Origin: Proteocatella sphenisci DSM 23131
Lineage (GTDB): Bacteria > Bacillota > Clostridia > Peptostreptococcales > Filifactoraceae
DNA: 64,000 nt
Assembly: GCF_000423525.1 (NCBI RefSeq)
Contig: NZ_AUID01000016.1
Span: 1-64,000, forward strand
Direction of reading: 5' to 3'
Below, piece by piece: positions 1-64,000 of the stretch (positions within the stretch are counted from its first letter, which is position 1; every line of letters starts with the position of its first letter). The notes under the pieces were generated by a model. It searched no databases. It was not told the DNA's origin and saw only the letters and a program-made list of their open reading frames with translations. The position numbers were made by a program, and so were the translations under genes.

Positions 1-118
1 CCTCCAATACATTTATTAGGGTATAGACTGGATCGTCAGCAGGTAAACCTATTGTGTAAAGATTAAAATTAATAACCTGTTGTCCTTTTTCAAAAAATTG
101 GTTATAATATTGTTTCAT
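1..118 (-). CDS. Possible transposase N-terminus, cut by window edge
   Basis: An open frame of 39 codons starts at the ATG at 118-116 and runs off the left edge without a stop. It begins MKQYYNQFFEKG and contains the stretch GLPADDPVYTLINVLE. The pattern of a short basic/aromatic start followed by 'DDPV..L..VLE' resembles the opening of IS1182-type transposases, but only the first residues are present and the match is from memory. No clear ribosome site precedes the ATG, which is common for transposases. It could be an unrelated small protein or chance. The call rests on residue pattern only. Confidence 0.4.
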   Translation of the reverse strand, partial: MKQYYNQFFEKGQQVINFNLYTIGLPADDPVYTLINVLE

Positions 119-145
119 GGGCAGTTATATTATAAAATATAACGG

Positions 146-216
146 GAAAAGATGGCAATATATTTTGTCATTTTTTTTTGCATTAAAAAAAGCGAACTAG
201 TCGCTTTTTTCTTTGG
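146..216. repeat. Left copy of a 71-80 bp hairpin-bearing repeat
   Basis: This 71-bp stretch is nearly the same as 16602-16681. Both start with GAAAAGATGGC, share TATATTTTGTCAT, and end with an identical block holding the palindrome AAAAAAGCGA-ACTAG-TCGCTTTTTT followed by CTTTGG. The right copy carries a few extra T-rich bases in the middle. Each copy holds two possible stem-loops, and each lies just downstream of a minus-strand gene end. It may be a conserved terminator module or a small dispersed repeat. Confidence 0.75.
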
Positions 217-237
217 GGGCTATTTACCGACAGCCCC
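185..237. terminator. Two stacked hairpins downstream of the HExxH protein gene
   Basis: The first stem-loop is AAAAAAGCGA / TCGCTTTTTT (185-210), symmetric, so it could end transcription from either side. The second pairs GGGGCT (216-221) with AGCCCC (232-237) and is followed by TTTT on the plus strand. The minus-strand gene ending at 247 reads into both. Confidence 0.65.
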
Positions 238-246
238 TTTTAATAT

Positions 247-1518
247 TTATGCTACATTGTCATATTCAATATTAATATTATCAATATTAGTTTTTATTAC
301 CTCTCTTAAATCAACCAATTCTGGATATCCGTAAAAAAAGTTTATTTTTTGACTCGTCACTGAATTATCGTCGGGTTTATCATTCATAACAAAAGAAATG
401 AAGGTCTCGCAAATATCTTCAGCTGTATCAGTCGCGGCATAAGAGGTTACAAAATCCGATTTATGTCTCAAATAGAACAAATATCGGTCTACCGTATTTT
501 GATTTTCAAATCTTAACAAATCCCAAAAACTCATGCTGAACAAATTAAGATAAGAATCCAGTTTTGTAACTACTTCGTAGTCGTAATATGTGTATATATT
601 AGGTTCTTGAGAATATGATACCTGAGTTTCATTAAGTGTTACATAGTGGAAATATTCGTGTATTACTGTCTCATAAAATAATTCTTTATCTGAAGTATCA
701 TCTGGATCTACAGAAATGCTCCATCTGCTTCCAATTGAGTCATTTGTTATTACATAACCCAAATTATTCATTTCTCCATCTGAAGTAATCATTAAATTAT
801 CAAAACCATTGAAATATTCATAAGGTATTATTGATAGGATTTCATTCCATATATCTGGATATTTTTCTTTTATCCGATGATCTTTTGTACTTAGAGTGAC
901 ATGAGGAATTTCTTCATAATTAAGATTTCCTTCATCAATCGTGTATACTGCGAGCAAATTCTCGCTCCCACCTAATATATGACGAATAAGCTGTTCTGAG
1001 TTCAGTTTATTGTATTTAACTAATATGACCTTTACTTCTTCTACTATTTTTTCTACCTCATTATCACTTATAGTGTAGTCTCTCTCATATTTTTCACAAA
1101 GTACATACAGCCTTTCGTAATCAACTGTCGTAATTACAGTTTTAAGATTCTCTAAAACATAATTAGTATAATTCATATTAATAAAAGTGTTGTCATAATT
1201 ACCGTCAAAATAATATTTAACAGTGTACTCATCCAATTTTTTTATAAGTTCTTTCATGGCCTGTACCTCTTTAGATGAAGGTTTTCCTTTTTGAATATCA
1301 ATCCTGTCTTCATAGAGAGATTTCCAATTCTTTACGAGCATAGATATTTTTTGTTTTTCAAAGCTGTTGATTTTATTCTCCAGCTCTCCCATGAATATAG
1401 TAGCTGCTTCACTATTACTGTATTGTCTCAGAGGCTTTACTAGAGCATGGGAAAAGCTTGTAAGCGAAACTATTAGAATCATTGTCAGGCTTAAAATTTT
1501 CTTATTTATAGAATTCAT
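247..1518 (-). CDS. Secreted putative zinc metallopeptidase (HExxH)
   Basis: The product has 423 residues. A hydrophobic segment at residues 8-26 ending near SHA looks like a signal peptide without a lipobox, so export is likely. The centre is charged and mostly helical. The key feature is HEYFH at 287-291, a zinc-binding HExxH, followed about 90 residues later by AEDICETF, which has the shape of the third-ligand glutamate motif in gluzincin-type peptidases. I do not recognise the family and infer peptidase activity from these motifs only. The gene stands alone: the hairpins at 185-237 end it, and GGAGAAG lies just before the ATG. The unrelated plus-strand gene starts at 1735. Confidence 0.7.
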   Translation of the reverse strand: MNSINKKILSLTMILIVSLTSFSHALVKPLRQYSNSEAATIFMGELENKINSFEKQKISMLVKNWKSLYEDRIDIQKGKPSSKEVQAMKELIKKLDEYTVKYYFDGNYDNTFINMNYTNYVLENLKTVITTVDYERLYVLCEKYERDYTISDNEVEKIVEEVKVILVKYNKLNSEQLIRHILGGSENLLAVYTIDEGNLNYEEIPHVTLSTKDHRIKEKYPDIWNEILSIIPYEYFNGFDNLMITSDGEMNNLGYVITNDSIGSRWSISVDPDDTSDKELFYETVIHEYFHYVTLNETQVSYSQEPNIYTYYDYEVVTKLDSYLNLFSMSFWDLLRFENQNTVDRYLFYLRHKSDFVTSYAATDTAEDICETFISFVMNDKPDDNSVTSQKINFFYGYPELVDLREVIKTNIDNINIEYDNVA

Positions 1519-1734
1519 AGCTTCTCCTTTACTTGGCTTTAAAAGTAATTATCTTGAATTTATAATAACATTGATATCGTCAAGTTACAACTTACTTTTA
1601 CCATTCTTGCGGGCACCTTAAACAAGTTTTTATGATAATGTAAGATTACTATGCCTTATTTAGTGGTATATATCTGATGAATAGTTTTAATAATATTTCT
1701 AATCAATCATTAGTCAGAGAGAGGAGTGTCTTAT

Positions 1735-2055
1735 ATGCCAAAAGTATTTCCAAATAATAAAAGATGGGAAAGAGGAGGAAGACTCAACCAAAAAAGACAG
1801 GTAGAAATGAGTGAGGATGAGAAATCACTTGTCGCAAAATGTGATGGCATAAAACAACAACACCCTTGTAACAATCCTGTTTTTCGCTGTTCTGAGTGTG
1901 GAAATTATGGTTGCTCTCAGGAAGTAGCAGACAAATGTACTAAGCAAGGCTTTAAGAATGACAAATGCCTGCATTGCGGTTCAGTCGATACACAGATTCC
2001 CGTTATGAAAGATGATCTTGAAAAATTTGTGGCTGAGTGGGAAAATGAAATATAG
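1735..2055 (+). CDS. Small zinc-ribbon-like cysteine-rich protein
   Basis: The product has 106 residues. GAGGAG at 1721-1726 sits 8 bases before the ATG at 1735, which favours this start over an in-frame GTG at 1726. The N-terminus is basic (PNNKRWERGGRLNQKR). From about residue 33 there are cysteines in the pattern C-x8-C...CSECGNYGC...C...CLHCG, enough for one or two zinc ribbons. The C-terminal 25 residues are acidic. A cytoplasmic metal- or nucleic-acid-binding role is likely, but I do not recognise the family. It is monocistronic, with a strong terminator right after it. Confidence 0.75.
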   Translation: MPKVFPNNKRWERGGRLNQKRQVEMSEDEKSLVAKCDGIKQQHPCNNPVFRCSECGNYGCSQEVADKCTKQGFKNDKCLHCGSVDTQIPVMKDDLEKFVAEWENEI

Positions 2056-2060
2056 TGATA

Positions 2061-2096
2061 AAAAATCTCTCTTTTAAAGTCAAAAGAGAGATTTTT
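2061..2096 (+). terminator. Intrinsic terminator of the zinc-ribbon gene
   Basis: AAAAATCTCTCTTTT and AAAAGAGAGATTTTT pair almost perfectly around a 6-base loop, with A and T runs on the two sides. The hairpin starts 5 bases after the stop codon. It may also serve the converging corA gene. Confidence 0.9.
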
Positions 2097-2117
2097 GTTG
2101 TAAAATATTAAATTTTT

Positions 2118-2945
2118 TTAAAACCATTTTTTCTTCTTAAAAAATGCTATGCACATTAAAAATACTGACAAACTAACCATAATAACGAATTGATATCCAT
2201 TGTGCCAGTTAAATTCAGGCATTTTCAAGTTCATACCATACCAGCCCACAATAAGAGTCAAAGGGAGAAAAATAGATGTTACGACCGTGAAAGTTCTCAT
2301 GATAACATTTTGTTCAATGTCTACCTGGGCCTGATATGCTTCTCTTACCTGTGATACATAATCCTGAATATGCAAAACAGACAAAAAAAGCCTGTCTATT
2401 CTATTATCAAGCACTTTAAAATACCTCATGTGCGATTGTGAAATAAGATCATTATCATTTTCAAGCAGCTCTTCAAAAATACTGTTAAGCTGCTCATAGT
2501 ATCTTTTTAATAAAGACAAGCTCCTTCTAAATGAAACAATCTCTCTTGCTAAGTCTATTTTGGTGTTTCTTAATAAATCGTCTTCAAATTTAAAAATCTG
2601 ATCTTCTATATTTTCAAGGTTATCCATATCAAATTTTAAAAGTTCAATAAAAAAAGATGATAAAATCTTTTCTGAGCTGATATGTTCTTTAACTTTTAAA
2701 TCAAGCATTTCTTTGGCCATATCATCTCTGCATATAAATATAATGTTATTTTCGGTGAAATAGATTATTATCCTGCAAGTTTCCTGGCTTGGATCAAAAA
2801 CGTTGTGCCAGTCAAAAGCTATTAAGTCAAATCCCTCTAAACACTCAAGCCTTTCTACCGTGTTTGATTCTATTTTATCATAAGCCTGCTTTTCAATCAT
2901 TTGGCTAACCTTGAAAAGCTCATCAATTTTAATAACCTTAAACAT
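2118..2945 (-). CDS. corA: CorA-family magnesium/divalent cation transporter
   Basis: The product has 275 residues. The N-terminal two-thirds is a soluble alpha/beta and long-helix region (FRRSLSLLKRYYEQLNSIFEELLE is typical of the CorA stalk). Two C-terminal membrane helices follow (about 215-240 and 252-270), with the CorA signature GMN in WYGMNLKMPEFNW between them. The family forms pentameric Mg2+ (sometimes Co2+ or Ni2+) channels in the cytoplasmic membrane. The gene is a little shorter than classical CorA (about 316). Its start overlaps the end of the DUF134 gene by 8 bases, so the two are translationally coupled. Confidence 0.9.
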   Translation of the reverse strand: MFKVIKIDELFKVSQMIEKQAYDKIESNTVERLECLEGFDLIAFDWHNVFDPSQETCRIIIYFTENNIIFICRDDMAKEMLDLKVKEHISSEKILSSFFIELLKFDMDNLENIEDQIFKFEDDLLRNTKIDLAREIVSFRRSLSLLKRYYEQLNSIFEELLENDNDLISQSHMRYFKVLDNRIDRLFLSVLHIQDYVSQVREAYQAQVDIEQNVIMRTFTVVTSIFLPLTLIVGWYGMNLKMPEFNWHNGYQFVIMVSLSVFLMCIAFFKKKKWF

Positions 2946-3384
2946 TTTTTATACCTCTACACCATTTTTCACAAGTTTCACTGCGTTTTCTACACCCAAC
3001 TTTTTCCGAGTTACATTCTGGACATATAAAATGATCATCTTCTTGTTTTACTTCATATATTTTTCCGCAATTACCACACTTTAGCTCACAGTTTCTTGTG
3101 GTATAATGACCCCCACCTATCTTTATGGCTTTTCCTTGTGTAAGAGCTATTGCTATTACTTTTCTTGCATTATCAATTACATTTTGAAATGTTTGTCTTG
3201 AAATATGCATTTTTTCTGCGCACTCTTCTTGATTAAGGCCTTCAATATCCTTTAATCTAATTGCTTCTAGCTCTTCTATTTTCAGATTCACTTCCTCTAT
3301 TTCACATTTAGGCTTATTCAAAGGCACAAAATATGTGTCCTTTGGAAAAAATTCTACTCTTCTAAACTTTGTTGGTCTGGGCAC
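2938..3384 (-). CDS. DUF134 DNA-binding protein with zinc ribbon
   Basis: The product has 148 residues. It starts MPRPTKFRRVEFFP, the typical DUF134 opening. A helix-turn-helix lies at about 38-80 (IKIEELEAIRLKD then NQEECAEKMHISRQTFQ). The C-terminus holds a four-cysteine ribbon (CGNCGKIYE...CPECNS) and more cysteines near the end. DUF134 proteins are predicted regulators often encoded near NifX/NafY-type proteins; one of those lies at 31989, about 28 kb away. Here the gene leads a two-gene unit with corA, so metal-dependent regulation is possible but unproven. Confidence 0.88.
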   Translation of the reverse strand: MPRPTKFRRVEFFPKDTYFVPLNKPKCEIEEVNLKIEELEAIRLKDIEGLNQEECAEKMHISRQTFQNVIDNARKVIAIALTQGKAIKIGGGHYTTRNCELKCGNCGKIYEVKQEDDHFICPECNSEKVGCRKRSETCEKWCRGIKNV

Positions 3385-3563
3385 AATTATCCTCCTGTTA
3401 TTTCTCTTTTATTCAATCCCGTGTCTTTTTAATCAAATCATATGAAACTATATATATACTACCATATTTATCAAATTATAGTATATTCAAAATTATTTTT
3501 TTATTTTTTCAAGTGACAATATTCATTTGTTTATTGATGCTGCAAGTATGGTATAACTATACA

Positions 3564-3586
3564 AAGCGTTAATTTTATATACGCTT
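3564..3586. promoter_or_regulatory. Inverted repeat upstream of hcp (operator or leader stem)
   Basis: AAGCGT at 3564-3569 and ACGCTT at 3581-3586 are perfect complements 11 bases apart. A second small dyad, GTATA-AC-TATAC, lies at 3551-3562. Both lie between the divergent DUF134 and hcp genes and within 80 bases of the hcp start, whose AAGGAGG is near 3616. They could bind a regulator or fold in the leader. No factor can be assigned. Confidence 0.4.
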
Positions 3587-3629
3587 AAAAACTGATATTT
3601 ATTTCTTAAATTATTAAGGAGGATTAAAA

Positions 3630-5258
3630 ATGAGCATGTTTTGTTATCAATGCCAGGAAACAGCCAAAGGTACAGGTTGTGAAGTAAGAGGAGTATGTGG
3701 CAAAAACGAGGAAGTTGCAAAGCTCCAGGATTTACTTATTTATGTAAGCAAAGGTATATCTGAAATAGTTTTAAAAGGAAATATCGATATCAATTCAATA
3801 CCTGAAGTAAACCATGAAGTTCTAAACAATCTCTTCATGACAATAACAAATGCCAATTTTGATGAGCAAGCTATAGAAAATCAGATCAACCGTGTGATAT
3901 CTTTAAGAAATGACTTGAGAGCAAAAGTTTCAGTTTCCGAACTTGGTGATGCTTCTAATTTTGATGTTGGTGATAGGGCCTCTATGCTCGAAAAAGCATC
4001 AACTGTTGGAGTTTTGTCAACAGATAATGAAGATGTCCGTTCACTTAGAGAAATGATTATATACGGTCTTAAGGGAATGGCTGCCTATACACACCACGCT
4101 CTTAACGCAGGAAAAGAAAATCTCGAAATAAATGCTTTTATTTATGAAGCCCTTGCTTCTACACTTGATGATTCACTTACTGCAGATGACCTGGTTGCTC
4201 TTACTCTTAAAACTGGCCAGTTTGGAGTTTCTGCAATGGCTCTTCTTGACGAAGCAAATACTTCTAAATACGGAAACCCCGAAATCACAAATGTAAATAT
4301 TGGAGTAGGTAAAAATCCGGCAATACTTATATCTGGTCACGACCTTACAGATCTTGAGCAACTACTTGAGCAGACAAAGGGAACTGGAGTAGACGTGTAT
4401 ACTCACAGTGAGATGCTTCCAGCTCATTACTATCCAGCATTTAAAAAATATGACAACTTTGTTGGAAACTATGGCGGTTCATGGTGGAGACAAGTTACAG
4501 AATTTGAAACTTTCAATGGGCCGGTTCTCTTTACCACTAACTGTATAGTTCCTCCGAGAAAAGAAGAAATCAGAGACCGAATATTCACTACAGGAACAGC
4601 TGGTTATCCAGGAAGCATGCATATTAATGTTGAAGAAAATGGCAAAAAAGATTTTTCAGCTATAATAGAAATGGCAAAGAAATGTCCAGCTCCAACTGAA
4701 ATAGAAACTGGTTCAATTGTAGGCGGATTTGCTCATAACCAGGTGTTTGCACTTGCAGACAAAGTAGTAGATGCTGTTAAAACTGGAGCTATAAAGAAAT
4801 TCTTTGTTATGGCCGGATGTGACGGGAGAATGAAGTCAAGAGAGTACTACACTGAGTTTGCAGAAAAACTACCAAAAGATACAGTGATTCTTACAGCAGG
4901 GTGTGCTAAATATCGTTATAACAAGCTTAACCTTGGAGATATTGGAGGAATTCCAAGAGTGCTTGATGCAGGACAGTGTAATGACTCATATTCACTTGCT
5001 GTAATCGCACTTAAACTCAAAGAGATATTTGGGCTTGAAGACATAAACGACCTGCCAATAGCATATAATATAGCATGGTATGAGCAAAAAGCAGTTATTG
5101 TACTTCTGGCACTTCTTTCTCTTGGAGTGAAAAATATACACCTTGGACCAACACTTCCAGGTTTCCTTTCTCCAAATGTTGCGAAAGTACTTGTAGAAAA
5201 ATTTGGAATAGCTGGAATAGGTACACCAGAAGACGATATAAATTTATTCCTGTCTTAA
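3630..5258 (+). CDS. hcp: Hybrid cluster protein (hydroxylamine/NO reductase), copy 1
   Basis: The product has 542 residues, normal for Hcp. The N-terminal cysteine set C-x2-C-x7-C-x5-C (residues 5, 8, 16, 22) binds the first Fe-S cluster and marks the strict-anaerobe type. Hybrid-cluster ligands are visible downstream: the GHDL and [10 protein letters not shown] region, TTNC, MAGCDG, TAGCAKY and [10 protein letters not shown]. Hcp is a cytoplasmic protein that reduces hydroxylamine in vitro and acts on nitric oxide during nitrosative stress. It is monocistronic, with AAGGAGG upstream and a terminator at 5271. A second copy lies at 5907 on the other strand. Confidence 0.96.
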
Positions 5259-5270
5259 AATATAACCATA

Positions 5271-5303
5271 AAAAAAGCTGTATGTTTTTATACGGCTTTT
5301 TTT
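5271..5303. terminator. Shared terminator between hcp and hsp20
   Basis: AAAAAAGCTGTATG and its near complement ending GGCTTTTTTT form a hairpin between two converging genes. A and T runs on both sides suggest it works in both directions. Confidence 0.85.
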
Positions 5304-5308
5304 ATACA

Positions 5309-5755
5309 CTATAGTATCTCTATTTTCCTGGATCTGTCTTCTTTTTGTTTCTTAGGTATAGTAAGATTCAAAACTCCATTGTCGAGTTTTGCCACAATAC
5401 CGTTCTCAAGAGCATCAGCTAAATAAATGCTTCTGTTAAGTGAACTATGCTTTCTCTCACGATGGATATAATTCTTCTTTATTTCTTCACTGGATTCATC
5501 TTTTTCAATTGAAATCTGAAGTCGTCCTCTATCTATCTTAACTTCTATTTCTTCTTTACTTATGCCAGGAAGTTCAGCTTCTACAACATAGTCATCGTCA
5601 TTTTCCTGCACATCTATTCTGAAAGTTTCTGCAAGAAGATTCTTTTTTCCCCATAGTCCGTCATCAAAAAAATCCCCCAACATATTGTCGAAATTATTAA
5701 AGTCTGACATCAAAACATCTTGCTTTCTTCTGTTCATTGGAACTAGACCTAACAT
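5309..5755 (-). CDS. Small heat shock protein, Hsp20/alpha-crystallin family
   Basis: The product has 148 residues. The N-terminus MLGLVPMNRRKQDV and the acidic/aromatic region that follows are typical of clostridial Hsp18/Hsp20. The alpha-crystallin domain runs from about 44 to 138 with VEAELPGISKEEIEVKI and the conserved GVLNLTIPK near the end, followed by a short tail with KIEIL. These proteins form oligomers that hold unfolded proteins without ATP. The promoter at 5786-5814 serves it. I see no CIRCE element. Confidence 0.95.
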   Translation of the reverse strand: MLGLVPMNRRKQDVLMSDFNNFDNMLGDFFDDGLWGKKNLLAETFRIDVQENDDDYVVEAELPGISKEEIEVKIDRGRLQISIEKDESSEEIKKNYIHRERKHSSLNRSIYLADALENGIVAKLDNGVLNLTIPKKQKEDRSRKIEIL

Positions 5756-5785
5756 AATAACCTCCTTTCATTTCAAAAAAACTTC

Positions 5786-5814
5786 ATAATATCATTTTAC
5801 CCCTATTTATTCAA
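5786..5814 (-). promoter_or_regulatory. Sigma-A-type promoter for hsp20
   Basis: On the minus strand TTGAAT (5814-5809) and TATTAT (5791-5786) are separated by exactly 17 bases, about 30 bases upstream of the start codon at 5755. The hexamers fit the housekeeping consensus well. Confidence 0.6.
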
Positions 5815-5856
5815 TTTAATCAAATGCGTTTTACCTGCGAATCGATTTAATGAAAT

Positions 5857-5891
5857 AAAAAAAGCAGAATGACTTAACATTCTACTTTTTT
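5857..5891 (-). terminator. Terminator of hcp copy 2
   Basis: AAAAAAGCAGAATG and CATTCTACTTTTTT pair around ACTTAA with one mismatch. The hairpin lies 16 bases beyond the stop codon at 5907, and a T run follows it in the minus direction. Confidence 0.85.
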
Positions 5892-5906
5892 GAATATATT
5901 ATATAA

Positions 5907-7550
5907 TTATTTTTGTTCTCCAAAGAATAGATTTATATCGTCTTCTACTGTTCCTATTCCAGCTATTCCAAAGTTTTCTACAAGTACTTTTGTAACATTT
6001 GGTGAAAGGAATGCAGGTAGTGTAGGTCCAAGATGGATATCCTTAACTCCAAGAGAAAGAAGTGCCAGTAGTACAATAACTGCTTTTTGCTCATACCAGG
6101 CAATATTATATACTATTGGAAGATCATTAATATCTTCAAGTCCAAATACCTCTTTGAGTTTAAGTGCGATTACAGCAAGTGAATATGAGTCATTACACTG
6201 CCCTGCATCAAGTACTCTTGGGATTCCACCAATGTCTCCAAGGTTAAGCTTGTTGTATTTATACTTTGCACATCCTGCCGTAAGAATTACTGCATCCTTT
6301 GGCAATGCTTCTGCAAAATCTGTATAGTAGTTTCTTGATTTAGCTCTTCCGTCACATCCGGCCATAACAACAAATTTCTTTATTGCTCCAGTTTTAACAG
6401 CATCTACTACTTTGTCTGCAAGTGCAATTACCTGAGCATGTGCAAATCCGCCAACTATTGAACCTGTTTCTATTTCAATTGGTGAATCGCATTTCTTTGC
6501 CATTTCTATTATAGCTGAAAAATCTTTTTCTTCTCCTATGCTGCCTGGTATATGTGCACAACCAGGGAATCCTGATGCACCTGTAGTGAAAATACGCTCT
6601 TTGTAACTATCTTTTGGAGCTACTATACAGTTTGTTGTCATAAGGATAGGTCCATTAAATGATTCAAACTCTTCTTTTTGTTTCCACCATGCATTTCCAT
6701 AGTTTCCAACAAAATTGTCATATTTTTTAAATTCTGGATAATAATGAGCTGGAAGCATCTCACTGTGAGTATATACGTCTACGCCAGTTCCTTTTGTCTG
6801 CTCAAGAAGCATTTCAAGGTCTCTTAAGTCATGTCCTGAAACAAGTATTCCTGGTTTTTTACCTACTCCAATATTTACACTTGTTACTTCCGGATTACCA
6901 TATGTCGAAGTGTTTGCACCGTCAAGCATTGCCATACCAGAAACTCCATATTTACCAGTTTCAAGAGTAAGCGCCACAAGCTCATCCACTGACAAAGTAT
7001 CATCTAATGTAGCTGCAAGAGCTCTTTGAAGGAAAGCGTCTACTTCTTCATTATCTTCTTTAAGAACATTTGCATGTTTTGAATATGCTGAAAGTCCTTT
7101 TAATCCATAAGTTATTAATTCTCTTAGTGAGCGAATATCTTCATTTTCTGTTGATAAAACTCCCACAATTCTTGATTTTGAATCCCAGTCGCTCTTGTCA
7201 GCATTCCATGTTGCTGCTTCAGAAAGACCTGATTTGTCATCAAGCATATTAAGTAATTCAGCTCTTGCGTCTAAAGTTTCTTGTATTTTAGCTACTATTG
7301 CTTCGTCATCAAAGTTTGCATTAGTAATTGTTGTAAACAGATTTAATGTAATAATATGGTTTGCATCCTTAGACACAGGTTTTCCTTCTTTACGAAGTCT
7401 TGTAGTGATTTCAGATATCCCTTTACTTACCCAAACTAGTAAATCTTGCATTGCTGCTACCTGAGGATTTTTACCACATACCCCTAATCTTGTACATCCC
7501 GTAGATCCTGCCGTCTCTTGACACTGATAACAAAACATTAAATTTTCCAT
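5907..7550 (-). CDS. hcp: Hybrid cluster protein, copy 2
   Basis: The product has 547 residues with the same ligand set as copy 1: [13 protein letters not shown]...GVCGK at the N-terminus, TTNC, MAGCDG, TAGCAKY and [10 protein letters not shown]. The C-terminal third is nearly identical to copy 1, while the N-terminal half differs at many positions, including an extra loop around residues 105-125. The gene stands alone, with a terminator at 5857 and a 22-bp inverted repeat at 7593 in its upstream region. Two different promoter regions suggest the copies respond to different cues. Confidence 0.96.
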
Positions 7551-7592
7551 TATTTTTTCTCCTTTAGATTTATTGAATTTATTTTTACAATC

Positions 7593-7614
7593 TTGTTAAT
7601 ATAGTTTTTAACAA
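7593..7614. promoter_or_regulatory. Inverted repeat upstream of hcp copy 2
   Basis: TTGTTAA and TTAACAA are perfect 7-base arms separated by 8 bases, 43-64 bases upstream of the start codon. The position fits an operator. Hcp genes are often controlled by Crp/Fnr-family regulators such as HcpR, but the spacing here is not the usual 4-6 bases, so no assignment is made. Confidence 0.45.
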
Positions 7615-7644
7615 ACTTATCTTCTAATACATAATATCATTTAT

Positions 7645-7686
7645 AAAAAAATAAAACCGTAACATTGGTTACGATTTTATTTTTTA
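7645..7686. terminator. Terminator of the asr operon
   Basis: A 15-pair stem with one mismatch joins AAATAAAACCGTAAC to GTTACGATTTTATTT around ATTG, flanked by A and T runs. It lies about 55 bases past the asrC stop. Its inner part, CGTAAC-ATTG-GTTACG, is also a perfect 16-bp palindrome and could double as a binding site for hcp copy 2. Confidence 0.8.
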
Positions 7687-7739
7687 TAATAATTTTTTAA
7701 TTGAATTATTTATAATTAATGTTTTATTTAATATTTCAT

Positions 7740-8702
7740 CTAATATTTTATGCCTTTCCAATAAATTGGAGAACTCACTTCTGCTTTTTCAGATAATACT
7801 ACATCTTTCAATGCCCACTTTTTATATTCTTCAAATCCAGTACGATCTATTATATATCCAATATGCTCTTTTCCTCCTGGAGCATCTTTTTCAATATATT
7901 CAGTTACATAGCCGTAAGTGTTTAATATTATTTTTGTAATGCTCTCTTCATCAGCCCACTTTATAAAATCTTCACCAAGTCTGGGATTCTTTTTACCGGT
8001 CCTTCCCATTAAAGTGAATCTGTAATATTTTTCCTCACTTCTTGTCCATGCTGAATTTGGACAACTAAGTATGCATTCTCCACATCCTATGCATTTTGAT
8101 TCATTTCGGCGAGGTCTGAAATTTACAGTCTCTAAGGCTTCTACTGATTTTTTCTTACATACTTTAACGCATGCACCGCAACTTACACACCTGTCAGCAT
8201 TAAACTGTGGCTCTGTCATACCCATTATACCAAAATCATGCATACGCACCTTTGCACAGTCATTAGGACATCCAGTAAGGGCAATTTTAAAATGCAGGTC
8301 ATTTGGGAAAATAACTTTTTCAATTCTTTGAGCAAAAGCCGACGTATCATAACAACCGTAAGGACATACTCTATTTCCTATACAAGCTGTTACATTCCTG
8401 GTTCCCGCTGCAGGGTATCCCGTGCCTTCTTCAATTTGATTTATATCAAGACCTTCAATCACAGGCTGCAACAACTCATTTACCCTGTCTATATCTTCAA
8501 ATTTTATCCCAGGTAACTCAAATCCCTGTCTGCTTGTGATATGAACCGTACCATTTCCATAAGTCTGAGCAATATTTTGAATTACTGAAAGAAACTCTGC
8601 ATTCAAATGTCCACCAGGGACTCTTATTCTTGATGCAGTTATTCCTCTTTGCTTGGTTATCCTAAATGCATTCTTTTTCAGTTTTTTAGTATTTATATCC
8701 AT
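7740..8702 (-). CDS. asrC: Anaerobic sulfite reductase subunit C
   Basis: AsrC is the catalytic sirohaem subunit that reduces sulfite to sulfide with six electrons. The N-terminal half is a nitrite/sulfite-reductase ferredoxin-like domain. The [4Fe-4S]-sirohaem ligands are in CIGNRVCPYGC and TGCPNDC. Two ferredoxin clusters follow (CVSCGACVKVC and CIGCGECILSC). Length is about 320 residues, as expected. The chosen ATG at 8702 lies 8 bases after AAAAGGA, which overlaps two earlier in-frame ATGs at 8711 and 8708. It is the last gene of the fnt-asrABC operon. Sirohaem is also the entry substrate of the haem pathway at 52-55 kb. Confidence 0.95.
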   Translation of the reverse strand: MDINTKKLKKNAFRITKQRGITASRIRVPGGHLNAEFLSVIQNIAQTYGNGTVHITSRQGFELPGIKFEDIDRVNELLQPVIEGLDINQIEEGTGYPAAGTRNVTACIGNRVCPYGCYDTSAFAQRIEKVIFPNDLHFKIALTGCPNDCAKVRMHDFGIMGMTEPQFNADRCVSCGACVKVCKKKSVEALETVNFRPRRNESKCIGCGECILSCPNSAWTRSEEKYYRFTLMGRTGKKNPRLGEDFIKWADEESITKIILNTYGYVTEYIEKDAPGGKEHIGYIIDRTGFEEYKKWALKDVVLSEKAEVSSPIYWKGIKY

Positions 8703-8717
8703 ATCCATCATCCTTTT

Positions 8718-9509
8718 CTAATCAATCAAAGTCTTTCCCTTTGTGTAATTGAATACGGGACCTTCAAGGCATACATAAACATCTCCAATTTTACAGTGTC
8801 CGCATTTCCCTAAGCCACAGCACATTTTTCTTTCCTGAGAAATCCATATATTTTCTTCTTTGAATCCATAATCAATCAAACCTTGCGCGGAAAATCTCAT
8901 CATTGCTGGCGGACCTACAACAATTGCATTGGCCGTTTCTAAATCTTTTATTTCAAGTTTTGGTATATATTGTGTTACCAGTCCCACCTGACAAGCGCTG
9001 TTGTCATCTGCACAATCCACAGTCAATATGACATTCATATTCTTTTTCCAGCTTCCAAAATCTTCCAGAAATAAAATATCATTTGGGGTTTTAAATCCTG
9101 CAATGAAAGTCATTCCATTTGTCTGATCTATATTTTTACTGAAATAATCTACCACACCTCTTACTGGGGACACACCTGTTCCTCCTGCTACTACAACAAG
9201 TTCTTTACCTTTATACAAGTTTACATCAAATCCATTACCATAAGGCCCTCTAATGAAAAAATGCTGCCCTTCATAAAGTTCAAATACTTCATTAGTAACT
9301 TTTCCTACTTTTCTTATCGTGAGATCTACTGTCCCATCACCTATTCCACTTACTGAAATCGGGGCTTCTCCATACTTTGGTATGGACACCTCAAAAAATT
9401 GTCCTGGCTTTACTTCTCCTTCGTATTTCATTCTAAAAGTATATTCTATATCTGTATGTTTTATTATCTCTATTATTTCAGAAGCGAAAGGCAAATAATT
9501 ATTTTCCAT
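8718..9509 (-). CDS. asrB: Anaerobic sulfite reductase subunit B
   Basis: The product has 263 residues and belongs to the ferredoxin-NADP reductase superfamily. The N-terminal barrel binds flavin (RGPYGNGF), the middle binds NAD(P)H (VVAGGTGVSPVRGV) and the C-terminal CCGLGKCGHC loop binds a [2Fe-2S] cluster, as in dihydroorotate dehydrogenase electron-transfer subunits. It passes electrons from NADH through AsrA to AsrC. The ATG at 9509 is chosen because AGGAGG (9519-9524) is 9 bases upstream; an in-frame GTG at 9515 is too close. It overlaps the asrA end by 11 bases. Confidence 0.95.
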   Translation of the reverse strand: MENNYLPFASEIIEIIKHTDIEYTFRMKYEGEVKPGQFFEVSIPKYGEAPISVSGIGDGTVDLTIRKVGKVTNEVFELYEGQHFFIRGPYGNGFDVNLYKGKELVVVAGGTGVSPVRGVVDYFSKNIDQTNGMTFIAGFKTPNDILFLEDFGSWKKNMNVILTVDCADDNSACQVGLVTQYIPKLEIKDLETANAIVVGPPAMMRFSAQGLIDYGFKEENIWISQERKMCCGLGKCGHCKIGDVYVCLEGPVFNYTKGKTLID

Positions 9510-10518
9510 TTTCACTTACCTCCTTCATGGCCATTTCCAGTTTATTTATTGTATTTGAAAAAGATATATATTCAGGGCAGACATCATCACATCTTCCACA
9601 TCCTGTACACATGTGATATCCATTTCTTTGTTTGTAATCAAGTACCTTATGAAGGACTTTAAACCTCATCCTTTGTCCATTTTTCTGACGGTAACTTCCT
9701 CCACCTGCAACATCTGTGAATCCATCAACCATGCATGAAGCCCATACTCTTCTTCTTTCTCCTGCTTTCCCATTATCTGTGTAGAATATATCTTGCATAG
9801 TAAAGCAAGTACAGGTTGGACATACAAAGTTACACCTTCCACAATCTATGCAACGGGTGTTATACTCATTCCACATAGTGCTTTTAGAAACTTCGATGCT
9901 TAAATTTTCTGGTATATTAACTCTGACTACATTTTCAATTACATAATCTGGTTCTACATCCATCTCTTGATTTGAGTTTGATTTAAACAAATTGTCCCAC
10001 TTGTCATCCTTGCAATCAACATAATATTCATCGTTTCTTTTATCTATACTAAAACTATAATTTTCCGACTTGTTAGTATTCATATCCACGCAAAAACAGT
10101 TCTCAAAAGACTCTTTACAACCTATTAGTACAAACTCGACTTTATCTCTTAGCCTTTTGTAATAGAAATCTTCAGGTCCGTTCGCAAGATACATAGCATC
10201 TAATCTTTTCAATGAGTGAAGATCGCAGCTTCTCAAAAAAACAATAGTTTTTTTCTTTTCTTCATCAGCATTTTTTATATCTTTTTCTGTAAAATAAAAT
10301 ATAGTTTCTGAAACAGGAAATATTATTTCTTTAAAAGAAAACTGAGATTTTTTGTCAAATACTATCTCATCTACATTGGATATTTCGCCGTAAAGTATGA
10401 CATCAGTGTCCGAAAAATGACCTGTCCCTTCAAAAATTTTGGGAGCAAATAACCTATATCCATTTTTTAACTCACTAAATACAGTATTTATTTCAGATTT
10501 AACAAATTTAAAACCCAT
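9499..10518 (-). CDS. asrA: Anaerobic sulfite reductase subunit A
   Basis: The product has 339 residues. It is the iron-sulfur electron carrier of the Asr complex. Two four-cysteine motifs sit in the C-terminal third: CIDCGRCNFVCPTC and CTGCGRCDDVCPEY. The N-terminal two-thirds includes the conserved block IVFLRSCDLHSLKRLD, which is characteristic of AsrA and related hydrogenase/sulfhydrogenase beta-type subunits. It starts 2 bases after the FNT channel gene ends, so the two are tightly coupled. Confidence 0.95.
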   Translation of the reverse strand: MGFKFVKSEINTVFSELKNGYRLFAPKIFEGTGHFSDTDVILYGEISNVDEIVFDKKSQFSFKEIIFPVSETIFYFTEKDIKNADEEKKKTIVFLRSCDLHSLKRLDAMYLANGPEDFYYKRLRDKVEFVLIGCKESFENCFCVDMNTNKSENYSFSIDKRNDEYYVDCKDDKWDNLFKSNSNQEMDVEPDYVIENVVRVNIPENLSIEVSKSTMWNEYNTRCIDCGRCNFVCPTCTCFTMQDIFYTDNGKAGERRRVWASCMVDGFTDVAGGGSYRQKNGQRMRFKVLHKVLDYKQRNGYHMCTGCGRCDDVCPEYISFSNTINKLEMAMKEVSENGK

Positions 10519-10520
10519 TC

Positions 10521-11288
10521 CTATACCTCTTTCTTTTTGGATATCATATAATAAGGAACAGCTACAAATAATATTCCTCCTGCCATATTTCCCAAAGACA
10601 CAGTCAAAATATTATACATGTATCCCGAAAAACTTATCGCAGAATCAAAGGGTGCCAGTAATGATATTGTGAGCAAAGTCATATTCGCAATACTGTGTTC
10701 ATAACCAGACGTTATAAATGCATAAAGGCACCAAAATATCATTATAAGTTTTCCACTTTCACTTTTACATTTAAAACTGCACCATACCGCAAGGCATACT
10801 AGAATATTACAAAGCAAACCTCTTAAAAACAATTGTACAAATGGTATACTCATCTTTACAGCAGAAGTTGACGCTATAAAGTCTCCTGCAGGTCCACTTG
10901 CAAATCCAGCAGCATAAAATATTAGTGCTATCAATATCGAACCTAACCAGTTTCCTATGTAACAGACTGTCCAGAGTTTGAAAACCTGTGTCCAGCTTAT
11001 ATTTCCGGTCATTGCCCCGGCAGTTAAAACAAGATTGTTCCCTGTGAAAAGTTCAGATCCTGCCATTATAACGAGACTCAGTGCAATTCCAAATGAAACT
11101 CCCATTACAATTTTGGCATAGGGCTGACCTGAAAGTAATCCACCAACGTTGAATATCAAAATAATACCCAGACCTACATAAATACCAGCAAGCAATGATG
11201 CAACAAAATAACCTTTGGGATTTCTTTTAAAAAAATCACATTTTACTTTTGCCGCACTTACTATTGAAGAAAATTCTTCAGAAAACAT
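10521..11288 (-). CDS. FNT-family anion channel, likely hydrosulfide channel
   Basis: The product has 255 residues with six membrane helices. It carries formate/nitrite transporter hallmarks: AGSELFTGNN around residue 80, and GYEHSIANM with the central pore histidine near 195. FNT proteins are pentameric channels for small monovalent anions. The gene is first in the asrABC operon, the context known for the Clostridioides difficile hydrosulfide channel (HSC/FNT3), which exports HS- made by Asr. Nitrite or formate remain possible, but the context favours hydrosulfide. AAGGAGGT lies just upstream, and the promoter with a Crp-type site is at 11318-11359. Confidence 0.9.
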   Translation of the reverse strand: MFSEEFSSIVSAAKVKCDFFKRNPKGYFVASLLAGIYVGLGIILIFNVGGLLSGQPYAKIVMGVSFGIALSLVIMAGSELFTGNNLVLTAGAMTGNISWTQVFKLWTVCYIGNWLGSILIALIFYAAGFASGPAGDFIASTSAVKMSIPFVQLFLRGLLCNILVCLAVWCSFKCKSESGKLIMIFWCLYAFITSGYEHSIANMTLLTISLLAPFDSAISFSGYMYNILTVSLGNMAGGILFVAVPYYMISKKKEV

Positions 11289-11317
11289 AAATACCTCCTT
11301 GTTTAATGTTTATCAAG

Positions 11318-11359
11318 ATTATAACAATCAAAACATAATACCGTTGTGATAAATATCAC
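11318..11359 (-). promoter_or_regulatory. Promoter of fnt-asrABC with Crp/Fnr-type operator
   Basis: A perfect TATAAT lies at 11323-11318 on the minus strand. The -35 position (CAACGG) is poor, which is typical of an activated promoter. The palindrome GTGATA-AA-TATCAC (11346-11359) is centred 29 bases upstream of the -10 hexamer, which puts it at about -41.5 from a normal start site, the class II position for Crp/Fnr activators. The adjacent crp-family gene ends inside the palindrome. Confidence 0.75.
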
Positions 11360-12045
11360 GATTCGTTGAAATATTTAAGCAAAAGTTCTCTGTCTTTAAT
11401 TATAAACCGGTTCTTACGAATTATTATAAGAGAATTGTCACTTAATATTTTAAGATATCTGGATACAGTTTCTCTTTTGGAACCAACCAAATCAGCAAGA
11501 TAAGTTATGGTCAGATCAAAATCAATCATTATTCCGTCTTCACAAACTTTTCCATGATCAATAGATAATTTCCATAGCTTTGCAGCTATTTGTTTATCAA
11601 GCCTTACTGTACTTGAAGTATTTTTAATCTGATGATAAAGGCGCCTTATCTTAAGTGCCATAGAATCCATTACTTCTTTTGAAAGTTTGAAATCCATTTC
11701 CATAGCATTCATAAATGCCACTTTAGAAATGCACAAAATTTTACTATCAGTAAGTATTTCACAGTTTATAGACGCGTATATATCTTGAAGCATTACCTCA
11801 TTGAGAAATGATCCATTACCATATACAAATATCACTTTTTTTTCATGTTTATTGTTTAGTTTGTACAAGCCTGCTTTTCCAGATACGATAAAATAAAAAT
11901 TTTCAACTTCCTCTCTGTCAAAGAAAATATGTTCATTTTTTTTATAGTTTCTGATGCTCGCAGAAGGCTCCAACAAATTGAGCGTTGTTTCATTTATGTC
12001 CTTTAATATATCTATTCTTAATAGACATTTTCTCGTATTATCCAT
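11356..12045 (-). CDS. Crp/Fnr-family transcriptional regulator
   Basis: The product has 229 residues. The N-terminal cyclic-nucleotide-binding-type barrel covers about 10-125, followed by the dimerisation helix (EVMDSMALKIRRLYHQ) and a winged helix with YLADLVGSKRETVSRYLKIL. No N-terminal cysteine cluster is present, so it is not a classical [4Fe-4S] Fnr. It lies directly upstream of and in line with fnt-asrABC, with a matching operator in the 67-base gap. It is therefore the likely activator of sulfite reduction. The signal it senses is not evident from the sequence. Confidence 0.92.
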   Translation of the reverse strand: MDNTRKCLLRIDILKDINETTLNLLEPSASIRNYKKNEHIFFDREEVENFYFIVSGKAGLYKLNNKHEKKVIFVYGNGSFLNEVMLQDIYASINCEILTDSKILCISKVAFMNAMEMDFKLSKEVMDSMALKIRRLYHQIKNTSSTVRLDKQIAAKLWKLSIDHGKVCEDGIMIDFDLTITYLADLVGSKRETVSRYLKILSDNSLIIIRKNRFIIKDRELLLKYFNES

Positions 12046-12090
12046 ATGTACCCTCTTTTTAATTAATTCTTAATATAAGTTTTGTTTTAT

Positions 12091-12132
12091 AAAAATAGCT
12101 TTAATTCATAAAAGTGAATTAAAGCTATTTTT
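12091..12132. terminator. Terminator after the split permease genes
   Basis: AAAAATAGCTTTAATTC and GAATTAAAGCTATTTTT form a perfect 17-base-pair stem with an 8-base loop. It begins 9 bases past the stop codon at 12141 and also insulates the crp-family gene. Confidence 0.92.
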
Positions 12133-12140
12133 ATATATAG

Positions 12141-12680
12141 TTATTCGTTTATATTGCTGTTAAGTGCTATAATTTCATTTTTTTGGTCATTTGTTAATAG
12201 TTTGTCCGTTACATAAGCTATAATAAATATACCCATAATACTCAATATCAATCTTACTGACATAAATTTTATTCCCATGCTTGCCGCTTCAAATGTTAAC
12301 AATGGAATCTTTGTTGTTGACCATGCTCCCACAAATATTAAAACGTTAAATAAACTACTTCCTTTTTTAATCATTAATGCTGCTACGGGAAAGGAAGCAT
12401 ATAGCGGTCCAGCTGCTGCACTCCCTAAAAGAAATGATATTAACATCCCTTTAATTCCCGATCCTTTACCTGTAAATCTTATCATAGTGCTTCTATCAAC
12501 CCACACATCAAGCAGACCAAGAAGAACGAATATTGGCGGTATAACGGAAATCATCTCTTTAATATTACTCTTTGTAATCGTAAAAATCTTTATACCTTTT
12601 TCTGGGCTTATAATATATATGAAGACAGCCACAGCTAATAACAAAATTGAAGATTTATATCTTTTAAGTGTTTTTATCAT
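12141..12680 (-). CDS. Permease half, ArsP/DUF318-type (second gene)
   Basis: The product has 179 residues and about five membrane helices. The segment GSAAAGPLYASFPVAALMIKKG, followed by a second helix pair, resembles one half of the predicted permease family PF03773 (ArsP/YraQ), here without cysteines that would point to arsenicals. Its ATG overlaps the stop of the upstream gene (ATGA), so the two halves are probably made together and form one transporter. The substrate is unknown. It may belong with the redox and sulfur genes next door, but nothing proves that. Confidence 0.75.
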   Translation of the reverse strand: MIKTLKRYKSSILLLAVAVFIYIISPEKGIKIFTITKSNIKEMISVIPPIFVLLGLLDVWVDRSTMIRFTGKGSGIKGMLISFLLGSAAAGPLYASFPVAALMIKKGSSLFNVLIFVGAWSTTKIPLLTFEAASMGIKFMSVRLILSIMGIFIIAYVTDKLLTNDQKNEIIALNSNINE

Positions 12681-13156
12681 AAAATAACTCCTATCACAAC
12701 CGCAACTATAATTGAAAACCCAAAAGCCGAAATATTACGTATAATCGTTGCCTTTTTACCAAAAGTCTTAATTTCCATTGGGATAGTTACAATTCCTACC
12801 ATCATTAACGTTGATACAAAAGCGGCTATTTGCATATATCCTGCTCCATTTTTCAATAAAGCAGAAGCAAGCGGAAAAGCAATAAATCCAGGTATTAAAG
12901 TAATTGATCCCAAAATTGCGGCTGTTAAAGTTCCAAACCAACCTGAATTTGACCCTATAATTCCAGATATGTTTTCTGGAGTCAGATAGGCTAATGCAAA
13001 TCCAATTATAAGCAATATAGATAAAAATTGAGGCAATATGTTTTCAAATGATTTCCATGCCTTTTTCAAGGCTATCTTAGTTTTCTTTTTATCTTTATAA
13101 AAAGAAATCCCAAGGCCTCCTGCAGCTATGACATACAATACTAGTGTAAATGACAT
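12677..13156 (-). CDS. Permease half, ArsP/DUF318-type (first gene)
   Basis: The product has 159 residues and four to five helices. It carries the repeat-like segment GSITLIPGFIAFPLASALLKNGAG, which matches the corresponding segment of its partner (GPLYASFPVAALMIKKGSS). The pair therefore looks like the two homologous halves of one PF03773 permease encoded separately. A basic cytoplasmic stretch (KDKKKTKIALKKAW) lies near residue 25. AAGGAG precedes the ATG. It is the first gene of a two-gene operon. Confidence 0.75.
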   Translation of the reverse strand: MSFTLVLYVIAAGGLGISFYKDKKKTKIALKKAWKSFENILPQFLSILLIIGFALAYLTPENISGIIGSNSGWFGTLTAAILGSITLIPGFIAFPLASALLKNGAGYMQIAAFVSTLMMVGIVTIPMEIKTFGKKATIIRNISAFGFSIIVAVVIGVIL

Positions 13157-13280
13157 AATGTCTCCTTAAGTTAAAATTTAATGGTTACCGCATATATAAA
13201 AATAAATCCATGCTTTAATTCTAATATTACACTATTTCGATTCTTAATTCAGTAACAAAGTTACACTTTGATTGTATATA

Positions 13281-13314
13281 AAAAGGACTGAATGACGGAT
13301 TAGGTATTCAGCCC
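13281..13314 (-). terminator. Terminator of the hemerythrin gene pair
   Basis: GGACTGAAT (13285-13293) pairs with ATTCAGCCC with one mismatch, and TTTTTATAT follows on the minus strand. It lies about 20 bases past the stop codon at 13334. Confidence 0.65.
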
Positions 13315-13333
13315 CACAAATTACAAATTTAAA

Positions 13334-13738
13334 TTATGAATTACTCTTTATATGTGCTGCAACTTTTACATCTTCTCTTGAGATGTGGTTAAAAAACCAT
13401 CCAGATATAAGATTGTTTATCCTTCCAACCAAAGCTACGTTAGGTCCTTGAGACTCTAAATCTGAAACAATATTTTTTACTTCCTGTACAAAAAATTCAT
13501 GTAATTTCTTGTGATTGTTATAGTCAGGATATTTGCTCTTAATTTGAAGTCTTTCTTCATCTCCAAAATGTTTGTTTGTATAGTCTAATAAAAACTTTCC
13601 TGTTCTACTTATTTCTTCACGTCCTTTTCCTTCAGAACACGCTACAAGAAGTGTATTAGCTGATTCAATAAGCTCTTTGTGCTGACCATCAATAGTGCCA
13701 TTGCCTGTAAGTAGGCTGTCTTTCCATTTAAATGCCAT
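13334..13738 (-). CDS. Bacteriohemerythrin, copy 1
   Basis: The product has 134 residues, a single four-helix hemerythrin domain. The diiron ligands can be read in order: H in TIDGQHKEL, HFGDEE (H and E), HKKLH (two H) and HISRED (H and D). The protein binds O2 reversibly in the cytoplasm and in anaerobes may deliver or scavenge O2 or sense NO. It is about 75 per cent identical by eye to the gene just upstream and probably arose by tandem duplication. Spacing is 51 bases, with its own GAGGAG site. Confidence 0.93.
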   Translation of the reverse strand: MAFKWKDSLLTGNGTIDGQHKELIESANTLLVACSEGKGREEISRTGKFLLDYTNKHFGDEERLQIKSKYPDYNNHKKLHEFFVQEVKNIVSDLESQGPNVALVGRINNLISGWFFNHISREDVKVAAHIKSNS

Positions 13739-13789
13739 TTCGTTATCTCCTCTGATTAAATTATTTTATTGTAATTTTTTGTAAATATA

Positions 13790-14191
13790 TTAACTATTTT
13801 TTATATGTGTTGCAACTTTTATATCTTCACGTGATATGTGATCAAATACCCACCCCGATATAAGGTTGTTTATTTTACCTACCAAAACTACTGTCGGTCC
13901 CTGAGATTCTAGATCTGAAACAAGATTATTAACCTCTTTAACTAGTATCTCATGAAGTTTCTTGTGATTATCATAGTCAGGATATTTACTTTTTAACTGC
14001 AGTCTTTCCTCATCACCGAAATGTTTTTTTGTATAACCCAAAAGAAATTTTCCCGTTCTTACAATTTCTTCTCTACCTTTACCTTGAGAACATGCTTCAA
14101 GGAGCTCATTCGCTGCGTTAACAAGTTCTTTATGCTGAGAATCAATAGTTGTATTTCCAGTAGTTAAACTGTCTTTCCATTTGAATGCCAT
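13790..14191 (-). CDS. Bacteriohemerythrin, copy 2
   Basis: The product has 133 residues and the full set of diiron ligands (SQHKEL, HFGDEE, HKKLH, HISRED). The start at 14191 gives MAFKWKDSL, matching the neighbour exactly, and follows GGAGG by 5 bases; an in-frame ATG at 14203 would itself contain that ribosome site. It is first of the tandem pair. Differences between copies are concentrated in surface helices, and ligands are unchanged, so both should bind diiron. The function may be oxygen protection of the nearby Asr and Hcp enzymes. Confidence 0.93.
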   Translation of the reverse strand: MAFKWKDSLTTGNTTIDSQHKELVNAANELLEACSQGKGREEIVRTGKFLLGYTKKHFGDEERLQLKSKYPDYDNHKKLHEILVKEVNNLVSDLESQGPTVVLVGKINNLISGWVFDHISREDIKVATHIKNS

Positions 14192-14275
14192 TCCTACCTC
14201 CATTTATATGAATTACCTTATTAATAACTATTATCAATACTATCACTACTTTACACTTTTATCAACCCATTTAAA

Positions 14276-15079
14276 TCAATTATTTTTGGATTTTAATAAA
14301 ATATATATAATATTAAAAATTAATAAGGCTATACAAAACAATACAGTATAGATTATTCCCTGGTATTCGCTATAGAATCCAGATGATGAGGTGTGCCTTA
14401 CATATATGCCAAAATAAGACCAGATCAATACTAATCCATATTCAATATTCCTGAATTTCAATAGCACAAGCGAACCAATAATCGTACCAATTATGAGAAC
14501 TAAATTTGTCCATATTACATCAGAAATGCCAAAACCACTCCATCCTATACTCACAAGAAACACTGTTATGTTAGCTATCGTAGCCACTGTAATCCACCCA
14601 AAGTATATGCCAAACGGAATTCGAATAAAAAATTTTTGTTTAGAATTTAAATTTCTTTTACTGATTTCCTTATTTATATAGTAAAGTGATATCAGTATTA
14701 CTATCATAAACACAACTGATACTCCAATATAATTGTAATGCCACGAAATTATCCATCCAGCATTTGCAATAGATGAAATTGAAAATGGTAGCGCAACTTT
14801 ATTTACTAATCTAATATTTACTTTTTCACTGAATTTCTTTAAAAATTCAAATTCATATAAGAGATGTAAAGCAAGCAATAAATATATGATTCCCCAAATT
14901 GAGAAGGTAAAACCCGCAGGCGTAAATAAATTTTTGTAAGCATCAGAAACCTCTGATGTCTTTACACCATTAATTGGAATTGAATTGGCCAAAAAATTTA
15001 CCGCTATCATAATAATGTAACTTACAGTAGTTGTTATTTTTATTTTTAAATATTTGTTTTTATAATTGGACACTCTCAT
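14276..15079 (-). CDS. TspO/MBR-like tryptophan-rich membrane protein
   Basis: The product has 267 residues with seven to eight predicted helices. The segment FTPAGFTFSIWGIIYLLLALH near residue 55 matches the conserved 'P.G..F...W..IY..L' core of TspO-related proteins, and later helices repeat the W-rich pattern (WIISWHYNY, WSYFGIYVRH). It is longer than classical TspO (about 160) and fits the extended subgroup found in many Firmicutes. The ligand is unknown; classical TspO binds porphyrins. It stands alone, with possible readthrough from elaA. Confidence 0.75.
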   Translation of the reverse strand: MRVSNYKNKYLKIKITTTVSYIIMIAVNFLANSIPINGVKTSEVSDAYKNLFTPAGFTFSIWGIIYLLLALHLLYEFEFLKKFSEKVNIRLVNKVALPFSISSIANAGWIISWHYNYIGVSVVFMIVILISLYYINKEISKRNLNSKQKFFIRIPFGIYFGWITVATIANITVFLVSIGWSGFGISDVIWTNLVLIIGTIIGSLVLLKFRNIEYGLVLIWSYFGIYVRHTSSSGFYSEYQGIIYTVLFCIALLIFNIIYILLKSKNN

Positions 15080-15099
15080 TCCCTCCCTTAATAAAAGAA

Positions 15100-15137
15100 A
15101 AACGCATTAAGGACTATATAAATCCAAATGCATTTTC
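15100..15137 (-). terminator. Imperfect terminator downstream of elaA
   Basis: On the minus strand AAAATGCATTTGGATTT pairs imperfectly with GTCCTTAATGCGTTTTT. The stem has mismatches but ends in a run of five T. It lies 11 bases past the elaA stop codon. Confidence 0.5.
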
Positions 15138-15147
15138 TATTTACATT

Positions 15148-15594
15148 TTATTTTTTACAGTATAACATTTCAATGTGAGGTATAGAATCTTCTATGTATT
15201 CTTCCGATTCAACTTCAAACCCCAGTCTATTATAGAAATCCTTAAGATAAAGCTGAGCAGATATCCTTATTTTAGTTTCATTCATATTGTGTTCTATAAA
15301 ATCAATAGCGCTTTTCATAAGAGTATTTGCAAGGTCATTTCCTCTATATTCAGAATCTACCATTACTCTTCCAATAGAAATTTCTTTAAAAGAAATGCCC
15401 TTATCTAGTATCCTAAGATAAGCTGCCACTTTGTCATCATCAATCATATACATGTGATATGCATTATAATCTTTTTTATCAAGGTCTTGATAAAAACACT
15501 CCTGCTCTATTACAAATACCGCTTCTCTTGCTCTTAGAATTTCATATAATTCTTTAATATCCAAATCTTTAAATCGTTTTATTATAATTTCCAT
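15148..15594 (-). CDS. elaA: ElaA-type GNAT N-acetyltransferase
   Basis: The product has 148 residues. The N-terminal motif LRAREAVFVIEQECFYQDLDKKD followed by a histidine is the signature of the ElaA subgroup. The acetyl-CoA loop is in VDSEYRGNDLANTLM (about 85-100), and a C-terminal GFEVESEEYIEDSIPH follows. GNAT enzymes move an acetyl group from acetyl-CoA to an amine; the ElaA substrate is not established. It is monocistronic. The 234-base region upstream, shared with the divergent SDR gene, contains only an AT-rich tandem stretch near 15675-15700. Confidence 0.9.
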   Translation of the reverse strand: MEIIIKRFKDLDIKELYEILRAREAVFVIEQECFYQDLDKKDYNAYHMYMIDDDKVAAYLRILDKGISFKEISIGRVMVDSEYRGNDLANTLMKSAIDFIEHNMNETKIRISAQLYLKDFYNRLGFEVESEEYIEDSIPHIEMLYCKK

Positions 15595-15828
15595 AATTTA
15601 TTTGCCAAAACTCTATTATATTGACAGTTTTGACATACTCCCTTCTTTTTTAATGGCATATCGCTGGGGCAAGACATATTTATATTTATATTTATATCTA
15701 TACCAAGTTCTAGTCATTTAATACCCAAATGCATAACTATTATAGTCAATTACAAGAATATTCTATAGTTTAGTTTATTTTAACAAGGGTATATAACTTA
15801 AAATTGAGTTTAAGAAAAGGAGGGTAAT

Positions 15829-16593
15829 ATGAAATTAAAAGGTAAGATAGCCGTAGTAACCGGTGCAAGTTCAGGAATGGGTAAAGAAATTGCTTATATT
15901 TTTGCTAAAGAGGGGGCTATTGTTTATGCTGCAGCGAGAAGAATCGAAAAACTCGAAGAACTTGCTGAAAAAGCAAAAGATTTTGAAGGAAAAATTATTC
16001 CCTGTAGTTCCGATCTTATAAATCAAGAAGATGCCGAAAATTTAATCGAATATGCCTATACGAATTCGGGAAGACTCGATATATTGGTAAACAATGCTGG
16101 AATGATGGATGATTTCAGCGCAGTGGGTGATGTAAAAGACGATATGCTTAACAAAATTTTCGACTTGAATGTATTTGCAAATTTTTATACAAGTAGAAAA
16201 GCAGTAAATATATTTCTTAAAGAAGGAAAAGGAAACATAATAAATATTGCCTCTCTAAGTGGTTTATATGGCGCCAGAGCTGGTGCAGTTTATACTGCTG
16301 CAAAACATGCACTGGTTGGGTTAACCAAAAATACAGGTTTTATGTATGCAAAACAAAACATAAGATGTAATGCAATCTGCCCAGGGGGTGTTGAAACAGA
16401 CATAGGCTCTGGAGAATATATGAAGCACATTAATGAGGATGCCATGAATATAATAATGACAGGCATGGGAGGAAATCCGAGAAATGGAAATACTCCCGAA
16501 ATAGCTGAAATAGCCCTATTTCTTGCCTCAGATGAATCAAGTCTGATAAATGGTCAATGCATAGTTTCTGACGCAGGATGGTCAGCTTATTAA
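15829..16593 (+). CDS. Short-chain dehydrogenase/reductase (SDR)
   Basis: The product has 254 residues, a classical SDR. The NAD(P)-binding motif is TGASSGMG (12-19), followed by NNAG at about 89-92, catalytic Ser in the IASLSG region, and YTAAK with Tyr and Lys. AARRIEK after the second strand (RR at the 2' phosphate position) suggests NADPH preference. The substrate cannot be read; FabG-like ketoreductases and sugar or steroid alcohol dehydrogenases share this fold. AAGGAGGG lies 5-6 bases upstream. It is monocistronic with its own terminator. Confidence 0.92.
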   Translation: MKLKGKIAVVTGASSGMGKEIAYIFAKEGAIVYAAARRIEKLEELAEKAKDFEGKIIPCSSDLINQEDAENLIEYAYTNSGRLDILVNNAGMMDDFSAVGDVKDDMLNKIFDLNVFANFYTSRKAVNIFLKEGKGNIINIASLSGLYGARAGAVYTAAKHALVGLTKNTGFMYAKQNIRCNAICPGGVETDIGSGEYMKHINEDAMNIIMTGMGGNPRNGNTPEIAEIALFLASDESSLINGQCIVSDAGWSAY

Positions 16594-16601
16594 AACAATT
16601 A

Positions 16602-16681
16602 GAAAAGATGGCATATATTTTGTCATCTTTTTTGACTTTTTTTAGCATTAAAAAAAGCGAACTAGTCGCTTTTTTCTTTGG
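16602..16681. repeat. Right copy of the 71-80 bp hairpin-bearing repeat
   Basis: It matches 146-216 over its whole length apart from a few additional bases in the T-rich middle. It sits between two converging genes. Confidence 0.75.
16603..16675. terminator. Two terminators between converging SDR and hypothetical genes
   Basis: AAAAGATGGCA pairs with GTCATCTTTTTT (16603-16633) and serves the plus-strand SDR gene. The second hairpin, AAAAAAGCGA / TCGCTTTTTT (16651-16675), is symmetric and lies 9 bases past the minus-strand stop at 16684. Confidence 0.88.
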
Positions 16682-16683
16682 AA

Positions 16684-17211
16684 CTATTTATCGGTATTCC
16701 ATTCATCCAAAGCTTTCATCACAGTATCGTAAGTTTGACTCGATATTTCAGGCAAATTACCACCAAACATCTTTTCAGCTGCTTTAAACCCATCTTTTAT
16801 AGCGTTTTTTATTAAATCAATTTTAGATGAATCTCCTCCAGTTATACTCTTTGCAAAATCAATTATCCTCTCGCTGGTCTTTTTAACTCCCCAGAATCCA
16901 TCTTCTGCTATATCTGCCTGCGCTTTTAAAGAGGTTACCTTGTCTATTTTTATTTCCTTATCGTCTTCATTAAAAAGCTTCCCATCTCTAAATACCAAAG
17001 ATGAAGCATTAAACTTAAATCCTTGTTTTTCAACAAGGTCTCTTACCATATTCTTGATATTTGATTTTTGTTCTTCCACACTCATTTTTAAAGCATTAAT
17101 ATCTATTTTGTCTTTGTCTTTGTCTTTTTCTACGACATTTTTCTTGCTGATATTTTTCGTGGGTTCATTTCTTTGTATATTTCTTATTGCATTAACATGT
17201 ATATCATTCAT
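16684..17211 (-). CDS. Hypothetical protein, conserved C-terminal 'GFWGVKKTSERI' region
   Basis: The product has 175 residues, no signal peptide and no membrane helix. Residues 1-45 are basic and low-complexity (EKDKDKDKID), likely disordered. Residues 110-170 contain DGFWGVKKTSERIIDFAKS then SKIDLIKNAIKDGFKAAEK and LPEISSQTYDTVMKALDEW, a pattern I have seen in Firmicutes proteins of unknown function. The role is unknown. It is monocistronic, with AAGGAGG upstream of the ATG. Confidence 0.7.
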   Translation of the reverse strand: MNDIHVNAIRNIQRNEPTKNISKKNVVEKDKDKDKIDINALKMSVEEQKSNIKNMVRDLVEKQGFKFNASSLVFRDGKLFNEDDKEIKIDKVTSLKAQADIAEDGFWGVKKTSERIIDFAKSITGGDSSKIDLIKNAIKDGFKAAEKMFGGNLPEISSQTYDTVMKALDEWNTDK

Positions 17212-17317
17212 AAAAAATCCTCCTTCGTTGCTAGTGTCTAATTATACCTTACTCCGTATTTATATATACCCATAAACAGAATTTTTATATATAAAAAAGC
17301 ACTTTATTATATATAAA

Positions 17318-17345
17318 ACGAGCTGAAGAAATATCTACAGCTCGT
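17318..17345 (-). terminator. Terminator of the TIGR00300-type gene pair
   Basis: ACGAGCTG and CAGCTCGT are perfect 8-base arms around a 12-base loop, followed on the minus strand by TTTTATATAT. It lies 13 bases past the stop codon at 17358. Confidence 0.75.
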
Positions 17346-17357
17346 AAGTCTTATTGT

Positions 17358-18452
17358 TTATTTAGATAATGCTCTTCCTATATGTTTTATAAAGTCTTGT
17401 GTATTAGTAACAATTGAAGTCGCTGTCAAGGTCCCTCTGTCTGCGAGTTTGTTTACAGCAAACTCTTGAATATCGACTGTATACATATAAACGGGCCTTA
17501 TAATACCCTCAAATTCATTATAAGACGGCGTCATATTTCCTGTAGCTATAGTAAACAGTGCTGTTGAAACCATTATTATTGTAGATGTTTTTCTTGCATG
17601 AACTCTCATAGCATCTTGCGCGTCTCTTACATCATTATACGTCCCAGGAAGAGTAAACCTGTCTCTTATTGTTCCCGAAAGTACAAATGGCACAGAGCAT
17701 TCAACACAGGCTTTAATTATTCCATCTTTTGCCTTACCTGTCTTTATGAAGTCTTCTACTGAACCTGCATCTCTCACCATGTTTATAGTTTCATAATAAT
17801 TCCCCATAGTGGTTTGTTCTTTAACAAAAACTTCTTGTCCCCAAACGGTGTCACAGACAGCACATTCAAGATCAAATGCTGCAAGGCTGGTTCCACAAAG
17901 TATAGCATCCACATAACCATCTCTTATGAGTTTTTCAAGTGCTGCCCTCGTTCCACGATCCAGACTTATTGCTGACCCAAGAACCCAAGTCACATAACCG
18001 TTGTTCTTCTTTTCATTTCTGAGTATTTCATATAATTTATCATAATCTACGGAAAATGCTGTTTCTCTTGATCTTCCACATCTAAATGCAAATGTATCTG
18101 AACATTTAAGGCTGGCATTAAATCCGTGCGCATACATATATATGCCTTCACTTCCGTCTTCTTTTCTTCCAATTGCGACCTTGTCACCTTTTTTCAGATT
18201 TCTTAATTCAACTATTTTCAAGCTCTCTTTTCCTAATTCATCGTTTACAACGCATGCAGAGTCCATCCTGCTCTGTGTTGCAAGTATCCATTTTCCATTA
18301 ACTTTGAAATATTCAGGAAAAACTGAAAGAGCGTGATAATTTTCAGGCGAAACCCCTTCTTTGTCAACTTCAACTAATTTAACATCTGGTGCGTTAACAA
18401 AAATTTCCAGGTTAAAATCTGGTGCATTATATTTTGGTATATCGAATTTCAT
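17358..18452 (-). CDS. TIGR00300/LOR-SDH-family protein, paralog A
   Basis: The product has 364 residues. The C-terminal 210 residues match the TIGR00300 (LOR/SDH, ornithine-cyclodeaminase-like) domain: GYVDAILCGTSLAAFDLE, GSVEDFIKTG, then VPFVLSGTIRD and MYTVDIQEFAVNKLADRGT. The N-terminal part, beginning MKFDIPKYNAPDF, differs from the archaeal enzymes. Paralog B next to it keeps IRDDGPLP where this one has IRDRFTLP, so the conserved acidic-glycine loop is altered here. Family members bind NAD and act in ornithine/arginine metabolism. The reaction here is not certain. It is second in a two-gene operon, and ribosome site and spacing (45 bases) suggest co-expression. Confidence 0.8.
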   Translation of the reverse strand: MKFDIPKYNAPDFNLEIFVNAPDVKLVEVDKEGVSPENYHALSVFPEYFKVNGKWILATQSRMDSACVVNDELGKESLKIVELRNLKKGDKVAIGRKEDGSEGIYMYAHGFNASLKCSDTFAFRCGRSRETAFSVDYDKLYEILRNEKKNNGYVTWVLGSAISLDRGTRAALEKLIRDGYVDAILCGTSLAAFDLECAVCDTVWGQEVFVKEQTTMGNYYETINMVRDAGSVEDFIKTGKAKDGIIKACVECSVPFVLSGTIRDRFTLPGTYNDVRDAQDAMRVHARKTSTIIMVSTALFTIATGNMTPSYNEFEGIIRPVYMYTVDIQEFAVNKLADRGTLTATSIVTNTQDFIKHIGRALSK

Positions 18453-18497
18453 ATTTCAACTCCTGCTTTTTATAAAAAGTGGATTTTGCTTTTTAAT

Positions 18498-19574
18498 TTA
18501 TTTAATAAGTCCTCTTTGAACATTTACAACAAAATCCTGAACATTTGTAACGACTGGTTTTACCGCTATATACTCTCTTGCTGCCATTACTTTATTAACC
18601 ACATTCTCAGTTACATCTACACTGTACATAAATACCGGCACGATACTTCCATCTTCTTTAACCCTGTAACTCGAAGCCAACTCTGCCGCCGATACAGAAT
18701 GTAACATTGTTGCAAGGCCTATTATAAGAGTTGCTTTGTCTGTCTGTTCTTTCATGGCATTAAGTCCTTGTGGTATGTTAGTGTATACTTCTGGAAGAGG
18801 GCCATCGTCTCGTATAGATCCAACAAGTACATAGGGAATATCCAGTTTATCTATAGTTTTGATAAATCCATCTTTTACATTTCCTTCTTTAATAAAATCT
18901 CTTATCGATCCCGAACGTCTTACTTCGTTTAATAAATCAAGATGGTTGTAGTGCCCCATAGGCATTGATTCTTGGGTGTATATATTTTGGCCAAGCGCGG
19001 TATCTATATAACCTGCCTCAAGATCATGAGTGGCCATTGCATTTCCTGCTAAAAGTCCTTGAACATACCCATTTTCAGCAAGCTCTGATAGGCCTATTCT
19101 AGTATAATAATCAAATACCACAGACGGTCCCAGAACCCAGAGTATGTGTCCTCCATTTTCTTTTTCATGTCGCATTAGTTCTATAAGATAGTCATAGTCA
19201 CCTGTAAAAGAGCTTTCAACAAATCTTATCGGCTCCGAAGCTACACTTTGGTCAAAACCTTCTCTATGAATATAGATTCCATTTTCAACAATAGCTTCTT
19301 TTCCTAAAACAACTCTTTCTCCAATTATTAAATCATTAAGCTCTTTTATCACTATTTCATTCCCCTGTACAACAGCAACACAATTTTGTGAATTACGCTT
19401 TGGAATTTTCCAGGAATTATTATAATTATAGTAGGTCGGCATATGGCTGGTAAGGTAAAAGCCCGATGGAGCCACTCCATTTTTTGTAACTTCTCCAAAT
19501 TTTATTTCATTGGAATCTTGAAAGATCTTAGAATTAAAATCCGGCGGTGTAAATTTGGGTAATACAAAAGACAT
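18498..19574 (-). CDS. TIGR00300/LOR-SDH-family protein, paralog B
   Basis: The product has 358 residues from the ATG at 19574, chosen because GAGGAGG (19581-19587) is 6 bases upstream and the alternative TTG overlaps it. It is homologous to paralog A along its whole length. It has the more canonical TIGR00300 features: GYVQGLLAGNAMATHDLE, then VPYVLVGSIRDDGPLPEV and MYSVDVTENVVNKVMAARE. Archaeal members are reported as NAD-dependent ornithine cyclodeaminases that make proline. In an amino-acid-fermenting clostridium an ornithine or other amino-acid role is plausible, but the N-terminal domain differs. It probably forms a complex with paralog A. Confidence 0.8.
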   Translation of the reverse strand: MSFVLPKFTPPDFNSKIFQDSNEIKFGEVTKNGVAPSGFYLTSHMPTYYNYNNSWKIPKRNSQNCVAVVQGNEIVIKELNDLIIGERVVLGKEAIVENGIYIHREGFDQSVASEPIRFVESSFTGDYDYLIELMRHEKENGGHILWVLGPSVVFDYYTRIGLSELAENGYVQGLLAGNAMATHDLEAGYIDTALGQNIYTQESMPMGHYNHLDLLNEVRRSGSIRDFIKEGNVKDGFIKTIDKLDIPYVLVGSIRDDGPLPEVYTNIPQGLNAMKEQTDKATLIIGLATMLHSVSAAELASSYRVKEDGSIVPVFMYSVDVTENVVNKVMAAREYIAVKPVVTNVQDFVVNVQRGLIK

Positions 19575-19860
19575 TAGTCTCCTCCTCAATAATTCAATTT
19601 ATAAATATAAATAAACATTTTTTTAGAAATCTTCTGAAAAGTTGGTTATTTATATAACATCTCGTTTTGTGTATCTATTGGAATTTCAACATTTATAAGC
19701 TACAATTATCACATATTTTCGTTGAATATAGTTATTATTATAACATTTTTTATCAAAAATATCTACTCCAAAATTAAAAGTTGTTTAATTAGTTTTAAAA
19801 ATTCAACAAATACAAACAAATTTTAAAAAAAGACAGGCAGAATTACTCCCACCCAATCTT

Positions 19861-20190
19861 TTATCCTAATTTATCTCCATTTTTAACAATTCTCTCCGGT
19901 TCGATTAATACAACACCTTTTTCTGAATACACTCCAAGTACCAAAACTTCTGATATAAAGTCCGCTACCTGCCTTGAAGGAAAATTCACAACTCCAAAAA
20001 CCTGTTTTCCCAAAAGATCTTCTATATTGTAACAATCTGTTATCTGGGCACTGGATTGTTTTATTCCAATTTCTTCACCAAAATCCACCCAGAGCTTATA
20101 TGCAGGTTTACGGGCTTTTTTAAAAATTTCAGCCTTAACAATTTCACCTGCTCTTATATCTATTTTTGAAAAATCATCTAATGTTGCCAT
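19861..20190 (-). CDS. csaA: CsaA-type tRNA-binding-domain chaperone
   Basis: The product has 109 residues, one EMAP-II/tRNA-binding OB fold. FSKIDIRAGEIVKAEIFKKARKPAYKL and the later VNFPSRQVADFISEVLVLG are characteristic of CsaA, a small dimeric protein that binds preproteins and helps export in Bacillus. The full length matches the family. It is monocistronic, with GGAGG just before the ATG. The 286 bases downstream up to 19575 are AT-rich and hold nothing I can identify. Confidence 0.93.
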   Translation of the reverse strand: MATLDDFSKIDIRAGEIVKAEIFKKARKPAYKLWVDFGEEIGIKQSSAQITDCYNIEDLLGKQVFGVVNFPSRQVADFISEVLVLGVYSEKGVVLIEPERIVKNGDKLG

Positions 20191-20246
20191 TTCTCCTCCA
20201 GTCTTTTACAAATAATCTTATTATGTTTACATTATATTACAAAATC

Positions 20247-20288
20247 AAAAAAAACGATACTACCATAAACTGGTAATATCGTTTTTTT
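20247..20288 (-). terminator. Terminator of the hypothetical gene at 20293
   Basis: AAAAAACGATACTACCA and TGGTAATATCGTTTTTTT form a long stem with one mismatch. It lies 5 bases past the stop codon. Confidence 0.88.
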
Positions 20289-20292
20289 GATT

Positions 20293-20715
20293 TTATATAT
20301 ATGTTATTGCCTGGTTTATTATTTTTTGTGAAGCTAAAGACTTGCTATGGTATTTAACATTGTCTATAACTAGACAGGTTACAATAGAATTTAGAGTCAA
20401 ATGCTGTCCTGTTATTTTACTTAACAGCTTAAGCAATTCTTTTTCGTCACTCGAATCAGATTCAAGTCCATTCATCAGCCAGTTTAATTCATCTTTGTTA
20501 AATACATTTTCCACGGTATCTTTTATGGTTTCCACATATTCTCCAGATGCATAAATTTTCTTTTGTTCTCCAAGATGTAAGGTACTTCCTTCTTCGAAAT
20601 TTTTAGGTTCCCATCCATTTGTAAAATAATTAACTTTTTTTGCCTTGTTCCTTTTGATATTATTGTACCAACCTCTGTTGGTTGGACTAATTCCTATTAA
20701 TGCTTCAGTTCTCAT
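20293..20715 (-). CDS. Hypothetical protein
   Basis: The product has 140 residues, soluble, with no cysteine-rich or membrane motif. It begins MRTEALIGISPTNRGWYNNIKRNKAKK and the C-terminal half is predicted helical (KELLKLLSKITGQHLTLNSIVTCLVIDNVKY). I do not recognise the family. GAGGAGAG lies before the ATG, codon use resembles the neighbours, and it has a strong terminator, so it is a real gene. It stands alone between csaA and the sodium symporter gene. Confidence 0.7.
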   Translation of the reverse strand: MRTEALIGISPTNRGWYNNIKRNKAKKVNYFTNGWEPKNFEEGSTLHLGEQKKIYASGEYVETIKDTVENVFNKDELNWLMNGLESDSSDEKELLKLLSKITGQHLTLNSIVTCLVIDNVKYHSKSLASQKIINQAITYI

Positions 20716-20885
20716 AATTTCTCTCCTCCTGACACAATTTTATATTTTTGTATAAATGATTATATTTAAAACAGCCCTCCTTTGTTCATTCTAATATTCA
20801 TTATAGTATATATATTTTTAATAATCAACCTTTTTCAGAATATTTATAATTTTATTTGAAAATATAAACATTTTATACAAAAAAA

Positions 20886-22307
20886 CTAACTTGCTTCTTC
20901 AGAACTAGATATTATTTCAGTATTTATATTGTTTTTATATTTTAATTCGTCTACTTCATACTCCTTTAATACTGCAAATACTACAGGACTCAGTGCAATT
21001 AACCCTATAAGGTTTGGTAAAGCCATAAGACCATTGAAGAGATCTGACAGTCCCCACACTATTTCCAGTGGTATTATCGCTCCTACAAATACAAGCCCTA
21101 TCCATGCCCATGTATAAATTTTTGTAATTTTTACTCCCGCAATAAACTCTGCACATTTTACACCATAATAATACCAGCCCAGTATTGTTGAGAATGCAAA
21201 AAACACAAGTCCAAACGAAACAATATATCCGCCTATTCCTGGTAGCAGAGAATCAAAAGCCGTGGTTGTTAAAACCGCGCCCTGAAGATTTCCCTGTATT
21301 TCCATTACTCCTTCTGCGGTCATTGATATAGCAGGAGAAGCAAGAATTACAAATGCTGTCATCGAACAAACTACCAATGTAGCTATAAAAGTACTCAATG
21401 ATGCTGTAAGTCCCTCTGTTACAGGATTGTTGTTCTTTGAGGCCGCATGGGCAATTGGAGCACTACCCAAACCCGCTTCATTTGAAAATACGCCTCTTGC
21501 AATACCCATCCTAAGTACAGTACCAATAACTCCTCCTCCAACTGCTTTGTCTGTAAAAGCATTTGAAAAAATCATCCCAAAAACATGTGGTATATATTGA
21601 TAATTTGAAAGAATCGCAAAAAGTGATCCCAATATGTACACAATTGCCATTACAGGAACTATCTTCTCTGTTACTTTACCTATGTTCTTAACTCCACCCA
21701 GAATAACTACAGCTGTAAGAACTGCCATTACAACGCCTGATATTACCGGGTTGATTCCAAAGGTAATCTCAAGGGATTGTGACACAGAATTGGCCTGAGC
21801 CATATTCCCAGTTCCAAATGAAGCCATAAGTCCGAATACAGCGAAAGCTCCACCAAGCCAGCCCACGTTTACTCCGTAATGATCTTGGATTCCATTTTTT
21901 ATATAATACATTGGTCCACCAGATTTTTCACCGGCATCATTAGTTTCTCTATACTTGATTGCCAGAAAAGCTTCTGCAAAACGAGTCGCTCCACCTATCG
22001 CTCCACTTATCCACATCCAGAAAACAGCTCCAGGCCCACCAATAGCAATGGCTGAAGAAACGCCAACTATGTTACCTGTTCCTATTGTAGCCGCCAGGCT
22101 GGTCATAAGTGCCTGAAAAGGGCTGATATCACCTTCGTCGTCGTCATTTTTCTCAAAAAGTGACTTTATTGCAACTTTCATTTTTCGAAATTGAACAAAT
22201 CTTGTTCCAAAACTAAGATATATTCCAGTCCCAACAAGCATAATAATCGTGAACGGCCCCCATGCTATTTCTGCAAGCCTTGCTACATAATTCTCAAATA
22301 AATTCAT
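20886..22307 (-). CDS. AGCS-family sodium:amino-acid symporter
   Basis: The product has 473 residues with about eleven helices. The family signatures are visible: SLAATIGTGNIVGVSSAIAIGGPGAVFWMW near residue 70 and GPMYYIKNGI near 130. AGCS proteins import alanine, glycine or glutamine with Na+. The two-component genes upstream resemble GlnK-GlnL of Bacillus subtilis, which control a glutaminase and an AGCS glutamine transporter (GlnT), so glutamine is a plausible substrate. AGGAGG lies before the ATG. A 90-base gap separates it from the response regulator gene. Confidence 0.95.
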   Translation of the reverse strand: MNLFENYVARLAEIAWGPFTIIMLVGTGIYLSFGTRFVQFRKMKVAIKSLFEKNDDDEGDISPFQALMTSLAATIGTGNIVGVSSAIAIGGPGAVFWMWISGAIGGATRFAEAFLAIKYRETNDAGEKSGGPMYYIKNGIQDHYGVNVGWLGGAFAVFGLMASFGTGNMAQANSVSQSLEITFGINPVISGVVMAVLTAVVILGGVKNIGKVTEKIVPVMAIVYILGSLFAILSNYQYIPHVFGMIFSNAFTDKAVGGGVIGTVLRMGIARGVFSNEAGLGSAPIAHAASKNNNPVTEGLTASLSTFIATLVVCSMTAFVILASPAISMTAEGVMEIQGNLQGAVLTTTAFDSLLPGIGGYIVSFGLVFFAFSTILGWYYYGVKCAEFIAGVKITKIYTWAWIGLVFVGAIIPLEIVWGLSDLFNGLMALPNLIGLIALSPVVFAVLKEYEVDELKYKNNINTEIISSSEEAS

Positions 22308-22397
22308 ATATTTCCTCCTTTTAAATTACATAGGAGTATATATTAAAGACTACAAAAAACTACACCAGGTTTCAAAAATAACACAAATTCACTATAA

Positions 22398-23261
22398 TTA
22401 TTTTGAATCGATTTTATTTTCACAATATTGTATTAACCCAAAAACAAATTTTTTGATAGCAACACTACCTTCTATTTCTGATTTTTTTCTTATATAATCC
22501 ATATGTGTCCTTACTTGTTCAAACTGAAACAGACGATTGGAAAACTCTACGAATGTTTCATTCATATAATCTTCAATACCAATATGAGCGATATTTGTCA
22601 TTGCAAGCATTATACTTCTTCTCATCCTCTGCTCCATAGATTTTGGTTTTTCAGACAATGTCGTGCATAACTCTCGTAAAGTATAATCATTGAGATTAAT
22701 ACTGTGTGAAATTATGTATTCACAGAGCATTAAAATGTCCTGTGTCCCTTTTTCTCCCATTATTCCTAATTGCATTATCACATCTTTTAATATGCCCATG
22801 TACTTTTCCATATCGCTCTTGTCATGGTCATTATCATTAGTCAGCGATGAAGACTTACTTTCTTTTTCCGAAAAATCATTTAGCTTTCTCATCATTCTGA
22901 TACGTTCTTTAACTTTTTTAATTATACTTTCTACTTCAAGCGCATTTACTGGTTTATTTATAAAATACTCCACACCATACTTGTACGCCCTTCCTATCAT
23001 ATCTTTAGATGACACCTGTGATATCATTATGAATTCCATTTGAGGGTATTTATTTTTTAATTCTTTCACCAGATATAATCCATCTTTTTGAGGAATCAAA
23101 AGATCAACAAGTACAATTTCTGGCTGTATGATTGAAATTTCACTCTCAGCCATAAGAGAAGATGTCGAACTTCCCACTATATCTCCAAGTTTCCTGTCTA
23201 TTATGATTTTTTTTAAAATACGTATAATTTGTATATCATCATCAATCAAATATATTCTCAT
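22398..23261 (-). CDS. glnL: Response regulator, GlnL/YcbB type
   Basis: The product has 287 residues. The receiver domain (1-120) has the acidic pair IDDD, the phospho-acceptor Asp in VLVDLLIP (residue 53) and the conserved Lys in FINKPV. A charged linker (about 130-155) follows. The C-terminal 130 residues match the YcbB output domain, with GTQDILMLCEYII and KPKSMEQRMRRSIMLAMTNIAHIG (residues 200-223) acting as the helix-turn-helix region. In B. subtilis this type is activated by glutamine. The ATG at 23261 follows GGGAGG. It overlaps the kinase gene by 20 bases and precedes the AGCS symporter gene. Confidence 0.88.
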   Translation of the reverse strand: MRIYLIDDDIQIIRILKKIIIDRKLGDIVGSSTSSLMAESEISIIQPEIVLVDLLIPQKDGLYLVKELKNKYPQMEFIMISQVSSKDMIGRAYKYGVEYFINKPVNALEVESIIKKVKERIRMMRKLNDFSEKESKSSSLTNDNDHDKSDMEKYMGILKDVIMQLGIMGEKGTQDILMLCEYIISHSINLNDYTLRELCTTLSEKPKSMEQRMRRSIMLAMTNIAHIGIEDYMNETFVEFSNRLFQFEQVRTHMDYIRKKSEIEGSVAIKKFVFGLIQYCENKIDSK

Positions 23262-24495
23262 CAAATCCTCCCTCTAGATTTTTTGCCGGAATTTCAACCA
23301 AGAAAGATGTCCCCTCATTTTCTTTGCTTATAAAGTTGATCTCCCCTCCAAGCTTATCCTTTACTATATTCTTTACAAGCGCAAGACCAAGCCCACGGTT
23401 TATTTCTCCAGTTGAATAGTTTATTTTCGAAGAGAAGCCTGGCGAAAAAATAAAAGATCTATCTTCATGTGGTATTCCACTTCCAGTATCTTCAACTCGA
23501 AAAATGTGTTTTCCATCTACTTTCTTATGAATAAATTTAATTTCTCCTTTTTTATCTATTGCTTCGACAGAGTTATTAATAAGATTTCTAAGTATTGACA
23601 TGAGATCATAATGATTAAAGGTATAAAAATTATCTCTAGATATAAATTCCAGCGAAATATCTTTCCCACTTGAAACTATAGATTGCTTTATGGTTTCTTT
23701 CAGAATTCTTGCTATTTCACTGAAATTCATTCCTGGATCTTCATCAGAATGTTCTAGTATTGATTCTATCCCTCTCACAACAATATCATACTCTTTTTTT
23801 ATCTCATGGGTATTTGTAGAAATCTCCAGAGCCCGATTACTCCAATTGTTTTCATTCTTTTTTTCAGATATATCGATAAAAAGATTGTATGCACTCCCCA
23901 TAACTTTTTCAATATGATCCATATTTTTTTCCATCCAATATACTTCAGTTTTGAGCTGAGATGTAAACCATAAGAGTTTTTTATATCGGAGTTCATGCTC
24001 TTCTTTTATAAGCAGATTTCGGTAGTATTTATGTGACAATATTATAATCGCTGCAAAAACAGCCCTTGTAACAGCTGCTGTTGCAAGGCCTCTGATTACA
24101 TACCTGTCTGATACCAAATTTCCTATTCTAAGATACATTTCAAGAATATTTCCTGCAAAATCAGATAACATTATTAAAAAAAACATAGCCTTGAGTGAAT
24201 ATGATCTTTTAATTTTATATGCAATGAAAAAAATCAATCCATAGAGCATGTAAAATGTCATTTCAGGTATAACATTCATAAACTCCTGATCAAATATAAA
24301 TCTGAATAAAAAAAATGTAAAACTAAGCAATATTCCAAAGCTTAGTGGATTTCGTTCATCATCAAGATATATAAATACAGGAAATAAAACTGCACCAAAG
24401 GAAAAATTGAAATTTGATGTGTAAAAATTAATATATAGCCGAGAAGATACAGCAATAACAATTAGAGCAAGTAGCATTTTTTTAACTTTATTCAT
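23242..24495 (-). CDS. glnK: Membrane sensor histidine kinase, GlnK/YcbA type
   Basis: The product has 417 residues. The first 170 residues hold about six membrane helices with short loops. The dimerisation region contains the acceptor histidine in STNTHEIKKEY, a form typical of the GlnK/CitA/Spo0B-related group. The ATPase domain has the N box (SILRNLINNSVEAI), G1 (VEDTGSGIP) and G2 (GLGLALVKNI). It should phosphorylate the adjacent response regulator. Its start overlaps the end of the DUF4349 gene by 8 bases, so the lipoprotein, kinase and regulator form one transcript. Confidence 0.88.
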   Translation of the reverse strand: MNKVKKMLLALIVIAVSSRLYINFYTSNFNFSFGAVLFPVFIYLDDERNPLSFGILLSFTFFLFRFIFDQEFMNVIPEMTFYMLYGLIFFIAYKIKRSYSLKAMFFLIMLSDFAGNILEMYLRIGNLVSDRYVIRGLATAAVTRAVFAAIIILSHKYYRNLLIKEEHELRYKKLLWFTSQLKTEVYWMEKNMDHIEKVMGSAYNLFIDISEKKNENNWSNRALEISTNTHEIKKEYDIVVRGIESILEHSDEDPGMNFSEIARILKETIKQSIVSSGKDISLEFISRDNFYTFNHYDLMSILRNLINNSVEAIDKKGEIKFIHKKVDGKHIFRVEDTGSGIPHEDRSFIFSPGFSSKINYSTGEINRGLGLALVKNIVKDKLGGEINFISKENEGTSFLVEIPAKNLEGGFDENIFD

Positions 24496-25375
24496 TGCCG
24501 TCTCCCAATTTGTCTATTTTTTTGTTTTTTATTTTCCTGTTTATTTTTCTGTAAACAAATAAGACTATAATCAATATCAAAGCTGTTACAAAGAAGTATG
24601 GCAGAAGTGATATTGTTACAACGATTACACTTTGCATAATAATGTATATATTCAATAAAGACTCTCTAAAGCCAGTACCTATCCTTTGTGATATGTTATT
24701 GTCCTCAGAAGGTGTAAATAGGTTCACTTCATATAATTCCATACTAACAGTTGAAAAATCAACCTCGTTGTCTATGATTTTAAGTTGGGCAGTTAGCGAA
24801 TCCATCTGATATCTTACTTGCGACAGACGTTCCTCCAGTTTTATTATGTCCTCAAGTTTCTCCGCTTTATCTATTAGTACAAGAAGTCTGTCAAATTCTG
24901 TTTTCAAAGAAGTCAGCCTCGCTTGTGTATCAGTATACTGAGTAGTAACATCTTCTATATTCTCTGATTTATCTATTACATTTCCTAAGTCTGTTGTCTT
25001 TTCTAAAAACCAGGATAATTTTTCATTTGGTACCCTTACTACAAGATATGCACTTCGATTATCCTGTGAACCATATCGATTTCCTGATATCTGGGAATTT
25101 TGAATGTAACCACCTGTATTTAATAAGATGGTATTTATTTGTTCTAAACTCTTATCAAATTTGTTCGTTTCAATAGTCATATTAACTGTTCGTATAAGTT
25201 TTCGCGTCTCTATAATCTCTGGTTTTCCATCAGCAATAAGGCTTTGATTGTTTGTTTCTAGAGATTCTGCACCTGCAGATTGAACCGAATCCTCCAAACT
25301 TTTGCTGCTACATCCACTTAGTAAAATTAGACCTATCATAATTACAGCTAAATATCTGAATAATGTTTTTTTCAT
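24488..25375 (-). CDS. DUF4349 lipoprotein
   Basis: The product has 295 residues. A lipoprotein signal ends in LILLSGC (Cys at about residue 22). The extracellular part (60-215) is a DUF4349 domain with a long coiled coil (TDTQARLTSLKTEFDRLLVLIDKAEKLEDII). One membrane helix lies near the C-terminus (about 245-270), followed by a basic cytoplasmic tail. The function of DUF4349 is unknown; some members are linked to membrane-stress signalling. Its overlap with the GlnK-type kinase gene suggests it may be an extracellular partner of that sensor, which is my inference. Confidence 0.88.
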   Translation of the reverse strand: MKKTLFRYLAVIMIGLILLSGCSSKSLEDSVQSAGAESLETNNQSLIADGKPEIIETRKLIRTVNMTIETNKFDKSLEQINTILLNTGGYIQNSQISGNRYGSQDNRSAYLVVRVPNEKLSWFLEKTTDLGNVIDKSENIEDVTTQYTDTQARLTSLKTEFDRLLVLIDKAEKLEDIIKLEERLSQVRYQMDSLTAQLKIIDNEVDFSTVSMELYEVNLFTPSEDNNISQRIGTGFRESLLNIYIIMQSVIVVTISLLPYFFVTALILIIVLFVYRKINRKIKNKKIDKLGDGNE

Positions 25376-25403
25376 ACTTATTCCTCCTGTAATAAAGATA
25401 AAA

Positions 25404-25766
25404 TTAAATATTTATAAGAGTTTCTTTCCATTCACTTTCTTTGAAGCCAATCAAAACATTGGTATCAGTAATAAAAACAGGCCTTTTCACAAGCATACCA
25501 TCTGTAGAGAGTAAAGTAATCATTTCTTCCTCTGTCATTTCATTCAGCTTATCCTTCAATCCCAATTCTCTGTATATCAGTCCACTTGTATTAAAAAATC
25601 TTTTTAGAGGAAGATTGGTTTTTTTATGGTATTGTCTGATTTCTTCAATACCTGGATTTTCTTGTTTGATGTCTCTGTACTCATATTTAATATTGTTTTC
25701 CTCAAGCCAGTCAATCGCTTTTTTGCATGTTGAGCACTTGGGATAACAAAAAATTAAGTTTTTCAT
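25404..25766 (-). CDS. ArsC/Spx-family protein
   Basis: The product has 120 residues with a thioredoxin-like ArsC fold. The N-terminal YPKCSTCKKA gives a CxxC motif as in Spx/YffB proteins, followed by Y-RDIKQENP, FFNTSGLIYRELGLKD and LVKRPVFI, all conserved in the family. Members include arsenate reductases, the disulfide-stress regulator Spx and proteins of unknown role. The TSGLIYRELGL block favours the arsenate-reductase-like branch, but no arsenic genes are adjacent. It probably shares a transcript with the EamA transporter gene 11 bases upstream. Confidence 0.85.
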   Translation of the reverse strand: MKNLIFCYPKCSTCKKAIDWLEENNIKYEYRDIKQENPGIEEIRQYHKKTNLPLKRFFNTSGLIYRELGLKDKLNEMTEEEMITLLSTDGMLVKRPVFITDTNVLIGFKESEWKETLINI

Positions 25767-25777
25767 TTCACACCTCT

Positions 25778-26689
25778 TTATATATTCATCAAAATTATCG
25801 CTACCACTACTAATCCTGTTGCAATTTTATTTTTAAATGAAATCTTTTCTTTAAATAAAACCACTCCAGATCCAGTTATTACAAGTATTGTTCCTGCACC
25901 AAAAACAGGAAATGCCAGCGTAGCTTTTATTGTATCAAGTGCCATTATCAGAAAATATGACGTAAACAGATTAGGGATTCCAACCGCAAAGCCTACAGCA
26001 ATATCTTTTTTTGTTATTTTACATTTTTCTTTAAATATATAGTATGTGCTTATCAAAAACGCACTGAAAAACACCATAAATAAAAACATTTCTTTGTACT
26101 CAATCATAGCATATTTTTGGTAAATCTTATTAGAAAATTCGGCCATTCCACCAAGAAAAAAAAGTGCCATCAGGCTAGTGTTAATGCTGAATTTCAAATT
26201 TTCTTCTGACGATTGATTAACTAAAATAATAGCAATAATTGTGAGAATTATTCCAAATGTTTGAATAGCTGATGGTATCTCCTTCCAAATAATAATAGAA
26301 AACACCATAGGAACAAGAATTCCCAGCTTTGAAAAAGTCCCCGACAAACTTACTCCGTTGTCCTTTACACTTTTTTGATAAAATATAAATGATGAAAAAA
26401 AGAACATACCTGCAACTGGCCCTATTATCAATCCCCACATCAGACTCGCATGTGGCGACATTATATAATCGCCTGGACCAAAAGCTTTACTTATTTCACT
26501 AAAAAAAGAACCCCCCTGAGGCGCCACCTTATACATTTCTTTAAATATTATCATAATAATACTCGTAACAAATGCAATTAGGTAATTTGCACTTGTTACA
26601 ACGTACATTTGCGTATTAATTTTCTCACTGTATTTGAAAAGTATGGCAATAGCTGAACTGCATACAATTGCAAAAACCAGATAAATCAT
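25778..26689 (-). CDS. EamA/DMT-family transporter
   Basis: The product has 303 residues and about ten membrane helices arranged as two homologous halves. The second half includes FPVFGAGTILVITGSGVVLFKEKISFKNKI, the usual 'P...V...G...L.E......IG' end of EamA domains. DMT-superfamily proteins carry metabolites or nucleotide sugars, and this one cannot be assigned a substrate. AAGGAG precedes the ATG, and it is followed closely by the ArsC/Spx gene. Confidence 0.85.
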   Translation of the reverse strand: MIYLVFAIVCSSAIAILFKYSEKINTQMYVVTSANYLIAFVTSIIMIIFKEMYKVAPQGGSFFSEISKAFGPGDYIMSPHASLMWGLIIGPVAGMFFFSSFIFYQKSVKDNGVSLSGTFSKLGILVPMVFSIIIWKEIPSAIQTFGIILTIIAIILVNQSSEENLKFSINTSLMALFFLGGMAEFSNKIYQKYAMIEYKEMFLFMVFFSAFLISTYYIFKEKCKITKKDIAVGFAVGIPNLFTSYFLIMALDTIKATLAFPVFGAGTILVITGSGVVLFKEKISFKNKIATGLVVVAIILMNI

Positions 26690-26755
26690 CTTAGTTCTCC
26701 TTCACGTTAATATAGAGTAATAATATCATTATACCACCAAAAATAAAGGTGCTAA

Positions 26756-28228
26756 TCAAAAATATATGATTCTATCACTTATATGTTTCAGCATTGGCAG
26801 GTCATGGGCAATTATCATCAGTGTAATCCCTCTTTCACTGTTCAATTTTTTAAAGAGATGAATTATCTGTGCTTGAATAGAAACATCCAGAGACGATATA
26901 GGCTCATCAGCAATAATAAAATCCGGATTGGTCGATATGGCCCTGGCTATTGCCGCTCTTTGTCTTTGTCCTCCAGAGATTTCATAAGGATAACGATCTA
27001 TCAAATTTCTTTCAAGCTCAACTTCATCCATAAGTTTTAACACAGTTTCTCTTTTTGGAAATTTACCATCTTTAATCCTTATGGGTTCTCCAATTATTTT
27101 TTCAAGTGTCATCCCCGGATTAAGAGATGAAAAAGAGTCCTGGAATATCATCTGTTTCCAGTTTGTGTTATCCTTGTTTTTTGTTGTATTAAAAGTTATA
27201 TTACCCTGGTCCGGGTTATAAATCCCCATAATACACCTTGCAAGAGTCGATTTGCCACATCCAGAGGGACCGACAACCCCAAGTATCTCTCCCTTGTAGA
27301 TATGCATATCTAAGTCTTTTAACACTGCATTGACTTTTTTCTGGCTCAGATTAAAAGACTTGCTCAGTTTTTTGACTTCTACAAGTTTCTCACTGTATTT
27401 CCTTAATTCTTGATTTAGTAGTCCATGGCTATGCCCACTTCGCTTTCCGTAATTTGCATATTTTATGAGCTCTTTAGTGTAATCATGTTCGGGATTAGCA
27501 AATACCTTTTCTGTTTTTCCAGACTCTAAAATATTTCCGTCTTTCATTATAATAACTCTGTCGGCTATATCTTCTACAATACTCAAATCATGTGTTATAA
27601 AAATTACGGCAATTCCATGTTTTTGTGAATAAGTTTTTATTAACTCCAGAATCTGTTCTTGAACCTCAATATCTAAAAAAGTGGTGGGTTCATCAGCTAA
27701 CAATAATTTTGGATTTGCAGCCAAAGCAATCGCTATTGCTATTCTTTGCCTCATTCCTCCAGAGAATTGGTGCGGCATCTGTTTGTATCTTAGCTCTACA
27801 TCACTCAGCCCCACTTCTTCCATCAATCTGTAAGTCTTCTCTATAGCTTGGCTCTTTGTCATTTTAAAATGAATTCTCATGACTTCAGATATTTGTTTTC
27901 CAACTGAAATTGAAGGATTTAAAGAAGTAAGAGGATTTTGAAATACCATCGATATGTCTCTTCCTCTAACGCTGCGCATTTCTTTTTCACCAAGCCCCAG
28001 CAGATTTACTCCATCCAAAATAATTTCACCACTTTTAACAATACCTTTTTTACATAAAATCTGAAGTATAGTCTTACAAAGCACAGTTTTTCCACATCCC
28101 GATTCTCCGACAAGTGCTAATATTTGACCTTTTTGCAGCTCTAGATTTACTTTATTAAGTGCTCTGACTTCTCCTTCCTCATTATTGAAAGAAACCGTAA
28201 TATCTTTTATAGACAATATGTTTTTCAT
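26756..28228 (-). CDS. Fused double ABC ATPase, oligopeptide/nickel type
   Basis: The product has 490 residues with two complete nucleotide-binding domains in one chain, joined by a linker at about 255-285. Each has Walker A (GESGCGKT; GPSGCGKS), signature (SGGMRQR; SGGQRQR), Walker B (LLLADEPT; FIIADEPIS) and an H loop (FITHDL; IIAHDL). This corresponds to DppD-DppF or NikD-NikE. The chain stops at SDRIIYF, about 20-40 residues shorter than usual, after all catalytic motifs. The ATG at 28228 is chosen because GAGGTGG lies upstream. It is the last gene of the four-gene transporter operon. Confidence 0.92.
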   Translation of the reverse strand: MKNILSIKDITVSFNNEEGEVRALNKVNLELQKGQILALVGESGCGKTVLCKTILQILCKKGIVKSGEIILDGVNLLGLGEKEMRSVRGRDISMVFQNPLTSLNPSISVGKQISEVMRIHFKMTKSQAIEKTYRLMEEVGLSDVELRYKQMPHQFSGGMRQRIAIAIALAANPKLLLADEPTTFLDIEVQEQILELIKTYSQKHGIAVIFITHDLSIVEDIADRVIIMKDGNILESGKTEKVFANPEHDYTKELIKYANYGKRSGHSHGLLNQELRKYSEKLVEVKKLSKSFNLSQKKVNAVLKDLDMHIYKGEILGVVGPSGCGKSTLARCIMGIYNPDQGNITFNTTKNKDNTNWKQMIFQDSFSSLNPGMTLEKIIGEPIRIKDGKFPKRETVLKLMDEVELERNLIDRYPYEISGGQRQRAAIARAISTNPDFIIADEPISSLDVSIQAQIIHLFKKLNSERGITLMIIAHDLPMLKHISDRIIYF

Positions 28229-28256
28229 AACTTCCACCTCAGATTAAATATTAAAT

Positions 28257-29822
28257 CTATACTTCCCATTCATAGACATTCCAAAAAATTCCTACTCCAT
28301 GGTGTCCAAGAGTCGTATTTTCTGTTATTCCTTTAATATTATCTTTTGCTGCGTAAATTGCGTCTATATATGCAATGAATGTGTAGGCAGGATTGTCAGA
28401 TAGTTCTTTCTGAAATTCCTTATACAATTTAATTCTTTCTTCATTAACATCTGTTTCTCTGGCTGATTGAAGAATTTCATCGATTTTTTTATTCGAATAG
28501 CTTCCATAATTTGCGCCTTTTGATGTAGCAAACACCTTGTAAGTATGGTCATCTGGATCAAAAGGGCTTCCCCATCCTATCAGGTATGTATCCTGATTTT
28601 CCCAGTCAGTTTCTGCAAGAACTTTAACGGTCGCATTTACTCCTATATTTTGAAGATACTGGGCGCAAATATTTGACATATCTATTCTCACCTGGTCCGC
28701 TTGTCCATTGTTTATCTCAAATTCCAGCTGCTCATCGTCTTTGTAAAAAAAACCATCTTCTTCCCTTATCCAGCCCTCATCTTCAAGCAACTTTACAGCC
28801 ATTTCAGGATTGTAATCATATTTTTCCATTTCTGTATTATTAAATTCTGTCTTTTGAAGAGGTGAATACGCAACTTCTCCATTGCCTAAAAGCACACTTT
28901 CTACTATAGCTTGCCTGTCAATCGCATAACTAAGTATTGAAGGAAGTTCTTTGTGTTTTGAAAAAAACTCGCTGTTGAAATTGTACATTATACCCCTATA
29001 GTCAGACGTCTCCATTTTATAAATCTGGTATCCGTCTTTTCCCTCAAACTCACTCATTGATTTTGGAGTAATCTGTGCAAAATCCAGCTCACCACTTTTT
29101 AGCTGCAGTGCTCTTGAGTCAGAATCTTCAACTATTTTGAATATTATTTTCTCAATCTTAGGAGCGCCTAAATAAAAATCGTCAAACTTTTCAAGCGTAA
29201 TGCTTTGTCCAAAATCCCAGTTTGTGAGCTTGTAAGGCCCTGCCCCAACGGGGTTTTGATTGAACTCATGTGTTACAATCTGTTCTCCTGCAAGTATATG
29301 TTCAGGCAAAATACCTATAGTAAGATAATCCAGCATAGCCACATTTGCAGCTTTGAGTTTTATAACAAAATTAAAATCATCAATTATATCTATGCTTTCT
29401 ACGTCTTCAAAATTTGATGCATTTTCTGAATTATTGTCTGGGTTCATTATAGATTCAATTGTAAATTTAACATCTTTTGAAGTAAGTGGTTCTCCATCAT
29501 GAAACAAGAGTCCTTCTCTTAATTTAAAGTGATATTCATGTTTATCTTTATCATAACTCCAGTTTTGTGCGGCTGATGGAATCACTTTATTGTCTGCATC
29601 ATGAGCTGTAAGTCCAATAAATATAAGTGAATTTATCTCACCGTGTTCATAAAGTGCAGGGTTTATTGACGTATAATCTGTACTCCCATAAACAAGAGTA
29701 TTTTGTTGCGATGACTCCTGTGCCCCACATGATGCCATTGTAAGAGACAGCACCGACAAAATAATTATAGCACTTATTCTTCTTGTATATTTTTTCAATT
29801 CCTCTTTTATTGATTTAAACAT
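28257..29822 (-). CDS. ABC substrate-binding lipoprotein, family 5
   Basis: The product has 521 residues. A lipoprotein signal ends in LTMASC, placing it on the outer face of the membrane. The family-5 (peptide/nickel) signature is in NWSYDKDKHEYHFKLREGLLFHDGEPLTSKDVKFT. Such proteins bind di- or oligopeptides, Ni2+ chelates or sugars. Nothing in the sequence decides the ligand. Gene order (permease, permease, binding protein, fused ATPase) and tight spacing (17-19 bases) mark one operon. Confidence 0.93.
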   Translation of the reverse strand: MFKSIKEELKKYTRRISAIIILSVLSLTMASCGAQESSQQNTLVYGSTDYTSINPALYEHGEINSLIFIGLTAHDADNKVIPSAAQNWSYDKDKHEYHFKLREGLLFHDGEPLTSKDVKFTIESIMNPDNNSENASNFEDVESIDIIDDFNFVIKLKAANVAMLDYLTIGILPEHILAGEQIVTHEFNQNPVGAGPYKLTNWDFGQSITLEKFDDFYLGAPKIEKIIFKIVEDSDSRALQLKSGELDFAQITPKSMSEFEGKDGYQIYKMETSDYRGIMYNFNSEFFSKHKELPSILSYAIDRQAIVESVLLGNGEVAYSPLQKTEFNNTEMEKYDYNPEMAVKLLEDEGWIREEDGFFYKDDEQLEFEINNGQADQVRIDMSNICAQYLQNIGVNATVKVLAETDWENQDTYLIGWGSPFDPDDHTYKVFATSKGANYGSYSNKKIDEILQSARETDVNEERIKLYKEFQKELSDNPAYTFIAYIDAIYAAKDNIKGITENTTLGHHGVGIFWNVYEWEV

Positions 29823-29839
29823 ATTTTTATCCCTTCCTA

Positions 29840-30652
29840 TTATAATAAAATCTCATTTTTCTTTCTTCCTTTTATAAATTCTCCTAATTCAGTTATGCAT
29901 ATAATTGTTACTATAAGAAAGAAACCTGGTATAAACAAAATCCACCAATTTCCTGAAAGCATGGCTTTTTGGGAGAGAGAAATAAGAGTCCCCCATGAAA
30001 CCACATCTACACTAAGTCCTATACCTAGAAAACTCAAAGTAGCTTCCATAGCAATAGCCCCTGCTATTTTACTTATTACTATAAACATAATTGCTGAAAT
30101 AAAATTTGGTCCCAAATGGTTCCAGAGAATATAAAAAAAACCGCCTCCCATTGTTTTTGCAGCAAGTACATAATCAGAGTTTTTTATCTGCCTAACCTCA
30201 CTTCTTACTATCTTTGCCACTTCCATCCAACCCGTTAATGCGATTACTATCGAGATTGAAATAATATTGGCCTCTCCAAAAATCGCCTGTATAAAAACAA
30301 CCATTAAAACCTGAGGTATACTCATAAATATGTCGGATAACCTCATTAGCATATCATCTGCTTTTTCATCTGCAAGCCCCGCTATGCACCCATATGTAAC
30401 GGCTATAAGGGTTGAAATGAGGGTCGAAAAAATTCCAATAAAAAGTGATATTCTTCCACCATACCAAATCATAGAAAATATATCTCTTCCAAGTGTATCC
30501 GTTCCAAAAAGGTGTTTTAATCCCGGGGGTGTGCTGATTTGCGAAAGATCCATAAAATGAGGATCGAGGGGAATAAAAACATCAGCAAAAATGCACCCCA
30601 AAACTATAACAAAAAGCACTACAATCGGAATAACTTGCACCTTCTTATTCAA
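29840..30652 (-). CDS. ABC permease, OppC/NikC type
   Basis: The product has about 270 residues and six membrane helices. N-terminal features fit OppC/NikC (FGTDTLGRDIFSMIWYGGRISL), and the EAA loop lies at KTMGGGFFYILWNHLGPN. The proposed start is the TTG at 30652, because GGAGGT (30660-30665) lies 7 bases before it; the upstream ATG at 30667 has no ribosome site. With this start it overlaps the preceding permease gene by 8 bases. Confidence 0.88.
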   Translation of the reverse strand: MNKKVQVIPIVVLFVIVLGCIFADVFIPLDPHFMDLSQISTPPGLKHLFGTDTLGRDIFSMIWYGGRISLFIGIFSTLISTLIAVTYGCIAGLADEKADDMLMRLSDIFMSIPQVLMVVFIQAIFGEANIISISIVIALTGWMEVAKIVRSEVRQIKNSDYVLAAKTMGGGFFYILWNHLGPNFISAIMFIVISKIAGAIAMEATLSFLGIGLSVDVVSWGTLISLSQKAMLSGNWWILFIPGFFLIVTIICITELGEFIKGRKKNEILL

Positions 30653-31637
30653 AGTGTTTACCTCCATCAATTTTATCGTGTTTCATTCTTGGATCCATCT
30701 TCTCATTTATTACCTGAGCAATCATGCTTGCGGATACAACTGTAAAACCCGTTATAAGGCAAATTACCATTAGCATATTATAATCTTGATACAGCGCACT
30801 TTCAAAGCCCAACATTCCTAATCCCGGGTAAGAGAATACCATCTCTACAACGTATGATCCCCCTATCAAATGGGGAAGAAAAACAGCCATAACACTGACA
30901 ACTGCAGGCATTATATTCTTCATGCAGTGAAAAAATATTATCCGAATTTGAGATAATCCCTTAACCTTACATAAAAGTACGTATTCCTTGCGAATCTCAT
31001 CAGATAATTTGCTTTTTATAAGATGTGTGCAGTACCAAAGATGGGTAATAACAACCGATGACACCGGCAATATCAGGTGCCTTAATCTATCTGAAAAACC
31101 TTCGCTTCCCATGTAAGAATATGCACCACTTGAAGGTAAAATCCCCGTGTTAACAGAAAAAAACATTATTAACATAAGAGCAACAAAAAACACAGGAATA
31201 CTGCTGCTTGCAATGCCCATCTTATTTATAAATCGATCTAAAATCGTACCTTCATTAATCACGCAAATTATAGCAAGCAAAAAAGCCAACGTAAATATAA
31301 CTATAAAACTAGAAACAGTCAGATAGAGCGTGTTTAGATAAACTTTAGCAATTACCGCTACAACATCTTGTTTGTACTTGTAAGATATACCAAAATTACC
31401 TTTTAATGCGTTTTTTAGCCATCTAAAATACTGGACTATGATATTATCATTGAGCCCCAAATTTATTCTTGCTGTGTTAAGCTGTTTTGGCGTCATTCTT
31501 TCCATAGAGTCTCCAAAATAAGATCTGAGCGGATCACCTGGAGACAATCGTGAAATCACAAAAATTACAGCCGATAGTATAAGCAGAGTTATTACTAATT
31601 GAAATGTTTTTTTGAAAACATATTTTAAATTGAGCAT
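30645..31637 (-). CDS. ABC permease, OppB/NikB type
   Basis: The product has 330 residues. The N-terminus has the typical OppB opening (FVISRLSPGDPLRSYFG) and the inner loop IRKEYVLLCKVKGLSQIRIIFFHCMKN is the EAA motif. About six helices follow the family layout, ending PRMKHDKID. It pairs with the OppC-type permease to form the membrane channel. It is the first gene of the operon, with a 351-base intergenic region upstream. Confidence 0.92.
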   Translation of the reverse strand: MLNLKYVFKKTFQLVITLLILSAVIFVISRLSPGDPLRSYFGDSMERMTPKQLNTARINLGLNDNIIVQYFRWLKNALKGNFGISYKYKQDVVAVIAKVYLNTLYLTVSSFIVIFTLAFLLAIICVINEGTILDRFINKMGIASSSIPVFFVALMLIMFFSVNTGILPSSGAYSYMGSEGFSDRLRHLILPVSSVVITHLWYCTHLIKSKLSDEIRKEYVLLCKVKGLSQIRIIFFHCMKNIMPAVVSVMAVFLPHLIGGSYVVEMVFSYPGLGMLGFESALYQDYNMLMVICLITGFTVVSASMIAQVINEKMDPRMKHDKIDGGKHFE

Positions 31638-31988
31638 TTATTACCCCATCCGTTTGATTAGATTTTTATCAAAAAAAAACGAACACAAAAGATTTCTCTA
31701 TAATCTTTTTATTCGCTCATGCCTTCTAACACAAATTATGATTATTCATTTTTTTATAAAAAATTATTTCTTGATCACAGCAATAAACAAATCCATGGTT
31801 TTTCTTCTGAAAACAAACAACTCTTCTGAGTTGAACCTTGTTAATTTTATCATATTTTTATTCATCTAGCAATGAATTTTTAAATAATATGATATCTCAT
31901 TTGTTGACACATGCCATTTATTTGTGTAGTATATTTTTATGATTATTTTTTAAATTAAAGAACTTTTATATTACTGGAGGAATAGATT
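31638..31988. other. 351-bp intergenic region between divergent genes
   Basis: It is AT-rich and holds no open frame I trust. It contains the NafY-like gene's promoter (31904-31932). A small hairpin at about 31688-31712 (AAAAGATT / AATCTTTT) lies in the leader of the ABC transporter transcript, about 50-75 bases before its start, and is followed on the minus strand by a T9 run near 31668. That could be a weak attenuator. I see no riboswitch-like fold. Confidence 0.5.
31904..31932 (+). promoter_or_regulatory. Promoter of the NafY-like gene
   Basis: A perfect TTGACA (31904-31909) and TAGTAT (31927-31932) are separated by 17 bases, about 57 bases upstream of the start codon. Confidence 0.7.
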
Positions 31989-32354
31989 ATGAAAATAGCT
32001 CTGCCATCACGTCAAAACAAAATAGATGACCACTTTGGTCATTGTGAATACTTTACTGTTTTTAAAATAAATGATAAAAAGGAAATTATTGGACAAGAAA
32101 CTGTTGAATCTCCTGCAGGTTGTGGATGCAAGTCAAATATAGCTACTACACTTGCTGATAGAGGAGTAACAGTAATGTTAGCCGGAAACATGGGACAAGG
32201 GGCCGTAAACGTCCTAAAGAACGCTGGAATAGAAGTTGTAAGAGGATGCTCAGGTGTTGTCGAAGAAGTTGCTTTAAATTGGCTAAGTGGGACCTTGTCA
32301 GACTCGGGCGATCCATGCAATTCACATGATCATGGTCATGAATGTAACCACTAA
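31989..32354 (+). CDS. NifX/NafY-family (FeMo-cofactor-type) protein with metal-binding tail
   Basis: The product has 121 residues. It follows the family core: MKIALPSRQNKIDDHFGHCEYFTVF, then CGCKSNIATTLADRGVTVMLAGNMGQGAVNVLKNAGIEVV. No other nif genes are present, so a nitrogenase role is unlikely; related proteins in anaerobes may carry iron-sulfur or molybdenum clusters. The last 18 residues are rich in His and Cys (CNSHDHGHECNH), a likely metal-binding tail. GGAGGAA precedes the ATG, and it has its own terminator. Confidence 0.9.
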   Translation: MKIALPSRQNKIDDHFGHCEYFTVFKINDKKEIIGQETVESPAGCGCKSNIATTLADRGVTVMLAGNMGQGAVNVLKNAGIEVVRGCSGVVEEVALNWLSGTLSDSGDPCNSHDHGHECNH

Positions 32355-32367
32355 AAATTTATTGTCT

Positions 32368-32412
32368 AAAATCACCCCGTATTTTTTTAAAAATATATAT
32401 GAGGTGATTTTT
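32368..32412. terminator. Terminator between NafY-like gene and diguanylate cyclase gene
   Basis: AAAATCACC and GGTGATTTT form a perfect stem with a long AT-rich loop, and T runs lie on both sides. It separates two converging genes. Confidence 0.75.
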
Positions 32413-32421
32413 GACCATCAT

Positions 32422-34542
32422 TTATTGTGATATTTCATATCCCCCTTTATTATTGTTCTTTGCTCTGTAAAGTGCACTGTCTGCCATGTGAATCATTTCA
32501 TCGTAATCCATCCCTTTACTTTCTAACCAGACTATTCCTCCTGATATCCCAATCTCACGTATATCTCCTCCTGGAAATTCAAGAGGACTTCTTTTTAAAT
32601 ATTCATAAAATCTGTCAATTTCTTTAATAATCTCATTCCTTGAGCTATATCCAAAAACTAAAACTGCAAACTCGTCTCCAGACCTCCTTCCCAAAACCAA
32701 ATTTTCTGAATTCCCAAGACTTCTTAATCTGTTAACCGACTCTACAATGTAAATATCTCCCCATTTATGACCATATGTGTCATTTATAAATTTCAGATTA
32801 TCCAAATCAAACATCATAAGTGCCGCAACCTCTAAATTTGCTTCTTGATATTTATGTTCAAAAATCTGCTGAAAAGCCCTCCTGTTATAAAGTTTAGTTA
32901 ATGGATCCAAATCTCTTTCGTTTTGAATTTGAATTTTTTCAAGCATTTCCTTTGTAACATCTCTTATAACTCCAGTGGTAGTATTATCATTTTTTGAAAT
33001 ATCAATTTTTATCCACTTTAATGGCCAGTCCTCTATTTTATAAATGCCCTTTTCATTTGGATCTTCAAAGCTGTATATTACATCAAGTATTTTTTGGAAA
33101 TCTCCCTTATTTATGTACTTGTAAGCATCTTCTTCTGCAATCCCCATTATAGAAAATAAATTATCAGTGACAAAAACTTCTTTACTGGTACTGCTAATTT
33201 CAAATGCTCCTATTGGAACATCTAACATCTGGATTATTCCACTCAGTCTGGATGCTGATTTTAACATGTCATCTTTAGCCAATTCCATAGCTTTTGCCAG
33301 CTCATCAACTTCTCTAAGACCTGTAGAATCCAAACTTATTTTTTTGTTTTTACCACTTATCCTTACCTTATCAGCCAACTTTATTATGGGTTTTGAAAAC
33401 TTAAAACTAAAATATATGCTGCCCAGTATTCCTGCAATAAGGGAAATCCCAAACGATAAGAGTATTATACTTTGTATTTTTTTTGCATGCTTGAAAATAT
33501 AATCTTCTCTCATAAGCCCTATCAGATACCAGGATTCAGATTCAAATGGTGTATTGTTTCGATAAAGTCCAATTTTTTTAACACTTGCATATATTTCTTT
33601 TTTCATATTGTGATCTTTTAGAATGTATATGCCCCTGTCATTATCTATGTTGTCAAGTTTCAGAGGAGATTCTAGATTCATTATACGCTTTTGAAATGCA
33701 CCAACTGAAATTACAGGCATAAGGTCATCTTTTTCGGATTTTTTGTATGCCAGCATATAACCAAGAGAGTCCTGGGGCTGTAAATCAGTTGCGGGTAAAA
33801 GCTGAACAAAATAATTTAATGTAATTTCAATACCTATCACTCCTCTTAGATTTTTATCTTTATCAAATATCGGCATGGAGTATGTTATTATATCTAAATC
33901 ATTTGGTGACAGCCTGAAAGGTTTGCTCCAGTAACCCAATAAATTCGAATCCTTTGTCAAATGATTCTTTGAATATGGTCTTATAAAGAAATCCCGGTTT
34001 GCTTCTGTAATTTCATAATTATATTTCCATGTCTGGTCAAGTGGAATCTTGAGATTTTCAGAAATATCAGATGGACCTATAATTGTGTATATGTCATCGT
34101 TACTGTAATTGTTACTCAGCGGGTCATAATCTCTGAAATATAGTGCCTGATATTTTTCCTGACTCAAATCATTTCCTAAAATCAAATATACTCCTGTGGC
34201 TCGAGTGCTCCTAAGCATATCTATCAGGGTATCAGACACATCAAAAAGTAATGATTCGTCAGACCCAAATTCATTTGAGAGCTTTTCAGAAATTTGCTCT
34301 GTAAATGGCTGAAGATTTGTCCAACTATTCTTCATTTCCCTCTCCAGGTAACTTTTTCGACTTATCACAGTTTCATCAAAACTCTTAAGTGCATTGTTTC
34401 TTGACTCTTTCAGCACTCCTCCAAGTACAAGGCTTGCACTGAAAAAAAATGTCTGCAATATAATTATCACTATAGCAAAAGTTGTCAGTTTGAAAACTAT
34501 GGATTTGGTTTTATTAGTAACTATATCATTTTTAGTATACAT
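32422..34542 (-). CDS. dCache-HAMP-GGDEF diguanylate cyclase
   Basis: The product has 706 residues. A first helix (about 18-40) leads into a large extracellular double-Cache sensor (40-350). A second helix (about 360-380), a HAMP-like linker, a PAS-like region (430-535) and a C-terminal GGDEF domain (545-706) follow. The active motif reads SGDEF rather than GGDEF, a variant often still active, and the RxxD inhibitory site is missing, so product inhibition may be weak. The gene lies 14 bases after a solute-binding lipoprotein gene with no permease, so the lipoprotein probably presents ligand to the Cache domain. Confidence 0.9.
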   Translation of the reverse strand: MYTKNDIVTNKTKSIVFKLTTFAIVIIILQTFFFSASLVLGGVLKESRNNALKSFDETVISRKSYLEREMKNSWTNLQPFTEQISEKLSNEFGSDESLLFDVSDTLIDMLRSTRATGVYLILGNDLSQEKYQALYFRDYDPLSNNYSNDDIYTIIGPSDISENLKIPLDQTWKYNYEITEANRDFFIRPYSKNHLTKDSNLLGYWSKPFRLSPNDLDIITYSMPIFDKDKNLRGVIGIEITLNYFVQLLPATDLQPQDSLGYMLAYKKSEKDDLMPVISVGAFQKRIMNLESPLKLDNIDNDRGIYILKDHNMKKEIYASVKKIGLYRNNTPFESESWYLIGLMREDYIFKHAKKIQSIILLSFGISLIAGILGSIYFSFKFSKPIIKLADKVRISGKNKKISLDSTGLREVDELAKAMELAKDDMLKSASRLSGIIQMLDVPIGAFEISSTSKEVFVTDNLFSIMGIAEEDAYKYINKGDFQKILDVIYSFEDPNEKGIYKIEDWPLKWIKIDISKNDNTTTGVIRDVTKEMLEKIQIQNERDLDPLTKLYNRRAFQQIFEHKYQEANLEVAALMMFDLDNLKFINDTYGHKWGDIYIVESVNRLRSLGNSENLVLGRRSGDEFAVLVFGYSSRNEIIKEIDRFYEYLKRSPLEFPGGDIREIGISGGIVWLESKGMDYDEMIHMADSALYRAKNNNKGGYEISQ

Positions 34543-34556
34543 ATATAAGCCTCTCG

Positions 34557-35999
34557 TTATTTATATCTGATCAGTATCGCCTCTGCTTCACTCACTATAT
34601 CTTTATACCATTTTTCAAACTCAACTTCACTAATATGGTCATTAATTAAATCTTTGTAAATTTTCCCCGCTGATACTTGTTTACTTATAATCTCTACATC
34701 TCTTGTGATTTTTTCGTTAAGCTCTGATTCAAGAAAATTTCTAATTTCAAAACTTCCATCAAAAGGTTTTGTGCTATAAATGCTATACTCATTAAACATT
34801 TTATTAGTAGTTAATATTGAAGCCTTTATGGCCGGGTTTGTTATTTTTGCTTCTTGCATTGCACCTATCATTTTAGATTCATTTAAAATTTCGTTTTTTA
34901 CTGGAAAATACCCAGTTGAGACTGCAAATTTAAGATTATTTTCAGCTGTTGTGAACCATTTCAAAAATTCTGCAGACGCATATTCATGTTGAAAATCACT
35001 TTTTGAAATACACATACCCGCACCTTGCTGCATTGCAAAAGGTTTACCATCTCTAAAATAAGGATAGGGAAGTACAAGCGCTTCTATCTCAACAATGTCA
35101 TCTTGACTAAATGTTACTTCAGTAGGAAAATATCCTGCTCCTGCAGTAGAACCTGTATATGCAATAGTCTTACCCGTTTTCGCATCGTCCGAGCTAAACC
35201 TGCCAGTTTTTAAAAAATAGCCATTTAAGTATGGTGTATAGTAGTTATCCCAAATTTTTCTGGCAATATCTTTATCAAAATTAAAGCTTGCAGTGCCGTC
35301 TTCATTGTAAGAAAAAATCTCTGTTCCAAGCTGCATAGAAGACATAAGAATATAATTTGTTACTGCATCAATGCCCAAAAAACTATTTCCTGTCTCTTCG
35401 TAATATTTCTCCGCAACCCTTAAAATACTCTCCCATGTACTTAAATCAGCTTCAGTATATCCATGTTTTTTTGAAAAAGTTTCCCAATACTTTTTATTAA
35501 CAAATAGATTTTCGCTGGACTTGGCAACAGGTATTATATAATGCTTTTCTTCATTTAAAAAAACTCCCTCTTTCAGAAATTCTTTTCTATATTCTTGAAT
35601 CTCTTCGTCCGTAAAATATGATTCCATATCTACAAGACCAATTATTTTATGTACACGTATTGCATTGTCCGGATAAGCAGCAAAAATATTGGGCATATTT
35701 TCAGAGCCAATATCATTACTCGCAGCATCAAACACAGCATTGGCAAGCTGACCTACATCCCCATGACTTTTTGTTTCAACTACAATACCCATTTCCATAC
35801 CAGTAGTTTCATTAAACTCTGATACCATCGCATCAAAATTGTCTTTTATATGACCATTATAATAATGCCATATCGTAACTGTAATTGGGTTGTCTTGATT
35901 CAGAGGGTTTATATTCCCGCTTATACTCTGGCACCCATTTAAAGCTATTATAACAACTAACATAAGAACCATTATACTTTTTTTAAAACAATTTTCCAT
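34557..35999 (-). CDS. Solute-binding lipoprotein, family 1, paired with a cyclase
   Basis: The product has 480 residues. A lipobox (IIALNGC) near residue 23 anchors it outside the membrane. The fold follows family-1 sugar-type binding proteins (ITVTIWHYYNGHIKDNFDAMVSEFNETTG, then YTGSTAGAGYFP and a C-terminal AAEFLKWF-like segment, here SAEFLKWFTTAENN). No permease or ATPase gene is adjacent. Its only operon partner is the dCache diguanylate cyclase, which suggests sensing rather than transport. A promoter lies at 36064-36092. Confidence 0.9.
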   Translation of the reverse strand: MENCFKKSIMVLMLVVIIALNGCQSISGNINPLNQDNPITVTIWHYYNGHIKDNFDAMVSEFNETTGMEMGIVVETKSHGDVGQLANAVFDAASNDIGSENMPNIFAAYPDNAIRVHKIIGLVDMESYFTDEEIQEYRKEFLKEGVFLNEEKHYIIPVAKSSENLFVNKKYWETFSKKHGYTEADLSTWESILRVAEKYYEETGNSFLGIDAVTNYILMSSMQLGTEIFSYNEDGTASFNFDKDIARKIWDNYYTPYLNGYFLKTGRFSSDDAKTGKTIAYTGSTAGAGYFPTEVTFSQDDIVEIEALVLPYPYFRDGKPFAMQQGAGMCISKSDFQHEYASAEFLKWFTTAENNLKFAVSTGYFPVKNEILNESKMIGAMQEAKITNPAIKASILTTNKMFNEYSIYSTKPFDGSFEIRNFLESELNEKITRDVEIISKQVSAGKIYKDLINDHISEVEFEKWYKDIVSEAEAILIRYK

Positions 36000-36063
36000 A
36001 CTCTTCCCCTTGAATTTTTAATTAAACTTTATAGTAAATATCTTCATTATATTATACTACAAT

Positions 36064-36092
36064 ACTATAATGTATCGTTAGTAATTTTTCAA
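36064..36092 (-). promoter_or_regulatory. Promoter of the binding-protein/cyclase operon
   Basis: On the minus strand TTGAAA (36092-36087) and TATAGT (36069-36064) are 17 bases apart, about 65 bases before the start codon. A second AT-rich TATAAT occurs nearer the gene, so the exact start is uncertain. Confidence 0.55.
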
Positions 36093-36097
36093 AATAA

Positions 36098-36946
36098 TTA
36101 AAATCTACCAGATGGCTTGAATTTTAGCTCATTTGTTATTTCTTCCTGACGTTTTTTTCTATATGAATACTTTAATTCTGAAAGTTTTTCATCTATATTT
36201 TTTTTAGCAGCACTCATGGAAGCTATCCTGCTGTTATTTTCCGATATCAGAGAAAAACAGATACTTCTGTACAGTGTCAGAAAATAATACTGACGTACTA
36301 TATCCGAAACAAGAGTCCCCTTGTCCATTAAATATATAGGGACACTGTTAGAGTCCCATTTAAATGATATTTTTGAAAAATCCTGAGGGTTTATTGGAAA
36401 GAGAGTTTCTATTACTTCAGTCATATTTGAAGAATCTGTTGTCTTGCAATAGTAGAGTAAAATTTTATTTATGACACTGGTGTCCTTCAAATGATCTATT
36501 TTCGTAAGTAATCTTTGCACCACTTCTGAGATGGAATCTTCAGATTGAGGAACTGAAAAATATTCAATAATATTAAATTTCGCCTCAAGCCTGGATATAA
36601 GTTGCTTGCCGATTATCATGACATAGTCTTCATTGTCTATATCAATATTATTAATAGCAAACTCAGCAATCCTTTCATTAAACCGCCCCGCAAGTCCAAA
36701 ATCAGAACCAAATACAATGTGTATTGTTCTTCCCTCAGAAATTTCTTGTATGCTTATGTTTTCATCATCCTTGAGAAGTGCAATATAAAGGGCCATATCA
36801 ATTACTTCACGGTAAATATCTGATGCATCTGATGCATGCTCAAACTCGAAAATATTCGCAGAAGCATGTGCCTTCATTGTTGTAACAACAGATTTCAAAT
36901 TTTCTGTCAATCGTATTTTATCATCTATGTTTTTTAGACTTTGCAT
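36098..36946 (-). CDS. atpG: N-type F-ATPase gamma subunit
   Basis: The product has 282 residues. The N-terminal helix (KNIDDKIRLTENLKSVVTTMKAHASANI) and the C-terminal helix (NNSRIASMSAAKKNIDEKLSELKYSYRKKRQEEITNEL) are the coiled-coil rotor segments of gamma. The middle domain is diverged, as usual in the N-ATPase branch. Gamma transmits rotation between the membrane ring and the catalytic head. It overlaps atpA by 26 bases and is the last gene of the operon; I see no clear terminator after it. Confidence 0.88.
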   Translation of the reverse strand: MQSLKNIDDKIRLTENLKSVVTTMKAHASANIFEFEHASDASDIYREVIDMALYIALLKDDENISIQEISEGRTIHIVFGSDFGLAGRFNERIAEFAINNIDIDNEDYVMIIGKQLISRLEAKFNIIEYFSVPQSEDSISEVVQRLLTKIDHLKDTSVINKILLYYCKTTDSSNMTEVIETLFPINPQDFSKISFKWDSNSVPIYLMDKGTLVSDIVRQYYFLTLYRSICFSLISENNSRIASMSAAKKNIDEKLSELKYSYRKKRQEEITNELKFKPSGRF

Positions 36947-38459
36947 CCTTGTTAACCAACTCCTTTGTAATTTCTAAAGCTGTTTCTTTAAGAAAGTCAT
37001 CCCTTATTCTATCATCAATTTTATTCAGCTCGCTTATACTTAGTTGAAACTCCAAGTTTTTTGATGCTGTTTTTATCGCAATTTTCTCAGCCTGACCAAT
37101 CATTTCAATATCAACATCATCAAAAAGTCCACTGAGCACCGCTATCAAGACTGCAATTTGGTCTGTTACGTCTATAGGCTTATATTGGGCTTGATTTAAA
37201 ACCTTTCTAATCCTTTTTCCCCTTTCTAGAATTATTTTGGTTTTTTCATCGAGTCTGGCACTAAATGTTGAAAATACTTCTAGCTCACTAAACTGTGAAT
37301 AGGTTAATTTTAATGAAGTAGTAATCTGGCGGTAGGCAGGTATCTGAGTCTTCCCCCCAACTCTTGATACTGATGTCCCAATATCAACAGCTGGAATATT
37401 CCCTTTTTGAAAAATCTTTGGAGATAAGTAAATCTGTCCATCAGTTATAGAAATAAGATTCGTAGGAATATAAGAAGACAGGTTTTCCGCCTGTGTTTCA
37501 ATTATAGGGAGTGCAGTAATGCTTCCACCACCATATTCTGGTTTTAGATGGGTGGATCTTTCAAGAAGCCTGGAATGTATATAAAATATATCTCCCGGAT
37601 AGGATTCTCTTCCAGATGGTCTCTCAAGTAATAATGATAGTTCTCTGTATGCCCTTGCGTGTTTTGTCAGATCATCATAGATTATGAGTACATCGTGCCC
37701 GTTTTCCATAAAAAATTCTGCAATTGTTGTTGCGGCATATGGTGCAATATATGCAAGCCCTGGTGGATCTTCAGCTCCGGCCATAACAACAATAGTGTAG
37801 GATAAAGCATCGTATGTTTTCAACACATCTATAATCTTGCTGACTGAAGAAATTTGCTGGGCAATTGAACAGTATATGCAGATTACATTCTTATCTTTTT
37901 GATTAATTATAGTATCAATGGCAATGGCTGTTTTCCCGGTTTGACGATCGCCAAGTATGAGTTCTCGCTGCCCTTTTCCTACTGGAACTATTGAATCAAT
38001 AACTTTTATACCCGTTTGGAGAGGTTTATTAATGGGAGCTCTGTGCATAATAGGTGGAGCCTCTCTTTCTACCGGCATAATTATTCCGGTATCGATTGGA
38101 CCTTTTTCATCAAGTACCTTTCCTAATGGATTAATAACTCTTCCCAGGTAATCTTCCGAAACAGGTATACTGGCCACCTTATATGTTCTTTTTACTCTAT
38201 CTCCTGCTCTTATATTTTCATAATTACCCAGGAGAATTATTCCGGTACGATCTGAATTAAGATTATAAACCATTCCAAGTATGCCATTTGAAAACTCCAC
38301 CAATTCCTGATATTTAACTTTATATAAACCTTTCACTATTACAATACCCCTGTCAAGTGACAAAACTATCCCATATTCTTCCAGATCAAGGTCCCCCAGA
38401 GGCTTTAAAAGTGCATCTTTGACTGATTCTTCTAATATAGATAGTTGTTTTTTAATCAT
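36921..38459 (-). CDS. atpA: N-type F-ATPase alpha subunit
   Basis: The product has 512 residues from the ATG at 38459, preceded by AGGAGC; a TTG at 38465 is an unlikely alternative. Walker A reads GDRQTGKT (about 170-177), and later alpha-type blocks are present (VCIYCSIAQQ replaced by NVICIYCSIAQQISSV, and GGSITALPIIETQAENLSSYIPTN). Alpha subunits hold the non-catalytic nucleotide sites of the hexamer. The neighbours b and gamma follow the atpDCQRBEFAG order. Confidence 0.95.
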   Translation of the reverse strand: MIKKQLSILEESVKDALLKPLGDLDLEEYGIVLSLDRGIVIVKGLYKVKYQELVEFSNGILGMVYNLNSDRTGIILLGNYENIRAGDRVKRTYKVASIPVSEDYLGRVINPLGKVLDEKGPIDTGIIMPVEREAPPIMHRAPINKPLQTGIKVIDSIVPVGKGQRELILGDRQTGKTAIAIDTIINQKDKNVICIYCSIAQQISSVSKIIDVLKTYDALSYTIVVMAGAEDPPGLAYIAPYAATTIAEFFMENGHDVLIIYDDLTKHARAYRELSLLLERPSGRESYPGDIFYIHSRLLERSTHLKPEYGGGSITALPIIETQAENLSSYIPTNLISITDGQIYLSPKIFQKGNIPAVDIGTSVSRVGGKTQIPAYRQITTSLKLTYSQFSELEVFSTFSARLDEKTKIILERGKRIRKVLNQAQYKPIDVTDQIAVLIAVLSGLFDDVDIEMIGQAEKIAIKTASKNLEFQLSISELNKIDDRIRDDFLKETALEITKELVNKDAKSKKHR

Positions 38460-38474
38460 TATCAAGCAGCTCCT

Positions 38475-39239
38475 TTATTTTTTAGATTCAATGATTCTCA
38501 TAAGATTGTCTTGAGCTTCCTCAAGATATCTATCAATGTTTGTGTGTAAACTAAACGATGAAAATCTGAGTTCATATCCAAGTATCATTCTTTTATCGGT
38601 GATATAAGAAATTTTGTAATCAGCATTAAACTGTCTTTTTAGCTCTGCTTCAATCATTGTTTTGTTTTCATCCGAAATCTCATAAGCGCTCCTTATGACA
38701 ACATTTTCATCAAAGCCCGGGCTTTTTTCCTGCTGATATTTTTCATTCAAATCATTTTTAAGTGAAGCTAATTTCCCCATAAATACATTAAACATGTTAT
38801 CGTGTACGCTGTCATAATTAAATATTTTCAAAATATTTTCCGCAATCTTAACTGAATTTTCACCTAGTGATTTTCTGATTTCAAATTCAAATTCACTTTT
38901 TTCATCTTCGATTCGGTCATAATAGATTTCCCTCAATTCTTCAGCTTGAGCCTTAAATCCTTCCATCAACTTTTCTTTTTCCTCGACTGCATTTTTCTTA
39001 GCTATATCCATGAGCTCATTTTCAGTTTCCCCGATTTCTCTAAGCTTGTTTTCATACAAACTTATTATACTGCTCGCCTCTTCCATCTTCTTATCAGCTT
39101 TGCTAAGTTCCTCATTTATCTTTTCTTGTCTCTCTTTCATTGTCTTTAAAACAGGTTTATATAAAAGTTTTGAAAGAATAAATAAAAGTACAAGAAAATT
39201 GATAATCTGAGCAATTATCTCAAATATATTTATCTGCAT
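38475..39239 (-). CDS. atpF: N-type F-ATPase b subunit with delta-like C-terminus
   Basis: The product has 254 residues, about 90 longer than a normal b subunit. Residues 1-30 form the membrane anchor, and 35-165 form a long charged helix typical of b. Residues 175-254 (NVVIRSAYEISDENKTMIEAELKRQF... KRMILGYELRFSSFSLHTNIDRYLEE) resemble the C-terminal half of the delta subunit. The operon has no separate atpH, so this tail probably replaces delta in linking stator and head. That matches the known N-ATPase layout. Confidence 0.85.
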   Translation of the reverse strand: MQINIFEIIAQIINFLVLLFILSKLLYKPVLKTMKERQEKINEELSKADKKMEEASSIISLYENKLREIGETENELMDIAKKNAVEEKEKLMEGFKAQAEELREIYYDRIEDEKSEFEFEIRKSLGENSVKIAENILKIFNYDSVHDNMFNVFMGKLASLKNDLNEKYQQEKSPGFDENVVIRSAYEISDENKTMIEAELKRQFNADYKISYITDKRMILGYELRFSSFSLHTNIDRYLEEAQDNLMRIIESKK

Positions 39240-39242
39240 ACG

Positions 39243-39509
39243 TTATTTCACCAACGCATTCCAAAATGGATTTGCAAACAAAAGAATCATAGAGAGGACA
39301 AAGCAGTATATTGCAGTTGACTCTATCATCGCGAGGCCGACAAAAAGAGTTCTCGATATTGTATTTGATTCATCAGGTTGTTGAGCAATGGATTTTAATG
39401 CCTGAGTCACCGCATTTGATTCTCCTATAGCCGGTGCTATAGAGCCTATGCACAGAGTAACTCCTGCCATAATAATTGAAGTCATACCTATCATTGTTGC
39501 TGATTCCAT
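39243..39509 (-). CDS. atpE: N-type F-ATPase c subunit, sodium-binding residues
   Basis: The product has 88 residues and two helices. The C-terminal helix carries IESTAIY with E63, S64, T65 and Y68, the Na+-ligand set known from Ilyobacter tartaricus (E65, S66, T67, Y70). The N-terminal helix has E30 where that protein has Q32, giving two carboxylates per protomer as in other N-ATPases. The residues point to Na+ binding, but double-carboxylate rings can also carry protons. A loop with QQPDESN joins the helices. Confidence 0.92.
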   Translation of the reverse strand: MESATMIGMTSIIMAGVTLCIGSIAPAIGESNAVTQALKSIAQQPDESNTISRTLFVGLAMIESTAIYCFVLSMILLFANPFWNALVK

Positions 39510-39521
39510 ATTGTTCCTCCT

Positions 39522-40184
39522 TCATTGTTTAATTGCTGAAGCAATGTACACTGCAGCAAGTATGGCAAATATATAGGCCTGAATTGCGCCTGTAAGTAAA
39601 CCTAACACCTGAATTATAATAGGGAAAAATAAGGGAATAACCCCTAGCAGTATAGCGATTATTATACTCGAACTCATTACATTACCATAAAGCCTTACTG
39701 CCAATGATATGGTTCTTGATATTTCACCTATTATGTTAAATGGCAGCATCAATATTGAAGGTTTTGTATACTGCCTTAGATAGTTTAAAAATCCTCTGCT
39801 TGAAATCCCATATAAAGGCACTGCCAAAAATACGCACAATGCCAAAGCTATCGTTGTGTTCATAGAACCTGCAGGCGATATATATCCAGGAATTACAGAT
39901 AAAATATTCGAAATCAGTATAAAAATAAAAAGAGTTCCTATAAATGGGATATATTTCTCTGAATCTTTTCTGATGATATCCTTGATCTGGCTTGATATGG
40001 CTACCACTATCAGCTCTGCTAAATTCTGATTCATCATAATCTTGTTTTCTGTTTTTAATTTTCTTGTTATAAAAAATGCAAAAACAGCAATTATTATCAT
40101 TGTAATCCAGGAAAAAACCAGCGTAGCCGTTATCCTTACAAATCCGTTTTCAAAATAGATAATGCTGCTGGGATCAATACTCAT
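39522..40184 (-). CDS. atpB: N-type F-ATPase a subunit
   Basis: The product has 220 residues and five to six membrane helices. The essential arginine lies in ISLAVRLYGNVMSSS (R164), followed by a helix with GAIQAYIFAILAAVYIASAI, the usual final helix. It forms the ion half-channels next to the c ring. Its ATG overlaps the atpR stop codon (ATGA). Confidence 0.93.
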   Translation of the reverse strand: MSIDPSSIIYFENGFVRITATLVFSWITMIIIAVFAFFITRKLKTENKIMMNQNLAELIVVAISSQIKDIIRKDSEKYIPFIGTLFIFILISNILSVIPGYISPAGSMNTTIALALCVFLAVPLYGISSRGFLNYLRQYTKPSILMLPFNIIGEISRTISLAVRLYGNVMSSSIIIAILLGVIPLFFPIIIQVLGLLTGAIQAYIFAILAAVYIASAIKQ

Positions 40185-40474
40185 GACTTTTCCTCCTCAA
40201 CTAATTTTTCATCATCAGACATAAGGCTGTTTCTAACAAAGTACGTTATTGCAATTCTGGCTGTAATCACTCCAATAAGCGCTATTACCATACTCATATA
40301 ACCACTGTTTCTCAACTGATAAAAACCCGCCAAAAGAACCGCCATTCTTAAAACAAAGCTCATCGTCACAAATAGTACCGGATTTTTTACTTTTGTAATA
40401 TATTTTATAGTATAATTTAACCCCCCAAAGAAGATTATTCCTAAAACCATACCTGTTAAAAAAGATGTAAGCAT
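40181..40474 (-). CDS. atpR: N-ATPase accessory membrane protein AtpR
   Basis: The product has 97 residues with three predicted helices. It starts MLTSFLTGMVLGIIFFGGLNYTI, and an arginine lies in the second hydrophobic segment (FVLRMAVLLAGFY). AtpR is specific to N-ATPase operons and is thought to help assemble the c ring or interact with its carboxylates. Position between atpQ and atpB and the overlap with atpB support the call. Confidence 0.82.
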   Translation of the reverse strand: MLTSFLTGMVLGIIFFGGLNYTIKYITKVKNPVLFVTMSFVLRMAVLLAGFYQLRNSGYMSMVIALIGVITARIAITYFVRNSLMSDDEKLVEEEKS

Positions 40475-40492
40475 GCTATGCCCCCCTTTTAC

Positions 40493-40786
40493 CTACTGCG
40501 GTCCGTTTTTCTTAATCCAGTACCACGCATTTAGACAACCAATAATTAAGCCCGTAAATAACAAAACCAGGGTCCACGAAAAACTCTGTGTATATTTTTC
40601 ATCTAGATATCTGCCTGATAATATTCCTGCGACCACCGGCACAGTTATAGACCATCCTACAATTCCAAAAGCTCCAAGTCCAAACATTACTTCGCTTCCA
40701 CTTTTCTGCATCTTTATTTTCGTTTTTACTTCTTGGTCAACTTTATCAATTAATTCATTTTCATGATCTGACTTCTTATCTTTCAT
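40493..40786 (-). CDS. atpQ: N-ATPase accessory membrane protein AtpQ (AtpI-like)
   Basis: The product has 97 residues from the ATG at 40786, which follows AGGAAGG; a TTG at 40804 is less likely. A charged N-terminus (about 35 residues) precedes two helices with FGLGAFGIVGWSITVPVVAGILSGRYLDEKY, a pattern shared with AtpI-type assembly factors. In N-ATPase operons this gene is named atpQ. Confidence 0.8.
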   Translation of the reverse strand: MKDKKSDHENELIDKVDQEVKTKIKMQKSGSEVMFGLGAFGIVGWSITVPVVAGILSGRYLDEKYTQSFSWTLVLLFTGLIIGCLNAWYWIKKNGPQ

Positions 40787-40800
40787 GGCTTTCCTTCCTG

Positions 40801-42598
<1,798 letters not shown>

Positions 42599-43981
42599 TT
42601 AAAAATATAGACTTCCACCAATAAATTCTCTTAATATTGAATTAAAGGGTACTTTTGATACATCCATAGGTTCACAAAAAGAAAGCAGATTAAGAAGCCT
42701 GTTTTTGGTATCCGCGTAGGGGCTGTTATCTTTTATCTTACTCAGCGATTCTTCTGCAAAAGTTCTAAGGGCATTTAATTCATATATGAGGCTTGAGTTG
42801 AACATAACGTCAGCTTCTTCTTGAAATTTAAATATATTGTTATATTCTCCAAGTCTTACACTTGCCCACTGATCAAGTGTATCTTCTGGATCTTTTCCTC
42901 TAAATCTTTCATCCCTGACAAGCCTTCTCATCATTCTGATTTCTGATGCAGGAATCCTGTTAATCAAATCTATATTTAGACCATATATGGCATGTATATA
43001 GATTTTAAACAGCATATTCCTGTTCACCGCTGGATAAAGGGCCGGGTTTAAAGCATGAATACCTTCAAGAATTAATATTTCATCTGGTCCTACCTGTATT
43101 GGGTTAGTAGTGCTCAGGCGTTTACCTGTGATAAAATCAAAAATTGGAGTCTCCACCCTTTTCCCTTCTACCAGGTCATGAATCTGACCTTGAAGAAAAT
43201 CCATATCTAAAGCAGCCAGGGAATCAAAATCATATTTACCATACATGTCTAAAGGAGTCTCTTCTCGGTTCACAAAGTAATTGTCAAGTGAAAGTGGTAT
43301 TGGTTTTAGACCATTAACTCGAAGCTGTGTCGATAACCTTTCAGCAAATGATGTTTTCCCAGAAGAGGACGGTCCTGCGATAACAAGAACCCTAAGTGCT
43401 CTTTTTTGGCTAAGTATCGTGTCAGAAATATCGGCAATTTCCTTTTCATGAAGAGCCTCTGCTATACCTGTAAGTTTTGTGCTTTCCCCGCTCTTTATAT
43501 AATTGTTCACATCTTCTAAAGTTTCTATCCTTATATTTTTTAACCATTTATGAGTTTTATCATAGGTTGCTGCAAGCTTATCCGGCGGTATAAGTGGTAC
43601 ATCTACCCCCCTGTCTGCATCCCCAAAATCAACTATAAAACCTCCTGCATAGGCCATTATGGAAAAAGCTTCCACAAGGTGCGTCGTTGTTTCACATGGA
43701 TATAGCATCTTAACATGGTCCTCATCCACCCTATAGCTATAATAGCCAAGCTCATGTCCCAAAAAAACAATATTTTGATCTTTTGACAGCCACTTTCTAA
43801 GTTTTATATCAATCTGACTTACTTCTCTTATAGATAAAACTGAATCTACAAGCCTGCAAAACACCCCTTCTTGTATGGAATATGCAATTTTTAAATTTTC
43901 TTCTGGAAAAAGCTGTTTTACTACTAATATAAGGCCCAGTTTTATAGTCTGACGGCTGTTGTGAAGATGAGTTTCTATCAT
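42599..43981 (-). CDS. Uridine/phosphoribulokinase-family nucleoside kinase
   Basis: The product has 460 residues. The N-terminal 170 residues are unlike plain uridine kinase. The kinase domain (about 195-390) has a P-loop GPSSSGKTS and LSLDNYFVNREETP, PIFDFITGKR and ILEGIHALNP, as in uridine kinases. This long form (about 550 with an N-terminal TGS-type domain) is common in Clostridia and Thermotoga; here it is somewhat shorter. It would phosphorylate uridine or a related nucleoside. It lies 18 bases after pta and 33 bases before atpD, so all may share one transcript. Confidence 0.85.
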   Translation of the reverse strand: MIETHLHNSRQTIKLGLILVVKQLFPEENLKIAYSIQEGVFCRLVDSVLSIREVSQIDIKLRKWLSKDQNIVFLGHELGYYSYRVDEDHVKMLYPCETTTHLVEAFSIMAYAGGFIVDFGDADRGVDVPLIPPDKLAATYDKTHKWLKNIRIETLEDVNNYIKSGESTKLTGIAEALHEKEIADISDTILSQKRALRVLVIAGPSSSGKTSFAERLSTQLRVNGLKPIPLSLDNYFVNREETPLDMYGKYDFDSLAALDMDFLQGQIHDLVEGKRVETPIFDFITGKRLSTTNPIQVGPDEILILEGIHALNPALYPAVNRNMLFKIYIHAIYGLNIDLINRIPASEIRMMRRLVRDERFRGKDPEDTLDQWASVRLGEYNNIFKFQEEADVMFNSSLIYELNALRTFAEESLSKIKDNSPYADTKNRLLNLLSFCEPMDVSKVPFNSILREFIGGSLYF

Positions 43982-43999
43982 ATATTGTTCCTCCTGGTT

Positions 44000-44992
44000 T
44001 TATTGTGCCTGTACAGCTGTAATTGCAACTACATTGACTATATCTTCTACACTGCACCCTCTTGAAAGATCATTGACAGGTTTAGCAAACCCCTGGCATA
44101 TGGGACCAATCGCAATCGCCCCTGCAAGCCTTTCTACAAGCTTATATCCTATGTTTCCAGACTGTAAATCTGGGAATATAAGTATATTTGAGATTCCTGC
44201 AACTTTTGATCCTGGTGCTTTTCTCTTGGCCACTGTATCTATAAGTGCAGCATCTGCCTGCATTTCACCTTCTATATCAAGATCTGGTCTGGCACTATTA
44301 GCTATCTTTACTGCATTTTTCACTTTTTCTACTAACTCATGATCTGCACTCCCCATTGTTGAAAATGAAAGCATTGCTACCTTTGGATCTATGTTGCACA
44401 GTTTTTTTGCACTCTCTGCTGTTGATATTGCTATTGATGCAAGTTCGTTTTCGTTGGGATTTGGATTTACCGCGCAGTCTGCAAATAGAATCATGCCGTC
44501 TTCTCCAAATGATATATCTTTCATAATCATTACAAAAAACGATGACACAATACTGGCTCCAGGACCCGTCTTGATTATTTGAAGAGCAGGCCTTAAAAGT
44601 TCACCTGTAGTGTGAATTGCTCCTGAAACCATTCCATCTGCAAAATTCATTTTAACCATCATAGTTGCGTAATACATAGGGTCTCGCATAATCGTTGATG
44701 CTTTTTCCTCAGTCATACCTTTAGCTTTACGCAGCTTGTAATACTCATTCGCAAATATATCAGTTTTTAAAGAGTTCTCAGGATCTTGTATTTCAACTCC
44801 CGAAAGTGATATCTCCAATTTTCCTGCCTTGTCTTTTATATCAGCTTCGTCTCCAATCAAAATTACTTTTGCTATATTCTCAGCATTTATTATTGAAGCT
44901 GCAATTAGTGTTCTTTCTTCATTTCCTTCAGGCAATACAATCCTTTTTAGATTACTCTTTGCAACCTCTTTTATACCATTAATAAAACCCAT
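44000..44992 (-). CDS. pta: Phosphate acetyltransferase
   Basis: The product has 330 residues, the short bacterial Pta. Typical blocks are KRIVLPEGNEERTL, NFADGMVSGAIHTTGELLRPALQIIKTGPGASIVSS and FADCAVNPNPNENELASIA. It converts acetyl-CoA and phosphate to acetyl phosphate, the substrate for ATP by acetate kinase. The ATG at 44992 follows AAGGAG by 8 bases; an upstream TTG is not needed. No ackA is adjacent. It precedes the kinase and N-ATPase genes. Confidence 0.96.
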   Translation of the reverse strand: MGFINGIKEVAKSNLKRIVLPEGNEERTLIAASIINAENIAKVILIGDEADIKDKAGKLEISLSGVEIQDPENSLKTDIFANEYYKLRKAKGMTEEKASTIMRDPMYYATMMVKMNFADGMVSGAIHTTGELLRPALQIIKTGPGASIVSSFFVMIMKDISFGEDGMILFADCAVNPNPNENELASIAISTAESAKKLCNIDPKVAMLSFSTMGSADHELVEKVKNAVKIANSARPDLDIEGEMQADAALIDTVAKRKAPGSKVAGISNILIFPDLQSGNIGYKLVERLAGAIAIGPICQGFAKPVNDLSRGCSVEDIVNVVAITAVQAQ

Positions 44993-45095
44993 ACACAATT
45001 CTCCTTTCGTTGTTAATTCGTTTAATTGAATTTGTTTGTAATTTAGATATACCCTTAAATCACACTAAAACTATACCTGTTTACCTATTTTATAA

Positions 45096-45144
45096 AAAGA
45101 AAGAGCACTTATAACATTATTTCGTTATAAATACTCTTTCTTTT
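45096..45144 (-). terminator. Terminator of apbE and the electron-transfer cluster
   Basis: AAAGAAAGAG and CTCTTTCTTT, with an inner TTATAAC / GTTATAA pair, form a long stem about 16 bases past the apbE stop codon, followed by a T-rich tract on the minus strand. Confidence 0.88.
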
Positions 45145-45159
45145 CTTATTGCTTTTTTC

Positions 45160-46215
45160 CTATTCCTTGATCAAACTTTCAAAATTCTTGCTGTATTTTA
45201 TTGATTTGTCTTTAAATATCCACATGGCTTCTGTATCTTCTATAGTCTCTAGCATTTTATATCCTTCTTCAAAATCCATGCAATAAATGGCAGTGGATAA
45301 GGCATCAGCTAGTCCTGAATCCCTGCATACGACTGTCACCGCTGTAAACTTCTCAGCAGGAAAAAGTGTTTGAGGATTTATTATATGATTGTATCTTTTA
45401 CCGTCCACGCTATAGTATCTTTCATAATCCCCACTTGAAACCATCGATGCATTATCCAGATTAACCAGTTTTAAAATAGGTTCTTCACTTTCACTGTCAG
45501 GATTTTGTATTCCAACACTCCACGGTTTATTGGTTTTTTTATTATTATTTATAGCTCTTACGTTTCCGCCTACACTCAATATTCCAGAATCCATGCCCTT
45601 TTCCATTATTAATTTACTTATCTGCTCTGTTGCATACCCCTTTGCAATAGAACCTACATCTAGACTCATCAATGGGTCACTTAAATAGACTGTTGACTTT
45701 TCAGTATCAATTATAACATTGTTTATATCAGTATGCTTTGCCGCTTCTTGCAAATCTTCAATTGGTGGAAGCTTTGCATTTTCGGGGTCATCTATACCCT
45801 TTGTTCTATATTCATGCCAGATTTCAAGTACAGATCCAAAAGCTACATTAGTTTTTCCATCCGTAATGTCATACATGTTTTTAGAAAAAACCAGCATATC
45901 TATTATTTTTTGATCTACTTTTACAGGTTTAATTCCTGCGTTATCGTTTATCATTTTAATATTGTTTATTCCATCATAATCATTATATATATCGTATAAT
46001 TTATGATATTCACCTAAGCCATCATATATATATTGAGCATATATTTTAAATTCATCTTCGTTTTCAGAATAACCGACTATTTTTGTAAAAGTATCGAAAA
46101 GTTCGATAAATTCAGCTTCATACCTATTTTTATCGTAAATTTCATTATTTTCACACGCAGTCATTCCCAAAAAAACAAATAATAAAGTTATTATCAAAAT
46201 AAGTTTTTTAATCAA
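45160..46215 (-). CDS. apbE: FAD:protein FMN transferase (ApbE/FmnB), lipoprotein
   Basis: The product has 351 residues. A lipobox (FLGMTAC) near residue 20 places it outside the membrane. ApbE features include KTNVAFGSVLEIWHEYR, SLDVGSIAKGYATEQI and GGNVRAI, and a metal/FAD-binding C-terminal region with SADALSTAIY-type block (here GLADALSTAIYCMDFEEG). It attaches FMN covalently to Ser/Thr of secreted proteins. The next gene upstream encodes its likely substrate, a PplA-like lipoprotein. In Listeria the homolog is FmnB. Confidence 0.95.
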   Translation of the reverse strand: MIKKLILIITLLFVFLGMTACENNEIYDKNRYEAEFIELFDTFTKIVGYSENEDEFKIYAQYIYDGLGEYHKLYDIYNDYDGINNIKMINDNAGIKPVKVDQKIIDMLVFSKNMYDITDGKTNVAFGSVLEIWHEYRTKGIDDPENAKLPPIEDLQEAAKHTDINNVIIDTEKSTVYLSDPLMSLDVGSIAKGYATEQISKLIMEKGMDSGILSVGGNVRAINNNKKTNKPWSVGIQNPDSESEEPILKLVNLDNASMVSSGDYERYYSVDGKRYNHIINPQTLFPAEKFTAVTVVCRDSGLADALSTAIYCMDFEEGYKMLETIEDTEAMWIFKDKSIKYSKNFESLIKE

Positions 46216-46234
46216 TGTTTTTACCTCAAAATAT

Positions 46235-46273
46235 AAAAGGTAGTAATACTACTATGTAGCAATACTACCTTTT
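46235..46273 (-). terminator. Hairpin between pplA-like gene and apbE
   Basis: AAAAGGTAGTA and TACTACCTTTT are perfect arms with an AT-rich loop. It lies about 20 bases past the stop codon. It may let the lipoprotein be made in excess over ApbE, with partial readthrough. Confidence 0.8.
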
Positions 46274-46293
46274 GAAATTTAATTTATACTATA

Positions 46294-47337
46294 CTATTTC
46301 GCAGTTGCAAAAGCTTTTGCAACAACTGTCTGGAATTCTGCTATACCAACTGTTACTGAAGCAGTAACGTCAGCATCTGTAGCGTGTCCATCTGCATCAA
46401 CAGCTATACCACTTACTTCTTCAGAAGTTTTTCCTACTACATATTTAGAAAAAGCATCAGCTTGCTCGTTCCACTCTTTACCTATGCTTGATGCGCTCTT
46501 CATTCCATAAGCATCACCTAGTTCATTTTTTGACTGAAGTGCAGCAGTCAAATCTGTAGTTATTTTACCAGTTGCATCAAAATTAATATTTGTTTGTGAT
46601 GCATCAATTAGTGAGCTTGTTATTACGCCATCTTCAGCAAACGTTGAAGCTGTGTAATATGTGTACACCTGAGCCAGACCATCTTTTGATTCTGCAGCAT
46701 CAAAATCTGCTGATTTTTCAATTGTAGTTTCAAGTCCAAGACCCAATTTGTCTGTAGCGCTTGCTCCAATATCTTGAGCATTTGTAACTGCTTTTTCGAT
46801 CGCTTCGATATATGGTCCAACTTTGATTGTAACTGAAGCTGTCATATCTGCATCTGTAAGATGAGTTTCCTCATCAAGAGAGAAAGTTTTTATTTCTTCT
46901 ACAGTCTTGCCTTCTACAAAAGTTTCGAATGCATTAGCTTGCTCTGCCCAGTCTTTACCTATAGTCGAAGCTGCTGCCATTCCATATTCAGTTCCAAGTT
47001 CTTGCTTAGATTTGAATTCCATAGCTTTGTCAGTAGTAAGTTTTCCTTCTTTAGAGAAGTTTACTTTTGTCTGAGCAGTATCGATTTCTGCTTTAAGAAT
47101 TTTTCCGTCTGCATCTACCATTACAGCAACTGCAACAGAATCAACTTGAGCTATTCCATCTTCATCTGCTGCATCTACTGATTTTTCTGCTGATGATATT
47201 ACTGCTAATCCCGTTTTTACAGCGTTTTCTGTTACTGCTGGTGTATCTTCAGTTGTTTCTGCTGGTTTGTCGCTGCAACCCGCAAATGCGAATACAGTTA
47301 GAGACATAATTAAAACCATTGATAAAATTCTTTTCAT
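46294..47337 (-). CDS. pplA: PplA-like FMN-binding electron-transfer lipoprotein
   Basis: The product has 347 residues from the ATG at 47337 (after GGAGG). The lipobox is FAFAGC with Cys21. Residues 42-183 and 198-344 are two homologous repeats, each with SKxELGxxYGM, ASxIGKxWxEQA and a terminal DAD(M/V)TASVT (162-170 and 321-329). This last motif has the spacing of ApbE flavinylation targets (D-x-x-[ST]-x-A-[ST]), so each repeat may carry one covalent FMN. Repeats are about 50 per cent alike. PplA of Listeria is the surface flavoprotein that passes electrons to extracellular acceptors. Confidence 0.85.
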   Translation of the reverse strand: MKRILSMVLIMSLTVFAFAGCSDKPAETTEDTPAVTENAVKTGLAVISSAEKSVDAADEDGIAQVDSVAVAVMVDADGKILKAEIDTAQTKVNFSKEGKLTTDKAMEFKSKQELGTEYGMAAASTIGKDWAEQANAFETFVEGKTVEEIKTFSLDEETHLTDADMTASVTIKVGPYIEAIEKAVTNAQDIGASATDKLGLGLETTIEKSADFDAAESKDGLAQVYTYYTASTFAEDGVITSSLIDASQTNINFDATGKITTDLTAALQSKNELGDAYGMKSASSIGKEWNEQADAFSKYVVGKTSEEVSGIAVDADGHATDADVTASVTVGIAEFQTVVAKAFATAK

Positions 47338-47402
47338 AATTTCCTCCATACAATAATATAAAATTTTATATATATAATCTGGATATCTCCAGTTTATACC
47401 AT

Positions 47403-48311
47403 TTAAATAATACTACTTATAAAAATTAGCGCTGTTATGCTTGCCATTATAATAACATAATTTTTAATTGCTAGAATAAAAGTGATTTCCTTATCCTGAA
47501 CCAGTTTGAATTTGATTATATTTTTTCTTACAAAGTATATAGTAATAAAATGAATCATGCACAGTGGGTGCAATATTTTTAAAACAATCATAATAAAAAC
47601 TGATAAATACGACAAGTAATAAATCCACTCAAACAACACAATCGATTTATCTCCTATAAAATATGGCAGAGTATATCTTTTTACTTTTACATCTTTTTCA
47701 AGATCACATATATTATTTGCCAGCATTATATTAGCTGTGGTGCAAAAAGGTACAATTGAAAACAAAATAAATTTCAGCAATGGAATTACACTGAGATATA
47801 TACTGATAGTCACCATGTTAAAATCAAATTTTAAAAATGTACCTTCTTTTATATTAATGTATATCAATATAAAAGGTATCATGACTCCGTAAAAAAAACC
47901 TGATATTACCTCGCCCAAAGGTAACCTTGATATGGCTGCTGGACCATATGTGTAAAATACTCCACAAATAAAACACAAAGCACCCAGAAAAAAAATCGTA
48001 ATATCTGTCAAGTAAACAAGATACAGTCCAAGTGATGCACTCAAAATAAACATTACATAAATTATCCAAAGTGCAGTTTTTCTTTCAAAACGAAGCATTT
48101 GGCCGTTAGTTTTTGTATCAATATAGTTATTAATAGCTGTAGTCGTCATATCAAATATAAAAGCCGAAGCAATAAACACCGCCGTAACTTTCCAGTTTAT
48201 TTTCTGGTCTACATACTTGAGATATGATAATGTCATTAAAAAAGCAAAAACACTTGTTATCTTAGTCTGTATTTCAACATAATTTAAAAATCTTTTTATC
48301 ATAATAGTCAT
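47403..48311 (-). CDS. dmkA: UbiA/MenA-type prenyltransferase (DmkA-like)
   Basis: The product has 302 residues and about eight membrane helices. The first aspartate-rich region is in NNYIDTKTNG, and the second in NNICDLEKDVKVKRYTLPYFIGDKS. Such enzymes attach a polyprenyl chain to dihydroxynaphthoate to make demethylmenaquinone. In FLEET clusters a dedicated copy makes a separate demethylmenaquinone pool. It starts 2 bases after dmkB ends. The start could also be the ATG 9 bases further in. Confidence 0.88.
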   Translation of the reverse strand: MTIMIKRFLNYVEIQTKITSVFAFLMTLSYLKYVDQKINWKVTAVFIASAFIFDMTTTAINNYIDTKTNGQMLRFERKTALWIIYVMFILSASLGLYLVYLTDITIFFLGALCFICGVFYTYGPAAISRLPLGEVISGFFYGVMIPFILIYINIKEGTFLKFDFNMVTISIYLSVIPLLKFILFSIVPFCTTANIMLANNICDLEKDVKVKRYTLPYFIGDKSIVLFEWIYYLSYLSVFIMIVLKILHPLCMIHFITIYFVRKNIIKFKLVQDKEITFILAIKNYVIIMASITALIFISSII

Positions 48312-48313
48312 CC

Positions 48314-49261
48314 CTATATAAGTCTGTATGATTTGTCTAAAACAAATCTCAGCTTGTTTGCTTTATCTTCTTCAAGATCCAGATTCTCTATTATGTTTAA
48401 GCTTTTTTTATAATATTTTTCTGCTAAAACATGGGTAAACTCTAAACCACCTGATTTTTTTACAGCTGAGTTAATTTCATCTCTGGATAACTTACCTTCC
48501 GATTTTTTTTTGAAAAGATCATCTTTTTTTAGTGCATATATGAGCGGAAGAGTAATTACCCCTTGTTCATAATCTGACTCAACCGGTTTTTTTGCAACAT
48601 CGGTTGTTTCTTCAAAGTCCATACAGTCATCCGTAAGTTGAAACAGCATGCCTATATTTCTTCCCAGTTTTTTATATTTGTTTATTCGCTTCTCGTCGGT
48701 TTCTGAAAGTACAGCTCCTGCATAAAATGATGCTTCAAAAAGCGCTGCTGTTTTTCCAGATATTATTCCGAGATATTTAATAATACTCAAATTCATATTG
48801 TGATTGTTAATGTGTTGATTTAACTCGCCAATACACACTTTTGATACATACTTTGGCATATTCAGTTTTAGATAATCTTCTTTATTTGAAACCGAAGCCG
48901 CAAGTTCAAGAGAAACTGCCAACAGATAATCTCCACATATGACAGCTGTTTTTTTTCCGAATTTTTTCTGTAGAGTTGTTTGGCCTCTTCTCAGATCAGC
49001 ATCATCAATTATATCATCATGCACTAGAGTAGCCAGGTGGAGAATCTCAACGGCCGCAGCAAAATTTACTGCATTTTTGCTAATCATTCCATCTTTGCCT
49101 TGGGCACAAGCTATCAAAGAAAGTGTCCTAATGAATTTTCCTCTTGATATTATCAAATGCTGCGTATATTTTTTTATTATCCTTGGAGAGGATGACAAGG
49201 TTTTGTCTACCTCTAGTTTAACAGCTTCTATAGCCTGATCATATGTCAACATATTAGTCAT
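48314..49261 (-). CDS. dmkB: Polyprenyl diphosphate synthase (DmkB-like)
   Basis: The product has 315 residues. The two aspartate-rich motifs are HDDIIDDADLRRG and LTDDCMDFEE (DDxxD). The enzyme condenses isopentenyl diphosphate units and would supply the prenyl tail to the UbiA-type enzyme next door. Its linkage with ndh2, dmkA and the PplA-like gene marks it as the electron-transfer-specific copy, rather than the general heptaprenyl synthase. Confidence 0.9.
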   Translation of the reverse strand: MTNMLTYDQAIEAVKLEVDKTLSSSPRIIKKYTQHLIISRGKFIRTLSLIACAQGKDGMISKNAVNFAAAVEILHLATLVHDDIIDDADLRRGQTTLQKKFGKKTAVICGDYLLAVSLELAASVSNKEDYLKLNMPKYVSKVCIGELNQHINNHNMNLSIIKYLGIISGKTAALFEASFYAGAVLSETDEKRINKYKKLGRNIGMLFQLTDDCMDFEETTDVAKKPVESDYEQGVITLPLIYALKKDDLFKKKSEGKLSRDEINSAVKKSGGLEFTHVLAEKYYKKSLNIIENLDLEEDKANKLRFVLDKSYRLI

Positions 49262-49278
49262 TTCATTATCCTTAATTT

Positions 49279-51276
49279 TTAATCATTGTATAAATACAGC
49301 TTTTTCACAAATTTTATATTTTTCCATTTTTTCTTTAGCCAAGGTATGAAATAATAATCTAATCCTATAGTTCTTCCTGCCCCTATTAAAACTGCTATAC
49401 CTGCAAATATCATCCAGAAAGTATTTAGATAAAGCCCAGTAGTACAAACGAACATAAACTGGAGTATTATTGAAAGTGCTGCTGCTGGGAAGGTAAGAAG
49501 TCCACCTATCAAAGCAAGTCCAATAAGTATTTCTGCAACAACTATGAATGATTGCATGAATATCTGCATTGAATCACTTGAAAGAATTACTGTGTTTACA
49601 AACCAGTTCATAAGAGGAATATCAAGTTTGAATGCTATATCAGAAAGCCCTGATTCAACAAGTGTTTTTCCTGAAACAAGAATCATATTAAGCAACCCTA
49701 TAAAGTCAAAATTCATTATAACTGTACCTGCATTTGCTACTCCATCTGCTGCACCAGGGGCTGCCGTTGCTGCAGAAACTGCATCTGCAACAGCTCCTGC
49801 TGTCTGATTGACTGCCTCCGAAGATCCTGCATTCAAAACACCGTTAAACCACGCGTTTGCCCCACCAAAGAAGCCTTCAAGTTTTGGAGCACCCAGCCAA
49901 CCTTCAAGAACTTTTTTTACTCCTTCAAAAAGCCATATAAAACCAAGCCATACTCTTATTGGTACCATAAGGAAACTTGGAGTTCTGTTTGAAAAGTGGC
50001 CTCCCACAAAGCTTCTGCAGTTTCTTATTGTAAAAAATTCATGTTTCATATAACTTATAATCTTATTCCAGCCTAAAACCTGTGCAAAATATACAATATT
50101 TATGAAATGTTTGGCAAACATAGCCAGGAATGATGGAAGATTTACTTTTTTGTTAACTCCCCCAACGCTTGCAACTCCATATCTACCACCCACGCAAACC
50201 ATAAATCCATGATTCTTGTGTTTATATTCTTCCATTTCACCATTTCCTGTTATTGCACATGCAAGGTTGTGCGCTGCAGTATGAGAACTTTGCTCAGCAT
50301 TTTCTACAACCTGAGGAACCGGTCTTTCTTCACCTTCACATATGAAAAATATGTTATCTCCTACAACATATACATTTTCATTATCAATAGAACGAAGGTA
50401 TTTGTCTACTTTAACTCTTCCTCTTCCTCCGCCTTCGATTTCTTTAGTAACCGTGTTTGTGATATCAGCCCCTTCAACACCCGCAGCCCATATAACAGTT
50501 CCTGTAATATGCTTTGTTACTTCTTCACCACTTTTAGTAACCACATATCCAGGCCCTACTTCTTGCACAAAATTATTAAGAAGAAGTTCTACTCCCATTT
50601 TATTAAGACGTCTTTCAACTTTTTTAGAAAGATCTTCATCTAAATTCGGTACCGTCCTTGATAACCCATCCGCATTAACGAGTGTCACTAATTCTCTGTC
50701 TATTTCAAATTTTTCACACAGAAAAGGCACATACTCTGCAAGTTCTCCGACCATCTCTACCCCTGTGAATCCAGCGCCTATTACGTGGAAGGTAAGTAGT
50801 CTCTTTTTCTCATCCAGGTTAGTTTCACACGCTGCTTTTCTAAACATTTCATGTATATGATCTCTAAGAATTACTGCATCTTCATAAGACCACAACATAA
50901 AGGCATTTTCTTTTACCCCTTTTATTCCAAAATCGGTTGGTTTTGAACCAGCCGAAATCACAAGATAATCATATTCGTATTTTTGATTATTTCCTATTAC
51001 TATCTTATTATCAAAATCAACAGATTCTATTGTATCAAGGTTTACATCAATATCTCTTCCAGCAAAAACTTTTTTTAGGCTGATTTTGATACTTTCTTCA
51101 TCAACCCGATTTGCCGCAACTTCATGAAGCTCAGTAAGCATAGTATGAAACGGATTTTTGTCAATTATCGTTATACTAATATCATTATGTTTTGCCTTTT
51201 TTAATTTCTTCTCCAGCTTTTTGGCAGTAAGAATACCTGAGTAGCCGGCTCCTACTATTACAATTTTAGATCCCAT
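49279..51276 (-). CDS. ndh2: Type II NADH dehydrogenase with C-terminal membrane domain (Ndh2)
   Basis: The product has 665 residues from the ATG at 51276, which follows AAGGAG by 6 bases. Residues 1-400 are NDH-2: IVGAGYSG for FAD, VIGAGFTGVEMVGELAEYV for NADH. The C-terminal 220 residues hold about four membrane helices (DoxX-like: MVPIRVWLGFIWLFEGVKKVLEG) with an Ala-rich insert (about 520-545). This extended Ndh2 is the form found in flavin-based extracellular electron transfer loci, where it transfers electrons from NADH to demethylmenaquinone. It has a strong promoter at 51329-51357. Confidence 0.93.
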   Translation of the reverse strand: MGSKIVIVGAGYSGILTAKKLEKKLKKAKHNDISITIIDKNPFHTMLTELHEVAANRVDEESIKISLKKVFAGRDIDVNLDTIESVDFDNKIVIGNNQKYEYDYLVISAGSKPTDFGIKGVKENAFMLWSYEDAVILRDHIHEMFRKAACETNLDEKKRLLTFHVIGAGFTGVEMVGELAEYVPFLCEKFEIDRELVTLVNADGLSRTVPNLDEDLSKKVERRLNKMGVELLLNNFVQEVGPGYVVTKSGEEVTKHITGTVIWAAGVEGADITNTVTKEIEGGGRGRVKVDKYLRSIDNENVYVVGDNIFFICEGEERPVPQVVENAEQSSHTAAHNLACAITGNGEMEEYKHKNHGFMVCVGGRYGVASVGGVNKKVNLPSFLAMFAKHFINIVYFAQVLGWNKIISYMKHEFFTIRNCRSFVGGHFSNRTPSFLMVPIRVWLGFIWLFEGVKKVLEGWLGAPKLEGFFGGANAWFNGVLNAGSSEAVNQTAGAVADAVSAATAAPGAADGVANAGTVIMNFDFIGLLNMILVSGKTLVESGLSDIAFKLDIPLMNWFVNTVILSSDSMQIFMQSFIVVAEILIGLALIGGLLTFPAAALSIILQFMFVCTTGLYLNTFWMIFAGIAVLIGAGRTIGLDYYFIPWLKKKWKNIKFVKKLYLYND

Positions 51277-51328
51277 TATAGACTCCTTAATAAATTCAGT
51301 TAGCAAAATATAAATTAGATAAATATAA

Positions 51329-51357
51329 ATAATAAAACATTCTTTCGACATTGTCAA
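51329..51357 (-). promoter_or_regulatory. Promoter of the electron-transfer operon (ndh2)
   Basis: On the minus strand a perfect TTGACA (51357-51352) and TATTAT (51334-51329) are separated by exactly 17 bases, about 53 bases before the ATG. It lies between iclR and ndh2. Confidence 0.8.
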
Positions 51358-51382
51358 ACGTCATTTTCATTACCAATTATAG

Positions 51383-51401
51383 AAAAAGGGATAATCATCC
51401 C
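51383..51401 (-). terminator. Short terminator of iclR
   Basis: GGGAT-GATT-ATCCC followed by TTTTT on the minus strand. The stem has only five pairs and overlaps the stop codon at 51395, so it may be weak. Confidence 0.5.
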
Positions 51402-52159
51402 TTATAACCTATCTCATATGAAATTTCCCTGGTTTTTATTTTTATCAGTTCAATACATTCTTTAAGTTTTTCTCCAGTTAATCTTGACGATGGTCCCAAT
51501 ATGCTCATACCATATTTAGCTTCTCCGCTATGGTCAAATATTGGAGCAGCAATGCATACTATTCCTTCCATTATCTCTTCGTTATCTATAGCATAACCAT
51601 TCTTTCGTATTTCTTCCAGATCTTTTATAAGTTGTTCTCTATCAGTGACTGTATTTTCCGTTGACTTTTTTATATTTTCCGGAATATAACTTTTGATTTT
51701 GTCTAAATCCATGTGCGCAAGTATAACTCTGCCATCTGCCGTCAGATAAAGTGGATTTCTTGAGCCTATAGTGGCCGAAATTTTGATTGAATCCTCTGGT
51801 TCTGCTTTAAGTATATACACGATTTCTTCACCGTCTGAAATACCAATATGAACTGTCTCTCCAATCGTTCTACTCAGCATACATATAACCGGTTTTGCGA
51901 TGTCACTTATATCTATAGAGCCCAAAACCAAATCTCCATATTTTAACAACTCAAGCCCCAATCTATATTTCTGAGTTTTTTCATCCTGACCAATAAAACC
52001 ATGATATTTAAGTGTGCTCAAAATTCCATGAACAGTACTCTTGTTAATACCAGTTTCATCTGAAATTTCAGCAAGCTTTAATTCTCTACTATTTTTTGAA
52101 AAACAGTCCATAATCGAAATAGCTCTTTCTATAGACTGAATTCTACCTGTACTCACCAT
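51395..52159 (-). CDS. IclR-family transcriptional regulator
   Basis: The product has 254 residues. The winged helix is at 1-65 (SIERAISIMDCF, then LAEISDETGINKSTVHGILSTLKYHGFI). The effector domain follows (KISATIGSRNPLYLTADGRVILAH). The C-terminal SILGPSSRLT block is typical. IclR proteins usually bind small organic acids. It lies just upstream of ndh2 and in the same direction, so it may control either the electron-transfer operon or itself. The ATG at 52159 is chosen; a GTG 12 bases upstream is possible. Confidence 0.92.
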   Translation of the reverse strand: MVSTGRIQSIERAISIMDCFSKNSRELKLAEISDETGINKSTVHGILSTLKYHGFIGQDEKTQKYRLGLELLKYGDLVLGSIDISDIAKPVICMLSRTIGETVHIGISDGEEIVYILKAEPEDSIKISATIGSRNPLYLTADGRVILAHMDLDKIKSYIPENIKKSTENTVTDREQLIKDLEEIRKNGYAIDNEEIMEGIVCIAAPIFDHSGEAKYGMSILGPSSRLTGEKLKECIELIKIKTREISYEIGYKG

Positions 52160-52224
52160 ATAAATAACCACTCACTTTCCCGATTATAATACCACAGAAT
52201 GTTCGATACATCAACAATTTTTTA

Positions 52225-52701
52225 TCAATTTGATTTTGAAAAATATGTCATGCTGCTTTTTTTTAATTCCCTTACGCTGTGAAGTATTTGATAATCCAAG
52301 ATTTCATGTTTTTTAACAATTGCTTCAATAAACGTTTCTATCTCGTATTTATTCCTGCTGTGAAGCATGACGTAGAGATTATACGGCCATATTTCATAGG
52401 GCTTTCTTTCATAGCAGTGACTTGAAAGATGGCTGGCTGATAATTCCATCCCTACCGTTTCAGTAATGACCTCATCTGTTTTAAATACCACCATAGCATT
52501 GTATAAATACCCTGATTTCTGATGTCTCAAAACTGCACCGATTCTTTTCAACTGGTTTGAATCCTTCATTAATTGTAATCTTTCAATGACCTCATCTTCA
52601 GATATTCCAAGTTTTTTTCCCAATTCTTCATACGGATTTTCCTCAAAAGGAATGTTTCCCTGAAGCTCTTTTATCAGTTCTTGGTTGATTTTATCCATCA
52701 T
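52225..52701 (-). CDS. ahbB: Sirohaem decarboxylase subunit B
   Basis: The product has 158 residues from the ATG at 52701 (after GGGAGG); an ATG 3 bases later is equivalent. The Lrp/AsnC-like fold is visible: a helix-turn-helix-like N-terminus and a C-terminal domain with LKRIGAVLRHQKSGYLYNAMVVF and HCYERKPYEIWPYNLY, which are AhbB hallmarks. With AhbA it removes two carboxyl groups from sirohaem to give 12,18-didecarboxysirohaem. It is last in the ahbCDAB operon, one base after ahbA. Confidence 0.9.
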   Translation of the reverse strand: MMDKINQELIKELQGNIPFEENPYEELGKKLGISEDEVIERLQLMKDSNQLKRIGAVLRHQKSGYLYNAMVVFKTDEVITETVGMELSASHLSSHCYERKPYEIWPYNLYVMLHSRNKYEIETFIEAIVKKHEILDYQILHSVRELKKSSMTYFSKSN

Positions 52702-52702
52702 A

Positions 52703-53158
52703 TTAACCGCCTCCCAGTTCAAAAAAAACATTCAATTTGTAATTCTTTAGATTAGGAAATTCGAATATTTGCGTTATTTTAAAACCAGCCTGAAGTCCTT
52801 GAACAAAATTCCTTTTTTCATCAGAATCTTCAGCCGAAAACGTAAACCACATGTTAAGCATGCCCGATCTCTGGTAGTTATGGGTAACCGCTTTAAATGA
52901 ATTTACATACTCAGCCACATTGTCAAAAATATCATCCGGAACCTGAATTCCAAACAATACGCTCGTATATCCCATTCCCGCATTGTTGAAAGTGCCCCCA
53001 ATTCGTCTTATATAACCCTGCTCAAACAGAGCCTTTATTCTTTCAAGTAATTCCGATCTGCTTATTCCAAGCTGTAAGGCCAAAACTCCGTATGGATTTT
53101 TCTCCAGAGGAATCCCTTTTTGAAAAAGGTTGATGAGTTTTATATCTGTAGCATCCAT
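52703..53158 (-). CDS. ahbA: Sirohaem decarboxylase subunit A
   Basis: The product has 151 residues with the same Lrp-like fold as AhbB. It carries RRIGGTFNNAGMGYTSVLFGIQV and HNYQRSGMLNMWFTFSA, the AhbA form of the signature. The N-terminal helix-turn-helix remnant (VLALQLGISRSELLERI) is present but probably no longer binds DNA. It lies 2 bases after ahbD. Confidence 0.9.
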   Translation of the reverse strand: MDATDIKLINLFQKGIPLEKNPYGVLALQLGISRSELLERIKALFEQGYIRRIGGTFNNAGMGYTSVLFGIQVPDDIFDNVAEYVNSFKAVTHNYQRSGMLNMWFTFSAEDSDEKRNFVQGLQAGFKITQIFEFPNLKNYKLNVFFELGGG

Positions 53159-53160
53159 TT

Positions 53161-54150
53161 TTACCCCCTTTTAAAGCACCATGGTTCTTCTGCAAGATAG
53201 TTCCCTTTGTAATAATAAGCTCTTGCTCTGCAGCCTCCGCATATATCTGCGTATTCACAGCTTCCACATTCACCTTCATAATTTTTAATGTCACGCAGCT
53301 TCAAAAATACCGGACTTGATTTCCAGATCTTGTCGAAAGCTTCTTCTCTGACATTTCCAGCCCCCACAGGGAGATAAGGGCACACGTTAACCTGGCCTTC
53401 AGGCAGTATACAGCAGTAAGCCGTGCCTGCAAGGCAACCCCTTGTAAATCTCTGAGAAAGTCCCATTTCATGTGCCATAGGCATAAACTGGGGAGCGCAT
53501 GTAGGTTTTAGTTCAAGCGAGGTAGTTCCTTGAAGCTCTAAAACGCTTCGAATCATAGAAAAATAAGCTACTTCCCTGAGGCTGTCTTCTTCCATAGAAA
53601 GGGCTCTTCCGGTTGGTACCAGAAAGAACGGATGTATTGCATGAACTCTTTTTTTTTCATAGTAAGATACCAGATTTGCAAACTCTTCCTGGTTTTTTTC
53701 TGTCACGGTCATATTTATCTGAACTCTTAGACCAGCTGTAAGTGCATTTTCTATTCCTTCTTGAGCTTTATCAAATGCCCCAACTTGACCTCTAAATTCG
53801 TCATGATACTTCTTATCAAGACTGTCTAAGCTTATTGCGACGCCTTTAAGACCATTCTTAAATAATTCTGCGGCCACATCCTTACTCAATAGAGTTCCAT
53901 TGCTTCCCATGGCCGGGATTAGTCCTTCTTGCCTTGCAGCTGCAATCATTTCGAAAATATCATCTCTAAGCAGGGGCTCCCCTCCGCTTAATATGAGCAT
54001 TCGAAAACCCGCTTTTTTTATTTCTGTAATCAGTTTTCTGCCTTCTTCAGTTGTCAGCTCATTGCTTGTATCTACGTCTATTCCAGATTCTCTGTAGCAG
54101 TGGACACAGTTTAGATTACATTTTTTTGTTGTATTCCACGATATCAGCAT
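53161..54150 (-). CDS. ahbD: Radical SAM haem synthase AhbD
   Basis: The product has 329 residues. The radical SAM cluster is CNLNCVHC at residues 12-19 (KCNLNCVHCYRESG). The opening LISWNTTKKCN is the typical AhbD start. A C-terminal SPASM/twitch region carries more cysteines (CPYLP, CGSCEYADICGGCRARAYYYKG and WC). AhbD oxidatively decarboxylates two propionates of iron-coproporphyrin III to vinyls, making haem b. It lies 8 bases after ahbC. Confidence 0.9.
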   Translation of the reverse strand: MLISWNTTKKCNLNCVHCYRESGIDVDTSNELTTEEGRKLITEIKKAGFRMLILSGGEPLLRDDIFEMIAAARQEGLIPAMGSNGTLLSKDVAAELFKNGLKGVAISLDSLDKKYHDEFRGQVGAFDKAQEGIENALTAGLRVQINMTVTEKNQEEFANLVSYYEKKRVHAIHPFFLVPTGRALSMEEDSLREVAYFSMIRSVLELQGTTSLELKPTCAPQFMPMAHEMGLSQRFTRGCLAGTAYCCILPEGQVNVCPYLPVGAGNVREEAFDKIWKSSPVFLKLRDIKNYEGECGSCEYADICGGCRARAYYYKGNYLAEEPWCFKRG

Positions 54151-54158
54151 ATATCCTC

Positions 54159-55328
54159 CTAAACCCCGATTTCTTCATCGGTAAGATAACAGGCCGGATC
54201 AGCAGCCCAAAAATCACCTGTACTCTGGGCTCTTGCCCTAAAATTACCATTGCACTGATTAAGCCATCTGCAGGAAGCACACCTGCCCTTTAAATGTTTT
54301 TTCCTGTCTCTTATCATCTCAAGAAACAAATTTCCAGAACCATCCCATATATCTGCAAAACTCATGTTTCTTATATTGCCAAGAGATATATCCCTCGTAA
54401 ATTGGTCTATATATACATTTCCCTCCCAGTCAACCGAGGATATCGCCATACCTGAACGATTTCCTCCATTGGTGGTTAAAAGGCTCAGTATTTTTTCAGC
54501 TCTTTTCTTGTCTTGTTTCTTCATGTATTCGTAAAGATATATACCATCGCAGTGATTATCTACGGTAAGTATCTCTGTTTCTATTCCCCGACTGTGAAAT
54601 TCCAGCGTTTTTTCTATTATAAAATCAATAGCTTTTCTAGTTTCATCATGTGTCAAATCCTCATCTGTAATATTTGAGCCTCTTCCCGAATATACAAGGT
54701 GATAAAAGCAGACTCTTTGAATTTTTTCTTTTTCAATGAGATCAAATATCGCAGGAAGTTCTTTATAGTTAGCTCTATTGAGTGTAAGTCTTAAACCGGT
54801 CTTTTGTGCTACTTCACGGCAGTTGTGAAATCCCTCCATTGCTTTTACATAAGCACCAGAAACCCCTCTGAACAAATCATTGACATCCTTTAGACCGTCA
54901 AGACTTATGCCTGCATAAGAAATCCCAAGTTTTTTTATCATTTCAGCTTTCTGTTTGTCAATTAAAGTGCCATTAGTAGATATAACCATTCGAAGTCCAA
55001 TTTTGTTCCCATATTCAAAAAGATCAAAAACATCTCTCCTCATCAGTGGCTCTCCACCAGAAAACAGAAGTGCGGGAACCTTGTATGAAACCAGAGTATC
55101 CATGAAAGCCATGGCTTCTTGAGTAGAAAGTTCTCCCGAATCATATGTATTTACAGCCTCTGCATAGCAGTGCCTGCAGTTCAGATTACAGGTACGGGTG
55201 CAGTTCCATACGACAATAGGGCCTTTATCTGTAGTTGTTCCTCTCGTGCTTATCTTGGCATCCTTATTATATCTGAGACTGTCTCCAAAATTTTGCTGAT
55301 CCAAAAGCAATTTTGAAAAACTAATCAT
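54159..55328 (-). CDS. ahbC: Radical SAM didecarboxysirohaem deacetylase AhbC
   Basis: The product has 389 residues. The N-terminal 40 residues precede [20 protein letters not shown], the AhbC radical SAM motif. A GGEP segment ([11 protein letters not shown]) follows. The C-terminal cysteines ([18 protein letters not shown] ... C) bind auxiliary clusters. AhbC removes two acetate side chains from didecarboxysirohaem to give iron-coproporphyrin III. It is the first gene of the operon, with a promoter at 55360-55388. Confidence 0.9.
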
Positions 55329-55359
55329 AAGCTCCCTCCAAATCTATTATCCTGGCATC

Positions 55360-55388
55360 TATAGAATACCGGACTGTACACATGTCAA
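55360..55388 (-). promoter_or_regulatory. Promoter of the ahb operon
   Basis: On the minus strand TTGACA (55388-55383) and TCTATA (55365-55360) are 17 bases apart, about 32 bases before the ahbC start; GGAGGGAG follows as the ribosome site. Confidence 0.65.
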
Positions 55389-55405
55389 GCAGGTTTACAA
55401 AAAAG

Positions 55406-55773
55406 TCAGTTGTGAGAGTTTCTGCTCTTTTCGTGAATACTCCATGCGGAGAATGACCGTAATTGGTGTTCAGCAGATACTAAAAATTTGCTTTTCAGAT
55501 AATTACGGAAACCATCAGCCTTTGGTTCAAGCACCGCAAATGATTTTTCATCAGTTTTCTCCCGAGATGCATCTGTGCGTCCTGGTGTAAATGCCACCTT
55601 TATGCTGTGCCCCGCGTTCCTAACTGCCTATTGTATTCCTGCACATCCCCCTAAAACAATCATGTCTGCAAGTGAAACTTTTTTAAAGCCAGACTGGCTT
55701 TCTTTGAATTCAGCTTGGACTTTTTCTAAAGCAGGCACGGAATCCTGCCAGATAAGTTCTTCATCTGGTACCT
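55406..55773 (-). pseudogene. katG: Catalase-peroxidase remnant (katG)
   Basis: The minus strand reads [15 protein letters not shown], then [33 protein letters not shown], a TAG stop, [21 protein letters not shown], and [18 protein letters not shown]. These are C-terminal-domain motifs of KatG in the right order. About 50 residues are missing between VPA and LEKVQ, one in-frame stop interrupts the frame, and everything N-terminal of EVP is gone. KatG is normally about 730 residues. The fragment lies directly upstream of the haem operon. It shows that this lineage once had a haem catalase-peroxidase here. Confidence 0.9.
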
Positions 55774-55890
55774 CAACAAATACATACACATATTTATAGA
55801 TACCCGTTGACTGTTGTCAAATATCATTAACGAGTCATTATTTCGCAAAATTCCGATTTATCTGTTTTTTGTAGTGTAATATATTACAAA

Positions 55891-55928
55891 GAGCTGAACC
55901 TGTACACATAAGTGCACAAATTCAGCCC
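55891..55928 (-). terminator. Terminator of the sigma-54 operon
   Basis: GGGCTGAA and TTCAGCTC, with inner TGTGCA / TGTACA pairing, form an imperfect stem about 8 bases past the stop codon at 55936. TTTG follows, so the T run is short. Confidence 0.55.
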
Positions 55929-55935
55929 TTTCAAA

Positions 55936-56556
55936 TTACCTGATATATTTATATCTGAGTTCAATTCCTTTTCCTTCTACACTAAGATCTGCATAGGGAT
56001 TATAATCTGTATTCTTTACAACCTTGTAGAGATTATACAGCTGAGGAAGGAATTCACCCCAGTTGCCAACTTCTTCGGCGCAATGTTCTGCCCATACCAG
56101 GCCTTCCTCATGAGTTTCCTTCTTCCTTGTCCCGATTGCCGAGGATTTGCCAGTTACGCCAAAATCCGTCTTTTCCCACTGATGTATCCTGTATCCCATT
56201 GGAATCCCTGCTTCCAGGCTTTCCGGGCCAAATCCCAGGCCTGCGACCACCACACAGTGTTCATATATTATATAATCCTTTATCTCAGGAGCAATCGTAG
56301 CCAGATCCTCAAATCGTATATATAGATTCTGCCTTGTACCATCATTCCATGTCTGCGGTGCTATATGAACGGATCCAACAGGATTTCCGTGCTTTGGTGC
56401 AATAGCCCACTGCAGAGGCTCATGCTGCTCGGGATGCCAGAGTATGAATCCCTTCTCCATATTGCTCCAGAACCAGTCGATCATTCTTGGAGTTACTCCC
56501 TCGTGACTCCATTCAAGATGCGTTCCCATATTATCCTGCGTTACTTTCATTTCCAT
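55936..56556 (-). CDS. DAPG/phloretin-hydrolase-like protein
   Basis: The product has 206 residues. VTPRMIDWFWSNMEKGFILWHPEQHEPLQWA (21-51) and the later IIYEHCVVVAGLGFGPESLEAGIP match the DAPG-hydrolase (PhlG/Phy) family, which cleaves C-C bonds next to phloroglucinol rings (2,4-diacetylphloroglucinol, phloretin) with a metal. Likely ligands are H41, H45, E99, H125, H158 and E161 or E162. At 206 residues it is shorter than PhlG (about 290) and Phy (about 270). The true substrate is unknown. It is the last gene of the sigma-54-controlled operon, 56 bases after the flavoprotein gene, with GGAGGAA before the ATG. Confidence 0.8.
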   Translation of the reverse strand: MEMKVTQDNMGTHLEWSHEGVTPRMIDWFWSNMEKGFILWHPEQHEPLQWAIAPKHGNPVGSVHIAPQTWNDGTRQNLYIRFEDLATIAPEIKDYIIYEHCVVVAGLGFGPESLEAGIPMGYRIHQWEKTDFGVTGKSSAIGTRKKETHEEGLVWAEHCAEEVGNWGEFLPQLYNLYKVVKNTDYNPYADLSVEGKGIELRYKYIR

Positions 56557-56612
56557 ATCAATTCCTCCTGCTCTGTCTTATAATGCCTTATTCTGCGTCT
56601 GCGTCATGTCTG

Positions 56613-58343
56613 CTAAGGCCTGTATGTATATCTCTTTATCGGTACCGGTATTTCTGAAAGCACCATATTCCCATTGTTATTCGATATCTCAATCCACTTG
56701 AGATAGTTTTTGTCATCCCTTTCCTTGTAGTCTTCTCTAAGATGCCATCCCCTGCTTTCTTTTCTTTCGATCGAAGCTCTGAAGAACATTTCTGAGCACA
56801 GTATCGTACTTCTGCATTCATTTACAGCATTCAGTTCATGTGGATCAACTGCTCTCAATCTTGTAATATCCTCTTTTATTTCAAGAATCTTTCTGAGCGC
56901 CTCCTGCAGCCTTTCTTCACTTTTATATCCGCTGTATTCTATTGGTTGCATTACCTGCTTTATTCTCATCATATACTCTGAAGGCGAAATGCTTCCGTCA
57001 GACGTGAGAGGAGAGAATATAGTTTTTCTTATTTGCTCTATATCTTTTTCATCTATGCTTCCAAGGTCTGATCCCTTTGCATATTCCGAAGCTGAGGCTG
57101 CTGCCACTGTCGCCGTAAATACAGCATGCATAAGCCCAGAGCCTCTGTTTCTGCCAGGCGGAGTAGGAACCGCTCCTGACCACGAGCTTCCATTTGCGCA
57201 GATATCACCTGCTGCATAAAGCCCTTCTATGCTTGTTGCCATTTCATGGTCTGCATACAGAGGACTGCATTCACCTATAAGTCCGGGAACGGTCTCCTTG
57301 AGCGGATTATCATCCATGTAGCTTTCAAGGCGGTTCTTATAGTACAGCCTGTTCCAGAACTTCTGAGCTACCGGTCTATAGAACGGAGGATCGGCATCTC
57401 CGCCATAGCAGCAGAGATTTCTGCCTATAAAGGATCCTGGGAATCCATTCTTTGATGTATCCTCATATATAGGTCCTTTGCCCGCCTTTACATCCATGTA
57501 CATAAGCACTGACTGCATGCCTCCAAGATCAACTCCACCCACAACAGTCTTGAGGCTTTCATCCATGTCAGCTCTTTCTGTACACAGTTCTCCATCTGCA
57601 TTTACCAGAACATCCTCAGCTCCATATGCTACAGTCCTGCTCGAGAGCGTCATCATGTTAACAAAGCTTCCAAATTCTGCATTTCGCATTCTTGCTCCCG
57701 CTCTGTATGCTGCAGCTATTCCATCACCTTTTCCGCTGCTCCACATATTCATTACACTGAAATTCTGATCTCCCGATGCAAGGATTACCGACTTTGCCCT
57801 GAATATAATAAGTTCTCCGCTTATAAGGTCTATGCCTGCAGCTCCAGCGATTCGATTGCTGTCCTTAAGCAGCTCCATCACTGAAATCTTGCTGCAGGAT
57901 TCTACTCCGAGTTTTTTGGCATGCTTTGCCATATGTATCATCATGTCCAGATCCAGAATGCACATTTTCCATGGAATTACTGGATGCGAATTCTGAGCAT
58001 GCTCCATGTCCACCGTAAATCTTACTCCCCATGATTCCCATCTTCTTATTGTCTTTACAGTAGAATTGGCATATTTTCTGAGCATATCCTGATCATTCAG
58101 ATAATCTCCAAGATTTCTGCTGTGATACTCTACATACTTTTCTTCTTCGCCTTCCGGAATAAAAGCCACATGCCCTCCGCCTTTGTTTGCCTTGCCTGCA
58201 TATCCCGCAAAAGCCTTATCAACTGTCATTACCTTGAGATCAGGGTTTTCTTCCTTAACAGATATCGCTGCTGAAAGCCCGGCAATACCATGTCCTATTA
58301 CAAGAACGTCCGCTTCCAGAACCTTTCCATAATTTCCCAACAT
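56613..58343 (-). CDS. AprA/FrdA-like FAD-dependent oxidoreductase
   Basis: The product has 576 residues. The N-terminus has the dinucleotide-binding motif VIGHGIAGLSAAISV. Further flavoprotein landmarks are KGGGHVAFIPEG, SVILASGDQNF, EGLYAAGDICANGSSWSG and a C-terminal helical domain ending with ESRGWHLREDY, the family pattern of fumarate reductase and adenylylsulfate reductase alpha subunits. FrdA-type catalytic residues cannot be confirmed by eye, so fumarate or APS is not implied. The partner is the 4Fe-4S protein 14 bases upstream, giving an AprBA-like pair. It may reduce an unsaturated or oxidised aromatic-derived substrate. Confidence 0.85.
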   Translation of the reverse strand: MLGNYGKVLEADVLVIGHGIAGLSAAISVKEENPDLKVMTVDKAFAGYAGKANKGGGHVAFIPEGEEEKYVEYHSRNLGDYLNDQDMLRKYANSTVKTIRRWESWGVRFTVDMEHAQNSHPVIPWKMCILDLDMMIHMAKHAKKLGVESCSKISVMELLKDSNRIAGAAGIDLISGELIIFRAKSVILASGDQNFSVMNMWSSGKGDGIAAAYRAGARMRNAEFGSFVNMMTLSSRTVAYGAEDVLVNADGELCTERADMDESLKTVVGGVDLGGMQSVLMYMDVKAGKGPIYEDTSKNGFPGSFIGRNLCCYGGDADPPFYRPVAQKFWNRLYYKNRLESYMDDNPLKETVPGLIGECSPLYADHEMATSIEGLYAAGDICANGSSWSGAVPTPPGRNRGSGLMHAVFTATVAAASASEYAKGSDLGSIDEKDIEQIRKTIFSPLTSDGSISPSEYMMRIKQVMQPIEYSGYKSEERLQEALRKILEIKEDITRLRAVDPHELNAVNECRSTILCSEMFFRASIERKESRGWHLREDYKERDDKNYLKWIEISNNNGNMVLSEIPVPIKRYTYRP

Positions 58344-58357
58344 TTCAAGCTCCTTTC

Positions 58358-58591
58358 CTACCTTATCCCAGAAATATACGCATCTGGAAATGGCTTATCA
58401 TAATCAATCTTGATATTAACCGCCCCTGAAGGACATGATATCTCACAGTAATTGCATTCAACACAGTCCTGTGGATATGCGAAAAATGGCCTGTCAGTCT
58501 TCTCATCCCACCTGATCACATCAAGCCAGCATGCCTTGTAACAAATCTTGCAGCCTGTACATTTACTTTCATCCAGAATAAATGAATTCAT
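58358..58591 (-). CDS. AprB-like 4Fe-4S ferredoxin subunit
   Basis: The product has 77 residues. Two cysteine motifs are C-x2-C-x2-C-x3-C (CTGCKICYKAC) and C-x2-C-x2-C-x3-C (CVECNYCEISC), so it binds two [4Fe-4S] clusters. It is the electron-transfer partner of the flavoprotein next to it, as AprB is for AprA. It is the first gene of the operon, 70 bases downstream of the sigma-54 promoter. Confidence 0.9.
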   Translation of the reverse strand: MNSFILDESKCTGCKICYKACWLDVIRWDEKTDRPFFAYPQDCVECNYCEISCPSGAVNIKIDYDKPFPDAYISGIR

Positions 58592-58656
58592 ATTGCTCTC
58601 CTTTCGAAATGAATATTACATAATAATCAAGTGATATTTTATTATCATGTATTTAT

Positions 58657-58678
58657 TAAAGCAATTATGATGCCAACT
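58657..58678 (-). promoter_or_regulatory. Sigma-54 (-24/-12) promoter
   Basis: On the minus strand TTGGCATCATAATTGCTTT gives GG (58674-58673) and GC (58662-58661) with exactly 10 bases between, which is the invariant spacing for RpoN promoters. The flanks TTGGCA and TTGC match the consensus closely. The start codon of the ferredoxin gene is about 70 bases downstream. Confidence 0.85.
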
Positions 58679-58783
58679 AAATGTGTGGTCTATTTTACAG
58701 GTTGAAAATGCTGCAAAATAAGCGATTCAGATTCAGGAAATCCTTATTCACATGAACCGCATTCAGATTAATCTAAATATCAC

Positions 58784-58799
58784 GATGCACAGATGCATC
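58784..58799. promoter_or_regulatory. Upstream activator site 1
   Basis: GATGCA-CAGA-TGCATC, a perfect inverted repeat with 4-base spacer, about 120 bases upstream of the sigma-54 promoter. Confidence 0.75.
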
Positions 58800-58816
58800 A
58801 TTATCTAATTGAAAAT

Positions 58817-58847
58817 AAAAAAAACACATGTAACAATCACATGTGCT
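58817..58847 (-). terminator. Terminator of the sigma-54 activator gene
   Basis: CACATGT and ACATGTG form a perfect stem with a 7-base loop (58825-58845), followed on the minus strand by a run of eight T. It lies about 50 bases past the activator stop, between the activator sites. Confidence 0.92.
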
Positions 58848-58858
58848 TCTCCTCAATC

Positions 58859-58897
58859 GATGTAAAAACGCATCGAGTTTAGATGCATATTTGCATC
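58859..58897. promoter_or_regulatory. Upstream activator sites 2 and 3
   Basis: GATGCA-TATT-TGCATC (58882-58897) has the same arms and spacer as site 1. GATGTA-AAAA-CGCATC (58859-58874) is a one-mismatch-per-arm version. Their centres are 23 bases apart, about two helical turns. Site 3 overlaps the stop codon of the activator gene. Confidence 0.7.
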
Positions 58898-60392
58898 ACC
58901 ATTCCTCTATTCCAAGAGCCTTTGCTTTCCTTACAACAGTAGACTGATTTATTCCAAGCTCTCTGGCCGCTCCATATGTGTTTCCATGAATGCTGAGTGC
59001 CTTTGCAATCATCTCTTTTTCGAGCTTATCTACTGCAGCCCTGAGCGTTGAGCTGCAAGAATCATCAACTTTTTTTCTGTCTGTACTTTTTCCTAAAATC
59101 CGCTCAATGTCGCTTTGCATGATTATATTCCCAGTGCCTATTATCATGAGCCTTTCTATTATGTTCTCAAGCTCTCTTACATTTCCCGGCCAGTCATACT
59201 CCATCATCGAGTCAACCGCGTATCTGTCAATAAATTTGCTCTTTGAGTGCTTTTTATTGAATCTGTCCGCAAAAAAATCCACAAGTACCGATATATCCTC
59301 TTTTCTTTCTCTCAGAGGAGGTATAACCAGAGGTATGACATTCAATCTGTAATAAAGATCTTCCCTGAATTTCCCGGTTTTTATCAGCTGCTTCAGGTCC
59401 TGATTTGTAGCCGCTATTATCCTCACATCAATCTTTCTGGTTTTTTCTCCGCCTACTCTTCTCAGTTCCTTTTCCTGGATTACTCTGAGAAGCTTTGACT
59501 GAAGATGCATAGGCAGCTCCCCTATCTCGTCGAGAAGAAGTGTACCATTGTCTGCAATTTCAAAAAGTCCAAGCTTTTCCTTATTCTGAGCTCCTGTAAA
59601 TGCCCCCTTTTCATAACCAAATAGCTCAGATTCAAGGAGCGTTTCCGGAATCGCAGAGCAGTTTATCTTTACATATGCATTATTTTTCCTGTTACTGTTC
59701 TTATATAACTCTCTTGCGACAATTTCTTTTCCAACCCCGGTTTCTCCGGTAATAAGGACCGTGGCATCGGCGTCTGCGATGCTGTATACGGTTTCCCTTA
59801 TCTCCGCAACCTGTCTACTCTTTCCAATCAGATCAGTTTTAAGCTCATTCTTCCTGTGGTATTTCAGCTCGTTAATGAATCGCTTCTTTTCATTCTCCGC
59901 TTCTGAGAGCTTTTTCTTCATGTCATATAAATCCGTAAGATCTCTTATAATTGTATATACTTTCTTTATTTCACCGCCTTCATCAAATACAGGTATCCCT
60001 GTCATCAAAACGATTTTGTCAGTATCCTGAAGTGTGGTTATTACAGAAATCTTCGTTTTCTTCTTAAGCGTAAGTATGGAAACCGGATATGGATTGTCAA
60101 CATCATAACCATTTCCGCTTTTTACTATCATCTCTGCATATGAAGGCATTGATTCGTTTTCGAGTACGACAAAAACATCACTGTCTGCAGGAACGTAATG
60201 GTTTTTCCAGACATCTTCCATATTCTTTCCTAATATATTTTCTTCCTTTATCCCGCTAAGCTCTGAGTAGATCTTGTTTATTGCCGTTACTGTTCCTTCC
60301 CTGTCTATAACGTATACGCCATCCGATATTGCATCGGCAATTAAAAACATCGATTCATCAGAATTATCCTTCATGCCTGCCTTCTTATACAT
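58896..60392 (-). CDS. PAS-AAA+ sigma-54-dependent activator, TyrR-type HTH
   Basis: The product has 498 residues. A PAS domain (about 13-130) lies before a coiled coil (140-180). The AAA+ domain (about 185-415) has Walker A GETGVGKE, the sigma-54 contact GAFTGA, Walker B TLLLDEIGEL and the second region of homology. The C-terminal helix-turn-helix (STVVRKAKALG) is of the TyrR/PrpR kind. It is not a two-component regulator, since no receiver domain is present. PAS may bind the inducing small molecule. It precedes the operon it probably controls, and GATGCA sites lie between. Confidence 0.95.
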   Translation of the reverse strand: MYKKAGMKDNSDESMFLIADAISDGVYVIDREGTVTAINKIYSELSGIKEENILGKNMEDVWKNHYVPADSDVFVVLENESMPSYAEMIVKSGNGYDVDNPYPVSILTLKKKTKISVITTLQDTDKIVLMTGIPVFDEGGEIKKVYTIIRDLTDLYDMKKKLSEAENEKKRFINELKYHRKNELKTDLIGKSRQVAEIRETVYSIADADATVLITGETGVGKEIVARELYKNSNRKNNAYVKINCSAIPETLLESELFGYEKGAFTGAQNKEKLGLFEIADNGTLLLDEIGELPMHLQSKLLRVIQEKELRRVGGEKTRKIDVRIIAATNQDLKQLIKTGKFREDLYYRLNVIPLVIPPLRERKEDISVLVDFFADRFNKKHSKSKFIDRYAVDSMMEYDWPGNVRELENIIERLMIIGTGNIIMQSDIERILGKSTDRKKVDDSCSSTLRAAVDKLEKEMIAKALSIHGNTYGAARELGINQSTVVRKAKALGIEEW

Positions 60393-60462
60393 GATACCTC
60401 CATATTTCAGTTTCAGCTAGTTTTCTGTATTATGTTCACGCTGTTGCGTCCTTCATATAATG

Positions 60463-63000
60463 TCAGTTCCTCTTTCTCAAGAATATTTCTACTTTTCCGG
60501 CCGTTTCAGGCCTTGCATAATAATATCCCTGTATATGATCGCATCCCATATCTCTAAGGATATTCATCTGTTTCTCAGTTTCAACCCCTTCACATATTAC
60601 CTTAAGATCCAGGATGTGCGCAAGCTCAATTATTGTCTTTATGATTTCACTGTGCAATAAGGTATCCAGGGATTTTCCCAGGAAGGACTTGTCAATCTTA
60701 AGCGTGTCTATAGGCAGTAAAGTCAGGTAGTTCAGGGATGCATAGCCTGTACCAAAATCATCAAGGGCGATGCTTATACCAAGATTTCGAAGTTTTGACA
60801 GTACATCTGTATTTTGATTAGAATGGTCAAGAAAGACATTTTCTGTTATTTCAAGCTCAAGAAACTCATAAGGAAATCCTGTTTCGTTGATTATCTTGCA
60901 TACATTATCATAAAATTCATCATTCTTGAGCTGATTTACAGATATGTTCACTGAAAGCTTTCCAATATCAAATCCACTGTCTATCCATTTTTTCCCCTGA
61001 ATGCATGCATTTCTCAGTATGAGTTTTCCAAGCGGAACAATAAGTCCCGTGTATTCAGCAACATGAATGAACTCAAATGGCGAAATGCTCCCAAGCTCAG
61101 TGCAGTAAAGCCTTGCAAGCGCTTCCATTCCTCTTATTTCATTGCTTCTGAGGTCTTGCTGTAACTGATAGTTAATTTCAAAAACATCATCCATGAGCTT
61201 CTCTCTCAGACAATCCTCTATTTTAGATCTCCTGAGTATCTCTTCGTGCATGCGTGAGTCATAAACAGAATAAGCATTCTTTCCATTATATTTAGCCCTG
61301 TTGAGTGCTATATCAACATTTCTCATCACATCATATGGATTCGAGTATAAATCCATACCATAAACGATACCTATGCTTACTGATATATATACTGAATTGT
61401 CGGAGATGACAAAAGGCTCATTGAAATCTCTGAGCATTTTACTGCATAAGCTTTCTGCTTCTTCAACAGTCGATTTTTCTCTTATAAGTATTAGAAATTC
61501 ATCTCCACCAAATCTTGCAGCCAGATTATTTTCTCCAATCAGCTTCAGGAGTCTTTTTGAAGCTTCTATAAGCAAAAGATCACAGAATTCAAGCCCCAGC
61601 AGATCATTATGAGTCTTGAAATTGTCAAGGTCAATCATGAGAACATAATAAGAAGATTTTTCATTGTCTGCCTTTTCAATCAGCTCTTCAAGCGTCATCA
61701 TAAAACTGATTTTATTTGGCATTCCTGTGAGCGAATCAAAATAAGCAAGATATTCGATATCTGCCTCTTTTTTCTTCTGCTCTTCGATATCTGATACTGC
61801 TCCTGCAAGCCTTACAGGATTTCCTTTCTTGTCCAAATAAACCTTCCCTTTATTTTGAACCCATGTATACTCATCGTGCCTGTTCTTTATTCTGTACTGA
61901 ATCTGAAATTCATCATTTTTTCCGTTGAGGCAGTCGTCAAACAGACTTGTTACATCTTCGTAGTCATCTTCATGTATGGCATTTCTCTGAAAAAGTGTGG
62001 AGACCCCCTTTCCATCTAACATGTTTCCTGTTATGATTAGCCATTTGTCAGATGTTATTATATCTCCCGTGACTGCATTGTATTCCCACAAAGCATCATT
62101 TGCACTGTCAAGAGCAAGCGTATAGCTCTGCCTCAGCTTCTCAATCTCATTATTGAGCTTTGACAGCCTTTCTATATTTCGATCTTTTCTGTAGATTCTC
62201 ATCTGCAGATAAAGGAGCGACATCATGAGCCCAAATACAAGGATAGTTATATAGAAAAGGAGCAGCGAGCTTTTTTCAAGAGAGGATGATTTGTCTGAAA
62301 TCCTTATTGTCCAGTGATTATCCAGGACAGGAATATCCGACTCATAAGTATATTCATCCTTGCCGGAATAATTGCTCCATATGAGTTCATTTTTTTTATC
62401 GTATAGCCTCACAAGACCTGATTCAGGTAAAATGTCCTCTATAGTCTTCTCAAGATAATTATCAAGATCGTATACAACTACAAAAAAACCCTCAAATTCA
62501 TCATCTCTGTATACAGGCGTACGAAGGACGAGTCCCAGCAGATTCTCTGTTCCCTTCAGTATAAAGGGATCATTTGCTGTGGCCGCCCTGTCCTTAATTG
62601 CCTTCTGCACGGCTTCTTCAACTTCCGGACGTCCAGTAAGCTTTGCTCTAAGTGTATAATTGAAATCATCAGGATACACCAGATCGGTTGCCGTGTCCTT
62701 ATCTTTATGCTGTATATAGAGTATTTGCGGATACTCTTTCATATACTTTTCGGCCAGCATTTCGAACTTCTCCTCACTCATCTCATTGTCAATTTCATAA
62801 TTATAGGAAAGTGAGGTAAAGACACTCTTCATTGATACCAGATTCTGCTGAACTGAATAAGACACAGTCTGACCCAGCTTCGCCACATCATAATCGTTCT
62901 CTGTCCTCTGATGATTGAATATAGTGAATATAAGCATAGCAAAAACAAAGATCATAATTACCATCTGTAAAGCAATATAGCGCGAGTATCGGCTCCTCAT
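60463..63000 (-). CDS. Membrane GGDEF-EAL cyclic-di-GMP enzyme
   Basis: The product has 845 residues. Helix 1 (about 10-28) leads to an extracellular Cache-like sensor (30-245) and helix 2 (about 250-270). A PAS domain follows (290-415), then GGDEF (about 425-580, with intact GGDEF in RFGGDEFLIL) and EAL (about 595-845, with EALARL, LEITENVFLDH and DDFGTGYASL). Both active-site sets look intact, so it may make or break cyclic-di-GMP; net activity is unknown. It stands alone next to the sigma-54 activator gene. Confidence 0.93.
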   Translation of the reverse strand: MRSRYSRYIALQMVIMIFVFAMLIFTIFNHQRTENDYDVAKLGQTVSYSVQQNLVSMKSVFTSLSYNYEIDNEMSEEKFEMLAEKYMKEYPQILYIQHKDKDTATDLVYPDDFNYTLRAKLTGRPEVEEAVQKAIKDRAATANDPFILKGTENLLGLVLRTPVYRDDEFEGFFVVVYDLDNYLEKTIEDILPESGLVRLYDKKNELIWSNYSGKDEYTYESDIPVLDNHWTIRISDKSSSLEKSSLLLFYITILVFGLMMSLLYLQMRIYRKDRNIERLSKLNNEIEKLRQSYTLALDSANDALWEYNAVTGDIITSDKWLIITGNMLDGKGVSTLFQRNAIHEDDYEDVTSLFDDCLNGKNDEFQIQYRIKNRHDEYTWVQNKGKVYLDKKGNPVRLAGAVSDIEEQKKKEADIEYLAYFDSLTGMPNKISFMMTLEELIEKADNEKSSYYVLMIDLDNFKTHNDLLGLEFCDLLLIEASKRLLKLIGENNLAARFGGDEFLILIREKSTVEEAESLCSKMLRDFNEPFVISDNSVYISVSIGIVYGMDLYSNPYDVMRNVDIALNRAKYNGKNAYSVYDSRMHEEILRRSKIEDCLREKLMDDVFEINYQLQQDLRSNEIRGMEALARLYCTELGSISPFEFIHVAEYTGLIVPLGKLILRNACIQGKKWIDSGFDIGKLSVNISVNQLKNDEFYDNVCKIINETGFPYEFLELEITENVFLDHSNQNTDVLSKLRNLGISIALDDFGTGYASLNYLTLLPIDTLKIDKSFLGKSLDTLLHSEIIKTIIELAHILDLKVICEGVETEKQMNILRDMGCDHIQGYYYARPETAGKVEIFLRKRN

Positions 63001-63050
63001 GATATTCTCCTGTTGGTTCTGGGGTATAAGTTCATGTGATTATAATATCA

Positions 63051-63590
63051 TTATACCCAAAAACCCGCTGCCAATACAATAAGCACTATAACAGGAGCCG
63101 GTATTTTTTTAGTCATTAATAACAAAGTTGTGACTGTCGTAACCAAAAGATTTTCAATACTGAAACCGTTCTTCTGCATCAATATTATCGCTGATACAGT
63201 AATAAGGCCTCCAGCTACAGCGGTTATCCCCTTAAGAGAGACCTTAATTCCCCTTATCTGCTTTAGGATTTCCCAAATTGGATATACAAAATATATCAGA
63301 AGAAGTCCTGGAAGGAAAATAGCTACTCCACTGACCATGGCACCTGTAATCTGAGTCAATGAACTCCCCCCACGAGTTGCCATTCCTCCTGCATATGCGC
63401 TGAAGCTGAACATAGGTCCTGGAAGTCCCTGTACAAGTCCAAATCCAGTAAGAAATTCCTGGCTTGTCATATACTGATTTATCTCTACCAGCTCGCTGTA
63501 CATAAGCGGGACAACTACCTGCCCTCCTCCGATTACAAGATAACCATACCTGTAAAAGCTCTCAAAGAGATTTATTATCCTGTTATCCAT
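63051..63590 (-). CDS. chrA: Chromate transporter (ChrA), C-terminal half
   Basis: The product has 179 residues from the ATG at 63590. FESFYRYGYLVIGGGQVVVPLMYSELVE and FGLVQGLPGPMFSFSAYAGGM are the second CHR domain of ChrA. The longer frame start at 63659 reads as non-family sequence. In the intact family both halves are one chain. The ATG overlaps the end of the middle frame by 16 bases and lacks a ribosome site, so this piece is either translationally coupled or the result of a frameshift. Confidence 0.85.
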   Translation of the reverse strand: MDNRIINLFESFYRYGYLVIGGGQVVVPLMYSELVEINQYMTSQEFLTGFGLVQGLPGPMFSFSAYAGGMATRGGSSLTQITGAMVSGVAIFLPGLLLIYFVYPIWEILKQIRGIKVSLKGITAVAGGLITVSAIILMQKNGFSIENLLVTTVTTLLLMTKKIPAPVIVLIVLAAGFWV

Positions 63591-64000
63591 CGATATATGC
63601 AGTACAATGCTTCTACGGCAAATACTGCAAATGCTATAAATGCTATAATATAAATCCACTGAGGATTAAGTTTCACATGATTCCACAGATTTTTTCACCT
63701 GAAGCCTTTATAGCAGCAATTCCTCCCGCAACAAGTACCAGCGGATATATCCATGGTGCTCTTATAAAATAGGTCACTGCAGCCCCAAATATAAGAAGCA
63801 TAAATCTCAGTCTGTCCTTCACAACCTTAGTTCCTATTCTGTATGCCGCAACTACTATGAATCCTACGGCCATCGGACCTACATATCGAAATCCATCCTC
63901 AGGCAGATTCATTGCATTCAGAAATTCACCAGAGAATGAAAGCGCAGTCATCAGAAGCAACACTGGCACTGACCACACAAGCATCGTAAGAAGTGCTAGC
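63575..64000 (-). pseudogene. chrA: Chromate transporter N-terminal half, frame broken, cut by window edge
   Basis: The frame entering from the right edge reads FRYVGPMAVGFIVVAAYRIG and WIYPLVLVAGGIAAIKASGEK (first CHR domain), then stops at 63673 after ICGIM. The next part, KNLWNHVKLNPQW then a membrane helix IYIIAFIAFAVFAVEALY, is typical of the ChrA linker but lies in another frame and ends at 63575. One extra A in the six-A tract at 63690-63695 would join both. A second shift would be needed to reach the C-terminal half. The alternative is three overlapping cistrons. Confidence 0.65.

What the first reader, a model, noticed from the sequence alone, without database searches (positions are those of the whole stretch)
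32422..35999. Solute-binding lipoprotein dedicated to a diguanylate cyclase
The binding protein has no permease or ATPase partner. It is 14 bases from a dCache-GGDEF gene with which it shares a promoter. The likely job is sensing an extracellular ligand and setting cyclic-di-GMP, rather than uptake.
Basis: inference. Interest (0 to 1): 0.5.

Follow-up and report, generated by a model that had tools for sequence, protein, structure and literature searches.

The report
Binding-lipoprotein switch controlling a diguanylate cyclase
A nutrient-binding lipoprotein of the kind that usually feeds an importer is here paired with a membrane sensor predicted to make a bacterial signalling molecule, and the same two-gene sensor recurs in many Clostridia-type bacteria with different inner switches attached.

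Summary
An SBP_bac_8 lipoprotein gene (34557-35999, minus) is followed after 14 nt by a dCache-like/GGDEF gene (32422-34542, minus); the shared promoter is likely, not shown. The only transporter beside it is an oligopeptide type with its own binding protein; of 25 PF00528 permease matches in the genome all but one have, by eye or coordinates, a candidate binding protein nearby. The pair is conserved: of 95 loci of this SBP family in three searches, 92 could be judged and 91 are followed by a same-strand dCache protein. Of 13 related SBP loci set apart, 12 could be judged and none has one. The cytoplasmic output varies: GGDEF, GGDEF-EAL, histidine kinase, or LuxR-type HTH. Presence and trees of the two genes agree; paralogues in 2 of 4 genomes agree clearly. 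Best reading: a dedicated extracellular co-receptor in which the lipoprotein, by its binding state, acts on the dCache domain and sets output. It works like NspS-MbaA but with a CUT1-like instead of PotD-like binding protein. Contact, ligand and polarity are not shown; the AlphaFold models were useless. My ten literature searches found no description. New variant of a known kind.

The parts
34557..35999 (-). Solute-binding lipoprotein (480 aa, SBP_bac_8 / CUT1-like), signal peptide with lipobox, Cys23
32422..34542 (-). Membrane sensor diguanylate cyclase (706 aa): TM1, extracellular dCache-like domain, TM2, linker with a PAS-like stretch, GGDEF domain
   Evidence: PAS-like stretch (aa about 440-530) judged by eye, no Pfam match
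33481..34407 (-). Extracellular dCache-like sensor region, aa about 46-354, the proposed docking site
   Evidence: MCP-like_PDC_1 aa 162-243, dCache_1 aa 48-263; flanking hydrophobic segments
32446..32910 (-). GGDEF domain, aa 545-699; active-site motif is SGDEF (aa 621-625) and no RxxD inhibitory site
34543..34556 (-). 14-nt gap with an AGAGG ribosome-binding-like site (34550-34554)
   Evidence: read directly
36064..36092 (-). Promoter-like match (TTGAAA-17-TATAGT) upstream of the lipoprotein gene; such matches are expected by chance
32353..32426 (.). Inverted repeat (36-nt arms, 75% complementary) between the convergent ends of the DGC gene and the next gene, possible two-way terminator; overlaps the last codons of the DGC gene

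Best explanation
The two genes encode one sensory device. The lipoprotein is anchored on the outer face of the membrane and binds a small extracellular solute; its binding state decides whether it docks on the extracellular dCache domain of the cyclase; docking moves the second transmembrane helix and, through the linker and PAS-like region, changes the activity of the GGDEF domain and so the level of c-di-GMP. Shown by sequence: the lipoprotein, the sensor architecture, the tight gene pair, its near-obligate conservation, agreement of the two trees, no CUT1-type permease nearby. Inferred: co-transcription, contact, ligand control, cyclase activity. Unknown: the ligand (the SBP family suggests a sugar, polyol or similar solute, weakly) and whether the loaded or the empty form activates.
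For: Next-gene tally: 91 of 92 judgeable family SBPs (95 in all, 3 cut by a contig end) are followed by a same-strand dCache protein; median gap 17 nt over the 89 measured, 76 of them at most 60 nt. The dCache model was built on the order's partners, so the 58 judgeable class and phylum loci are the independent part: 56 ring with it, one more (L155) with a later model, one (L157) does not. Of the 34 order loci 32 partners are also found by plain BLAST with the window's dCache part (the window itself and the 31 relatives shown). Reverse search in 198 genomes of the order: 36 dCache matches at E <= 1e-20; 34 lie beside a family SBP, one is cut by its contig end, one has none seen. Presence by genome: both in 34, dCache alone in 1 (the cut one), SBP alone in 0, neither in 163 (cut-offs SBP E < 1e-50, dCache E <= 1e-20). 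Distances in the SBP and dCache trees agree (88 pairs, Spearman 0.93; 0 of 500 permutations reach it, also 0 of 500 when partners are swapped only within an output type, maximum 0.81). In genomes with two pairs, own partners fit far better than swapped ones in 2 of 4 (0.92-0.95 against -0.50 to -0.61), modestly better in 1 (0.94 and 0.88 against 0.80 and 0.76), no difference in 1. The output changes while the SBP-dCache input stays: of the 91, 20 GGDEF, 21 GGDEF-EAL, 4 kinase, 43 LuxR-type HTH (42 intact, 1 in a gene split in two), 3 too truncated to tell. No match to a CUT1-type permease model in 777 picked ORFs of the 95 loci, while the same model rings in 11 of 13 ordinary-SBP loci. Independent check: in 72,556 plasmid-collection records the SBP and dCache queries hit the same 2 records, side by side. 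Precedent: NspS-MbaA, whose cyclase motif is also SGDEF and is required for the response (PMC8079147, passages).
Against: No physical contact, ligand or c-di-GMP effect is shown. One SBP counted in the family (L157) has no dCache next to it, and its genome gave no dCache match, in a one-genome search whose tool note says an empty answer alone shows nothing. One dCache-GGDEF-EAL (L266) has no SBP seen in the 567 bases upstream before the contig ends. If the 13 set-apart SBP loci are counted in, the tally is 91 of 104 judgeable. The line between the two was drawn after seeing scores; they lie close (344 against 335 bits), and the tree does not settle it: 8 of the 13 lie outside, but 5 of the 13 and L157 join the LuxR-type branch and the branch of all other types at one unresolved fork. 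The trees are FastTree ones, and agreement of trees is also expected of any two genes inherited together. 28 weaker, partial dCache matches were not examined. The structure models (mean pLDDT 37 and 37) gave nothing.
Confidence: 0.85

Rival explanations
1. The lipoprotein is an uptake protein for an ABC permease encoded elsewhere, and the cyclase merely shares its operon.
For: SBPs can serve distant or shared permeases (PMC9602780 notes SBP genes that are not near transporter genes, passages); the sequence family is that of CUT1 transporters; a related set-apart SBP sits beside a permease pair (L195) and another beside a transport-type ATPase (L185; label by eye).
Against: In this genome one permease pair lies in a maltose-type setting (C3, with LacI- and MalQ-like genes by eye) and it has its own SBP; the other PF00528 matches have a candidate SBP gene nearby, except a tungstate-type one (C9) whose SBP is unclear. 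No CUT1-type permease match near any of the 95 family loci. SBP and dCache stay together while outputs change. Not excluded: sharing the C3 permeases, or a permease of a family I did not search.
Confidence: 0.07
2. The dCache domain itself binds the ligand; the lipoprotein only captures and hands over the solute, or competes for it.
For: Some dCache domains bind ligands directly, for example an amino-acid-specific subfamily (stated in PMC9602780, passages).
Against: Does not by itself explain near-obligate pairing. By eye the RxWY-type amino-acid signature of dCache (recalled) is missing from the alignment; not a formal test.
Confidence: 0.06
3. Chance neighbours or a hitch-hiking cluster with no functional link.
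For: One genome alone could not exclude it.
Against: 91 of 92 judgeable loci; different outer neighbours (an ATP synthase-like operon upstream in the window, a kinase-like gene by eye in L007) around the same two-gene core.
Confidence: 0.02

Closest known systems
NspS-MbaA (Vibrio cholerae, Sinorhizobium meliloti)
   Same: SBP gene directly upstream of a two-TM GGDEF protein, genes overlapping and co-transcribed or predicted to be; periplasmic detection rather than import controls the response; SGDEF motif (PMC8079147 and PMC9993111, passages).
   Different: NspS is a PotD-like polyamine binder in a Gram-negative periplasm; here the SBP is a CUT1-like lipoprotein with no significant match to this genome's own PotD-type protein; MbaA has GGDEF-EAL, the window protein GGDEF alone, though 21 relatives have GGDEF-EAL.
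ArtI-STM1987 (Salmonella)
   Same: dCache_1 diguanylate cyclase that needs a binding protein to respond to L-arginine (PMC8846402, passages).
   Different: ArtI belongs to a transport system and is, as far as I recall, not encoded next to STM1987; here the SBP is adjacent and without a visible transporter.
SBP-activated sensor kinases (AgtS, AruS and others)
   Same: SBP gene next to the receptor gene (PMC11113362, start of abstract in search listings).
   Different: Histidine kinases; only 4 of the 91 receptors here carry a kinase.
CUT1 ABC transporter binding proteins (UgpB and sugar binders)
   Same: Same sequence superfamily, best solved relatives 7bvt, 6r1b, 4mfi, 7c0o.
   Different: No permease partner seen; conserved with a dCache receptor instead.

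Membership tests
NspS-MbaA | SBP gene immediately upstream of, and co-oriented with, a membrane GGDEF receptor | tested here: met
NspS-MbaA | SBP is a PotD-like polyamine-binding protein | tested here: not met
   No significant match to this genome's own PotD-type protein (best E 3.4); best solved relatives are UgpB/sugar binders. NspS itself was not compared.
NspS-MbaA | Receptor carries GGDEF-EAL | tested here: not met
   Window protein: GGDEF only. 21 of 91 family receptors do have it.
NspS-MbaA | SBP state controls c-di-GMP independent of transport | not testable with these tools
   needs experiment
CUT1 ABC transporter SBP | Sequence family SBP_bac_8 | tested here: met
   PF13416 88 bits, cut-off 27
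CUT1 ABC transporter SBP | Permease pair encoded with it | tested here: not met
dCache_1 sensor domain | Pfam dCache_1 above its cut-off between two TM helices | tested here: inconclusive
   dCache_1 27.7 bits (cut-off 45); MCP-like_PDC_1 35.5 (cut-off 27); two hydrophobic segments
Diguanylate cyclase (GGDEF) | GGDEF domain with catalytic motif | tested here: met
   PF00990 105.9 bits; motif is SGDEF, as in 38 of 42 family GGDEF proteins; activity not tested
Diguanylate cyclase (GGDEF) | RxxD inhibitory site | tested here: not met
   0 of 42 family GGDEF proteins; many active cyclases also lack it (recalled), so it is not a strict requirement

The most novel reading that the evidence does not exclude
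A portable extracellular sensing module, one lipoprotein plus one dCache membrane domain, has been inherited as a unit across Clostridia-type bacteria and coupled to at least four outputs (c-di-GMP synthesis, synthesis/breakdown, histidine kinase, and a membrane-tethered LuxR-type transcription factor). The LuxR branch would be a binding-protein-gated transcription factor with no kinase in between, a design I do not know to be described (one full-text search on it, showed no such report in its listing).
Probability: 0.6. Interest if true: 0.72.

Novelty: new variant of a known kind. Interest (0 to 1): 0.58.

Why it matters
Binding proteins are thought to stimulate receptors widely while also serving transport, so the two roles are hard to separate. 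Here is a large family in which the binding protein has a receptor partner and no visible transporter, in Gram-positive-type bacteria that include a named strain, Acetoanaerobium noterae DSL2. It offers a clean system for asking how a binding protein switches a dCache domain, what these bacteria sense with it, and how one input is re-wired to different outputs.

Tried and rejected
Hence no docking model and no pocket analysis.

Chance or window-only curiosity: rejected by the tally. Distant permease: looked for in the genome (PF00528 only) and near all family loci, not found, not fully excluded.

Ligand by gene context: by eye no metabolic gene recurs beside the pair, but the neighbour lists show lengths and few labels, so this is weak. 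The unnamed genus g40 (seven loci, L066-L072, with the same neighbour lengths) could not be named; I do not claim it is any particular organism. One paper on C. difficile c-di-GMP proteins that I looked for by DOI is not held, so a mention there cannot be excluded.

Literature: full-text searches showed no description of this pair; only listings and some passages were seen, and the library lacks most subscription papers. One hit (PMC2879425, passages) names an SBP and two GGDEF genes in Clostridium perfringens, but in different loci, so it is not this pair as far as the passages show.

Choices that affect counts: the family cut was set after seeing scores and is not settled by the tree; all 13 set-apart rows are reported. 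Six damaged or cut rows (L131, L220, L155, L125, L168, L169) were left out of both trees; L157 was left out of the dCache tree because it has none. L131 is counted as paired although its SBP gene is broken. L007 and L023 are taken to be the same contig (same length and gene order) and counted once. In some searches at most four candidates per genome were scored, so second copies may be missed.

Full report
What is there. On the minus strand a 480-aa lipoprotein gene (34557-35999) is followed after 14 nt by a 706-aa gene (32422-34542). The first product has a signal peptide with lipobox and matches SBP_bac_8; the second has two hydrophobic segments around a dCache-like domain and ends in a GGDEF domain. 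GGDEF matches are common here: the genome has 26, so the domain alone is not remarkable; the pairing is.

No transport partner nearby. The closest transporter (26756-31637) is an oligopeptide type with its own SBP_bac_5 protein. The genome (2.41 Mb, 45 contigs, 98.7% complete) has 6 SBP_bac_8 matches and 25 PF00528 permease matches. I looked at the surroundings of these permeases; the neighbours were named by eye from the starts of their translations, or, for C34, from coordinates alone. Four of the other five SBP_bac_8 proteins (C3, C6, C13, C34) sit by permeases; the fifth (C23) has no signal peptide by eye and lies in a cluster with methylthioribose-type genes, with a sugar-type permease of another family some 7 kb away. 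The remaining permeases have a candidate binding protein nearby, except a tungstate-type one (C9), where a LysM-bearing protein follows and the binding protein is unclear. One permease pair lies in a maltose-type setting (C3) and has its own SBP. Permeases outside PF00528 were not searched for.

The pair elsewhere. With the lipoprotein as query, 34 of 198 genomes of the order have a match at E < 1e-50, the own genome included; the next match is at 9e-19. With a 30-row profile, 48 of 391 genomes of the class and 26 of 398 of the phylum match at E <= 1e-60 (the three samples overlap). After removing repeats there are 108 loci. I set 13 of them apart as a related group and call the other 95 the family. 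The line follows score (339 bits or more against 335 or less; the 339 is the longer piece of a broken SBP, the lowest whole one has 344) and was drawn after seeing the neighbours. In a FastTree tree of 102 of the rows, 8 of the 13 form one branch, the other 5 (L185-L188, L195) form another, and L157, that 5-row branch, the LuxR-type branch and the branch of all other types meet at one unresolved fork. So the family is not shown to be one clade.

Of the 95, three end at a contig edge; of the 92 left, 91 are followed on the same strand by a dCache protein (90 by reading frame, L155 by a three-frame profile match in a cut stretch, E 1.7e-26) and one (L157) is not. In L131 the SBP gene itself is broken, its second piece being followed by the dCache gene. 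Of the 13 set-apart loci 12 can be judged and none has a dCache neighbour; three-frame searches of up to 2.5 kb downstream found none either. Over all 104 judgeable loci it is 91. As a further control I fetched 13 of the 37 weaker matches, ordinary SBPs: 11 of the 13 loci show CUT1-type permeases beside the SBP; 12 have a readable next gene and none of these is a clear family dCache; one (L087) gives a weak match (E 6e-6, 5e-8, 19-21 bits). A lipobox-like pattern is present in 90 of the 95; two of the five misses have cut starts (L135, L150), and L154 has a plain hydrophobic anchor.

How independent the dCache calls are. The first dCache model was built on the partners in the order. It rings in 56 of the 58 judgeable class and phylum loci, which were not used to build it. 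In the order 32 of 34 partners, the window included, are also seen by plain BLAST with the first 400 residues of the window's cyclase.

The reverse search with a 20-row dCache profile in the same 198 genomes gave 36 matches at E <= 1e-20: 34 beside a family SBP, one cut by its contig end (L265), one with no SBP seen in the 567 bases left upstream (L266). By genome: both in 34, dCache alone in 1, neither in 163. 28 weaker, partial matches (E 6e-15 to 8e-11) were not examined. Four members of the window's own family lack a family SBP (G002, G006, G009 without a match, G003 with a weak one at 5e-4) and also gave no dCache match.

Outputs. Among the 91: GGDEF alone 20, GGDEF-EAL 21, histidine kinase 4 (L073, L131, L134, L210; Pfam shows HisKA, HATPase and receiver in the three scanned, and GGDEF in L073 and L131), LuxR-type HTH 43 (42 intact; in L220 the gene is split in two), and 3 too truncated to tell (L076, L079, L155) (outputs of most rows come from profiles that I built from a few of these proteins). 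On the SBP tree the LuxR type is one branch (42 rows, support 98), and all output types together need few changes. Distances in the SBP and dCache trees agree (88 pairs, Spearman 0.93). Of four genomes with two pairs, in two the own partner fits and the swapped one does not, in one the difference is small, in one there is none. So the conserved thing is the input, SBP + dCache.

A check outside the genome set: among 72,556 plasmid-collection records tblastn finds the SBP (E <= 1e-20) and the dCache part (E <= 1e-5) in the same two records, Acetoanaerobium noterae DSL2 (a 2.63 Mb record) and Subdoligranulum variabile, side by side, with GGDEF and GGDEF-EAL receptors. The A. noterae locus has the gene order of L024, whose genome is in the window's family, so the window's genome is probably a relative of Acetoanaerobium (inference).

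Catalysis. The motif is SGDEF in 38 of 42 family GGDEF proteins, with GGDEF 2, AGDEF 1, SGDEI 1, and no RxxD site in any. Of 7 other GGDEF proteins in the same loci, none of the 5 with a readable motif has SGDEF and one has RxxD (a small control). [quoted passage not shown] I take the window protein as probably active; untested.

Mechanism. The best reading is that the lipoprotein is the ligand-binding half of the receptor and the dCache domain the docking half. Shown: gene anatomy, near-obligate pairing, tree agreement, change of outputs, no match to a CUT1-type permease model in the 777 ORFs picked from the 95 family loci (2.8 to 14 kb each). That model was built from one permease pair; it rings in the ordinary-SBP loci and in L195. 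Inferred: docking, signal through TM2, effect on c-di-GMP. Unknown: ligand and sign. An origin from a transport SBP is suggested by L195 with its permease pair.

Known or new. The principle is known: SBP-stimulated receptors including cyclases are stated in PMC9602780 (passages) and PMC8846402 (passages), and NspS-MbaA is the closest match in design (PMC9993111, passages). It fails two membership tests of NspS-MbaA: the SBP is not PotD-like by the indirect test I ran, and the window receptor lacks EAL. My ten full-text searches found no account of this family. Verdict: new variant of a known kind, of good interest because of its breadth and its exchangeable outputs.

Noticed in passing
window 36098-42565 (minus): ATP synthase-like operon directly upstream of the pair: gamma, alpha, a 254-aa b subunit with a delta-like end, and a beta-like subunit with a V/A-type C-terminal match by Pfam; c and a subunits by eye. 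The order resembles the N-ATPase operons of the literature (recalled).
   Followed up: partly
L010 (G000:C3) 3287-8293: A 591-aa GGDEF protein gene (6518-8293) lies directly upstream of a maltose-type SBP gene and its permease pair: a second SBP-cyclase neighbourhood, of a different kind.
   Followed up: no
L209 (G000:C23) 8286-9419: An SBP_bac_8-like protein without visible signal peptide inside a cluster that by eye looks like a microcompartment with methylthioribose kinase-type genes.
   Followed up: no
L024 and L267 (8566-10806 in L267): In Acetoanaerobium the pair is followed after 39 nt by a third gene, a 746-aa GGDEF-EAL protein.
   Followed up: no
L131 and L220: Broken members: the SBP gene is interrupted in L131, the dCache-LuxR gene is in two frames in L220 (seen in the shorter L175).
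   Followed up: no
L163, L192, L197: Related SBPs without a receptor recur beside a sodium/solute-symporter-like gene (about 500 aa); label by eye.
   Followed up: no
MT835604.1 and 8 other records: Nine records of the phage collection hold SBP relatives, at 35-38% identity in the five listed (human faecal samples); perhaps bacterial DNA in phage records.
   Followed up: no
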